Shown one piece after another: positions 1 through 64,000 of a DNA stretch of 64,000 nucleotides. The position numbers were made by a program, and so were the translations under genes. Origin of the DNA: Gordius sp. MW1. Its lineage: Eukaryota > Nematomorpha > Gordioida > Gordea > Gordiidae. The notes beneath the pieces are model-generated. The model ran no database searches and was not told where the DNA came from. It saw only the letters and a list, made by a program, of their open reading frames with translations. The stretch lies in contig OZ038529.1 of assembly GCA_964036665.1 (NCBI GenBank), positions 15,074,060 to 15,138,059 on the forward strand, in the 5' to 3' direction. Every line of letters begins with the position of its first letter. Position 1 is the stretch's first letter.

Positions 1-67
1 CAACTTTCATTCTGATGCATATGGTTGAAAGAAAAATATGTGAAAAATTTTGAGGTAAAAATATTTA

Positions 68-76
68 TTTTTTTCG
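68..76. repeat. Left copy of 9-bp direct repeat flanking the insertion
   Basis: TTTTTTTCG at 68-76 is native satellite sequence and is repeated at 261-269 on the far side of the non-satellite segment. The arrangement resembles a target-site duplication. Seven of the nine bases are a T run, so chance or slippage is possible. Confidence 0.5.
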
Positions 77-260
77 ATTAGAAAAACATTCGGTTATGGC
101 TAATGAATTATATTTACAGATGGTTATGCCGAACGAAAAATAAGCTACAAATCATTTTGTACTTTTCGCGCAATGTTAAAAAATTATTTATGTTCGCTTT
201 TTGCCGCGGGCGAAAATAATCCTCTGCGGTTTCACTATGAACACCTCATATTTACAATAG
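77..260. other. Non-satellite insertion in a monomer, origin unknown
   Basis: This is the only stretch in the window that does not match the satellite. The monomer is normal up to the TTTTTTTCGATT at 68-79 and resumes at TGAAAGAGCATG near 273. The CAACTTTCAT landmarks at 1 and 533 are 532 bp apart, about 188 bp more than one monomer, which fits an insertion. The segment has local G+C-rich patches (TTGCCGCGGGCG around 202-212). It contains a short stem TTCGC (193-197) / GCGAA (210-214), a direct repeat GGTTATG (92-98 and 122-128) and another, ATATTTACA (110-118 and 248-256). It has no terminal inverted repeats, no poly-A tail and no coding capacity. It could be a short non-autonomous element, a solo fragment or filler DNA. 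I do not recognise the family. Confidence 0.8.
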
Positions 261-269
261 TTTTTTTCG
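261..269. repeat. Right copy of 9-bp direct repeat flanking the insertion
   Basis: TTTTTTTCG at 261-269 matches 68-76. It is followed by TGAGTGAAAGAGC where the intact monomer has ATTCTATGTGAAAGAGC, so a few bases were lost or changed next to the right edge. This weakens but does not remove the target-site-duplication reading. Confidence 0.45.
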
Positions 270-1437
270 TGAGTGAAAGAGCATGAAAAAATATATAAAA
301 GTAAGCCAATTTGAGAATCCTATTATCCTCGATTTACTTCCGAAAAGAGGTTTTAAGCTGCCAGAACTATTCATTTTGACAAAAGACAACGTTTTATTCG
401 ATTAGTTTGTTGTATCGCAACGTGAGTGCTGAATTTTTGAAAACTGCTCTATGCGATTATGATTTCAAAGTAATAGTTTTTAGATTCTGATAAATTTTTA
501 CTTGGGATCATAGAAACCACGTCTGAAAACGACAACTTTCATCGGATGAATACGGTTCAAAAAAAATATGTGAAAAATTTTAAGGTAAAAATATTTATTT
601 TTTTCGATTCTATGTGAAAGAGCATGAAAAAATATATAAAAGTAAGGCAATTTGAGAATCCTATTATCCTCGATTTACTTCCGAAAAGAGGTTTGAAGCT
701 GCGAGAACTATCATTTTGACAAAAGACAACGTTTTGTTGTTGCGATTAGTTTGTTGTATCGCAACGTGAGTGCTTAATTTTTCAAAAATGCACTATGCGA
801 TCATGATTTCAAAGTAATAGTTTTTGATTCTGATAAATTTTTACTTTTTATCATGGAAACCACGTCTGAAAACGACAACTTTCATCGGATGAATACGGTT
901 CAAAGAAAAATATGTGAAAAGTTTTGAGGTAAAAATATTTATTTTTTTCGATTCTATGTGAAAGAGCATGAAAAATATTTAAAAGTAAGCCAATTTGAGA
1001 ATTCTATTATCCTCGATTGACTTCCGCAAAGAGGTTTTAAGCTGCGAGAACTATCATTTTGACAAAAGACAACGTTTTATTGTTGCGATTAGTTTGTTGT
1101 ATCGCAACGTGAGTGCTGAATTTTTCAAAAATGCACTATGCGATCATGATTTTAAAGTAATAGTTTTCTGAATCTGATAAATTTTTACTTATTATCATCG
1201 ATACCACGTCTGAAAACGACAACTTTCATCGGATGCATACGGTTGAAAGAAAAATTTGTGAAAAATTTTGAGGTAAAAATATTTTTTTTTTTCGATTCTA
1301 TGTGAAAGAGCATGAAAAAATATATAAAAGTAAGCCAATTTGAGAATCCTATTATCCTCGATTGACTTCCGAAAAGAGGTTTTAAGCTGCGAGAATTATC
1401 ATTTTGACAAAAGACAACGTTTTATTGTTGCGATTAG

Positions 1438-1553
1438 TTTGTTGTATCGCAACGTGAGTGCTTAATTTTTGAAAATGGCTCTATGCGATCATGATTTTGT
1501 TGTATCGCAACGTGAGTGCTTAATTTTTCAAAAATGCACTATGCGATCATGAT
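1438..1553 (+). repeat. 58-bp partial tandem duplication, first
   Basis: Monomer starts at 1453 and 1511 are only 58 bp apart. After TGCGATCATGATTTT at about 1481-1497 the sequence jumps back to GTTGTATCGCAACGTGAG and repeats the monomer head. The first copy is B-like (AAATGGCTC) and the second A-like (AAATGCAC), so the event joined two subfamilies and was not simple slippage. The join falls in a TTT run just after ATCATGAT. Confidence 0.92.
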
Positions 1554-1838
1554 TTTAAAGTAATAGTTTTCTGATTCTGATAAATTTTTACTTTTTATCA
1601 TCAAAACCACGTCTGAAAACGACAACTTTCATCGGATGCATACGGTTGAAAGAAAAATATGTGAAAAATTTTGAGGTAAAAATATTTATTTTTTTCGATT
1701 CTATGTGAGAGCATGAAAAAATATATAAAAGTAAGCCAATTTGAGAATCCTATTATCCTCGATTTACTTCCGAAAAGAGGTTTTTAGCTGCGAGAACTAT
1801 CATTTTGACAAAAGACAACGTTTTATTGTTGCGATTAG

Positions 1839-1954
1839 TTTGTTGTATCGCAACGTGAGTGCTTAATTTTTGAAAATGGCTCTATGCGATCATGATTTTG
1901 TTGTATCGCAACGTGAGTGCTTAATTTTTCAAAAATGCATTATGCGATCATGAT
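1839..1954 (+). repeat. 58-bp partial tandem duplication, second
   Basis: Monomer starts at 1854 and 1912 are again 58 bp apart, with the same join (CATGATTTTGTTGTATCGC) and the same B-then-A order as the copy about 400 bp upstream. The identical junction means that one event was later duplicated with its monomer. Confidence 0.92.
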
Positions 1955-3602
1955 TTTAAAGTAATAGTTTGATTATGATAAATTTTTACTTTTTATCATC
2001 GAAACCACGTCTGAAAACGACAACTTTCATCGGATGCATACGGTTGAAAGAAAAATATGTGAAAAATTTTGAGGTAAAAATATTTATTTTTTTCGATTCT
2101 ATGTGAAAGAGCATGAAAAAATATATATAAGTAAGCCAATTTGAGAATCCTATTATCCTCGATTTACTTCCGAAAAGAGGTTTTAAGCTGCGAGAACTAT
2201 CATTTTGACAAAAGACAACGTTTTATTGTTGCGATTAGTTTGTTGTATCGCAACGTGAGTGCTTAATTTTTGAAAATGGCTCTATGCGATCATGATTTCA
2301 AAGTAATAGTTTTCAGATTCTGATAAATTTTTACTTGGGATTATAAACCACGTCTGAAAACGACAACTTTCATCGGGTGAATACGGTCCAAAGAAAAATA
2401 TGTGAAAAATTTTGAGGTAAAAATATTTATTTTTTTTGATTCTATGTGAAAGAGCATGAAAAAATATATAAACGTAAGCCAATTTGAGAATCCTATTATC
2501 CTCGATTGACTTCCGAAAAGAGGTTTTAAGCTGCGAGAATTATCATTTTGACAAAAGACAACGTTTTATTGTTGCGATTAGTTTGTTGTATCGCAACGTG
2601 AGTGCTTAATTTTTCAAAAATGCACTATTCGATCATGATTTCAAAGTAATAGTTTTTTGATTCTGATAAATTTTTACTTTTTATCATCGAAACCACGTCT
2701 GAAAACGACAACTTTCATCGGATGCATACGGTTGAAAGAAAAAATGTGAAAAATTTTGAGGTAAAAATATTTATTTTTTTCGATTCTATGTGAAAGAGCG
2801 TAAAAAAATATATAAAAGTAAGCCAATTTGAGAATCCTATTATCCTCGATTGACTTCCGCAAAGAGGTTTTAAGCTGCGAGATCTATCATTTTGACAAAA
2901 GACAACGTTTTATTGTTGCGATTAGTTTGTTGTATCGCAACGTGAGTGCTTAATTTTTCAAAAATGCATTATGCGATCATGATTTCAAAGTAATAGTTTT
3001 CTGATTGATAAATTTTTACTTTTTATCATGGAAACCACGTCTGAAAATGACAACTTTCATCGGATGCATACGGTTGAAAGAAAAATATGTGAAAAATTTT
3101 GAGGTAAAAATATCTATTTTTTTCGATTCTATGTGAAAGAGCATGAAAAAATATATATAAGTAAGCCAATTTGAAAATCCTATTATCCTCGATTTACTTC
3201 CGAAAAGAGGTTTTAAGCTGCGAGAACTATCATTTTGACAAAAGACAACGTTTTATTGTTGCGATGAGTTTGTTGTATCGCAACGTGAGTGCTTAATTTT
3301 TTGAAAACTGCTCTATGCGATTATGCTTTCAAAGTAATAGTTTTTAGATTCTGATAAATATTTACTTGGGATCATAGAAACCACGTCTGAAAACGACAAC
3401 TTTCATCGGATGAATACGGTTCAAAGAAAAATATGTGAAAAATTTTGAGGTAAAAATATTTTTTTTTTCGATTCTATGTGAAAGAGCATGAAAAAATATA
3501 TTAAAGTAAGCCAATTTGAGAATCCTATTATCCTCGATTGACTTCCGAAAAGAGGTTTTAAGCTGCGAGAACTATCATTTTGACAAAAGACAACGTTTTA
3601 TT

Positions 3603-3629
3603 GTTGCGATTAGTTTGTTGTATCGCAAC
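3603..3629. repeat. Conserved 8-bp inverted repeat, left-arm example
   Basis: GTTGCGAT (3603-3610) and ATCGCAAC (3622-3629) are perfect reverse complements separated by an 11-nt loop. The pair recurs once per monomer in almost all of about 186 copies in both arms. Stem mutations are few and mostly inherited with HOR copies: GTTGCAAAT near 5960, 9724, 13487, 17253 and 22739, GGGAT near 34971 and 36000, and GCTGCGAT near 37715 and 44594. It could be a hairpin or a binding site for a dimeric protein. Function is unknown. Confidence 0.9.
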
Positions 3630-3663
3630 GTGAGTGCTTAATTTTTCAAAAATGCAATATGCG

Positions 3664-3671
3664 ATCATGAT
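3664..3671. repeat. ATCATGAT palindrome, once per monomer (example)
   Basis: The perfect 8-bp palindrome sits in the context TATGCGATCATGATTT about 35 bp after the monomer start used here. It is present in most monomers of both arms. It is a repeated site of rearrangement: the arm inversion breaks directly after it (32720), both 58-bp duplications rejoin within a few bases of it (about 1496 and 1897), and a 4-bp loss gives TATGCATGATTT near 4663, 8757, 12520, 16286 and 21774. Confidence 0.85.
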
Positions 3672-3750
3672 TTTAAAGTAATAGTTTTCTGATTCTGATA
3701 AATTTTTACTTTTTATTATCGAAACCACGTCTGAAAACGACAACTTTCAT

Positions 3751-3762
3751 CGGATGCATACG
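3751..3762. repeat. Near-palindrome CGGATGCATACG (example)
   Basis: The twelve bases centred on ATGCAT match their reverse complement at 10 of 12 positions. The element is intact in subfamily A. In subfamily B the core becomes ATGAAT, which destroys the symmetry. If it were a protein site, only part of the array would carry it. No protein is known from this sequence to bind it. Confidence 0.6.
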
Positions 3763-3770
3763 GTTGAAAG

Positions 3771-3812
3771 AAAAATATGTGAAAAATTTTGAGGTAAAAA
3801 TATTTTTTTTTT
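3771..3812 (+). repeat. Spaced A/T tracts, predicted curved DNA (example)
   Basis: Runs of five As begin at 3771, 3782 and 3796, followed by a long T run from 3803, so tracts fall at roughly helical spacing (11, 14 and about 7-11 bp). The pattern is conserved in nearly every monomer. In-phase A-tracts are known to bend DNA and are common in satellites. Curvature here is inferred and not measured. Confidence 0.6.
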
Positions 3813-4316
3813 CGATTCTATGTGAAAGAGCATGAAAAAATATATAAAAGTAAGCCAATTTGAGAATCCTATTATCCTCGATTTACTTCCGAAAAGAGGT
3901 TTTTAGCTGCGAGAACTATCATTTTGACAAAAGACAACGTTTTATTGTTGCGATTAGTTTGTTGTATCGCAACGTGAGTGCTTAATTTTTGAAAATGGCT
4001 CTATGCGATCATGATTTCAAAGTAATAGTTTTAGATTCTGATAAATTTTTACTTTTTATCATCGAAACCACGTCTGAAAACGACAACCTTCATCGGATGC
4101 ATACGGTTGAAAGAAAAATATGTGAAAAATTTTTAGGTAAAAATATTTATTTTTTTCGATTCTATGTGAAAGAGCATGAAAAAATATATAAAAGTAAGCC
4201 AATTTGAGAATCCTATTATCCTCGATTTACTTCCGAAAAGAGGTTTTAAGCTGCCAGAACTATCATTTTGACAAAAGACAACCTTTTATTGTTGCGATTA
4301 GTTTGTTGTATCGCAA

Positions 4317-4630
4317 CGTGAGTGCCTAATTTTTCAAAAATGCACTATGCGATCATGATTTTAAAGTAATAGTTTTCTGATTCTGATAACGTGTGAAAAC
4401 GACAACTTTCATCGGATGCATACGGTTGAAAGAAAAATATGTGAAAAATTTTGAGGTAAAAATATTTACTTTTTTTGATTCTATGTGAGAGGCTGAAAAA
4501 ATATATAAAAGTAAGCCAATTTGAGAACCCAATAACCTCGATTTACTTCCGAAAAGAGGTTTTAAGCTGCCAGAACTATCATTTTGACAAAAGACAACGT
4601 TATTGTTGCGATTAGTTTGTTGTATCGCAA
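4317..4630 (+). repeat. Shortened monomer (314 bp)
   Basis: About 26-30 bp are lost between CTGATA and ACGTGTGAAAACG, removing the AATTTTTACTTTTTATCATC segment near 4389. The orthologous monomers in the later HOR copies (8385, 12148, 15914 and 21400) keep it, so the deletion is private to this copy. Confidence 0.9.
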
Positions 4631-4948
4631 CGTGAGTGCTTAATTTTTGAAAATGGCTCTATGCATGATTTCAAAGTAATAGTTTTAGATTCTGATAAAT
4701 TTTTACTTGGGATCATAGAAACCACGTCTGCATCGGATGATTACGGTTCAAAGAAAAATATGTGAAAAATTTTGTGGTAAAAATATTTATTTTTTTCGGT
4801 TCTATGTGAAAGAGCATGAAAAAATATATAAAAGTAAGCCAATCTTATTATCCTCGATTTACTTCCGAAAAAAGGTTTTAAGCTGCGAGAACTATCATTT
4901 TGACAAAAGACAACGTTTTATTGTTGCGATTAGTTTGTTGTATCGCAA
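4631..4948 (+). repeat. Shortened monomer (318 bp), three deletions
   Basis: Three losses account for the short length: 4 bp at TATGCATGATTT, about 14 bp at CGTCTGCATCGG (the AAAACGACAACTTT block) and 8 bp at CCAATCTTATT. The first and third are shared with HOR copies at 8725, 12488, 16254 and 21740. The middle one is private. This shows nested ages of change inside one monomer lineage. Confidence 0.9.
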
Positions 4949-5293
4949 CGTGAGTGCTTAATTTTTGAAAATGGCTCTATGCGATCATGATTTCAAAGTA
5001 ATAGTTTTCAGATTCTGATAAATTTTTACTTGGGATCATATAAACCACGTCTGAAAACGACAACTTTCATCGGGTGAATACGGTCCAAAGAAAAATATGT
5101 GAAAAATTTTGAGGTAAAAATATTTATTTTTTTTGATTCTATGTGAAAGAGCATGAAAAAATATATAAACGTAAGCCAATTTGAGAATCCTATTATCCTC
5201 GATTGACTTCCGAAAAGTGGTTTTAAGCAGCGAGAATTATCATTTTGACAAAAGACAACGTTTTATTGTTGCGATTAGTTTGTTGTATCGCAA

Positions 5294-8200
5294 CGTGAGT
5301 GCTTAATTTTTCAAAAATGCACTATTCGATCATGATTTCAAAGTAATAGTTTTTTGATTCTGATAAATTTTTACTTTTTATCATCGAAACCACGTCTGAA
5401 AACGACAACTTTCATCGGATGCATACGGTTGAAAGAAAAAATGTGAAAAATTTTGAGGTAAAAATATTTATTTTTTTCGATTCTATGTGAAAGAGCGTAA
5501 AAAAATATATAAAAGTAAGCCAATTTGAGAATCCTATTATCCTCGATTGACTTCCGCAAAGAGGTTTTAAGCTGCGAGATCTATCATTTTGACAAAAGAC
5601 AACGTTTTATTGTTGCGATTAGTTTGTTGTATCGCAACGTGAGTGCTTAATTTTTGAAGATGGCTCTATGCGATCATGATTTCAAAGTAATAGTTTTTAG
5701 ATTCTGATAAATTTTTACTTTTTATCATCGAAACCACGTCTGAAAACGACAACTTTCATCGGATGCATACGGTTGAAAGAAAAATATGTGAAAAATTTTG
5801 AGGTAAAAATATTTATTTTTTTCGATTCTATGTGAAAGAGCATGAAAAAATATATATAAGTAAGCCAATTTGAGAATCCTATTATCCTCGATTTACTTCC
5901 GAAAAGAGGTTTTTAGCTGCCAGAACTATCATTTTGACAAAAGACAACGTTTTATTGTTGCAAATAGTTTGTTGTATCGCAACGTGAGTGCTTATTTTTT
6001 GAAAAATGCACTATGCGATCATGATTTTAAAGTAATAGTTTGATTCTGATAAATTTTTACTTTTTATCATCGAAACCACGTCTGAAAACGACAACTTTCA
6101 TCGGATGCATACGGTTGAAAGAAAAATATGTGAAAAATTTTAAGGTAAAAATATTTATTTTTTTCGATTCTATGTGAAAGAGCATGAAAAAATATATATA
6201 AGTAAGCCAATTTGAGAATCCTATTATCCTCGATTTACTTCCGAAAAGAGGTTTTAAGCTGCGAGAACTATCATTTTGACAAAAGACAACGTTTTATTGT
6301 TGCGATTAGTTTGTTGTATCGCAACGTGAGTGCTTAATTTTTGAAAATGGCTCTATGCGATCATGATTTCAAAGTAATAGTTTTCAGATTCTGATAAATT
6401 TTTACTTGGGATCATATAAACCACGTCTGAAAACGACAACTTTCATCGGGTGAATACGGTCCAAAGAAAAATATGTGAAAAATTTTGAGGTAAAAATATT
6501 TATTTTTTTTGATTCTATGTGAAAGAGCATGAAAAAATATATAAACGTAAGCCAATTTGAGAATCCTATTATCCTCGATTGACTTCCGAAAAGTGGTTTT
6601 AAGCTGCGAGAATTATCATTTTGACAAAAGACAACGTTTTATTGTTGCGATTAGTTTGTTGTATCGCAACGTGAGTGCTTAATTTTTCAAAAATGCACTA
6701 TTCGATCATGATTTCAAAGTAATAGTTTTTTGATTCTGATAAATTTTTACTTTTTATCATCGAAACCACGTCTGAAAACGACAACTTTCATCGGATGCAT
6801 ACGGTTGAAAGAAAAAATGTGAAAAATTTTGAGGTAAAAATATTTATTTTTTTCGATTCTATGTGAAAGAGCGTAAAAAAATATATAAAAGTAAGCCAAT
6901 TTGAGAATCCTATTATCCTCGATTGACTTCCGCAAAGAGGTTTTAAGCTGCGAGATCTATCATTTTGACAAAAGACAACGTTTTATTGTTGCGATTAGTT
7001 TGTTGTATCGCAACGTGAGTGCTTAATTTTTCAAAAATGCATTATGCGATCATGATTTCAAAGTAATAGTTTTCTGATTGATAAATTTTTACTTTTTATC
7101 ATGGAAACCACGTCTGAAAATGACAACTTTCATCGGATGCATACGGTTGAAAGAAAAATATGTGAAAAATTTTGAGGTAAAAATATCTATTTTTTTCGAT
7201 TCTATGTGAAAGAGCATGAAAAAATATATATAAGTAAGCCAATTTGAAAATCCTATTATCCTCGATTTACTTCCGAAAAGAGGTTTTAAGCTGCGAGAAC
7301 TATCATTTTGACAAAAGACAACGTTTTATTGTTGCGATGAGTTTGTTGTATCGCAACGTGAGTGCTTAATTTTTTGAAAACTGCTCTATGCGATTATGCT
7401 TTCAAAGTAATAGTTTTTAGATTCTGATAAATATTTACTTGGGATCATAGAAACCACGTCTGAAAACGACAACTTTCATCGGATGAATACGGTTCAAAGA
7501 AAAATATGTGAAAAATTTTGAGGTAAAAATATTTTTTTTTCGATTCTATGTGAAAGAGCATGAAAAAATATATTAAAGTAAGCCAATTTGAGAATCCTAT
7601 TATCCTCGATTGACTTCCGAAAAGAGGTTTTAAGCTGCGAGAACTATCATTTTGACAAAAGACAACGTTTTATTGTTGCGATTAGTTTGTTGTATCGCAA
7701 CGTGAGTGCTTAATTTTTCAAAAATGCAATATGCGATCATGATTTTAAAGTAATAGTTTTCTGATTCTGATAAATTTTTACTTTTTATTATCGAAACCAC
7801 GTCTGAAAACGACAACTTTCATCGGATGCATACGGTTGAAAGAAAAATATGTGAAAAATTTTGAGGTAAAAATATTTTTTTTTTCGATTCTATGTGAAAG
7901 AGCATGAAAAAATATATAAAAGTAAGCCAATTTGAGAATCCTATTATCCTCGATTTACTTCCGAAAAGAGGTTTTTAGCTGCGAGAACTATCATTTTGAC
8001 AAAAGACAACGTTTTATTGTTGCGATTAGTTTGTTTTATCGCAACGTGAGTGCTTAATTTTTATGGCTCTATGCGATCATGATTTTAAAGTAATAGTTTT
8101 AGATTCTGATAAATTTTTACTTTTTATCATCGAAACCACGTCTGAAAACGACAACCTTCATCGGATGCATACGGTTGAAAGAAAAATATGTGAAAAATTT

Positions 8201-9056
8201 TTAGGTAAAAATATTAATTTTTTTCGATTCTATGTGAAAGAGCATGAAAAAATATATAAAAGTAAGCCAATTTGAGAATCCTATTATCCTCGATTTACTT
8301 CCGAAAAGAGGTTTTAAGCTGCCAGAACTATCATTTTGACAAAAGACAACCTTTTATTGTTGCGATTAGTTTGTTGTATCGCAACGTGAGTGCCTAATTT
8401 TTCAAAAATGCACTATGCGATCATGATTTTAAAGTAATAGTTTTCTGATTCTGATAAATTTTTACTTTTTATCATCAAAACCACGTGTGAAAACGACAAC
8501 TTTCATCGGATGCATACGGTTGAAAGAAAAATATGTGAAAAATTTTGAGGTAAAAATATTTACTTTTTTTGATTCTATGTGAGAGGCTGAAAAAATATAT
8601 AAAAGTAAGCCAATTTGAGAACCCAATAACCTCGATTTACTTCCGAAAAGAGGTTTTAAGCTGCCAGAACTATCATTTTGACAAAAGACAACGTTATTGT
8701 TGCGATTAGTTTGTTGTATCGCAACGTGAGTGCTTAATTTTTGAAAATGGCTCTATGCATGATTTCAAAGTAATAGTTTTAGATTCTGATAAATTTTTAC
8801 TTGGGATCATAGAAACCACGTCTGAAAACGACAACTTTCATCGGATGATTACGGTTCAAAGAAAAATATGTGAAAAATTTTGTGGTAAAAATATTTATTT
8901 TTTTCGGTTCTATGTGGAAGAGCATGAAAAAATATATAAAAGTAAGCCAATCTTATTATCCTCGATTTACTTCCGAAAAAAGGTTTTAAGCTGCCAGAAC
9001 TATCATTTTGACAAAAGACAACGTTTTATTGTTGCGATTAGTTTGTTGTATCGCAA
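5294..9056 (+). repeat. 11-monomer HOR, copy 1 (3763 bp)
   Basis: Monomers start at 5294, 5638, 5983, 6325, 6670, 7014, 7357, 7701, 8045, 8385 and 8725. Each is matched 3763 bp downstream with very few differences, including private single-base and indel states such as the missing GAAA before ATGGCTC (8060) and the GTTTTATCGC change (8034). The copy is directly abutted by copy 2, so this is a true tandem higher-order repeat. Confidence 0.95.
7014..9056 (+). repeat. Six-monomer module, copy 2 of 5
   Basis: Same six types in the same order, 2043 bp. It lacks the two private deletions of copy 1. It carries the 4-bp loss giving TTTTTATGGCTC near 8060, shared only with the next copy. Confidence 0.92.
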
Positions 9057-12000
9057 CGTGAGTGCTTAATTTTTCAAAAATGCACTATTCGATCATGATT
9101 TCAAAGTAATAGTTTTTTGATTCTGATAAATTTTTACTTTTTATCATCGAAACCACGTCTGAAAACGACAACTTTCATCGGATGCATACGGTTGAAAGAA
9201 AAAATGTGAAAAATTTTGAGGTAAAAATATTTATTTTTTTCGATTCTATGTGAAAGAGCGTAAAAAAATATATAAAAGTAAGCCAATTTGAGAATCCTAT
9301 TATCCTCGATTGACTTCCGCAAAGAGGTTTTAAGCTGCGAGATCTATCATTTTGACAAAAGACAACGTTTTATTGTTGCGATTAGTTTGTTGTATCGCAA
9401 CGTGAGTGCTTAATTTTTGAAGATGGCTCTATGCGATCATGATTTCAAAGTAATAGTTTTTAGATTCTGATAAATTTTTACTTTTTATCATCGAAACCAC
9501 GTCTGAAAACGACAACTTTCATCGGATGCATACGGTTGAAAGAAAAATATGTGAAAAATTTTGAGGTAAAAATATTTATTTTTTTCGATTCTATGTGAAA
9601 GAGCATGAAAAAATATATATAAGTAAGCCAATTTGAGAATCCTATTATCCTCGATTTACTTCCGAAAAGAGGTTTTTAGCTGCCAGAACTATCATTTTGA
9701 CAAAAGACAACGTTTTATTGTTGCAAATAGTTTGTTGTATCGCAACGTGAGTGCTTATTTTTTGAAAAATGCACTATGCGATCATGATTTTAAAGTAATA
9801 GTTTGATTCTGATAAATTTTTACTTTTTATCATCGAAACCACGTCTGAAAACGACAACTTTCATCGGATGCATACGGTTGAAAGAAAAATATGTGAAAAA
9901 TTTTAAGGTAAAAATATTTATTTTTTTCGATTCTATGTGAAAGAGCATGAAAAAATATATATAAGTAAGCCAATTTGAGAATCCTATTATCCTCGATTTA
10001 CTTCCGAAAAGAGGTTTTAAGCTGCGAGAACTATCATTTTGACAAAAGACAACGTTTTATTGTTGCGATTAGTTTGTTGTATCGCAACGTGAGTGCTTAA
10101 TTTTTGAAAATGGCTCTATGCGATCATGATTTCAAAGTAATAGTTTTCAGATTCTGATAAATTTTTACTTGGGATCATATAAACCACGTCTGAAAACGAC
10201 AACTTTCATCGGGTGAATACGGTCCAAAGAAAAATATGTGAAAAATTTTGAGGTAAAAATATTTATTTTTTTTGATTCTATGTGAAAGAGCATGAAAAAA
10301 TATATAAACGTAAGCCAATTTGAGAATCCTATTATCCTCGATTGACTTCCGAAAAGTGGTTTTAAGCTGCGAGAATTATCATTTTGACAAAAGACAACGT
10401 TTTATTGTTGCGATTAGTTTGTTGTATCGCAACGTGAGTGCTTAATTTTTCAAAAATGCACTATTCGATCATGATTTCAAAGTAATAGTTTTTTGATTCT
10501 GATAAATTTTTACTTTTTATCATCGAAACCACGTCTGAAAACGACAACTTTCATCGGATGCATACGGTTGAAAGAAAAAATGTGAAAAATTTTGAGGTAA
10601 AAATATTTATTTTTTTCGATTCTATGTGAAAGAGCGTAAAAAAATATATAAAAGTAAGCCAATTTGAGAATCCTATTATCCTCGATTGACTTCCGCAAAG
10701 AGGTTTTAAGCTGCGAGATCTATCATTTTGACAAAAGACAACGTTTTATTGTTGCGATTAGTTTGTTGTATCGCAACGTGAGTGCTTAATTTTTCAAAAA
10801 TGCATTATGCGATCATGATTTCAAAGTAATAGTTTTCTGATTGATAAATTTTTACTTTTTATCATGGAAACCACGTCTGAAAATGACAACTTTCATCGGA
10901 TGCATACGGTTGAAAGAAAAATATGTGAAAAATTTTGAGGTAAAAATATCTATTTTTTTCGATTCTATGTGAAAGAGCATGAAAAAATATATATAAGTAA
11001 GCCAATTTGAAAATCCTATTATCCTCGATTTACTTCCGAAAAGAGGTTTTAAGCTGCGAGAACTATCATTTTGACAAAAGACAACGTTTTATTGTTGCGA
11101 TGAGTTTGTTGTATCGCAACGTGAGTGCTTAATTTTTTGAAAACTGCTCTATGCGATTATGCTTTCAAAGTAATAGTTTTTAGATTCTGATAAATATTTA
11201 CTTGGGATCATAGAAACCACGTCTGAAAACGACAACTTTCATCGGATGAATACGGTTCAAAGAAAAATATGTGAAAAATTTTGAGGTAAAAATATTTTTT
11301 TTTCGATTCTATGTGAAAGAGCATGAAAAAATATATTAAAGTAAGCCAATTTGAGAATCCTATTATCCTCGATTGACTTCCGAAAAGAGGTTTTAAGCTG
11401 CGAGAACTATCATTTTGACAAAAGACAACGTTTTATTGTTGCGATTAGTTTGTTGTATCGCAACGTGAGTGCTTAATTTTTCAAAAATGCAATATGCGAT
11501 CATGATTTTAAAGTAATAGTTTTCTGATTCTGATAAATTTTTACTTTTTATTATCGAAACCACGTCTGAAAACGACAACTTTCATCGGATGCATACGGTT
11601 GAAAGAAAAATATGTGAAAAATTTTGAGGTAAAAATATTTTTTTTTTCGATTCTATGTGAAAGAGCATGAAAAAATATATAAAAGTAAGCCAATTTGAGA
11701 ATCCTATTATCCTCGATTTACTTCCGAAAAGAGGTTTTTAGCTGCGAGAACTATCATTTTGACAAAAGACAACGTTTTATTGTTGCGATTAGTTTGTTTT
11801 ATCGCAACGTGAGTGCTTAATTTTTATGGCTCTATGCGATCATGATTTTAAAGTAATAGTTTTAGATTCTGATAAATTTTTACTTTTTATCATCGAAACC
11901 ACGTCTGAAAACGACAACCTTCATCGGATGCATACGGTTGAAAGAAAAATATGTGAAAAATTTTTAGGTAAAAATATTAATTTTTTTCGATTCTATGTGA

Positions 12001-12819
12001 AAGAGCATGAAAAAATATATAAAAGTAAGCCAATTTGAGAATCCTATTATCCTCGATTTACTTCCGAAAAGAGGTTTTAAGCTGCCAGAACTATCATTTT
12101 GACAAAAGACAACCTTTTATTGTTGCGATTAGTTTGTTGTATCGCAACGTGAGTGCCTAATTTTTCAAAAATGCACTATGCGATCATGATTTTAAAGTAA
12201 TAGTTTTCTGATTCTGATAAATTTTTACTTTTTATCATCAAAACCACGTGTGAAAACGACAACTTTCATCGGATGCATACGGTTGAAAGAAAAATATGTG
12301 AAAAATTTTGAGGTAAAAATATTTACTTTTTTTGATTCTATGTGAGAGGCTGAAAAAATATATAAAAGTAAGCCAATTTGAGAACCCAATAACCTCGATT
12401 TACTTCCGAAAAGAGGTTTTAAGCTGCCAGAACTATCATTTTGACAAAAGACAACGTTATTGTTGCGATTAGTTTGTTGTATCGCAACGTGAGTGCTTAA
12501 TTTTTGAAAATGGCTCTATGCATGATTTCAAAGTAATAGTTTTAGATTCTGATAAATTTTTACTTGGGATCATAGAAACCACGTCTGAAAACGACAACTT
12601 TCATCGGATGATTACGGTTCAAAGAAAAATATGTGAAAAATTTTGTGGTAAAAATATTTATTTTTTTCGGTTCTATGTGGAAGAGCATGAAAAAATATAT
12701 AAAAGTAAGCCAATCTTATTATCCTCGATTTACTTCCGAAAAAAGGTTTTAAGCTGCCAGAACTATCATTTTGACAAAAGACAACGTTTTATTGTTGCGA
12801 TTAGTTTGTTGTATCGCAA
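9057..12819 (+). repeat. 11-monomer HOR, copy 2 (3763 bp)
   Basis: Monomers start at 9057, 9401, 9746, 10088, 10433, 10777, 11120, 11464, 11808, 12148 and 12488. Agreement with copy 1 is nearly perfect by eye. At 12820 the array does not begin a third full unit. It skips the first monomer type and continues with the second (AATTTTTGAAGATGGC, as at 5638 and 9401), which marks an unequal crossover point. Confidence 0.95.
10777..12819 (+). repeat. Six-monomer module, copy 3 of 5
   Basis: Same six types, 2043 bp, essentially the tandem HOR twin of copy 2, including TTTTTATGGCTC near 11823. Confidence 0.92.
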
Positions 12820-14195
12820 CGTGAGTGCTTAATTTTTGAAGATGGCTCTATGCGATCATGATTTCAAAGTAATAGTTTTTAGATTCTGATAAATTTTTAC
12901 TTTTTATCATCGAAACCACGTCTGAAAACGACAACTTTCATCGGATGCATACGGTTGAAAGAAAAATATGTGAAAAAGTTTGAGGTAAAAATATTTATTT
13001 TTTTCGATTCTATGTGAAAGAGCATGAAAAAATATATATAAGTAAGCCAATTTGAGAATCCTATTATCCTCGATTTACTTCCGAAAAGAGGTTTTTAGCT
13101 GCCAGAACTATCATTTTGACAAAAGACAACGTTTTATTGTTGCGATTAGTTTGTTGTATCGCAACGTGAGTGCTTAATTTTTGAAAATGGCTCTATGCGA
13201 TCATGATTTCAAAGTAATAGTTTTAGATTCTGATAAATTTTTACTTGGGATCATAGACACCACGTCTGAAAACGACAACTTTCATCGGATGAATACGGTT
13301 CAAAGAAAAATATGTGAAAAATTTTGTGGTAAAAATATTTATTTTTTTCGATTCTATGTGAAAGAGCATCAAAAAATATATAAAAGTAAGCCAATTTGAG
13401 AATCCTATTATCCTCGATTTACTTCCGAAAAGAGGTTTTAAGCTGCCAGAACTATCATTTTGACAAAAGACAACGTTTTATTGTTGCAAATAGTTTGTTG
13501 TATCGCAACGTGAGTGCTTAATTTTTCAAAAATGCACTATGCGATCATGATTTTAAAGTAATAGTTTTCTGATTCTTATAAATTTTTACTTTTTATCATC
13601 AAAACCACGTCTGAAAACGACAACTTTCATCGGATGCATACGGTTGAAAGAAAAATATGTGAAAAATTTTGAGGTAAAAATATTTATTTTTTTCGATTCT
13701 ATGTGAAAGAGCATAAAAAAATATATAAAAGTAAGCCAATTTGAGAATCCTATTATCCTCGATTTACTTCCGAAAAGAGGTTTTAAGCTGCCAGAACTAT
13801 CATTTTGACAAAAGACAACGTTTTATTGTTGCGATTAGTTTGTTGTATCGCAACGTGAGTGCTTAATTTTTGAAGATGGCTCTATGCGATCATGATTTTA
13901 AAGTAATAGTTTTCTGATTTTAATAAATTTTTACTTTTTATCATCGAAACCACGTCTGAAAACGACAACTTTCATCGGATGCATACGGTTGAAAGAAAAA
14001 TATGTGAAAAATTTTGAGGTAAAAATATTTATTTTTTTCGATTCTATGTGAAAGAGCATAAAAAAATATATAAAAGTAAGCCAATTTGAGAATCCTATTA
14101 TCCTCGATTTACTTCCGAAAAGAGGTTTTAAGCTGCCAGAACTATCATTTTGACAAAAGACAACGTTTTATTGCGATTAGTTTGTTGTATCGCAA
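12820..14195 (+). repeat. Monomer block duplicated at 16586-17961
   Basis: Monomers at 12820, 13165, 13509 and 13854 match those at 16586, 16931, 17275 and 17620 (offset 3766 bp), sharing GATCATAGACACC, GAGCATCAAAAAA, TTGCAAATAG and GATTTTAATAAA. The following monomer also begins alike (14196 and 17962, both GTGATTGC), after which the copies diverge. The 13854 monomer head carries GAAGATGGCTC where its partner has AAAAAATGCAC, a conversion-like patch. Confidence 0.88.
13165..13508 (+). repeat. Representative subfamily B monomer (344 bp)
   Basis: Subfamily B states: AAATGGCTCTATGCG; GATTTCAAAGTAATAG; TTAGATTCTG or TCAGATTCTG; ACTTGGGATCATAG; GGATGAATACGG; GGTTCAAAG. In the right arm B monomers appear as TCTATGATCCCAAGTAAA with CCGTATTCATCC. 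They commonly carry the additional pair GATGTCGTATTCAG, which I did not see in the left arm. Many monomers are mosaics, for example B-type GGTTCAAAG with A-type ATGCAT in 38.2-38.7 kb. This indicates recombination or gene conversion inside monomers. Confidence 0.88.
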
Positions 14196-14538
14196 CGTGA
14201 TTGCTTAATTTTTCAAAAATGCACTATGCTTCATGATTTAAACTAATAGTTTTCTGATTCTGATAAATTTTTACTTTTTATCATCGAAACCACGTCTGAA
14301 AGCGACAACTTTCATCGGATGCATACGGTTGAAAGAAAAATATGTGAAAAATTTTGAGGTAAAAATATTTATTTTTTTCGATTCTATGTGAAAGAGCATG
14401 AAAAAATATATATAAGTAAGCCAATTTGAGAATCCTATTATCCTCGATTTACTTCCGAAAAGAGGTTTTAAGCTGCGAGATCTATCATTTTGACAAAAGA
14501 CAACGTTTTATTGTTGCGATTAGTTTGTTGTATCGCAA

Positions 14539-16585
14539 CGTGAGTGCTTAATTTTTCAAAAATGCATTATGCGATCATGATTTCAAAGTAATAGTTTTCT
14601 GATTGATAAATTTTTACTTTTTATCATGGAAACCACGTCTGAAAATGACAACTTTCATCGGATGCATACGGTTGAAAGAAAAATATGTGAAAAATTTTGA
14701 GGTAAAAATATCTATTTTTTTCGATTCTATGTGAAAGAGCATGAAAAAATATATATAAGTAAGCCAATTTGAAAATCCTATTATCCTCGATTTACTTCCG
14801 AAAAGAGGTTTTAAGCTGCGAGAACTATCATTTTGACAAAAGACAACGTTTTATTGTTGCGATGAGTTTGTTGTATCGCAACGTGAGTGCTTAATTTTTT
14901 GAAAACTGCTCTATGCGATTATGCTTTCAAATTAATAGTTTTTAGATTCTGATAAATATTTACTTGTTATCATAGAAACCACGTCTGAAAACGACAACTT
15001 TCATCGGATGAATACGGTTCAAAGAAAAATATGTGAAAAATTTTGAGGTAAAAATATTTTTTTTTCGATTCTATGTGAAAGAGCATGAAAAAATATATTA
15101 AAGTAAGCCAATTTGAGAATCCTATTATCCTCGATTGACTTCCGAAAAGAGGTTTTAAGCTGCGAGAACTATCATTTTGACAAAAGACAACGTTTTATTG
15201 TTGCGATTAGTTTGTTGTATCGCAACGTGAGTGCTTAATTTTTCAAAAATGCAATATGCGATCATGATTTTAAAGTAATAGTTTTCTGATTCTGATAAAT
15301 TTTTACTTTTTATTATCGAAACCACGTCTGAAAACGACAACTTTCATCGGATGCATACGGTTGAAAGAAAAATATGTGAAAAATTTTGAGGTAAAAATAT
15401 TTTTTTTTTCGATTCTATGTGAAAGAGCATGAAAAAATATATAAAAGTAAGCCAATTTGAGAATCCTATTATCCTCGATTTACTTCCGAAAAGAGGTTTT
15501 TAGCTGCGAGAACTATCATTTTGACAAAAGACAACGTTTTATTGTTGCGATTAGTTTGTTGTATCGCAACGTGAGTGCTTAATTTTTGAAAATGGCTCTA
15601 TGCGATCATGATTTCAAAGTAATAGTTTTAGATTCTGATAAATTTTTACTTTTTATCATCGAAACCACGTCTGAAAACGACAACCTTCATCGGATGCATA
15701 CGGTTGAAAGAAAAATATGTGAAAAATTTTTAGGTAAAAATATTAATTTTTTTCGATTCTATGTGAAAGAGCATGAAAAAATATATAAAAGTAAGCCAAT
15801 TTGAGAATCCTATTATCCTCGATTTACTTCCGAAAAGAGGTTTTAAGCTGCCAGAACTATCATTTTGACAAAAGACAACCTTTTATTGTTGCGATTAGTT
15901 TGTTGTATCGCAACGTGAGTGCCTAATTTTTCAAAAATGCACTATGCGATCATGATTTTAAAGTAATAGTTTTCTGATTCTGATAAATTTTTACTTTTTA
16001 TCATCAAAACCACGTGTGAAAACGACAACTTTCATCGGATGCATACGGTTGAAAGAAAAATATGTGAAAAATTTTGAGGTAAAAATATTTACTTTTTTTG
16101 ATTCTATGTGAGAGGCTGAAAAAATATATAAAAGTAAGCCAATTTGAGAACCCAATAACCTCGATTTACTTCCGAAAAGAGGTTTTAAGCTGCCAGAACT
16201 ATCATTTTGACAAAAGACAACGTTATTGTTGCGATTAGTTTGTTGTATCGCAACGTGAGTGCTTAATTTTTGAAAATGGCTCTATGCATGATTTCAAAGT
16301 AATAGTTTTAGATTCTGATAAATTTTTACTTGGGATCATAGAAACCACGTCTGAAAACGACAACTTTCATCGGATGATTACGGTTCAAAGAAAAATATGT
16401 GAAAAATTTTGTGGTAAAAATATTTATTTTTTTCGGTTCTATGTGAAAGAGCATGAAAAAATATATAAAAGTAAGCCAATCTTATTATCCTCGATTTACT
16501 TCCGAAAAAAGGTTTTAAGCTGCCAGAACTATCATTTTGACAAAAGACAACGTTTTATTGTTGCGATTAGTTTGTTGTATCGCAA
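14539..16585 (+). repeat. Six-monomer module, copy 4 of 5
   Basis: Same six types, 2047 bp. Here the monomer preceding the module is a different type (TATGCTTCATGATTTA near 14227) that switches to the usual GCGAGATC flank near 14475, so the module was joined to new upstream sequence by recombination inside that monomer. Confidence 0.92.
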
Positions 16586-18990
16586 CGTGAGTGCTTAATT
16601 TTTGAAGATGGCTCTATGCGATCATGATTTCAAAGTAATAGTTTTTAGATTCTGATAAATTTTTACTTTTTATCATCGAAACCACGTCTGAAAACGACAA
16701 CTTTCATCGGATGCATACGGTTGAAAGAAAAATATGTGAAAAATTTTGAGGTAAAAATATTTATTTTTTTCGATTCTATGTGAAAGAGCATGAAAAAATA
16801 TATATAAGTAAGCCAATTTGAGAATCCTATTATCCTCGATTTACTTCCGAAAAGAGGTTTTTAGCTGCCAGAACTATCATTTTGACAAAAGACAACGTTT
16901 TATTGTTGCGATTAGTTTGTTGTATCGCAACGTGAGTGCTTAATTTTTGAAAATGGCTCTATGCGATCATGATTTCAAAGTAATAGTTTTAGATTCTGAT
17001 AAATTTTTACTTGGGATCATAGACACCACGTCTGAAAACGACAACTTTCATCGGATGAATACGGTTCAAAGAAAAATATGTGAAAAATTTTGTGGTAAAA
17101 ATATTTATTTTTTTCGATTCTATGTGAAAGAGCATCAAAAAATATATAAAAGTAAGCCAATTTGAGAATCCTATTATCCTCGATTTACTTCCGAAAAGAG
17201 GTTTTAAGCTGCCAGAACTATCATTTTGACAAAAGACAACGTTTTATTGTTGCAAATAGTTTGTTGTATCGCAACGTGAGTGCTTAATTTTTCAAAAATG
17301 CACTATGCGATCATGATTTTAAAGTAATAGTTTTCTGATTCTTATAAATTTTTACTTTTTATCATCAAAACCACGTCTGAAAACGACAACTTTCATCGGA
17401 TGCATACGGTTGAAAGAAAAATATGTGAAAAATTTTGAGGTAAAAATATTTATTTTTTTCGATTCTATGTGAAAGAGCATAAAAAAATATATAAAAGTAA
17501 GCCAATTTGAGAATCCTATTATCCTCGATTTACTTCCGAAAAGAGGTTTTAAGCTGCCAGAACTATCATTTTGACAAAAGACAACGTTTTATTGTTGCGA
17601 TTAGTTTGTTGTATCGCAACGTAAGTGCTTAATTTTTAAAAAATGCACTATGCGATCATGATTTTAAAGTAATAGTTTTCTGATTTTAATAAATTTTTAC
17701 TTTTTATCATCGAAACCACGTCTGAAAACGACAACTTTCATCGGATGCATACGGTTGAAAGAAAAATATGTGAAAAATTTTGAGGTAAAAATATTTATTT
17801 TTTTCGATTCTATGTGAAAGAGCATAAAAAAATATATAAAAGTAAGCCAATTTGAGAATCCTATTATCCTCGATTTACTTCCGAAAAGAGGTTTTAAGCT
17901 GCCAGAACTATCATTTTGACAAAAGACAACGTTTTATTGCGATTAGTTTGTTGTATCGCAACGTGATTGCTTAATTTTTCAAAAATGCACTATGCTTCAT
18001 GATTTAAAGTAATAGTTTTCTGATTCTGATAAATTTTTACTTTTTATCATCGAAACCACGTCTGAAAGCGACAACTTTCATCGGATGCATACGGTTGAAA
18101 GAAAAATATGTGAAAAATTTTGAGGTAAAAATATGTATTTTTTTCGATTCTATGTGAAAGAGCATGAAAAAATATATAAAATTAAGCCAATTTGAGAATT
18201 CTATTATCCTCGATTTACATCCGAAATAAGGTTTTAAGCTGCCAGAACCATCATTTTGACAAAAGACAACGTTTTATTGTTGCGATTAGTTTGTTGTATC
18301 GCAACGTGAGTGCTTAATTTTTGAAAATAACTCTATGCGATCATGATTTCAAAGTAATAGTTTTTAGATTCTGATAAATTTTTACTTTTTATCATCGAAA
18401 CCACGTCTGAAAACGACAACTTTCATCGGATGCATACGGTTGAAAGTAAAATATGTGAAAATTTTTGAGGTAAAAATATTTATTTTTTTCGATTCTATGT
18501 GAGACCATGAAAAAATATATAAAAGTAAGCCAATTTGAGAATCCTATTATCCTCGATTTACTTCAGATAAGAGGTTTTTAGCTGCGAGAACTATCATTTT
18601 GACAAAAGACAACGTTTTATTGTTGCGATTAGTTTGTTGTATCGCAACGTGAGTGCTTAATTTTTGAAAATGGCTCTATGCGATCATGATTTCAAAGTAA
18701 TAGTTTTCTGATTCTCATAAATTTATACTTTTTATCATCAAAACCACGTCTGAAAACGACAACTTTCATCGGATACATACGGTTGAAAGAAAAATATGTG
18801 AAAATTTTTGACGTAAAAATATTTATTTTTTTCGATTCTATGTGAGACCATGAAAAAATATATAAAAGTAAGCCAATTTGAGAATCCTATTATCCTCGAT
18901 TTACTTCAGAAAAGAGGTTTTAAGCTGCCAGAACTATCATTTTGACAAAAGACAACGTTTTATTGTTGCGATTAGTTTGTTGTATCGCAA

Positions 18991-19335
18991 CGTGAGTGCT
19001 TAATTTTTAAAAAATGCACTATGCGATCATGATTTTAAAGTAATAGTTTTCTGATTCTGATAAATTTTTACTTTTTATCATCGAAACCACGTCTGAAAAC
19101 GACAACTTTCATCGGATGCATACGGTTGAAAGAAAAATATGTGAAAAATTTTGAGGTAAAAATATTTATTTTTTTCGATTCTATGTGAAAGAGCATAAAA
19201 AAATATATAAAAGTAAGCCAATTTGAGAATCCTATTATCCTCGATTTACTTCCGAAAAGAGGTTTTAAGCTGCCAGAACTATCATTTTGACAAAAGACAA
19301 CGTTTTATTGTTGCGATTAGTTTGTTGTATCGCAA
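18991..19335 (+). repeat. Representative subfamily A monomer (345 bp)
   Basis: A clean example of subfamily A. Diagnostic states in order: AAATGCACTATGCG; GATTTTAAAGTAATAG; TTCTGATTCTG; ACTTTTTATCATCG; GGATGCATACGG; GGTTGAAAG. These states are usually inherited together and separate A from B monomers. The rest is shared by both subfamilies: the CCACGTCTGAAAACGACAAC block, the A/T-tract cluster, TATGTGAAAGAGCAT, CCTATTATCCTCGATT, GAGGTTTTAAGCTG, TTTTGACAAAAGACAACG and the terminal inverted repeat. In the right arm the same subfamily reads as GATGATAAAAAGT, ATGCATCC and ATAGTGCAT on the + strand. Confidence 0.9.
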
Positions 19336-20023
19336 CGTGAGTGCTTAATTTTTCAAAAATGCACTATTCGATCATGATTTCAAAGTAATAGTTTTTTGAT
19401 TCTGATAAATTTTTACTTTTTATCATCGAAACCACGTCTGAAAACGACAACTTTCATCGGGTGAATACGGTCCAAAGAAAAATATGTGAAAAATTTTGAG
19501 GTAAAAATATTTTTTTTTTTGATTCTATGTGAAAGAGCATGAAAAAATATATAAACGTAAGCCAATTTGAGAATCCTATTATCCTCGATTGACTTCCGAA
19601 AAGAGGTTTTAAGCTGCGAGAATTATCATTTTGACAAAAGACAACGTTTTATTGTTGCGATTAGTTTGTTGTATCGCAACGTGAGTGCTTAATTTTTCAA
19701 AAATGCACTATTCGATCATGATTTCAAAGTAATAGTTTTTTGATTCTGATAAATTTTTACTTTTTATCATCGAAACCACCTCTGAAAACGACAACTTTCA
19801 TCGGATGCATACGGTTGAAAGAAAAAATGTGAAAAATTTTGAGGTAAAAATATTTATTTTTTTCGATTCTATGTGAAAGAGCGTAAAAAAATATATAAAA
19901 GTAAGCCAATTTGAGAATCCTATTATCCTCGATTGACTTCCGCAAAGAGGTTTTAAGCTGCGAGATCTATCATTTTGACAAAAGACAACGTTTTATTGTT
20001 GCGATTAGTTTGTTGTATCGCAA

Positions 20024-22071
20024 CGTGAGTGCTTAATTTTTCAAAAATGCATTATGCGATCATGATTTCAAAGTAATAGTTTTCTGATTGATAAATTTTT
20101 ACTTTTTATCATGGAAACCACGTCTGAAAATGACAACTTTCATCGGATGCATACGGTTGAAAGAAAAATATGTGAAAAATTTTGAGGTAAAAATATCTAT
20201 TTTTTTCGATTCTATGTGAAAGAGCATGAAAAAATATATATAAGTAAGCCAATTTGAAAATCCTATTATCCTCGATTTACTTCCGAAAAGAGGTTTTAAG
20301 CTGCGAGAACTATCATTTTGACAAAAGACAACGTTTTATTGTTGCGATGAGTTTGTTGTATCGCAACGTGAGTGCTTAATTTTTTGAAAACTGCTCTATG
20401 CGATTATGCTTTCAAAGTAATAGTTTTTAGATTCTGATAAATATTTACTTGGGATCATAGAAACCACGTCTGAAAACGACAACTTTCATCGGATGAATAC
20501 GGTTCAAAGAAAAATATGTGAAAAATTTTGAGGTAAAAATATTTTTTTTTTCGATTCTATGTGAAAGAGCATGAAAAAATATATTAAAGTAAGCCAATTT
20601 GAGAATCCTATTATCCTCGATTGACTTCCGAAAAGAGGTTTTAAGCTGCGAGAACTATCATTTTGACAAAAGACAACGTTTTATTGTTGCGATTAGTTTG
20701 TTGTATCGCAACGTGAGTGCTTAATTTTTCAAAAATGCAATATGCGATCATGATTTTAAAGTAATAGTTTTCTGATTCTGATAAATTTTTACTTTTTATT
20801 ATCGAAACCACGTCTGAAAACGACAACTTTCATCGGATGCATACGGTTGAAAGAAAAATATGTGAAAAATTTTGAGGTAAAAATATTTTTTTTTTCGATT
20901 CTATGTGAAAGAGCATGAAAAAATATATAAAAGTAAGCCAATTTGAGAATCCTATTATCCTCGATTTACTTCCGAAAAGAGGTTTTTAGCTGCGAGAACT
21001 ATCATTTTGACAAAAGACAACTTTTTATTGTTGCGATTAGTTTGTTGTATCGCAACGTGAGTGCTTAATTTTTGAAAATGGCTCTATGCGATCATGATTT
21101 CAAAGTAATAGTTTTAGATTCTGATAAATTTTTACTTTTTATCATCGAAACCACGTCTGAAAACGACAACCTTCATCGGATGCATACGGTTGAAAGAAAA
21201 ATATGTGAAAAATTTTTAGGTAAAAATATTTATTTTTTTCGATTCTATGTGAAAGAGCATGAAAAAATATATAAAAGTAAGCCAATTTGAGAATCCTATT
21301 ATCCTCGATTTACTTCCGAAAAGAGGTTTTAAGCTGCCAGAACTATCATTTTGACAAAAGACAACCTTTTATTGTTGCGATTAGTTTGTTGTATCGCAAC
21401 GTGAGTGCCTAATTTTTCAAAAATGCACTATGCGATCATGATTTTAAAGTAATAGTTTTCTGATTCTGATAAATTTTTACTTTTTATCATCAAAACCACG
21501 TGTGAAAACGACAACTTTCATCGGATGCATACGGTTGAAAGAAAAATATGTGAAAAATTTTGAGGTAAAAATATTTACTTTTTTTGATTCTATGTGAGAG
21601 GCTGAAAAAATATATAAAAGTAAGCCAATTTGAGAACCCAATAACCTCGATTTACTTCCGAAAAGAGGTTTTAAGCTGCCAGAACTATCATTTTGACAAA
21701 AGACAACGTTATTGTTGCGATTAGTTTGTTGTATCGCAACGTGAGTGCTTAATTTTTGAAAATGGCTCTATGCATGATTTCAAAGTAATAGTTTTAGATT
21801 CTGATAAATTTTTACTTGGGATCATAGAAACCACGTCTGAAAACGACAACTTTCATCGGATGATTACGGTTCAAAGAAAAATATGTGAAAAATTTTGTGG
21901 TAAAAATATTTATTTTTTTCGGTTCTATGTGAAAGAGCATGAAAAAATATATAAAAGTAAGCCAATCTTATTATCCTCGATTTACTTCCGAAAAAAGGTT
22001 TTAAGCTGCCAGAACTATCATTTTGACAAAAGACAACGTTTTATTGTTGCGATTAGTTTGTTGTATCGCAA
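20024..22071 (+). repeat. Six-monomer module, copy 5 of 5
   Basis: Same six types, 2048 bp, at an offset of 5486 bp from copy 4. Upstream it has the standard CACTATTCG monomer found before copies 1 to 3. Confidence 0.92.
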
Positions 22072-24821
22072 CGTGAGTGCTTAATTTTTGAAGATGGCTC
22101 TATGCGATCACGATTTCAAAGTAATAGTTTTTAGATTCTGATAAATTTTTACTTTTTATCATCGAAACCACGTCTGAAAACGACAACTTTCATCGGATGC
22201 ATACGGTTGAAAGAAAAATATGTGAAAAATTTTGAGGTAAAAATATTTATTTTTTTCGATTCTATGTGAAAGAGCATGAAAAAATATATATAAGTAAGCC
22301 AATTTGAGAATCCTATTATCCTCGATTTACTTCCGAAAAGAGGTTTTTAGCTGCCAGAACTATCATTTTGACAAAAGACAACGTTTTATTGTTGCGAATA
22401 GTTTGTTGTATCGCAACGTGAGTGCTTAATTTTTGAAAATGGCTCTATGCGATCATGATTTCAAAGTAATAGTTTTAGATTCTGATAAATTTTTACTTGG
22501 GATCATAGACACCACGTCTGAAAACGACAACTTTCATCGGATGAATACGGTTCAAAGAAAAATATGTGAAAAATTTTGTGGTAAAAATATTTATTTTTTT
22601 CGATTCTATGTGAAAGAGCATCAAAAAATATATAAAAGTAAGCCAATTTGAGAATCCTATTATCCTCGATTTACTTCCGAAAAGAGGTTTTAAGCTGCCA
22701 GAACTATCATTTTGACAAAAGACAACGTTTTATTGTTGCAAATAGTTTGTTGTATCGCAACGTGAGTGCTTAATTTTTCAAAAATGCACTATGCGATCAT
22801 GATTTTAAAGTAATAGTTTTCTGATTCTTATAAATTTTTACTTTTTATCATCAAAACCACGTCTGAAAACGACAACTTTCATCGGATGCATACGGTTGAA
22901 AGAAAAATATGTGAAAAATTTTGAGGTAAAAATATTTATTTTTTTCGATTCTATGTGAAAGAGCATAAAAAAATATATAAAAGTAAGCCAATTTGAGAAT
23001 CCTATTATCCTCGATTTACTTCCGAAAAGAGGTTTTAAGCTGCCAGAACTATCATTTTGACAAAAGACAACGTTTTATTGTTGCGATTAGTTTGTTGTAT
23101 CGCAACGTAAGTGCTTAATTTTTAAAAAATGCACTATGCGATCATGATTTTAAAGTAATAGTTTTCTGATTTTAATAAATTTTTACTTTTTATCATCGAA
23201 ACCACGTCTGAAAACGACAACTTTCATCGGATGCATACGGTTGAAAGAAAAATATGTGAAAAATTTTGAGGTAAAAATATTTATTTTTTTCGATTCTATG
23301 TGAAAGAGTATAAAAAAATATATAAAAGTAAGCCAATTTGAGAACCCTATTATCCTCGATTTACTTCCGAAAAGAGGTTTTAAGCTGCCAGAACTATCAT
23401 TTTGACAAAAGACAACGTTTTATTGCGATTAGTTTGTTGTATCGCAACGTGATTGCTTAATTTTTCAAAAATGCACTATGCTTCATGATTTAAAGTAATA
23501 GTTTTCTGATTCTGATAAATTTTTACTTTTTATCATCGAAACCACGTCTGAAAGCGACAACTTTCATCGGATGCATACGGTTGAAAGAAAAATATGTGAA
23601 AAATTTTGAGGTAAAAATATGTATTTTTTTCGATTCTATGTGAAAGAGCATGAAAAAATATATAAAATTAAGCCAATTTGAGAATTCTATTATCCTCGAT
23701 TTACTTCCGAAATAAGGTTTTAAGCTGCCAGAACCATCATTTTGACAAAAGACAACGTTTTATTGTTGCGATTAGTTTGTTGTATCGCAACGTGAGTGCT
23801 TAATTTTTGAAAATAACTCTATGCGATCATGATTTCAAAGTAATAGTTTTTAGATTCTGATAAATTTTTACTTTTTATCATCGAAACCACGTCTGAAAAC
23901 GACAACTTTCATCGGATGCATACGGTTGAAAGTAAAATATGTGAAAATTTTTGAGGTAAAAATATTTATTTTTTTCGATTCTATGTGAGACCATGAAAAA
24001 ATATATAAAAGTAAGCCAATTTGAGAATCCTATTATCCTCGATTTACTTCAGAAAAGAGGTTTTTAGCTGCGAGAACTATCATTTTGACAAAAGACAACG
24101 TTTTATTGTTGGGATTAGTTTGTTGTATCGCAACGTGAGTGCTTAATTTTTGAAAATGGCTCTATGCGATCATGATTTCAAAGTAATAGTTTTCTGATTC
24201 TCATAAATTTATACTTTTTATCATCAAAACCACGTCTGAAAACGACAACTTTCATCGGATACATACGGTTGAAAGAAAAATATGTGAAAATTTTTGACGT
24301 AAAAATATTTATTTTTTTCGATTCTATGTGAGACCATGAAAAAATATATAAAAGTAAGCCAATTTGAGAATCCTATTATCCTCGATTTACTTCAGAAAAG
24401 AGGTTTTAAGCTGCCAGAACTATCATTTTGACAAAAGACAACGTTTTATTGTTGCGATTAGTTTGTTGTATCGCAACGTAAGTGCTTAATTTTTAAAAAA
24501 TGCACTATGCGATCATGATTTTAAAGTAATAGTTTTCTGATTCTGATAAATTTTTACTTTTTATCATCGAAACCACGTCTGAAAACGACAACTTTCATCG
24601 GATGCATACGGTTGAAAGAAAAATATGTGAAAAATTTTGAGGTAAAAATATTTATTTTTTTCGATTCTATGTGAAAGAGCATAAAAAAATATATAAAAGT
24701 AAGCCAATTTGAGAATCCTATTATCCTCGATTTACTTCCGAAAAGAGGTTTTAAGCTGCCAGAACTATCATTTTGACAAAAGACAACGTTTTATTGTTGC
24801 GATTAGTTTGTTGTATCGCAA
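20024..24821 (+). repeat. 14-monomer block, second copy
   Basis: Partner of 14539-19335. Private differences include CAACTTTTTATTG near 21020, GATCACGATTTC near 22107, GTTGGGATTAG near 24110 and GAGTATAAAAAA near 23307. These are few over about 4.8 kb and imply a recent duplication. The block ends where the next monomer (24822) differs from its expected partner (19336). Confidence 0.92.
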
Positions 24822-27225
24822 CGTGAGTGCTTAATTTTTCAAAAATGCACTATGCGATCATGATTTTAAAGTAATAGTTTTCTGATTCTTATAAATTTTT
24901 ACTTTTTATCATCAAAACCACGTCTGAAAACGACAACTTTCATCGGATGCATACGGTTGAAAGAAAAATATGTGAAAAATTTTGAGGTAAATATATGTAT
25001 TTTTTTCGATTCTATGTGAAAGAGCATGAAAAAATATATAAAAGTAAGCCAATTTGAGAATCCTATTATCCTCGATTTACTTCCGAAAAGAGGTTTTTAG
25101 CTGCGAGAACTATCATTTTGACAAAGACAACGTTTTATTGTTGCGATTAGTTTGTTGTATCGCAACGTGAGTTCTTAATTTTTAAAAATGGCTCTATGCG
25201 ATTATGATTCCAAAGTAATAGTTTTCTGATTCTCATAAGTTTTTACTTTTTATCATCAAAACCACGTCTGAAAACGACAACTTTCATCGGATGCATACGG
25301 TTGATAGAAAAATATGTGAAAATTTTTGAGGTAAAAATATTTATTTTTTTCGATTCTATGTGAGACCATGAAAAAATGTATAAAAGTAAGCTAATTTGAG
25401 AATCCTATTATCCTCGATTTATTTCGGAAAAGAGGTTTTAAGCTGCCAGAACTATCATTTTGACAAAAGACCGTTTTATTGTTGCGATTAGTTTGTTGTA
25501 TCGCAACGTGAGTGCTTAATTTTTGAAAATGGCTGTATGCGATTATGATTTCAAAGTAATAGTTTTTAGATTCTGATAAATTTTTACTTTTTATCATCGA
25601 AACCACGTCTGAAAACGACAACTTTCATCGGATGAATACGGTTGAAAGAAATATATGTGAAAAATTTTGAGGTAAAAATATTTATTTTTTTCGATTCTAT
25701 GTGAAAGAGCATAAAAAAATATATAAAAGTAAGCCAATTTGAGAATCCTATTATCCTCGATTTACTTCCGAAAAGAGGTTTTAAGCTGCCAGAACTATCA
25801 TTTTGACAAAAGACAACGTTTTATTGTTGCGATTAGTTTGTTGTATCGCAACGTGAGTGCTTATTTCAAAAATGTGACTATGCGATCATGATTTTAAAGT
25901 AATAGTTTTCTGATTCTGATAAATTTTTACTTTTTATCATCGAAACCACGTCTGAAAACGACAACTTTCATCGGATGCATACGGTTGAAAGAAAAATATG
26001 TGAAAAATTTTGAGGTAAAAATATTTATTTTTTTCGATTCTATGTGAAAGAGCATAAAAAAATATATAAAAGTAAGCCAATTTGAGAATTCTATTATCCT
26101 CGATTTACTTCCGAAAAGAGGTTTTAAGCTGCCAGAACTATCATTTTGACAAAAGACAACGTTTTATTGTTGCGATTAGTTTGTTGTATCGCAACGTGAG
26201 TGCTTAATTTTTGAAAATGGCTGTATGCGATTATGATTTCAAAGTAATAGTTTTAGATTCTGGTAAATTTTTACTTTTTATCATCGAAACCACGTCTGAA
26301 AACGACAACTTTCATCGGATGAATACGGTTGAAAGAAATATATGTGAAAAATTTTGAGGTAAAAATATTTATTTTTTTCGATTCTATGTGAAAGAGCATA
26401 AAAAAATATATAAAAGTAAGCCAATTTGAGAATCCTATTATCCTCGATTTACTTCCGAAAAGAGGTTTTAAGCTGCCAGAACTATCATTTTGACAAAAGA
26501 CAACGTTTTATTGTTGCGATTAGTTTGTTGTATCGCAACGTGAGTGCTTATTTCAAAAATGTGACTATGCGATCATGATTTTAAAGTAATAGTTTTCTGA
26601 TTCTGATAAATTTTTACTTTTTATCATCGAAACCACGTCTGAAAACGACAACTTTCATCGGATGCATACGGTTGAAAGAAAAATATGTGAAAAATTTTGA
26701 GGTAAAAATATTTATTTTTTTCGATTCTATGTGAAAGAGCATAAAAAAATATATAAAAGTAAGCCAATTTGAGAATTCTATTATCCTCGATTTACTTCCG
26801 AAAAGAGGTTTTAAGCTGCCAGAACTATCATTTTGACAAAAGACAACGTTTTATTGTTGCGATTAGTTTGTTGTATCGCAACGTGAGTGCTTAATTTTTG
26901 AAAATGGCTGTATGCGATTATGATTTCAAAGTAATAGTTTTAGATTCTGGTAAATTTTTACTTTTTATCATCGAAACCACGTCTGAAAACGACAACTTTC
27001 ATCGGATGCATACGGTTGAAAGAAAAATATGTGAAAAATTTTGAGGTAAAAATATTTATTTTTTTCGATTCTATGTGAAAGAGCATAAAAAAATATATAA
27101 AAGTAAGCCAATTTGAGAATTCTATTATCCTCGATTTACTTCCGAAAAGAGGTTTTAAGCTGCCAGAACTATCATTTTGACAAAAGACAACGTTTTATTG
27201 TTGCGATTAGTTTGTTGTATCGCAA
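24822..27225 (+). repeat. Block duplicated at about 28921-30978
   Basis: Monomers at 24822, 25166, 25507, 25852, 26195 and 26539 match 28921, 29265, 29608, 29953, 30296 and 30640 at an offset of 4099-4101 bp. Shared marks include GACAAAGACAACG, GATTCTCATAAGT, AAATGTATAAAAG, TTCGGAAAAGAGG and AAATGTGACTATG. The copy at 25467 lost AAC from AAGACAACG. The partner at 30640 switches after AAATGTGACTATGCG to the body of the 27226 type, so it is a chimera that skips one monomer. Confidence 0.88.
25852..27225 (+). repeat. Two-monomer HOR, 687 bp, two copies
   Basis: Monomers 25852 and 26195 recur as 26539 and 26882, exactly 687 bp later. The first of each pair begins GTGCTTATTTCAAAAATGTGAC (5 bp shorter head) and the second AAATGGCTGTATGCG. 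A further copy of the second type follows at 27226. The same dimer appears again at 29953-30639, carried by the 4.1-kb duplication. Confidence 0.9.
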
Positions 27226-27566
27226 CGTGAGTGCTTTATTTTTGAAAATGGCTGTATGCGATTATGATTTCAAAGTAATAGTTTTAGATTCTGGTAAATT
27301 TTTACTTTTTATCATCGAAACCACGTCTGAAAACGACAACTTTTATCGGATGCATACGGTTGAAAGAAAAATATGTGAAAAATTTTGAGGTAAAAATATT
27401 TATTTTTTTCGATTCTATGTGAAAGAGCATAAAAAAATATATAAAAGTAAGCCAATTTGAGAATCCTATTATCCTCGATTTACTTCCGAAAAGAGGTTTT
27501 AAGCTGCCAGAACTATCATTTTGACAAAAGACAACGTTTTATTGCGATTAGTTTGTTGTATCGCAA

Positions 27567-27886
27567 CGTGAGTGCTTAATTTTTCAAAAAAGTAATAGTT
27601 TTCTGATTCTGATAAATTTTTACTTTTTATCATCGAAACCACGTCTGAAAGCGACAACTTTCATCGGATGCATACGGTTGAAAGAAAAATATGTGAAAAA
27701 TTTTGAGGTAAAAATATGTATTTTTTTCGATTCTATGTGAAAGAGCATGAAAAAATATATAAAAGTAAGCCAATTTGAGAATCCTATTATCCTCGATTTA
27801 CTTCCGAAAAAGGTTTTAAGCTGCCAGAACTATCATTTTGACAAAAGACAACGTTTTATTGTTGCGATTAGTTTGTTGTATCGCAA
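27567..27886 (+). repeat. Shortened monomer (320 bp)
   Basis: TTTTTCAAAAAAGTAATAG near 27581 replaces the normal head. About 25 bp between the two A runs, including the ATCATGAT palindrome, are missing. The related monomer at 30979 retains the region as TATGCTTCATGATTTA. Confidence 0.9.
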
Positions 27887-30800
27887 CGTGAGTGCTTAAT
27901 TTTTAAAAATGGCTCTATGCGATTATGATTTCAAAGTAATAGTTTTTAGATTCTGATAAATTTTTACTTTTTATCATCGAAACCACGTCAGAAAACGACA
28001 ACTTTCATCGGATGCATACGGTTGAAAGAAAAATATGTGAAAAATTTTGAGGTAAAAATATGTATTTTTTTCGATTCTATGTGAAAGAGCATGAAAAAAT
28101 ATATAAAAGTAAGCCAATTTGAGAATCCTATTATCCTCGATTTACTTCCGAAAAAAGGTTTTAAGCTGCCAGAACTATCATTTTGACAAAAGACAACGTT
28201 TTATTGTTGCGATTAGTTTGTTGTATCGCAACGTGAGTGCTTAATTTTTGAAAATGGCGCTATGCGATCATGATTTCAAAGTAATAGTTTTAGATTCTGG
28301 TAAATTTTTACTTGGGATCATAGAAACCACGTCTTAAAACGACAACTTTCATCGGATGCATACGGTTGAAAGAAAAATATGTGAAAAATTTTGAGGTAAA
28401 AATATTTATTTTTTTCGATTCTATGTGAAAGAGCATGAAAAAATATATATAAGTAAGCCAATTTGAGAATCCTATTATCCTCGATTTACTTCCGAAAAGA
28501 GGTTTTTAGCTGCCAGAACTATCATTTTGACAAAAGACAACGTTTTATTGTTGCGATTAGTTTGTTGTATCGCAACGTAAGTGCTTAATTTTTAAAAAAT
28601 GCACTATGCGATCATGATTTTAAAGTAATAGTTTTCTGATTCTGATAAATTTTTACTTTTTATCATCGAAACCACGTCTGAAAACGACAACTTTCATCGG
28701 ATGCATACGGTTGAAAGAAAAATTTGTGAAAAATTTCGAGGTAAAAACATTTATTTTTTTCGATTCTATGTGAAAGAGCATGAAAAAATATATATAAGTA
28801 AGCCAATTTGAGAATCCTATCATATTCGATTGACTTCCGAAAAGAGGTTTTAAGCTGCGAGAACTATCATTTTGACAAAAGACAACGTTTTATTGTTGCG
28901 ATTAGTTTGTTGTATCGCAACGTGAGTGCTTAATTTTTCAAAAATGCACTATGCGATCATGATTTTAAAGTAATAGTTTTCTGATTCTTATAAATTTTTA
29001 CTTTTTATCATCAAAACCACGTCTGAAAACGACAACTTTCATCGGATGCATACGGTTGAAAGAAAAATATGTGAAAAATTTTGAGGTAAAAATATGTATT
29101 TTTTTCGATTCTATGTGAAAGAGCATGAAAAAATATATAAAAGTAAGCCAATTTGAGAATCCTATTATCCTCGATTTACTTCCGAAAAGAGGTTTTTAGC
29201 TGCGAGAACTATCATTTTGACAAAGACAACGTTTTATTGTTGCGATTAGTTTGTTGTATCGCAACGTGAGTTCTTAATTTTTAAAAATGGCTCTATGCGA
29301 TTATGATTCCAAAGTAATAGTTTTCTGATTCTCATAAGTTTTTACTTTTTATCATCAAAACCACGTCTGAAAACGACAACTTTCATCGGATGCATACGGT
29401 TGAAAGAAAAATATGTGAAAATTTTTGAGGTAAAAATATTTATTTTTTTCGATTCTATGTGAGACCATGAAAAAATGTATAAAAGTAAGCCAATTTGAGA
29501 ATCCTATTATCATCGATTTATTTCGGAAAAGAGGTTTTAAGCTGCCAGAACTATCATTTTGACAAAAGACAACGTTTTATTGTTGCGATTAGTTTGTTGT
29601 ATCGCAACGTGAGTGCTTAATTTTTGAAAATGGCTGTATGCGATTATGATTTCAAAGTAATAGTTTTTAGATTCTGATAAATTTTTACTTTTTATCATCG
29701 AAACCACGTCTGAAAACGACAACTTTCATCGGATGAATACGGTTGAAAGAAATATATGTGAAAAATTTTGAGGTAAAAATATTTATTTTTTTCGATTCTA
29801 TGTGAAAGAGCATAAAAAAATATATAAAAGTAAGCCAATTTGAGAATCCTATTATCCTCGATTTACTTCCGAAAAGAGGTTTTAAGCTGCCAGAACTATC
29901 ATTTTGACAAAAGACAACGTTTTATTGTTGCGATTAGTTTGTTGTATCGCAACGTGAGTGCTTATTTCAAAAATGTGACTATGCGATCATGATTTTAAAG
30001 TAATAGTTTTCTGATTCTGATAAATTTTTACTTTTTATCATCGAAACCACGTCTGAAAACGACAACTTTCATCGGATGCATACGGTTGAAAGAAAAATAT
30101 GTGAAAAATTTTGAGGTAAAAATATTTATTTTTTTCGATTCTATGTAAAAGAGCATAAAAAAATATATAAAAGTAAGCCAATTTGAGAATTCTATTATCC
30201 TCGATTTACTTCCGAAAAGAGGTTTTAAGCTGCCAGAACTATCATTTTGACAAAAGACAACGTTTTATTGTTGCGATTAGTTTGTTGTATCGCAACGTGA
30301 GTGCTTAATTTTTGAAAATGGCTGTATGCGATTATGATTTCAAAGTAATAGTTTTAGATTCTGGTAAATTTTTACTTTTTATCATCGAAACCACGTCTGA
30401 AAACGACAACTTTCATCGGATGAATACGGTTGAAAGAAATATATGTGAAAAATTTTGAGGTAAAAATATTTATTTTTTTCGATTCTATGTGAAAGAGCAT
30501 AAAAAAATATATAAAAGTAAGCCAATTTGAGAATCCTATTATCCTCGATTTACTTCCGAAAAGAGGTTTTAAGCTGCCAGAACTATCATTTTGACAAAAG
30601 ACAACGTTTTATTGTTGCGATTAGTTTGTTGTATCGCAACGTGAGTGCTTATTTCAAAAATGTGACTATGCGATTATGATTTCAAAGTAATAGTTTTAGA
30701 TTCTGGTAAATTTTTACTTTTTATCATCGAAACCACGTCTGAAAACGACAACTTTTATCGGATGCATACGGTTGAAAGAAAAATATGTGAAAAATTTTGA

Positions 30801-31320
30801 GGTAAAAATATTTATTTTTTTCGATTCTATGTGAAAGAGCATAAAAAAATATATAAAAGTAAGCCAATTTGAGAATCCTATTATCCTCGATCTACTTCCG
30901 AAAAGAGGTTTTAAGCTGCCAGAACTATCATTTTGACAAAAGACAACGTTTTATTGCGATTAGTTTGTTGTATCGCAACGTGAGTGCTTAATTTTTCAAA
31001 AATGCACTATGCTTCATGATTTAAAGTAATAGTTTTCTGATTCTGATAAATTTTTACTTTTTATCATCGAAACCACGTCTGAAAGCGACAACTTTCATCG
31101 GATGCATACGGTTGAAAGAAAAATATGTGAAAAATTTTGAGGTAAAAATATGATTTTTTTCGATTCTATGTGAAAGAGCATGAAAAAATATATAAAAGTA
31201 AGCCAATTTGAGAATCCTATTATCCTCGATTTACTTCCGAAAAGAGGTTTTTAGCTGCGAGAACTATCATTTTGACAAAAGACAACGTTTTATTGTTGCG
31301 ATTAGTTTGTTGTATCGCAA

Positions 31321-32720
31321 CGTGAGTGCTTAATTTTTAAAAATGGCTCTATGCGATTATGATTTCAAAGTAATAGTTTGTAGATTCTGATAAATTTTTA
31401 CTTTTTATCATCGAAACCACGTCTGAAAACGACAACTTTCATCGGATGCATACGGTTGAAAGAAAAATATGTGAAAAATTTTAAGGTAAAAATAGGTATT
31501 TTTTTCGATTCTATGTGAAAGAGCATGAAAAAATATATAAAAGTAAGCCAATTTGAGAATCCTATTATCCTCGATTTACTTCCGAAAAAAGGTTTTTAGC
31601 TGCGAGAACTATCATTTTGACAAAAGACAACGTTCTATTGTTGCGATTAGTTTGTTGTATCGCAACGTGAGTGCTTAATTTTTGAAAATGGCTCTATGCG
31701 ATCATGATTTCAAAGTAATAGTTTTTAGATTCTGATAAATTTTTACTTTTTATCATCGAAACAACGTCTGAAAACGACAACTTTCATCAGATGCATACGG
31801 TTGAAAGAAAAATATGTGAAAAATTTTTAGGTAAAAATATTTATTTTTTTCGATTCTATGTGAAAGAGCACGAAAAAATATATATAGCCAATTTGAGAAT
31901 CCTATTATCCTCGATATACTTCCGAAAAGAGGTTTTTAGCTGCGAGAACTATCATTTTGACAAAAGACAACGTTTTATTGTTGCGATTAGTTTGTTGTAT
32001 CGCAACGTGAGTGCTTAATTTTTGAAAATGGCTCTATGCGATCATGATTTCAAAGTAATAGTTTTAGATTCTGATAAATTTTTACTTGGGATCATAGAAA
32101 CCACGTCTGAAAATCACAACTTTCATCGGATGAATACGGTTCAAAGAAAAATATGTGAAAAATTTTGTGGTAAAAATATATGTGAAAGAGCATGAAAAAA
32201 TTTATAAAAGTAAGCCAATTTGAGAATCCAATTATCCTCGATTGACTTCCGAAAACAGGTTTTAAGCTGCGAGAACTATCATTTTGACAAAAGCCAACGT
32301 TTTATTGTTGCAATTAGTTTGTTGTATCGCAACGTGAGTGCTGAATTTTTGAAAACTGCTCTATGCGATCATGATTTCAAAGTAATAGTTTTCAGATTCT
32401 GATAAATTTTTACTTGGGATCATAGAAACCACGTCTGAAAACGACAACTTTCATCGGATGAATACGGTTCAAAGAAAAATATGTGAAAAATTTTGAGGTA
32501 AAAAAATTTATTTTTTTCGATTCTATGTGAAAGAGCGTAAAAAAATATATAAAAGTAAGCCAATTTGAGAATCCTATTATCCTCTATTGATTTGCGCAAA
32601 GAGGTTTTAAGCAGCGAGAACTATCATTTTGACAAAAGACAACGTTTTATTGTTGCGATTAGTTTGTTGTATCGCAACGTGAGTGCTTAATTTTTCAAAA
32701 ATTCATTATGCGATCATGAT
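31321..32720 (+). repeat. Divergent edge monomers before the inversion
   Basis: Monomers at 31321, 31666, 32006, 32333 and 32678 carry many private changes: AATAGGTATTTTTTT (31491), ACGTTCTATTG (31630), GAAACAACGTC (31758), ATATATAGCC (31880), AATCACAACTT (32113), an 18-bp deletion at TAAAAATATATGTG (32171), AAAGCCAACG (32290), GCAATTAG (32310) and CCTCTATTGATTTGCGC (32580). I could not assign them to a HOR copy. Edge decay of this sort is expected where unequal exchange no longer homogenises monomers. Confidence 0.75.
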
Positions 32721-32730
32721 AAAAATAAAT
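32713..32730. other. Inversion junction between the two satellite arms
   Basis: The forward monomer that begins at 32678 runs normally to GCGATCATGAT, ending at 32720. The next base starts a reverse-strand monomer at AAAAATAAATATTTTTACC, the complement of the GGTAAAAATATTTATTTTT segment. There is no spacer and at most one base of microhomology. The forward side stops directly after the 8-bp palindrome ATCATGAT (32713-32720). The two sides break at different monomer phases and carry different private variants, so this is not a mirror-image foldback. Simple read-foldback artefact is therefore unlikely, although assembly joining of two arrays cannot be excluded from sequence alone. Confidence 0.95.
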
Positions 32731-34849
32731 ATTTTTACCTCAAAATTTTTCACATATTTTTCTTTGAACCGTATTCATCCGATGAAAGATGTCGTTTTCA
32801 GACGTGGTTTCTATGATCCCAAGTAAAAATTTTAAAGAATCTGAAAACTATTACTTTGAAATCATGATCGCATAGAGCCATTTTCATAAATTAAGCACTC
32901 ACGTTGCGATACAACAAACTAATCGCAACAATAAAACGTTGTCTTTTGTCAAAATGATAGTTCTCGCAGTTTAAACCTCTTTTCGGAAGTCAATCGAGGA
33001 TAATAGGATTCTCAAATTGGGTTACTTTTATATATTTTTTCATGCTCTTTCACATAGAATCGAAAAAAAGAAATATTTTTACCTCGAAATTTTTCACATA
33101 TTTTTCTTTGAACCGTATTCATCCGATGAAAGTTGTCGTTTTCAGACGTGGTTTCGATGATAAAAAGTAAAAATTTATCAGAATCAGAAAACTATTACTT
33201 TAAAATCATGATCGCATAGTGCATTTTTGAAAAATTAAGCACTCACGTTGCGATACAACAAACTAATCGCAACAATAAAACGTTGTCTTTTGTCAAAATG
33301 ATAGTTCTCGCAGCTTAAAACCTCTTTTCGGAAGTCAATCGAGGATAATAGGATTCTCAAATTGGCTTACTTTTATATATTTTTTCATGCTCTTTCAGAA
33401 TCGAAAAAAATAAATATTTTTACCTCAAAATTTTTCACATATTTTTCTTTCAACCGTATGCATTCGATGAAAGTTGTCGTTTTCAGACGTGGTTTCGATG
33501 ATAAAAAGTAAAAAATTTTCAGAATCAGAAAACTATTACTTTAAAATCATGATCGCATAGTGCATTTTTGAAAAATTAAGCACTCACGTTGCGATACAAC
33601 AAACTAATCGCAACAATAAAACGTTGTCTTTTGTCAAAATGATAGTTCTCGCAGCTTAAAACCTCTTTTCGGAAGTCAATCGAGGATTATAGGATTCTCA
33701 AATTGGCTTACTTTTATATATTTTTTCATGCTCTTTCACATAGAATCGAAAAAAATAAATATTTTTACATCAAAATTTTTCACATATTTTTCTTTGAACC
33801 GTATTCATCCGATGAAAGTTGTCGTTTTCACACGTGGTTTCGATGATAAAAAGTAAAAATTTATCAGAATTAGAAAACTATTACTTTAAAATCATGATCG
33901 CATAGTGCATTTTTGAAAAATTCAGCACTCACTTTGCGATACAACAAACTAATCGCAACAATAAAACGTTGTCTTTTGTCAAAATGAATAGTTCTGGCAG
34001 CTTAAAACCTCTTTTCGGAAGTAAATCGAGGATAATAGGATTCTCAAACTGGCTTACTTTTATATATTTTTTCATGCTCTTTCACATAGAATCGAAAAAA
34101 ATAAATATTTTTACCTCAAAATTTTTCACATATTTTTCTTTGAACCGTATTCATCCGATGAAAGATGTCGTAATCAGACGTGGTTTCTATGATCCCAAGT
34201 AAAAATTTATCAGAATCTGAAAACTATTACTTTGAAATCATGATCGCATAGAGCCATTTTCAAAAATTTAGCACTCACGTTGCGATACAACAAACTAATC
34301 GCAACAATAAAACGTTGTCTTTTGTCAAAATGATAGTTCTCGCAGCTTAAAACCTCTTTTCGGAAGTCAATCGAGGATAATAGGATTCTCAAATTGGCTT
34401 ACTTTTATATATTTTTTGATGCTCTTTCACATAGAATCGAAAAAAATAAATATTTTTACCTCGAAATTTTTCACATATTTTTCTTTGAACCGTATGCATC
34501 CGATGAAAGCTGTCGTTTTCAGACGTGGTTTCGATGATAAAAAGTAAAAATTTATCAGAATCAGAAAACTATTACTTTAAAATCATGATCGCATAGTGCA
34601 TTTTTGAAAAATTAAGCACTCACGTTGCGATACAACAAACTAATCGCAACAATAAAACGTTGTCTTTTGTCAAAATGATAGTTCTCGCAGCTTAAAACCT
34701 CTTTTCGGAAGTGAATCGAGGATAATAGGATTCTGAAATTAGCTTACTTTTATATATTTTTTCATGCTCTTTCACATAGAATCGAAAAAAATTAATATTT
34801 TTACCTCAAAATTTTTCACATATTTTTCTTTCAAAGTATGCATCCGATG

Positions 34850-36069
34850 AAAGTTGTCGTTTTCAGACGTCGTTTCGATGATAAAAAGTAAAAATTTATC
34901 AGAATTAGAAAACTATTACTTTAAAATCATGATCGCATAGTGCATTTTTGAAAAATTCAGCACTCACGTTGGGATACAACAAACTAATCGCACAATAAAA
35001 CGTTGTCTTTTGTCAAAATGAATAGTTCTGGCAGCTTAAAACCTCTTTTCGAAGTCAATCGAGGATAATAGGATTCTCAAATTGGCTTACTTTTATATAT
35101 TTTTTGATGCTCTTTCACATAGAATCGAAAAAAATAAATATTTTTACCTCGAAATTTTTCACATATTTTTCTTTGAACCGTATGCATCCGATGAAAGTTG
35201 TCGTTTTCAGACGTGGTTTCGATGATAAAAAGTAAAAATTTATAGAATCAGAAAACTATTACTTTAAAATCATGATCGCATAGTGCATTTTTGAAAAATT
35301 AAGCACTCACGTTGCGATACAACAAACTTATCGCAACAATAAAACGTTGTCTTTTGTCAAAATGATAGTTCTCGCAGCTTAAAACCTCTTTTCGGAAGTC
35401 AATCGAGGATAATAGGATTCTCAAATTGGCTTACTTTTATATATTTTTTCATGCTCTTTCACATAGAATCGAAAAAAATAAATATTTTTACCTCAAAATT
35501 TTTCACATATTTTTCTTTCAACCGTATGCATCCGATGAAAGTTGTCGTTTTCAGAAGTGGTTTCTATGATCCCAAGTAAAAATTAGAATCTGAAAACTAT
35601 TACTTTGAAATCATGATCGCATAGAGCTATTTTCATAAATTGAGCACTCACGTTGCGATACAACAAACTAATCGCAACAATAAAACGTTGTCTTTTGTCA
35701 AAATGATAGTTCTCGCAGCTTAAAACCTCTTTTCGGAAGTCAATCGAGGATAATAGGATTCTCAAATTGGCTTACTTTTATATATTTTTTCATGCTCTTT
35801 CACATAGAATCGAAAAAAATAAATATTTTTACCTCAAAATTTTTCACATATTTTTCTTTCAACCGTATGCATCCGATGAAAGTTGTCGTTTTCAGACGTC
35901 GTTTCGATGATAAAAAGTAAAAATTTATCAGAATTAGAAAACTATTACTTTAAAATCATGATCGCATAGTGCATTTTTGAAAAATTCAGCACTCACGTTG
36001 GGATACAACAAACTAATCGCACAATAAAACGTTGTCTTTTGTCAAAATGAATAGTTCTGGCAGCTTAAA
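34850..36069 (-). repeat. Local three-monomer repeat (1029 bp)
   Basis: The segment 34850-35040 recurs at 35879-36069. Shared rare states are CAGACGTCGTTTC, TCAGAATTAGAAAAC, ATTCAGCACTCACG, GTTGGGATACAAC and CGCACAATAAAAC, three monomers apart (landmarks 34966 and 35995). The second copy keeps CGGAAG where the first has CGAAG. Confidence 0.85.
35090..35780 (-). repeat. Two-monomer block repeated 8252 bp away
   Basis: Two monomers ending at landmarks 35309 and 35650 match those at 43561 and 43902. Both pairs carry TTTATAGAATCAG, CAGAAGTGGTTTC, AAAAATTAGAATCTG and CATAAATTGAGCAC, with a constant offset of 8252 bp (24 monomers). The intervening monomers do not show the same constant offset, so the pair has moved separately or the rest was rearranged. 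Confidence 0.85.
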
Positions 36070-36686
36070 ACCTCTTTTCGGAAGTCAATCGAGGATAATA
36101 GGATTCTCAAATTGGCTTACTTTGATATATTTTTTCATGCTCTTTCACATAAAATCGAAAAAAATAAATATTTTTACCTCAAAATTTTTCACATATTTAT
36201 CTTTGAACCGTATTCATCCGATGAAAGATGTCGTATTCAGACGTGGTTTCTATGATCCCAAGTAAAAATTTATCAGAATCTGAAAACTATTACTTTGAAA
36301 TCATGATCGCATAGAGCCATTTTCAAAAATTAAGCACTCACGTTGCGATACAACAAACTAATCGCAACAATAAAACGTTGTCTTTTGTCAAAATGATAGT
36401 TCTCGCAGCTTAAAACCTCTTTTCGGAAGTCAATCGATGATAATAGGATTCTCAAATTGGCTTACTTTTATATATTTTTTCATGCTCTTTCACATAGAAT
36501 CGAAAAAAATAAATATTTTTACCTCAAAATTTTTCTCATATTTTTCTTTGAACCGTATGCATCCGATGAAAGTTGTCGTTTTCAGACGTGGTTTCGATGA
36601 TAAAAAGTAAAAATTTATCAGAATCAGAAAACTATTACTTTAAAATCATGATCGCATAGTGCATTTTTGGAAAATTAAGCACTCAC

Positions 36687-36706
36687 GTTGCGATACAAAT
36701 CGCAAC
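36687..36706. repeat. Inverted repeat with shortened 4-nt loop
   Basis: In this right-arm monomer 7 bp of the loop are deleted, leaving GTTGCGAT, loop ACAA, ATCGCAAC. Both stem halves are intact and the loop shrinks from 11 to 4 nt, giving a compact perfect hairpin. The deletion accounts for the short 338-bp spacing to the next monomer. Confidence 0.9.
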
Positions 36707-37399
36707 AATAAAACGTTGTCTTTTGTCAAAATGATAGTTCTCGCAGCTTAAAACCTCTTTTCGGAAGTCAATCAAGGATAATAGGATTCTAAAATTGGCT
36801 TACTTTTATATATTTTTTCATGCTCTTTCACATAGAATCGAAAAAAATAAATATTTTTAACTCAAAATTTTTCACATATTTTTCTTTCAACCGTATGCAT
36901 CCGATGAAAGTTGTCGTTTTCAGACGTGGTTTCGATGATAAAAAGTAAAAATTTATCAGAATCAGAAAACTATTACTTTAAAATCATGATCGCATAGTGC
37001 ATTTTTGAAAAATTAAGCACTCACGTTGCGATACAACAAACTAATCGCAACAATAAAACGTTTTCTTTTGTCAAAATGATAGTTCTCGCAGCTTAAAACC
37101 TCTTTTCGGAAGTCAATCGAGGATAATAGGATTCTAAAATTGGCTTACTTTTATATATTTTTTCATGCTCTTTCACATAGAATCGAAAAAAATAAATATT
37201 TTTACCTCAAAATTTTTCACATATTTTTCTTTCAACCGTATGCATCCGATGAAAGTTGTCGTTTTCAGACGTGGTTTCGATGATAAAAAGTAAAAATTTA
37301 TCAGAATCAGAAAACTATTACTTTAAAATCATGATCGCATAGTGCATTTTTGAAAAATTAAGCACTCACGTTGCGATACAACAAACTAATCGCAACAAT

Positions 37400-38520
37400 A
37401 AAACGTTGTCTTTTGTCAAAATGATAGTTCTCGCAGCTTAAAACCTCTTTTCGGAAGTCAATCGAGGATAATAGGATTCTAAAATTGGCTTACTTTTATA
37501 TATTTTTTCATGCTCTTTCACATAGAATCGAAAAAAATAAATATTTTTACCTCAAAATTTTTCACATATTTTTCTTTCAACCGTATGCATCCGATGAAAG
37601 TTGTCGTTTTCAGACGTGGTTTCGATGATAAAAAGTAAAAATTTATCAGAATCAGAAAACTATTACTTTAAAATCATGATCGCATAGTGCATTTTTGGAA
37701 AATTAAGCACTCACGCTGCGATACAACAAACTAATCGCAACAATATAACGTTGTCTTTTGTCAAAATGATAGTTCTCGCAGCTTAAAACCTCTTTTCGGA
37801 AGTCAATCGAGGATAATAGGATTCTCAAATTGGCTTACTTTTATATATTTTTTCATGCTCTTTCACATAGAATCGAAAAAAATAAATATTTTTACCTCAA
37901 AATTTTTCACATATTTTTCTTTGAACCGTATTCATCCGATGAAAGATGTCGTATTCAGACGTGGTTTCTATGATCCCAAGTAAAATTATCAGAATCTGAA
38001 AACTATTACTTTGAAATCATGATCGCATAGAGCCATTTTCAAAAATTAAGCACTCACGTTGCGATACAACAAACTTATCGCAACAATAAAACGTTGTCTT
38101 TTGTCAAAATGATAGTTCTCGCAGCTTAAAACCTCTTTTCGGAAGTCAATCGAGGATAATAGGATTCTCAAAATGTCTTACTTTTATATATTTTTTCATG
38201 CTCTTTCACATAGAATCGAAAAAAATAGATATTTTTACCTCGAAATTTTTCTCATATTTTTCTTTGAACCGTATGCATCCGATGAAAGTTGTCGTTTTCA
38301 GACGTGGTTTTGATGATAAAAAGAAAAAATTTATCAGAATCAGAAAACTATTACTTTAAAATCATGATCGCATAGTGCATTTTTGGAAAATTAAGCACTC
38401 ACGTTGCGATACAACAAACTAATCGCAACAATAAAACGTTGTCTTTTGTCAAAATGATAGTTCTCGCAGCTTAAAACCTCTTTTCGGAAGTCAATCGAGG
38501 ATAATAGGATTCTCAAATTG
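37400..38520 (-). repeat. Three-monomer block repeated 6879 bp away
   Basis: Landmarks 37713, 38056 and 38401 match 44592, 44935 and 45280 exactly 6879 bp away (20 monomers). Diagnostic states: CACGCTGCGAT with AATATAACG, CAAGTAAAATTATCAG, CTCAAAATGTCTTAC, AAAATAGATATT, GTGGTTTTGATG and AAAGAAAAAATT. The next monomer type (GTGGTATCGATG at 38651) has its partner one monomer later (45875), so one monomer was gained or lost there. Confidence 0.88.
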
Positions 38521-38959
38521 GCTTACTTTTATATATTTTTTCATGCTCTTTCACATAGAATCGAAAAAAATAAATATTTTTACCTCGAAATTTTTCTCAT
38601 ATTTTTCTTTGAACCGTATGCATCCGATGAAAGTTGTCGTTTTCAGACGTGGTATCGATGATAAAAAGTAAAAATTTATCAGAATCAGAAAACTATTACT
38701 TTAAAATCATGATCGCATAGTGCATTTTTGGAAAATTAAGCACTCACGTTGCGATACAACAAACTAATCGCAACAATAAAACGTTGTCTTTTGTCAAAAT
38801 GATAGTTCTCGCAGCTTAAAACCTCTTTTCGGAAGTCAATCGAGGATAATAGGATTCTCAAATTGGCTTACTTTTATATATTTTTTCATGCTCTTTCACA
38901 TAGAATCGAAATAAATAAATATTTTTACCTCAAAATTTTTCACATATTTTTCTTTCAAC

Positions 38960-39260
38960 CGTATGCATCCGATGAAAGTTGTCGCTTTCAGACGTGGTTT
39001 CGATGATAAAAAGTAAAAATTTATCAGAATCAGAAAACTATTACTTTAAATCATGAAGCATAGTGCATTTTTGAAAAATTAAGCAATCACGTTGCGATAC
39101 AACAAACTAATCGCAATAAAACGTTGTCTTTTGTCAAAATGATAGTTCTGGCAGCTTAAAACCTCTTTTCGGAAGTAAATCGAGGATAATAGGATTCTCA
39201 AATTGGCTTACTTTTATATATTTTTTTATGCTCTTTCACATAGAATCGAAAAAAATAAAT
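38960..39260 (-). repeat. Right-arm monomer of a rare left-arm type
   Basis: Read on the - strand, this monomer shares four rare linked states with left-arm monomers at 14196, 17962 and 23448: CTGAAAGCGACAAC, TATGCTTCATGATTTA, CGTGATTGC and the 4-bp-short CGTTTTATTGCGATTAG. It also shares GAGCATAAAAAAA and CTGCCAGAACT on its upstream side. Beyond about one monomer the match fails on both flanks. Few other right-arm monomers have any of these states. Confidence 0.85.
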
Positions 39261-40806
39261 ATTTTTACCTCAAAATTTTTCACATATTTTTCTTTCAACC
39301 GTATGCATCCGATGAAAGTTGTCGTTTTCAGACGTGGTTTCGATGATAAAAAGTAAAAATTTATCAGAATTAGAAAACTATTACTTTAAAATCATGATCG
39401 CATAGTGCATTTTTGAAAAATTAAGCACTCACGTTGCGATACAACAAACTAATCGCAACAATAAAACGTTGTCTTTTGTCAAAATGATAGTTCTCGCAGC
39501 TTAAAACCTCTTTTCGGAAGTCAATCGAGGATAATAGGATTCTCAAATTGGCTTACTTTTATATATTTTTTCATGCTCTTTCACATAGAATCGAAAAAAA
39601 TAAATATTTTTACCTCAAAATTTTCACATATTTTTCTTTGAACCGTATGCATCCGATGAAAGTTGTCGTTTTCAGACGTGGTTTCGATGATAAAAAGTAA
39701 AAATTTATCAGAATCAGAAAACTATTACTTCAAAATCATGATCGCATAGTGCATTTTTTAAAAATTAAGCACTCACGTTGCGATACAACAAACTAATCGC
39801 AACAATAAAACGTTGTCTGTCAAAATGATAGTTTTCGCAGCTTAAAACCTCTTTTCGGAAGTCAATCGAGGATAATAGGATTCTCAAATTGGCTTACTTT
39901 TATATATTTTTTTATGCTCTTTCACATAGAATCGAAAAAAATAAATATTTTTACCTCGAAATTTCTCTCATATTTTTCTTTGAACCGTATGCATCCGATG
40001 AAAGTTGTCGTTTTCAGACGTGGTTTCGATGATAAAAAGAAAAAATTTATCAGAATCAGAAAACTATTACTTTAAAATCATGATCGCATAGTGCATTTTT
40101 GGAAAATTAAGCACTCACGTTGCGATACAACAAACTTATCGCAACAATAAAACGTTGTCTTTTGTCAAAATGATAGTTCTCGCAGCTTAAAACCTCTTTT
40201 CGGAAGTCAATCGAGGATAATAGGATTCTCAAATTGGCTTACTTTTATATATTTTTTCATGCTCTTTCACATAGAATCGAAAAAAATAAATATTTTTACC
40301 TCAAAATTTTTCACATATTTTTCTTTGAACCGTATTCATCCGATGAAAGATGTCGTATTCAGACGTGGTTTCTATGATCCCAAGTAAACATTTATCAGAA
40401 TCTGAAAACTATTACTTTGAAATCATGATCGCATAGTGCATTTTTGGAAAATTAAGCACTCACGTTGCGATACAACAAACTAATCGCAACAATAAAACGT
40501 TGTCTTTTGTCAAAATGATAGTTCTCGCAGCTTAAAACCTCTTTTCGGAAGTCAATCGAGGATAATAGGATTCTCAAATTAGCTTACTTTTATATATTTT
40601 TTCATGCTCTTTCACATAGAATCGAAAAAAATAAATATTTTTACCTCGAAATTTTTCTCATATTTTTCTTTGAACCGTATGCATCCGATGAAAGTTGTCG
40701 TTTTCAGACGTGGTTTCGATGATAAAAAGTAAAAATTTATCAGAATCAGAAAACTATTACTTTAAAATCATGATCGCATAGTGCATTTTTGGAAAATTAA
40801 GCACTA
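39260..40806 (-). repeat. Five-monomer HOR, copy 1 of 4
   Basis: Order on the + strand: GAATTAGAAAAC; CTCAAAATTTTCAC with TTTTTTAAAAATTAAG and CGTTGTCTGTCAAAATG; CGAAATTTCTCTC with AAAGAAAAAATT; AAGTAAACATTTATC with ATAGTGCAT; and a final CTCGAAATTTTTCTC monomer. Landmarks are 39431, 39775, 40117, 40462 and 40807. The last carries CACTAACG. Offset to copy 2 is 2410 bp. Confidence 0.88.
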
Positions 40807-41495
40807 ACGTTGCGATACAACAAACTAATCGCAACAATAAAACGTTGTCTTTTGTCAAAATGATAGTTCTCGCAGCTTAAAACCTCTTTTCGGAAGTCAA
40901 TCGAGGATAATAGGATTCTCAAATTGGCTTACTTTTATATATTTTTTCATCTCTTTCACATAGAATCGAAAAAAATAAATATTTTTACCTCAAAATTTTT
41001 CACATATTTTTCTTTGAACCGTATTCATCCGATGAAAGATGTCGTATTCAGACGTGGTTTCTATGATCCCAAGTAAAAATTTATCAGAATCTGAAAACTA
41101 TTACTTTGAAATCATGATCGCATAGAGCCATTTTCAAAAATTAAGCACTCACGTTGCGATACAACAAACTAATCGCAACAATAAAACGTTGTCTTTTGTC
41201 AAAATGATAGTTCTCGTAGCTTAAAACCTCTTTTCGGAAGTCAATCGAGGATAATAGGATTCTCAAATTGGCTTACTTTTATATATTTTTTCATGCTCTT
41301 TCACATAGAATCGAAAAAAATAAATATTTTTACCTCGAAATTTTTCTCATATTTTTCTTTGAACCGTATGCATCCGATGAAAGTTGTCGTTTTCAGACGT
41401 GGTTTCGATGATAAAAAGTAAAAATTTATCAGAATCAGAAAACTATTACTTTAAAATCATGATCGCATAGTGCATTTTTGGAAAATTAAGCACTC

Positions 41496-43216
41496 ACGTT
41501 GCGATACAACAAACTAATCGCAACAATAAAACGTTGTCTTTTGTCAAAATGATAGTTCTCGCAGCTTAAAACCTCTTTTCGGAAGTCAATCGAGCATAAT
41601 AGGATTCTCAAATTGGCTTACTTTTATATATTTTTTCATGCTCTTTCACATAGAATCGAAAAAAATAAATATTTTTACCTCAAAATTTTTCACATATTTT
41701 TCTTTCAACCGTATGCATCCGATGAAAGTTGTCGTTTTCAGACGTGGTTTCGATGATAAAAAGTAAAAATTTATCAGAATTAGAAAACTATTACTTTAAA
41801 ATCATGATCGCATAGTGCATTTTTGAAAAATTAAGCACTCACGTTGCGATACAACAAACTAATCGCAACAATAAAACGTTGTCTTTTGTCAAAATGATAG
41901 TTCTCGCAGCTTAAAACCTCTTTTCGGAAGTCAATCGAGGATAATAGGATTCTAAAATTGGCTTACTTTTATATATTTTTTCATGCTCTTTCACATAGAA
42001 TCGAAAAAAATAAATATTTTTACCTCAAAATTTTCACATATTTTTCTTTGAACCGTATGCATCCGATGAAAGTTGTCGTTTTCAGACGTGGTTTCGATGA
42101 TAAAAAGTAAAAATTTATCAGAATCAGAAAACTATTACTTCAAAATCATGATCGCATAGTGCATTTTTTAAAAATTAAGCACTCACGTTGCGATACAACA
42201 AACTAATCGCAACAATAAAACGTTGTCTGTCAAAATGATAGTTTTCGCAGCTTAAAACCTCTTTTCGGAAGTCAATCGAGGATAATAGGATTCTCAAATT
42301 GGCTTACTTTTATATATTTTTTTATGCTCTTTCACATAGAATCGAAAAAAATAAATATTTTTACCTCGAAATTTTTCTCATATTTTTCTTTGAACCGTAT
42401 GCATCCGATGAAAGTTGTCGTTTTCAGACGTGGTTTCGATGATAAAAAGAAAAAATTTATCAGAATCAGAAAACTATTACTTTAAAATCATGATCGCATA
42501 GTGCATTTTTGGAAAATTAAGCACTCACGTTGCGATACAACAAACTAATCGCAACAATAAAACGTTGTCTTTTGTCAAAATGATAGTTCTCGCAGCTTAA
42601 AACCTCTTTTCGGAAGTCAATCGAGGATAATAGGATTCTCAAATTGGCTTACTTTTATATATTTTTTCATGCTCTTTCACATAGAATCGAAAAAAATAAA
42701 TATTTTTACCTCAAAATTTTTCACATATTTTTCTTTGAACCGTATTCATCCGATGAAAGATGTCGTATTCAGACGTGGTTTCTATGATCCCAAGTAAACA
42801 TTTATCAGAATCTGAAAACTATTACTTTGAAATCATGATCGCATAGTGCATTTTTGGAAAATTAAGCACTCACGTTGCGATACAACAAACTAATCGCAAC
42901 AATAAAACGTTGTCTTTTGTCAAAATGATAGTTCTCGCAGCTTAAAACCTCTTTTCGGAAGTCAATCGAGGATAATAGGATTCTCAAATTGGCTTACTTT
43001 TATATATTTTTTCATGCTCTTTCACATAGAATCGAAAAAAATAAATATTTTTACCTCGAAATTTTTCTCATATTTTTCTTTGAACCGTATGCATCCGATG
43101 AAAGTTGTCGTTTTCAGACGTGGTTTCGATGATAAAAAGTAAAAATTTATCAGAATCAGAAAACTATTACTTTAAAATCATGATCGCATAGTGCATTTTT
43201 GAAAAATTAAGCACTC
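41496..43216 (-). repeat. Five-monomer HOR, copy 2 of 4
   Basis: Landmarks 41841, 42185, 42527, 42872 and 43217 repeat the order of copy 1, 2410 bp downstream. Two monomers of other types (landmarks 41151 and 41496) separate the copies, so they are dispersed within the array and not strictly tandem. Confidence 0.88.
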
Positions 43217-45280
43217 ACGTTGCGATACAACAAACTTATCGCAACAATAAAACGTTGTCTTTTGTCAAAATGATAGTTCTCGCAGCTTAAAACCTCTTTT
43301 CGGAAGTCAATCGAGGATAATAGGATTCTCAAATTGGCTTACTTTTATATATTTTTTCATGATCTTTCACATAGAATCGAAAAAAATAAATATTTTTACC
43401 TCAAAATTTTTCACATATTTTTCTTTGAACCGTATGCATCCGATGAAAGTTGTCGTTTTCAGACGTGGTTTCGATGATAAAAAGTAAAAATTTATAGAAT
43501 CAGAAAACTATTACTTTAAAATCATGATCGCATAGTGCATTTCTGAAAAATTAAGCACTCACGTTGCGATACAACAAACTTATCGCAACAATAAAACGTT
43601 GTCTTTTGTCAAAATGATAGTTCTCGCAGCTTAAAACCTCTTTTCGGAAGTCAATCGAGGATAATAGGATTCTCAAATTGGCTTACTTTTATATATTTTT
43701 TCATGATCTTTCACATAGAATCGAAAAAAATAAATATTTTTACCTCAAAATTTTTCACATATTTTTCTTTCAACCGTATGCATCCGATGAAAGTTGTCGT
43801 TTTCAGAAGTGGTTTCTATGATCCCAAGTAAAAATTAGAATCTGAAAACTATTACTTTGAAATCATGAACGCATAGAGCTATTTTCATAAATTGAGCACT
43901 CACGTTGCGATAAAACAAACTAATCGCAACAATAAAACGTTGTCTTTTGTCAAAATGATAGTTCTCGCAGCTTAAAACCTCTTTTCGGAAGTCAATCGAG
44001 GATAATAGGATTCTAAAATTGGCTTACTTTTATATATTTTTTCATGCTCTTTCACATAGAATCGAAAAAAATAAATATTTTTACCTCGAAATTTTTCACA
44101 TATTTTACTTTCAACCGTATGCATCCGATGAAAGTTGTCGTTTTCAGACGTGGTTTCGATGATAAAAAGTAAAAATTTATCAGAATCTGAAAACTATTAC
44201 ATTGAAATCATGATCGCATAGAGCCATTTTCAAAAATTAAGCACTCACGTTGCGATACAACAAACTAATCGCAACAATAAAACGTTGTCTTTTGTCAAAA
44301 TGATAGTTCTCGCAGCTTAAAACCTCTTTTCAGAAGTCAATCGAGGATAATAGGATTCTCAAATTGGCTTACTTTTATATATTTTTTCATGCTCTTTCAC
44401 ATAGAATCGAAATAAATAAATATTTTTACCTCAAAATTTTTCACATATTTTTCTTTCAACCGTATGCATCCGATGAAAGTTGTCGTTTTCAGACGTGGTT
44501 TCGATGATAAAAAGTAAAAATTTATCAGAATCAGAAAACTATTACTTTAAAATCATGATCGCATAGTGCATTTTTGGAAAATTAAGCACTCACGCTGCGA
44601 TACAACAAACTAATCGCAACAATATAACGTTGTCTTTTGTCAAAATGATAGTTCTCGCAGCTTAAAACCTCTTTTCGGAAGTCAATCGAGGATAATAGGA
44701 TTCTCAAATTGGCTTACTTTTATATATTTTTTCATGCTCTTTCACATAGAATCGAAAAAAATAAATATTTTTACCTCAAAATTTTTCACATATTTTTCTT
44801 TGAACCGTATTCATCCGATGAAAGATGTCGTATTCAGACGTGGTTTCTATGATCCCAAGTAAAATTATCAGAATCTGAAAACTATTACTTTGAAATCATG
44901 ATCGCATAGAGCCATTTTCAAAAATTAAGCACTCACGTTGCGATACAACAAACTTATCGCAACAATAAAACGTTGTCTTTTGTCAAAATGATAGTTCTCG
45001 CAGCTTAAAACCTCTTTTCGGAAGTCAATCGAAGATAATAGGATTCTCAAAATGTCTTACTTTTATATATTTTTTCATGCTCTTTCACATAGAATCGAAA
45101 AAAATAGATATTTTTACCTCGAAATTTTTCTCATATTTTTCTTTGAACCGTATGCATCCGATGAAAGTTGTCGTTTTCAGACGTGGTTTTGATGATAAAA
45201 AGAAAAAATTTATCAGAATCAGAAAACTATTACTTTAAAATCATGATCGCATAGTGCATTTTTGGAAAATTAAGCACTCA

Positions 45281-48200
45281 CGTTGCGATACAACAAACTA
45301 ATCGCAACAATAAAACGTTGTCTTTTGTCAAAATGATAGTTCTCGCAGCTTAAAACCTCTTTTCGGAAGTCAATCGAGGATAATAGGATTCTCAAATTGG
45401 CTTACTTTTATATATTTTTTCATGCTCTTTCACATAGAATCGAAAAAAATAAATATTTTTACCTCAAAATTTTTCACATATTTTTCTTTGAACCGTATTC
45501 ATCCGATGAAAGATGTCGTATTCAGACGTGGTTTCTATGATCCCAAGTAAACATTTATCAGAATCTGAAAACTATTACTTTGAAATCATGATCGCATAGT
45601 GCATTTTTGGAAAATTAAGCACTCACGTTGCGATACAACAAACTAATCGCAACAATAAAACGTTGTCTTTTGTCAAAATGATAGTTCTCGCAGCTTAAAA
45701 CCTCTTTTCGGAAGTCAATCGAGGATAATAGGATTCTCAAATTGGCTTACTTTTATATATTTTTTCATGCTCTTTCACATAGAATCGAAAAAAATAAATA
45801 TTTTTACCTCGAAATTTTTCTCATATTTTTCTTTGAACCGTATGCATCCGATGAAAGTTGTCGTTTTCAGACGTGGTATCGATGATAAAAAGTAAAAATT
45901 TATCAGAATCAGAAAACTATTACTTTAAAATCATGATCGCATAGTGCATTTTTGGAAAATTAAGCACTCACGTTGCGATACAACAAACTAATCGCAACAA
46001 TAAAACGTTGTCTTTTGTCAAAATGATAGTTCTCGCAGCTTAAAACCTCTTTTCGGAAGTCAATCGAGGATAATAGGATTCTCAAATTGGCTTACTTTTA
46101 TATATTTTTTCATGCTCTTTCACATAGAATCGAAAAAAATAAATATTTTTACCTCAAAATTTTTCACATATTTTTCTTTGAACCGTATTCATCCGATGAA
46201 AGATGTCGTATTCAGACGTGGTTTCTATGATCCCAAGTAAACATTTATCAGAATCTGAAAACTATTACTTTGAAATCATGATCGCATAGTGCATTTTTGG
46301 AAAATTAAGCACTCACGTTGCGATACAACAAACTAATCGCAACAATAAAACGTTGTCTTTTGTCAAAATGATAGTTCTCGCAGCTTAAAACCTCTTTTCG
46401 GAAGTCAATCGAGGATAATAGGATTCTCAAATTGGCTTACTTTTATATATTTTTTTATGCTCTTTCACATAGAATCGAAAAAAATAAATATTTTTACCTC
46501 GAAATTTTTCTCATATTTTTCTTTGAACCGTATGCATCCGATGAAAGTTGTCGTTTTCAGACGTGGTTTCGATGATAAAAAGTAAAAAATTATCAGAATC
46601 AGAAAACTATTACTTTAAAATCATGATCGCATAGTGCATTTTTGGAAAATTAAGCACTCACGTTGCGATACAACAAACTAATCGCAACAATAAAACGTTG
46701 TCTTTTGTCAAAATGATAGTTCTCGCAGCTTAAAACCTCTTTTCGGAAGTCAATCGAGGATAATAGGATTCTCAAATTGGCTTACTTTTATATATTTTTT
46801 CATGCTCTTTCACATAGAATCGAAAAAAATAAATATTTTTACCTCAAAATTTTTCACATATTTTTCTTTGAACCGTATTCATCCGATGAAAGATGTCGTA
46901 TTCAGACGTGGTTTCTATGATCCCAAGTAAAAATTTATCAGAATCTGAAAACTATTACTTTGAAATCATGATCGCATAGAGCCATTTTCAAAAATTAAGC
47001 ACTCACGTTGCGATACAACAAACTAATCGCAACAATAAAACGTTGTCTTTTGTCAAAATGATAGTTCTCGTAGCTTAAAACCTCTTTTCGGAAGTCAATC
47101 GAGGATAATAGGATTCTCAAATTGGCTTACTTTTATATATTTTTTCATGCTCTTTCACATAGAATCGAAAAAAATAAATATTTTTACCTCGAAATTTTTC
47201 TCATATTTTTCTTTGAACCGTATGCATCCGATGAAAGTTGTCGTTTTCAGACGTGGTTTCGATGATAAAAAGTAAAAATTTATCAGAATCAGAAAACTAT
47301 TACTTTAAAATCATGATCGCATAGTGCATTTTTGGAAAATTAAGCACTCACGTTGCGATACAACAAACTAATCGCAACAATAAAACGTTGTCTTTTGTCA
47401 AAATGATAGTTCTCGCAGCTTAAAACCTCTTTTCGGAAGTCAATCGAGGATAATAGGATTCTCAAATTGGCTTACTTTTATATATTTTTTCATGCTCTTT
47501 CACATAGAATCGAAAAAAATAAATATTTTTACCTCAAAATTTTTCACATATTTTTCTTTGAACCGTATTCATCCGATGAAAGATGTCGTATTCAGACGTG
47601 GTTTCTATGATCCCAAGTAAACATTTATCAGAATCTGAAAACTATTACTTTGAAATCATGATCGCATAGTGCATTTTTGGAAAATTAAGCACTCACGTTG
47701 CGATACAACAAACTAATCGCAACAATAAAACGTTGTCTTTTGTCAAAATGATAGTTCTCGCAGCTTAAAACCTCTTTTCGGAAGTCAATCGAGGATAATA
47801 GGATTCTCAAATTGGCTTACTTTTATATATTTTTTCATGCTCTTTCACATAGAATCGAAAAAAATAAATATTTTTACCTCGAAATTTTTCTCATATTTTT
47901 CTTTGAACCGTATGCATCCGATGAAAGTTGTCGTTTTCAGACGTGGTTTCGATGATAAAAAGTAAAAAATTATCAGAATCAGAAAACTATTACTTTAAAA
48001 TCATGATCGCATAGTGCATTTTTGGAAAATTAAGCACTCACGTTGCGATACAACAAACTAATCGCAACAATAAAACGTTGTCTTTTGTCAAAATGATAGT
48101 TCTCGCAGCTTAAAACCTCTTTTCGGAAGTCAATCGAGGATAATAGGATTCTCAAATTGGCTTACTTTTATATATTTTTTCATGCTCTTTCACATAGAAT

Positions 48201-48730
48201 CGAAAAAAATAAATATTTTTACCTCAAAATTTTTCACATATTTTTCTTTGAACCGTATTCATCCGATGAAAGATGTCGTATTCAGACGTGGTTTCTATGA
48301 TCCCAAGTAAAAATTTATCAGAATCTGAAAACTATTACTTTGAAATCATGATCGCATAGAGCCATTTTCAAAAATTAAGCACTCACGTTGCGATACAACA
48401 AACTAATCGCAACAATAAAACGTTGTCTTTTGTCAAAATGATAGTTCTCGTAGCTTAAAACCTCTTTTCGGAAGTCAATCGAGGATAATAGGATTCTCAA
48501 ATTGGCTTACTTTTATATATTTTTTCATGCTCTTTCACATAGAATCGAAAAAAATAAATATTTTTACCTCGAAATTTTTCTCATATTTTTCTTTGAACCG
48601 TATGCATCCGATGAAAGTTGTCGTTTTCAGACGTGGTTTCGATGATAAAAAGTAAAAATTTATCAGAATCAGAAAACTATTACTTTAAAATCATGATCGC
48701 ATAGTGCATTTTTGGAAAATTAAGCACTCA
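45281..48730 (-). repeat. AB dimer array, 690-bp period
   Basis: Ten monomers of exactly 345 bp alternate between B-type (GATCCCAAGTAAA, GTATTCATCC) and a mosaic A-type (CTCGAAATTTTTCTC, GATGATAAAAAGT). TCCCAAGTAAA falls at 45542, 46232, 46922, 47612 and 48302, a perfect 690-bp ladder with no indels over 2.7 kb. The 46450 monomer has TTTTTTTATGC where others have TTTTTTCATGC. Confidence 0.93.
45970..48729 (-). repeat. Four-monomer HOR, 1380 bp, two tandem copies
   Basis: Superimposed on the AB dimers. The marks AAGTAAACATTT (46239 and 47619), GTAAAAAATTATC (46581 and 47961), ATAGAGCCATTTTC and CTCGTAGCTT (47068 and 48448) repeat at exactly 1380 bp. Copy 1 is about 45970-47349 and copy 2 about 47350-48729. 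Nearly identical by eye. Confidence 0.92.
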
Positions 48731-50450
48731 CGTTGCGATACAACAAACTAATCGCAACAATAAAACGTTGTCTTTTGTCAAAATGATAGTTCTCGCAGCT
48801 TAAAACCTCTTTTCGGAAGTCAATCGAGGATAATAGGATTCTCAAATTGGCTTACTTTTATATATTTTTTCATGCTCTTTCACATAGAATCGAAAAAAAT
48901 AAATATTTTTACCTCAAAATTTTTCACATATTTTTCTTTCAACCGTATGCATCCGATGAAAGTTGTCGTTTTCAGACATGGTTTCTATGATAAAAAGTAA
49001 AAATTTATCAGAATTAGAAAACTATTACTTTAAAATCATGATCGCATAGTGCATTTTTGAAAAATTAAGCACTCACGTTGCGATACAACAAACTAATCGC
49101 AACAATAAAACGTTGTCTTTTGTCAAAATGATAGTTCTCGCAGCTTAAAACCTCTTTTCGGAAGTCAATCGAGGATAATAGGATTCTAAAATTGGCTTAC
49201 TTTTATATATTTTTTCATGCTCTTTCACATAGAATCGAAAAAAATAAATATTTTTACCTCAAAATTTTCAAATATTTTTCTTTGAACCGTATGCATCCGA
49301 TGAAAGTTGTCGTTTTCAGACGTGGTTTCGATGATAAAAAGTAAAAATTTATCAGAATCAGAAAACTATTACTTCAAAATCATGATCGCATAGTGCATTT
49401 TTTAAAAATTAAGCACTCACGTTGCGATACAACAAACTAATCGCAACAATAAAACGTTGTCTGTCAAAATGATAGTTTTCGCAGCTTAAAACCTCTTTTC
49501 GGAAGTCAATCGAGGATAATAGGATTCTCAAATTGGCTTACTTTTATATATTTTTTTATTCTCTTTCACATAGAATCGAAAAAAATAAATATTTTTACCT
49601 CGAAATTTTTCTCATATTTTTCTTTGAACCGTATGCATCCGATGAAAGTTGTCGTTTTCAGACGTGGTTTCGATGATAAAAAGAAAAAATTTATCAGAAT
49701 CAGAAAACTATTACTTTAAAATCATGATCGCATAGTGCATTTTTGGAAAATTAAGCACTCACGTTGCGATACAACAAACTAATCGCAACAATAAAACGTT
49801 GTCTTTTGTCAAAATGATAGTTCTCGCAGCTTAAAACCTCTTTTCGGAAGTCAATCGAGGATAATAGGATTCTCAAATTGGCTTACTTTTATATATTTTT
49901 TCATGGTGTTTCACATAGAATCGAAAAAAATAAATATTTTTACCTCAAAATTTTTCACATATTTTTCTTTGAACCGTATTCATCCGATGAAAGATGTCGT
50001 ATTCAGACGTGGTTTCTATGATCCCAAGTAAACATTTATCAGAATCTGAAAACTATTACTTTGAAATCATGATCGCATAGTGCATTTTTGGAAAATTAAG
50101 CACTCACGTTGCGATACAACAAACTAATCGCAACAATAAAACGTTGTCTTTTGTCAAAATGATAGTTCTCGCAGCTTAAAACCTCTTTTCGGAAGTCAAT
50201 CGAGGATAATAGGATTCTCAAATTGGCTTACTTTTATATATTTTTTCATGCTCTTTCACATAGAATCGAAAAAAATAAATATTTTTACCTCGAAATTTTT
50301 CTCATATTTTTCTTTGAACCGTATGCATCCGATGAAAGTTGTCGTTTTCAGACGTGGTTTCGATGATAAAAAGTAAAAATTTATCAGAATCAGAAAACTA
50401 TTACTTTAAAATCATGATCGCATAGTGCATTTTTGGAAAATTAAGCACTC
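48730..50450 (-). repeat. Five-monomer HOR, copy 3 of 4 (1721 bp)
   Basis: Landmarks 49075, 49419, 49761, 50106 and 50451. It shares TTTTTATTCTCTTTC (49556) and CATGGTGTTTCAC (49904) only with the next copy, which directly abuts it. Private states: CAGACATGGTTTCTATGATAAAA near 48974 and CAAATATTTTTC near 49269. Confidence 0.9.
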
Positions 50451-52171
50451 ACGTTGCGATACAACAAACTAATCGCAACAATAAAACGTTGTCTTTTGTC
50501 AAAATGATAGTTCTCGCAGCTTAAAACCTCTTTTCGGAAGTCAATCGAGGATAATAGGATTCTCAAATTGGCTTACTTTTATATATTTTTTCATGCTCTT
50601 TCACATAGAATCGAAAAAAATAAATATTTTTACCTCAAAATTTTTCACATATTTTTCTTTCAACCGTATGCATCCGATGAAAGTTGTCGTTTTCAGACGT
50701 GGTTTCGATGATAAAAAGTAAAAATTTATCAGAATTAGAAAACTATTACTTTAAAATCATGATCGCATAGTGCATTTTTGAAAAATTAAGCACTCACGTT
50801 GCGATACAACAAACTAATCGCAACAATAAAACGTTGTCTTTTGTCAAAATGATAGTTCTCGCAGCTTAAAACCTCTTTTCGGAAGTCAATCGAGGATAAT
50901 AGGATTCTAAAATTGGCTTACTTTTATATATTTTTTCATGCTCTTTCACATAGAATCGAAAAAAATAAATATTTTTACCTCAAAATTTTCACATATTTTT
51001 CTTTGAACCGTATGCATCCGATGAAAGTTGTCGTTTTCAGACGTGGTTTCGATGATAAAAAGTAAAAATTTATCAGAATCAGAAAACTATTACTTCAAAA
51101 TCATGATCGCATAGTGCATTTTTTAAAAATTAAGCACTCACGTTGCGATACAACAAACTAATCGCAACAATAAAACGTTGTCTGTCAAAATGATAGTTTT
51201 CGCAGCTTAAAACCTCTTTTCGGAAGTCAATCGAGGATAATAGGATTCTCAAATTGGCTTACTTTTATATATTTTTTTATTCTCTTTCACATAGAATCGA
51301 AAAAAATAAATATTTTTACCTCGAAATTTTTCTCATATTTTTCTTTGAACCGTATGCATCCGATGAAAGTTGTCGTTTTCAGACGTGGTTTCGATGATAA
51401 AAAGAAAAAATTTATCAGAATCAGAAAACTATTACTTTAAAATCATGATCGCATAGTGCATTTTTGGAAAATTAAGCACTCACGTTGCGATACAACAAAC
51501 TAATCGCAACAATAAAACGTTGTCTTTTGTCAAAATGATAGTTCTCGCAGCTTAAAACCTCTTTTCGGAAGTCAATCGAGGATAATAGGATTCTCAAATT
51601 GGCTTACTTTTATATATTTTTTCATGGTGTTTCACATAGAATCGAAAAAAATAAATATTTTTACCTCAAAATTTTTCACATATTTTTCTTTGAACCGTAT
51701 TCATCCGATGAAAGATGTCGTATTCAGACGTGGTTTCTATGATCCCAAGTAAACATTTATCAGAATCTGAAAACTATTACTTTGAAATCATGATCGCATA
51801 GTGCATTTTTGGAAAATTAAGCACTCACGTTGCGATACAACAAACTAATCGCAACAATAAAACGTTGTCTTTTGTCAAAATGATAGTTCTCGCAGCTTAA
51901 AACCTCTTTTCGGAAGTCAATCGAGGATAATAGGATTCTCAAATTGGCTTACTTTTATATATTTTTTCATGCTCTTTCACATAGAATCGAAAAAAATAAA
52001 TATTTTTACCTCGAAATTTTTCTCATATTTTTCTTTGAACCGTATGCATCCGATGAAAGTTGTCGTTTTCAGACGTGGTTTCGATGATAAAAAGTAAAAA
52101 TTTATCAGAATCAGAAAACTATTACTTTAAAATCATGATCGCATAGTGCATTTTTGGAAAATTAAGCACTC
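50451..52171 (-). repeat. Five-monomer HOR, copy 4 of 4 (1721 bp)
   Basis: Landmarks 50796, 51140, 51482, 51827 and 52172, each exactly 1721 bp after copy 3, so copies 3 and 4 are a young tandem pair. Confidence 0.92.
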
Positions 52172-53893
52172 ACGTTGCGATACAACAAACTAATCGCAAC
52201 AATAAAACGTTGTCTTTTGTCAAAATGATAGTTCTCGCAGCTTAAAACCTCTTTTCGGAAGTCAATCGAGGATAATAGGATTCTCAAATTGGCTTACTTT
52301 TATATATTTTTTCATGCTCTTTCACATAGAATCGAAAAAAATAAATATTTTTACCTCAAAATTTTTCACATATTTTTCTTTGAACCGTATTCATCCGATG
52401 AAAGATGTCGTATTCAGACGTGGTTTCTATGATCCCAAGTAAAAATTTATCAGAATCTGAAAACTATTACTTTGAAATCATGATCGCATAGAGCCATTTT
52501 CAAAAATTAAGCACTCACGTTGCGATACAACAAACTAATCGCAACAATAAAACGTTGTCTTTTGTCAAAATGATAGTTCTCGTAGCTTAAAACCTCTTTT
52601 CGGAAGTCAATCGAGGATAATAGGATTCTCAAATTGGCTTACTTTTATATATTTTTTCATGCTCTTTCACATAGAATCGAAAAAAATAAATATTTTTACC
52701 TCGAAATTTTTCTCATATTTTTCTTTGAATCGTATGCATCCGATGAAAGTTGTCGTTTTCAGACGTGGTTTCGATGATAAAAAGTAAAAATTTATCAGAA
52801 TCAGAAAACTATTACTTTAAAATCATGATCGCATAGTGCATTTTTGGAAAATTAAGCACTCACGTTGCGATACAACAAACTAATCGCAACAATAAAACGT
52901 TGTCTTTTGTCAAAATGATAGTTCTCGCAGAAAACCTCTTTTCGGAAGTCAATCGAGGATAATAGGATTCTCAAATTGGCTTACTTTTATATATTTTTTC
53001 ATGCTCTTTCACATAGAATCGAAAAAAATAAATATTTTTACCTCAAAATTTTTCACATATTTTTCTTTCAACCGTATGCATCCGATGAAAGTTGTCGTTT
53101 TCAGACGTGGTTTCGATGATAAAAAGTAAAAATTTATCAGAATTAGAAAACTATTACTTTAAAATCATGATCGCATAGTGCATTTTTGAAAAATTAAGCA
53201 CTCACGTTGCGATACAACAAACTAATCGCAACAATAAAACGTTGTCTTTTGTCAAAATGATAGTTCTCGCAGCTTAAAACCTCTTTTCGGAAGTCAATCG
53301 AGGATAATAGGATTCTAAAATTGGCTTACTTTTATATATTTTTTCATGCTCTTTCACATAGAATCGAAAAAAATTAATATTTTTACCTCAAAATTTTTCA
53401 CATATTTTTCTTTCAACCGTATGCATCCGATGAAAGTTGTCGTTTTCAGACGTGGTTTCGATGATAAAAAGTAAAAATTTATCAGAATCAGAAAACTATT
53501 ACTTTAAAATCATGATCGCATAGTGCATTTTTGAAAAATTAAGCACTCACGTTGCGATACAACAAACTAATCGCAACAATAAAACGTTGTCTTTTGTCAA
53601 AATGATAGTTCTCGCAGCTTAAAACCTCTTTTCGGAAGTCAATCGAGGATAATAGGATTCTCAAATTGGCTTACTTTTATATATTTTTTCATGCTCTTTC
53701 ACATAGAATCGAAAAAAATAAATATTTTTACCTCAAAATTTTTCACATATTTTTCTTTGAACCGTATTCATCCGATGAAAGATGTCGTATTCAGACGTGG
53801 TTTCTATGATCCCAAGTAAAAATTTATCAGAATCTGAAAACTATTACATTGAAATCATGATCGCATAGAGCCATTTTCAAAAATTAAGCACTC

Positions 53894-54225
53894 ACGTTGC
53901 GATACAACAAACTAATAGCAACAATAAAACGTTGTCTTTTGTAATGATAGTTTTCGCAGCTTAAAACCTCTTTTCGGAAGTCAATCGAGGATAATAGGAT
54001 TCTCAAATTGGCTTACTTTTATATATTTTTTCATGCTCTTTCACAAAGAATCGAAAAAAATAAATATTTTTACCTCAAAATTTTTCACATACTTTTCTTT
54101 CAACCGTATGCATCCGATGAAAGTTGTCGTTTTCAGACGTGGTTGCGATGATAAAAAGTAAAAATTTATCAGAATCAACTTTAAAATCATGATCGCATAG
54201 TGCATTTTTGAAGAATTAAGCACTC
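53894..54225 (-). repeat. Shortened monomer (332 bp)
   Basis: Two losses: 3 bp at TTTTGTAATGATAG (53940) and 10 bp at GAATCAACTTTAAAATC (54173). The first is shared, together with CTAATAGCAAC, with the monomer at 56284. The second is private. Confidence 0.88.
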
Positions 54226-54229
54226 ACGT

Positions 54230-56040
54230 TGCGATACAACAAACTAATCGCAACAATAAAACGTTGTCTTTTGTCAAAATGATAGTTCTCGCAGCTTAAA
54301 ACCTCTTTTCGGAAGTCAATCGAGGATAATAGGATTCTAAAATTGGCTTACTTTTATATATTTTTTCATGCTCTTTCACATAGAATCGAAAAAAATGAAT
54401 ATTTTTACCTCAAAATTTTTCACATATTTTTCTTTGAACCGTATTCATCCGATGAAAGATGTCGTTTTCAGACGTGGTTTCTATGATCCCAAGTAAAAAT
54501 TAGAATCTGAAAACTATTACTTTGAAATCATGATCGCATAGAGCTATTTTCATAAATTAAGCACTCACGTTGCGATACAAAAAACTAATCGCAACAATAA
54601 AACGTTGTCTTTTGTCAAAATGATAGTTCTCGCAGCTTAAAACCTCTTTTCGGAAGTCAATCGAGGATAATAGGATTCTCAAATTGGCTTACTTTTATAT
54701 ATTTTTTCATGCTCTTTCACATAGAATCAAAAAAAAAAATATTTTTACCTCAAAATTTTTTACATATTTTTCTTTGAACCGTATTCATCCGATGAAAGAT
54801 GTCGTTTTCAGACGTGGTTTCTATGATCCCAAGTAAAAATTTTAAAGAATCTGAAAACTATTACTTTGAAATCATGATCGCATAGAGCCATTTTCATAAA
54901 TTAAGCACTCACGTTGCGATACAACAAACTAATCGCAACAATAAAACGTTGTCTTTTGTCAAAATGATAGTTCTCGCAGCTTAAAACCTCTTTTCGGAAG
55001 TCAATCGAGGATAATAGGATTCTCAAATTAACTTACTTTTATATATTTTTTCATGCTCTTTCACAAAGAATCGAAAAAAATAAATATTTTTACCTCAAAA
55101 TTTTTCACATACTTTTCTTTCAACCGTATGCATCCGATGAAAGTTGTCGTTTTCAGACGTGGTTTCGATGATAAAAAGTAAAAATTTATCAGAATCAGAA
55201 AACTATTACTTTAAAATCATGATCGCATAGTGCATTTTTGAAAAATTAAGCACTCACGTTGCGATACAACAAACTAATCGCAACAATAAAACGTTGTCTT
55301 TTGTCAAAATGATAGTTCTCGCAGCTTAAAACCTCTTTTCGGAAGTCAATCGAGGATAATAGGATTCTCAAATTGGCTTACTTTTATATATTTTTTCATG
55401 CTCTTTCACATAGAATCAAAAAAAAAATATTTTTACCTCGAAATTTTTCACATATTTTTCTTTGAACCGTATTCATCCGATGAAAGTTGTCGTTTTCAGA
55501 CGTGGTTTCGATGATAAAAAGTAAAAATTTATCAGAATCAGAAAACTATTACTTTAAAATCATGATCGCATAGTGCATTTTTGGAAAATTAAGCACTCAC
55601 GTTGCGATACAACAAACTAATCGCAACAATAAAACGTTGTCTTTTGTCAAAATGATAGTTCTCGCAGCTTAAAACCTCTTTTCGGAAAACAATCGAGGAT
55701 AATAGGATTCTCAAATTGGCTTACTTTTATATATTTTTTCATGCTCTTTCACATAGAATCGAAAAAAATAAATATTTTTACCTCAAAATTTTCACATATT
55801 TTCTTTGAACCGTATGCATCCGATGAAAGTTGTCGTTTTCAGACGTGGTTTCGATGATAAAAAGTAAAAATTTATCAGAATTATAAAACTATTACTTCAA
55901 AATCATGATCGCATAGTGCATTTTTTAAAAATTAAGCACTCACGTTGCGATACAACAAACTAATCGCAACAATAAAACGTTGTCTGTCAAAATGATAGTT
56001 TTCGCAGCTTAAAACCTCTTTTCGGAAGTCAATCGAGGAT
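54230..56040 (-). repeat. Block repeated 5.84 kb downstream, first copy
   Basis: Landmarks 54567, 54911, 55256, 55599 and 55942 match 60410, 60751, 61094, 61437 and 61781 (offset 5838-5843 bp, 17 monomers). Shared rare states: AAAAAATGAATATT, CGATACAAAAAACTAATCG, the A run in AATCAAAAAAAAAAATATT, AAATTTTTTACAT, AAATTTTAAAGAATC, CAAATTAACTTAC and CACAAAGAATCG. Confidence 0.9.
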
Positions 56041-56625
56041 AATAGGATTCTCAAATTGGCTTACTTTTATATATTTTTTCATGCTCTTTCACATAGAATC
56101 GAAAAAAATAAATATTTTTACCTCAAAATTTTTCACATATTTTTCTTTGAACCGTATTCATCCGATGAAAGATGTCGTATTCAGACGTGGTTTCTATGAT
56201 CCCAAGTAAAAATTTATCAGAATCTGAAAACTATTACTTTGAAATCATGATCGCATAGTGCATTTTTGAAAAATTAAGCACTCACGTTGCGATACAACAA
56301 ACTAATAGCAACAATAAAACGTTGTCTTTTGTAATGATAGTTCTCGCAGCTTAAAACCTCTTTTCGGAAGTCAATCGAGGATAATAGGATTCTCAAATTG
56401 GCTTACTTTTATATATTTTTTCATGCTCTTTCACAAAGAATCGAAAAAAATAAATATTTTTACCTCGAAATTTTTCACATATTTTTCTTTGAACCGTATG
56501 CATCCGATGAAAGTTGTCGTTTTCAGACGTGGTTTCGATGATAAAAAGTAAAAATTTATCAGAATCAGAAAACTATTACTTCAAAATCATGATCGCATAG
56601 TGCATTTTTGAAAAATTAAGCACTC

Positions 56626-57660
56626 ACGTTGCGATACAACAAACTAATCGCAACAATAAAACGTTGTCTTTTGTCAAAATGATAGTTCTCGCAGCTTAAA
56701 ACCTCTTTTCGGAAGTCAATCGAGGATAATAGGATTCTCAAATTGGCTTACTTTTATATATTTTTTCATGCTCTTTCACATAGAATCGAAAAAAATAAAT
56801 ATTTTTACCTCAAAATTTTTCACATATTTTTCTTTGAACCGTATTCATCCGATGAAAGATGTCGTATTCAGACGTAATTTCTATGATCCCAAGTAAAAAT
56901 TTATCAGAATCTGAAAACTATTACTTTGAAATCATGATCGCATAGAGCCATTTTCAAAAATTAAGCACTCACGTTGCGATACAACAAACTAATCGCAACA
57001 ATAAAACGTTGTCTTTTGTCAAAATGATAGTTCTCGCAGCTTAAAACCTCTTTTCGGAAGTCAATCGAGGATAATAGGATTCTCAAATTGGCTTACTTTT
57101 ATATATTTTTTTATGCTCTTTCACATAGAATCGAAAAAAATAAATATTTTTACCTCAAAATTTTTCACATATTTTTCTTTCAACCGTATGCATCCGATGA
57201 AAGTTGTCGTTTTCAGACGTCGTTTCGATGATAAAAAGTTAAAATTTATCAGAATTAGAAAACTATTACTTTAAAATCATGATCGCATAGTGCATTTTTG
57301 AAAAATTAAGCACTCACGTTGCGATACAACAAACTAATCGCAACAATAAAACGTTGTCTTTTGTCAAAATGATAGTTTTCGCAGCTTAAAACCTCTTTTC
57401 GGAAGTCAATCGAGGATAAAAGGATTCTCAAATTGGCTTTCTTTTATATATTTTTTCATGCTCTTTCACATAGAATCGAAAAAAATAAATATTTTTACCT
57501 CAAAATTTTTCACATATTTTTCTTTGAACCGTATTCATCCGATGAAAGATGTCGTATTCAGACGTAATTTCTATGATCCCAAGTAAAAATTTATCAGAAT
57601 CTGAAAACTATTACTTTGAAATCATGATCGCATAGAGCCATTTTCAAAAATTAAGCACTC
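56626..57660 (-). repeat. Dimer repeat with GACGTAATTTC mark (690 bp)
   Basis: GACGTAATTTCTATGATCC occurs at 56871 and 57561, 690 bp apart, and again at 63058 (5497 bp, 16 monomers, further on). Between the first two lies an A-type monomer with CAGACGTCGTTTC and AAAGTTAAAATTT, so this is another AB dimer. Confidence 0.82.
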
Positions 57661-58005
57661 ACGTTGCGATACAACAAACTAATCGCAACAATAAAACGTT
57701 GTCTTTTGTCAAAATGATAGTTCTCGCAGCTTAAAACCTCTTTTCGGAAGTCAATCGAGGATAATAGGATTCTCAAATTGGCTTACTTTTATATATTTTT
57801 TTATGCTCTTTCACATAGAATCGAAAAAAATAAATATTTTTACCTCAAAATTTTTCACATATTTTTCTTTCAACCGTATGCATCCGATGAAAGTTGTCGT
57901 TTTCAGACGTGGTTTCGATGATAAAAAGTAAAAATTTATCAGAATCAGAAAACTATTACTTTAAAATCATGATCGCATAGTGCATTTTTGAAAAATTAAG
58001 CACTC

Positions 58006-58690
58006 ACGTTGCGATACAACAAACTAATCGCAACAATAAAACGTTGTCTTTTGTCAAAATGATAGTTCTCGCAGCTTACAACCTCTTTTCGGAAGTCAAT
58101 CGAGGATAATAGGATTCTCAAATTGGCTTACTTTTATATATTTTTTCATGCTCTTTCACATAGAATCGAAAAAAATAAATATTTTTACCTCAAAATTTTC
58201 ACATATTTTTCTTTGAACCGTATGCATCCGATGAAAGTTGTCGTTTTCAGACGTGGTTTCGATGATAAAAAGTAAAAATTTATCAGAATTATAAAACTAT
58301 TACTTCAAAATCATGATCGCATAGTGCATTTTTTAAAAATTAAGCACTCACGTTGCGATACAACAAACTAATCGCAACAATAAAACGTTGTCTGTCAAAA
58401 TGATAGTTTTCGCAGCTTAAAACCTCTTTTCGGAAGTCAATCGAGGATAATAGGATTCTCAAATTGGTTTACTTTTATATATTTTTTCATGCTCTTTCAC
58501 ATAGAATCGAAAAAAATAAATATTTTTACCTCAAAATTTTCACATATTTTTCTTTGAACCGTATGCATCCGATGAAAGTTGTCGTTTTCAGACGTGGTTT
58601 CGATGATAAAAAGTAAAAATTTATCAGAATTATAAAACTATTACTTCAAAATCATGATCGCATAGTGCATTTTTTAAAAATTAAGCACTC
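58006..58690 (-). repeat. Recent single-monomer tandem duplication
   Basis: Adjacent monomers at landmarks 58350 and 58691 share every rare state of this type: CAAAATTTTCACAT, GAATTATAAAACT, TTTTTTAAAAATT and CGTTGTCTGTC. They differ by a base such as TTGGTTTAC (58464). The spacing is 341 bp because both lack the TTTT of CTTTTGTC. Confidence 0.85.
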
Positions 58691-59500
58691 ACGTTGCGAT
58701 ACAACAAACTAATCGCAACAATAAAACGTTGTCTGTCAAAATGATAGTTTTCGCAGCTTAAAACCTCTTTTCGGAAGTCAATCGAGGATAATAGGATTCT
58801 CAAATTGGCTTACTTTTATATATTTTTTCATGCTCTTTCACATAGAATCGAAAAAAATAAATATTTTTACCTCAAAATTTTTCACATATTTTTCTTTGAA
58901 CCGTATTCATCCGATGAAAGATGTCGTATTCAGACGTGGTTTCTATGATCCCAAGTAAAAATTTATCAGAATCTTAAAACTATTACTTTGAAATCATGAT
59001 CGCATAGAGCCATTTTCAAAAATTAAGCACTCACGTTGCGATACAACAAACTAATCGCAACAATAAAACGTTGTCTTTTGTCAAAATGATAGTTCTCGCA
59101 GCTTAAAACCTCTTTTCAGAAGTCAATCGAGGATAATAGGATTCTCAAATTGGCTTACTTTTATATATTTTTCCATTCTCTTTCACATAAAATCGAAAAA
59201 AATAAATATTTTTACCTCGAAATTTTTTACATATTTTTCTTTGAACCGTATGCATCCGATGAAAGTTGTCGTTTTCAGACGTGGTTTCGATGATAAAAAG
59301 TAAAAATTTATCAGAATCAGAAAACTATTACTTCAAAATCATGATCGCATAGTGCATTTTTGAAAAATTAAGCACTCACGTTGCGATACAACAAACTAAT
59401 CGCAACAATAAAACGTTGTCTTTTGTCAAAATGATAGTTCTCGCAGCTTAAAACCTCTTTTCGGAAGTCAATCGAGGATAATAGGATTTTCAAATTGGCT
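58500..59500 (-). repeat. Three-monomer block repeated 3090 bp downstream
   Basis: Landmarks 58691, 59033 and 59378 match 61781, 62123 and 62468 at exactly 3090 bp (9 monomers). Marks: GAATCTTAAAACT, CTTTTCAGAAG, TTTTTCCATTCTC, CATAAAATCG and GGATTTTCAAATTGG. Confidence 0.9.
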
Positions 59501-60229
59501 TACTTTTATATATTTTTTCATGCTCTTTCACATAGAATCGAAAAAAATAAATATTTTTACCTCAAAATTTTTCACATATTTTTCTTTGAACCGTATTCAT
59601 CCGATGAAAGATGTCGTATTCAGACGTGGTTTCTATGATCCCAAGTAAAAATTTATCAGAATCTTAAAACTATTACTTTGAAATCATGATCGCATAGAGC
59701 CATTTTCAAAAATTAAGCACTCACGTTGCGATACAACAAACTAATCGCAACAATAAAACGTTGTCTTTTGTCAAAATGATAGTTCTGGCAGATTAAAACC
59801 TCTTTTCGGAAGTCAATCGAGGATAATAGGATTCTCAAATTGGCTTACTTTTATATATTTTTTCATGCTCTTTCACATAGAATCGAAAAAAATAAATATT
59901 TTTACCTCAAAATTTTTCACATATTTTTCTTTCAACCGTATGCATCCGATGAAAGTTGTCGTTTTCAGACGTCGTTTCGATGATAAAAAGTAAAAATTTA
60001 TCAGAATTAGAAAACTATTACTTTAAAATCATGATCGCATATTGCATTTTTGAAAAATTCGGCACTCACGTTGCGATACAACAAACTAATCGCAACAATA
60101 AAACGTTGTCTTTTGTCAAAATGAATAGTGTTGGCAGCTTAAAACTTCTTTTCGGAAGTAAATCGAGGATAATAGGATTCTCAAATTGGCTTACTTTTAT
60201 ATATTTTTTCATGCTCTTTCACATAGAAT

Positions 60230-61880
60230 CGCAAAAAATGAATATTTTTACCTCAAAATTTTTCACATATTTTTCTTTGAACCGTATTCATCCGATGAAA
60301 GATGTCGTTTTCAGACGTGGTTTCTATGATCCCAAGTAAAAATTAGAATCTGAAAACTATTACTTTGAAATCATGATCGCATAGAGCTATTTTCATAAAT
60401 TAAGCACTCACGTTGCGATACAAAAAACTAATCGCAACAATAAAACGTTGTCTTTTGTCAAAATGATAGTTCTCGCATAAAACCTCTTTTCGGAAGTCAA
60501 TCGAGGATAATAGGATTCTCAAATTGGCTTACTTTTATATATTTTTTCATGCTCTTTCACATAGAATCAAAAAAAAAAATATTTTTACCTCAAAATTTTT
60601 TACATATTTTTCTTTGAACCGTATTCATCCGATGAAAGATGTCGTTTTCAGACGTGGTTTCTATGATCCTAAGTAAAAATTTTAAAGAATCTGAAAACTA
60701 TTACTTTGAAATCATGATCGCATAGAGCCATTTTCATAAATTAAGCACTCACGTTGCGATACAACAAACTAATCGCAACAATAAAACGTTGTTTTGTCAA
60801 AATGATAGTTCTCGCAGCTTAAAACCTCTTTTCGGAAGTCAATCGAGGATAATAGGATTCTCAAATTAACTTACTTTTATATATTTTTTCATGCTCTTTC
60901 ACAAAGAATCGAAAAAAATAAATATTTTTACCTCAAAATTTTTCACATACTTTTCTTTCAACCGTATGCATCCGATGAAAGTTGTCGTTTTCAGACGTGG
61001 TTTCGATGATAAAAAGTAAAAATTTATCAGAATCAGAAAACTATTACTTTAAAATCATGATCGCATAGTGCATTTTTGAAAAATTAAGCACTCACGTTGC
61101 GATACAACAAACTAATCGCAACAATAAAACGTTGTCTTTTGTCAAAATGATAGTTCTCGCAGCTTAAAACCTCTTTTCGGAAGTCAATCGAGGATAATAG
61201 GATTCTCAAATTGGCTTACTTTTATATATTTTTTCATGCTCTTTCACATAGAATCAAAAAAAAAATATTTTTACCTCGAAATTTTTCACATATTTTTCTT
61301 TGAACCGTATTCATCCGATGAAAGTTGTCGTTTTCAGACGTGGTTTCGATGATAAAAAGTAAAAATTTATCAGAATCAGAAAAGTATTACTTTAAAATCA
61401 TGATCGCATAGTGCATTTTTGGAAAATTAAGCACTCACGTTGCGATACAACAAACTAATCGCAACAATAAAACGTTGTCTTTTGTCAAAATGATAGTTCT
61501 CGCAGCTTAAAACCTCTTTTCGGAAGTCAATCGAGGATAATAGGATTCTCAAATTGGCTTACTTTTATATATTTTTTCATGCTCTTTCACATAGAATCGA
61601 AAAAAATAAATATTTTTACCTCAAAATTTTCACATATTTTTCTTTGAACCGTATGCATCCGATGAAAGTTGTCGTTTTCAGACGTGGTTTCGATGATAAA
61701 AAGTAAAAATTTATCAGAATTATAAAACTATTACTTCAAAATCATGATCGCATAGTGCATTTTTTAAAAATTAAGCACTCACGTTGCGATACAACAAACT
61801 AATCGCAACAATAAAACGTTGTCTGTCAAAATGATAGTTTTCGCAGCTTAAAACCTCTTTTCGGAAGTCAATCGAGGATA
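60230..61880 (-). repeat. Block repeated from 54.2-56.0 kb, second copy
   Basis: Private changes against the first copy: a 5-bp loss at CTCGCATAAAACC (60473), 2-3 bp lost at CGTTGTTTTGTC (60787), GATCCTAAG (60666) and GAAAAGTATTAC (61378). Around 61780 its partner changes from the 5.84-kb to the 3.09-kb duplication, marking a recombination boundary. Confidence 0.9.
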
Positions 61881-63502
61881 ATAGGATTCTCAAATTGGCT
61901 TACTTTTATATATTTTTTCATGCTCTTTCACATAGAATCGAAAAAAATAAATATTTTTACCTCAAAATTTTTCACATATTTTTCTTTGAACCGTATTCAT
62001 CCGATGAAAGATGTCGTATTCAGACGTGGTTTCTATGATCCCAAGTAAAAATTTATCAGAATCTTAAAACTATTACTTTGAAATCATGATCGCATAGAGC
62101 CATTTTCAAAAATTAAGCACTCACGTTGCGATACAACAAACTAATCGCAACAATAAAACGTTGTCTTTTGTCAAAATGATAGTTCTCGCAGCTTAAAACC
62201 TCTTTTCAGAAGTCAATCGAGGATAATAGGATTCTCAAATTGGCTTACTTTTATATATTTTTCCATTCTCTTTCACATAAAATCGAAAAAAATAAATATT
62301 TTTACCTCGAAATTTTTTACATATTTTTCTTTGAACCGTATGCATCCGATGAAAGTTGTCGTTTTCAGACGTGGTTTCGATGATAAAAAGTAAAAATTTA
62401 TCAGAATCAGAAAACTATTACTTCAAAATCATGATCGCATAGTGCATTTTTGAAAAATTAAGCACTCACGTTGCGATACAACAAACTAATCGCAACAATA
62501 AAACGTTGTCTTTTGTCAAAATGATAGTTCTCGCAGCTTAAAACCTCTTTTCGGAAGTCAATCGAGGATAATAGGATTTTCAAATTGGCTTACTTTTATA
62601 TATTTTTTCATGCTCTTTCACATAGAATCGAAAAAAATAAATATTTTTACCTCGAAATTTTTCACATATTTTTCTTTGAACCGTATGCATCCGATGAAAG
62701 TTGTCGTTTTCAGACGTGGTTTCGATGATAAAAAGTAAAAATTTATCAGAATCAGAAAACTATTACTTCAAAATCATGATCGCATAGTGCATTTTTGAAA
62801 AATTAAGCACTCACGTTGCGATACAACAAACTAATCGCAACAATAAAACGTTGTCTTTTGTCAAAATGATAGTTCTCGCAGCTTAAAACCTCTTTTCGGA
62901 AGTCAATCGAGGATAATAGGATTCTCAAATTGGCTTACTTTTATATATTTTTTCATGCTCTTTCACATAGAATCGAAAAAAATAAATATTTTTACCTCAA
63001 AATTTTTCACATATTTTTCTTTGAACCGTATTCATCCGATGAAAGATGTCGTATTCAGACGTAATTTCTATGATCCCAAGTAAAAATTTATCAGAATCTG
63101 AAAACTATTACTTTGAAATCATGATCGCATAGAGCCATTTTCAAAAATTAAGCACTCACGTTGCGATACAACAAACTAATCGCAACAATAAAACGTTGTC
63201 TTTTGTCAAAATGATAGTTCTCGCAGCTTAAAACCTCTTTTCGGAAGTCAATCGAGGATAATAGGATTCTCAAATTGGCTTACTTTTATATATTTTTTTA
63301 TGCTCTTTCACATAGAATCGAAAAAAATAAATATTTTTACCTCAAAATTTTTCACATATTTTTCTTTCAACCGTATGCATCCGATGAAAGTTGTCGTTTT
63401 CAGACGTCATTTCGATGATAAAAAGTAAAAATTTATCAGAATTAGAAAACTATTACTTTAAAATCATGATCGCATAGTGCATTTTTGAAAAATTAAGCAC
63501 TC

Positions 63503-63841
63503 ACGTTGCGATACAACAAACTAATCGCAACAATAAAACGTTGTCTTTTGTCAAAATGAATAGTTCTGGCAGCTTAAAACCTCTTTTCGGAAGTAAATCG
63601 AGGATAATAGGATTCTCAAATTGGCTTACTTTTATATATTTTTTCATGCTCTTTCACATAGAATCTCAAAAAATTTTACCTCAAAATTTTTCACATATTT
63701 TTCTTTCAACCGTATGCATCCGATGAAAGTTGTCGTTTTCAGACGTGGTTTCGATGATAAAAAGTAAAAATTTATCAGAATCAGAAAACTATTACTTTAA
63801 AATCATGATCGCATAGTGCATTTTTGAAAAATTAAGCACAC
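63503..63841 (-). repeat. Shortened monomer (339 bp) near the right edge
   Basis: GAATCTCAAAAAATTTTACC at 63661 has lost part of the A/T-tract segment (normally AAAAAATAAATATTTTTACC). The monomer also has TTAAGCACACACG at 63834. The next, last monomer in the window shows GAGCATAATAGG and TTTTCAAATTGG. Confidence 0.85.
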
Positions 63842-64000
63842 ACGTTGCGATACAACAAACTAATCGCAACAATAAAACGTTGTCTTTTGTCAAAATGATA
63901 GTTCTCGCAGCTTAAAACCTCTTTTCGGAAGTAAATCGAGCATAATAGGATTTTCAAATTGGCTTACTTTTATATATTTTTTCATGCTCTTTCACATAGA

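Follow-up and report, generated by a model that had tools for sequence, protein, structure and literature searches.

A head-on join between oppositely oriented blocks of a ~345-bp satellite array, one of several orientation switches in the assembly

The satellite array and its head-on join

The window, by which we mean the whole 64,000-nucleotide stretch of DNA that was analysed, corresponds to C3:15,074,060-15,138,059 and consists of a ~345-bp satellite throughout, save for a gap at positions 80-259. Its monomers lie in two arms of opposite orientation that meet near the middle of the window. The features of the locus were as follows.

1..32720, forward strand: forward arm of head-to-tail ~345-bp monomers, with 102 forward HMM hits and no reverse ones; extends past the window
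1897-32720: TRF array of the forward arm, period 344
32713..32720, no strand: palindrome ATCATGAT, the final 8 bases of the forward arm
32720..32721 (C3:15,106,779), no strand: head-on join, at which forward phase 52 directly adjoins reverse phase ~191-192
32721..64000, reverse strand: reverse arm of head-to-tail monomers, with 95 reverse HMM hits and no forward ones; extends past the window
32721-64000: TRF array of the reverse arm, period 345

A total of 197 hits to the monomer profile HMM were obtained in the window, and their strands changed completely at 32720, as an earlier sequence-only reading of this DNA had described. The scan was performed on eight pieces of the window, with one of the cuts at 32720, and the cuts halved some monomers, each of which then gave two hits. 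A scan in which the join was left uncut agreed with this result, giving a forward hit at 32669-32731 and a reverse hit at 32718-32912 that overlapped in A/T-rich sequence. The last bases of the forward arm (32710-32720) were GCGATCATGAT, reaching model position 52, and were followed by AAAAATAAATATTTTTACC, with which the reverse arm began near model position 191-192. There was no spacer, and inspection by eye indicated 0 bp of microhomology, in keeping with the earlier estimate of at most 1 bp. The join had also been placed directly after a palindrome, and ATCATGAT does end the forward arm; this palindrome is present at the same place of ordinary monomers as well, and GCGATCATGAT occurs 62 times in forward and 89 times in reverse orientation in the window. 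No N bases were detected in the window. A 30-base junction word was present as a single copy in the assembly at two or fewer mismatches, while a control pattern gave 0 matches. The consensus sequences of the two arms differed in 8 alignment columns. These results indicated that the same satellite family lies on both sides of the join in opposite orientation and hence that the locus is an orientation switch. A remnant of an older repeat type flanking the join was considered as well and dropped, as this type is interspersed in both arms.

The assembly comprises 211.8 Mb in 12 contigs, of which eight measure 21 to 37 Mb, one 1.4 Mb and one 14.8 kb and two are small; C3 accounts for 25.9 Mb. TTAGGG-type repeats were detected at the sampled start of six of the eight large contigs (C1, C2, C3, C5, C6 and C8) and, for C3, at both sampled ends. 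The 14.8-kb contig (C12), which is mitochondrial, encodes cytochrome b and ND1, as read from the translation. C12:1-4000 contains perfect inverted repeats, whose arms measure 53, 26 and 17 bp (0 in 20 shuffles), and a lengthy stretch of short tandem repeats lies near 3.7-3.95 kb of the same contig. Long perfect inverted repeats in mitochondrial DNA are described for Nematomorpha in PMC6649704. The telomere-like TTAGGG ends and the mitochondrial contig with its perfect inverted repeats fit an origin from Nematomorpha, and the animal is probably a horsehair worm.

The array on C3 extends for ~4.2 Mb, with bounds placed by samples at 12,650,800-12,675,000 and 16,845,349-16,860,000, and is interrupted at 12.98 Mb, where a sample without satellite (C3:12,980,000-12,980,699) marked an island of other DNA. 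Islands of this kind within arrays were also sampled at C8:15,616,000-15,616,119 and C5:14,110,000-14,110,099. Among the matches listed in a genome-wide search, the same ~345-bp satellite was matched on C2, C4, C5, C6, C7 and C8 and none of the matches was on C1. On each contig the matches listed are confined to a single broad region, so that a (peri)centromeric position of the satellite is conceivable. Two local variations were observed in the window. A 58-bp internal duplication makes ~401-bp units of some monomers at 1438-2298, and at 130-258 the satellite harbours a small dispersed element, putatively MITE-like, that has an inverted partner of ~72 bp. Relatives of this element with 91 to 95% similarity are scattered through the genome. 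Three copies, on C3 at 15.068, 15.0715 and 15.0741 Mb, are flanked by identical satellite sequence and look as if they had been co-amplified with the array.

Homogenisation within and between the arms

Mirror-positioned monomer pairs (n = 86) had a mean difference of 0.0610, compared to 0.0615 for all cross-arm pairs. The arms are therefore unmirrored monomer by monomer, as the sequence-only reading had stated, and both a foldback read and an inverted duplication were ruled out. Mean differences within the arms were 0.066 on the left and 0.044 on the right. Identical monomers (distance 0) recurred kilobases apart inside each arm, while in a comparison of 91 left and 86 right near-full monomers no near-identical copies were found across the join, the least cross-arm distance being 0.0087. 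Within its own arm, the closest copy of a monomer lay at a mean distance of 0.0097 (left monomers) or 0.0071 (right monomers), as against 0.0355 and 0.0304, respectively, for the closest copy across the join. Some monomers, 7.7% of the 91 left and 3.5% of the 86 right, had their closest copy in the opposite arm.

Nearest-copy distances within the same arm were then compared by distance from the join. In the left arm, the values were 0.0344 at less than 2.5 kb, 0.0141 at 2.5 to 5 kb, 0.0097 at 5 to 10 kb and 0.0047 at 10 to 20 kb, and the corresponding values in the right arm were 0.0166, 0.0087, 0.0041 and 0.0032. At 20 to 32 kb, where neighbours are cut off by the window edge, distances of 0.0072 (left) and 0.0096 (right) were obtained; the first seven monomers of the window were likewise raised (0.0203), neighbours being merely cut off there. 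The rank correlation between this decay and distance was weak (left, -0.26, p 0.012; right, -0.12, p 0.26). The seven left monomers adjoining the join had a nearest-copy distance above that of all 41 control cuts within the left arm, and 8 of 36 control cuts were equally high for the right edge. As control cuts reached the value in 0 of 41 cases on the left and 8 of 36 on the right, only the left edge is exceptional.

The kinship of the two arms also bears on whether a C2-like satellite block entered the C3 array by insertion or exchange, the join being the edge of that transfer. A 690-base query from the left arm had its best matches outside the window on C2, at up to 96%, and its C3 matches were all within the window (both among the matches listed). 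A 690-base query from the right arm matched C3 at 13.59-13.68, 15.11-15.25 and 16.25-16.83 Mb and, in addition, C6. However, C7, C6 and C5 also reached 95 to 96% with the left-arm query (39 candidates scored, among the matches listed), and in group averages the sampled C3 groups closest to most left-arm pieces were those at 13.7 and 13.5 Mb, and these groups are related to the right arm too. Judged by these similarities, an interchromosomal transfer is possible, but we give it a low probability.

Orientation switches elsewhere and the origin of the breakpoints

Other joins were located by sampling and bisection, and their microhomology was read by eye. Four were read in addition to that of the window, and one further head-on match was obtained with a genome-wide junction pattern.

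C3:12,921,101/102: join, forward phase 52 to reverse phase ~136, 0 bp of microhomology
C3:13,252,813: join, reverse phase 248 to forward phase 185, 1 bp
C8 near 15,540,476: join, forward phase ~165 to reverse phase ~26, ~2 bp within a run of A
C5 near 13,919,912: join, reverse phase 126 to forward phase ~324, 0 bp
C2:12,253,701-12,253,751: head-on match, in which forward sequence runs on past the palindrome

The five joins read, including that of the window, thus had 0 to 2 bp of microhomology and were distributed over three contigs. Their breakpoint phases differed, except for the forward end shared by the two head-on joins of C3. At least three switches are present on C3, and further switches were implied by the orientations of samples and search matches on C7 (forward at ~8.4-8.8 and 10.1-11.0 Mb, reverse at 9.2 and 9.65 Mb), C5 (forward at 14.06 Mb, reverse from 14.2 Mb), C8 (reverse at 13.84 Mb, forward at 15.17 Mb) and C2 (opposite strands at 8.48-8.66 and 9.10-9.19 Mb). 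The strand pattern had pointed to two telocentric arrays fused at one centre, an idea that was dropped in view of the further switches near 12.92 and 13.25 Mb. The forward flank of the 12.92-Mb join had most of its best matches in the reverse blocks at 12.98-13.25 and 15.47-15.70 Mb, indicating that both sides are alike near that join.

The order of orientations on C3 raised the question of a simple reciprocal inversion, in which a forward block from 13.25 to 15.107 Mb was flipped once with the join of the window and 13,252,813, the nearest switch of opposite sense on C3, as its breakpoints. All samples across both joins followed the order reverse, forward, reverse, and one pair of breakpoint phases was close (185 versus 191-192). 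The other pair was unlike (248 versus 52), such that a deletion would have to be assumed, and in a flank comparison corrected for group means the similarities were at the bottom of the lists for left flanks (-6.9) and right flanks (-8.4; in thousandths, with a residual standard deviation of 4.6). Later turnover could have erased the likeness of the flanks. With mismatched phases and flank pairs among the least alike, a reciprocal inversion with 13,252,813 was unsupported, and we consider it an unlikely origin; no other reciprocal partner was found on C3 at sampling intervals of up to 250 kb, below which smaller blocks may be missed. The term inversion used in the sequence-only reading therefore holds in the sense of an orientation switch but is unsupported in the strict reciprocal sense.

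Alternatively, a chimeric read or a false join could have brought together pieces of satellite that lie apart in the animal. Over 183 bases, reverse-arm sequence close to the join matches other sites on C3 at 99 to 100%, and alternative placements thus exist. An overlap-based assembler should not link non-homologous ends without a chimeric read, and the join has neither homology nor N bases; an overlap misassembly is an unlikely origin. The decay at the left edge, seen with none of 41 arbitrary cuts within the arm, and the occurrence of the same kind of join on three contigs also argue against an artefact of the assembly or library, for which we see only a small chance overall. The unmirrored arms, the unique join and the similar near-blunt joins elsewhere support the earlier proposal of a real rearrangement, although this support falls short of proof.

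The forward end shared by two joins suggested that breakage or template switching might recur after the palindrome GCGATYATGAT and be directed by sequence. Of the three head-on joins read completely, two end the forward arm at the same base, after this motif, and the partner phases and flanking variants of these two (the join of the window and the 12.92-Mb join) differ. An exact pair among three random ends has a chance of 0.009. The comparison was chosen after the fact, however, and the chance rises to 0.12 when ten ends are considered. Moreover, the C8 head-on join ends at phase ~165, and a genome-wide search with two junction patterns returned only the two known joins and the C2 match, which runs forward past the palindrome. 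Of two local positive controls, one gave 1 match with 0 expected by chance and the other matched 1 of 151 loci. The shared breakpoint is a lead only and is not shown to beat chance. That strand switches are partly sequence-directed, with head-on joins arising preferentially by a break or template switch at GCGATYATGAT, appears very improbable; if true, the monomer itself would promote the orientation mosaic of these putative centromeres.

A probable repair scar between two blocks and comparison with known systems

The join is probably the scar of a double-strand break repaired by end joining, which separates two independently homogenised blocks. Two broken satellite ends would have been ligated head to head without homology in a multi-megabase array, and the outcome would be two blocks of opposite orientation. 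Exchange between tandem copies would rarely cross such a head-on join, and each side would as a consequence be homogenised alone. This reading is favoured by the bluntness and single copy of the join, the unmirrored arms, the other near-blunt joins, the near-identical copies confined to single arms and the decay at the left edge. Against it stand the ordinary right edge, the weak rank correlations, the raised values at the far left end of the window, the monomers whose closest copy lies in the opposite arm and the failure to find a reciprocal breakpoint. We infer end joining as the mechanism and a join older than the local amplifications; no selected function is proposed for it. The join of the window is one of several switches in this genome. 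Head-on joins represent single-copy landmarks among otherwise interchangeable repeats and, if real, would provide several landmarks per array that could be traced between individuals to gauge how far a change of orientation blocks homogenisation.

Among the titles listed in searches for nematomorph genome papers, none dealt with this ~345-bp satellite. In the mouse T2T paper, satellite-made calls are described as filtered out (PMC12597820), and that account has no bearing on the join. Inversions inside primate alpha-satellite arrays are described for human centromere 1 (PMC9549924) and for orangutan chromosome 20 (3.2 Mb) and macaque chromosomes 5 and 10 (PMC11062924). As in the array on C3, blocks of opposite orientation, up to megabases in length, lie in one tandem array, although the repeat and the organism are unrelated to those here. 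In the account given in PMC9549924, the inversion of centromere 1 is the single such event in live human centromeres, compared to the at least three switches on C3.

The macro-dyad symmetries of Tribolium, as outlined in PMC13081366, share with the present arrays changes of monomer orientation and a location in putative (peri)centromeric regions. According to that account, the Tribolium subarrays range in length from kilobases to tens of kilobases and their inversion sites are conserved and occur in thousands of copies, whereas the switch reported here is single copy and the blocks read measure hundreds of kilobases or more. A conserved multi-copy inversion site of the Tribolium type was not found, the junction word occurring once in the assembly at up to two mismatches. 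In array a2 of the pea chromosome 6 centromere, a portion of one array is inverted, as here, and homogenisation is described as proceeding mainly within arrays or array parts, in likeness to the two arms of the window; the pea system differs in being a plant metapolycentromere (PMC10027222). Orientation switches in satellite arrays are already known from primates, pea and Tribolium, and the join of the window is a further case, ordinary as a single join, in a genome in which the number of switches is somewhat unusual.
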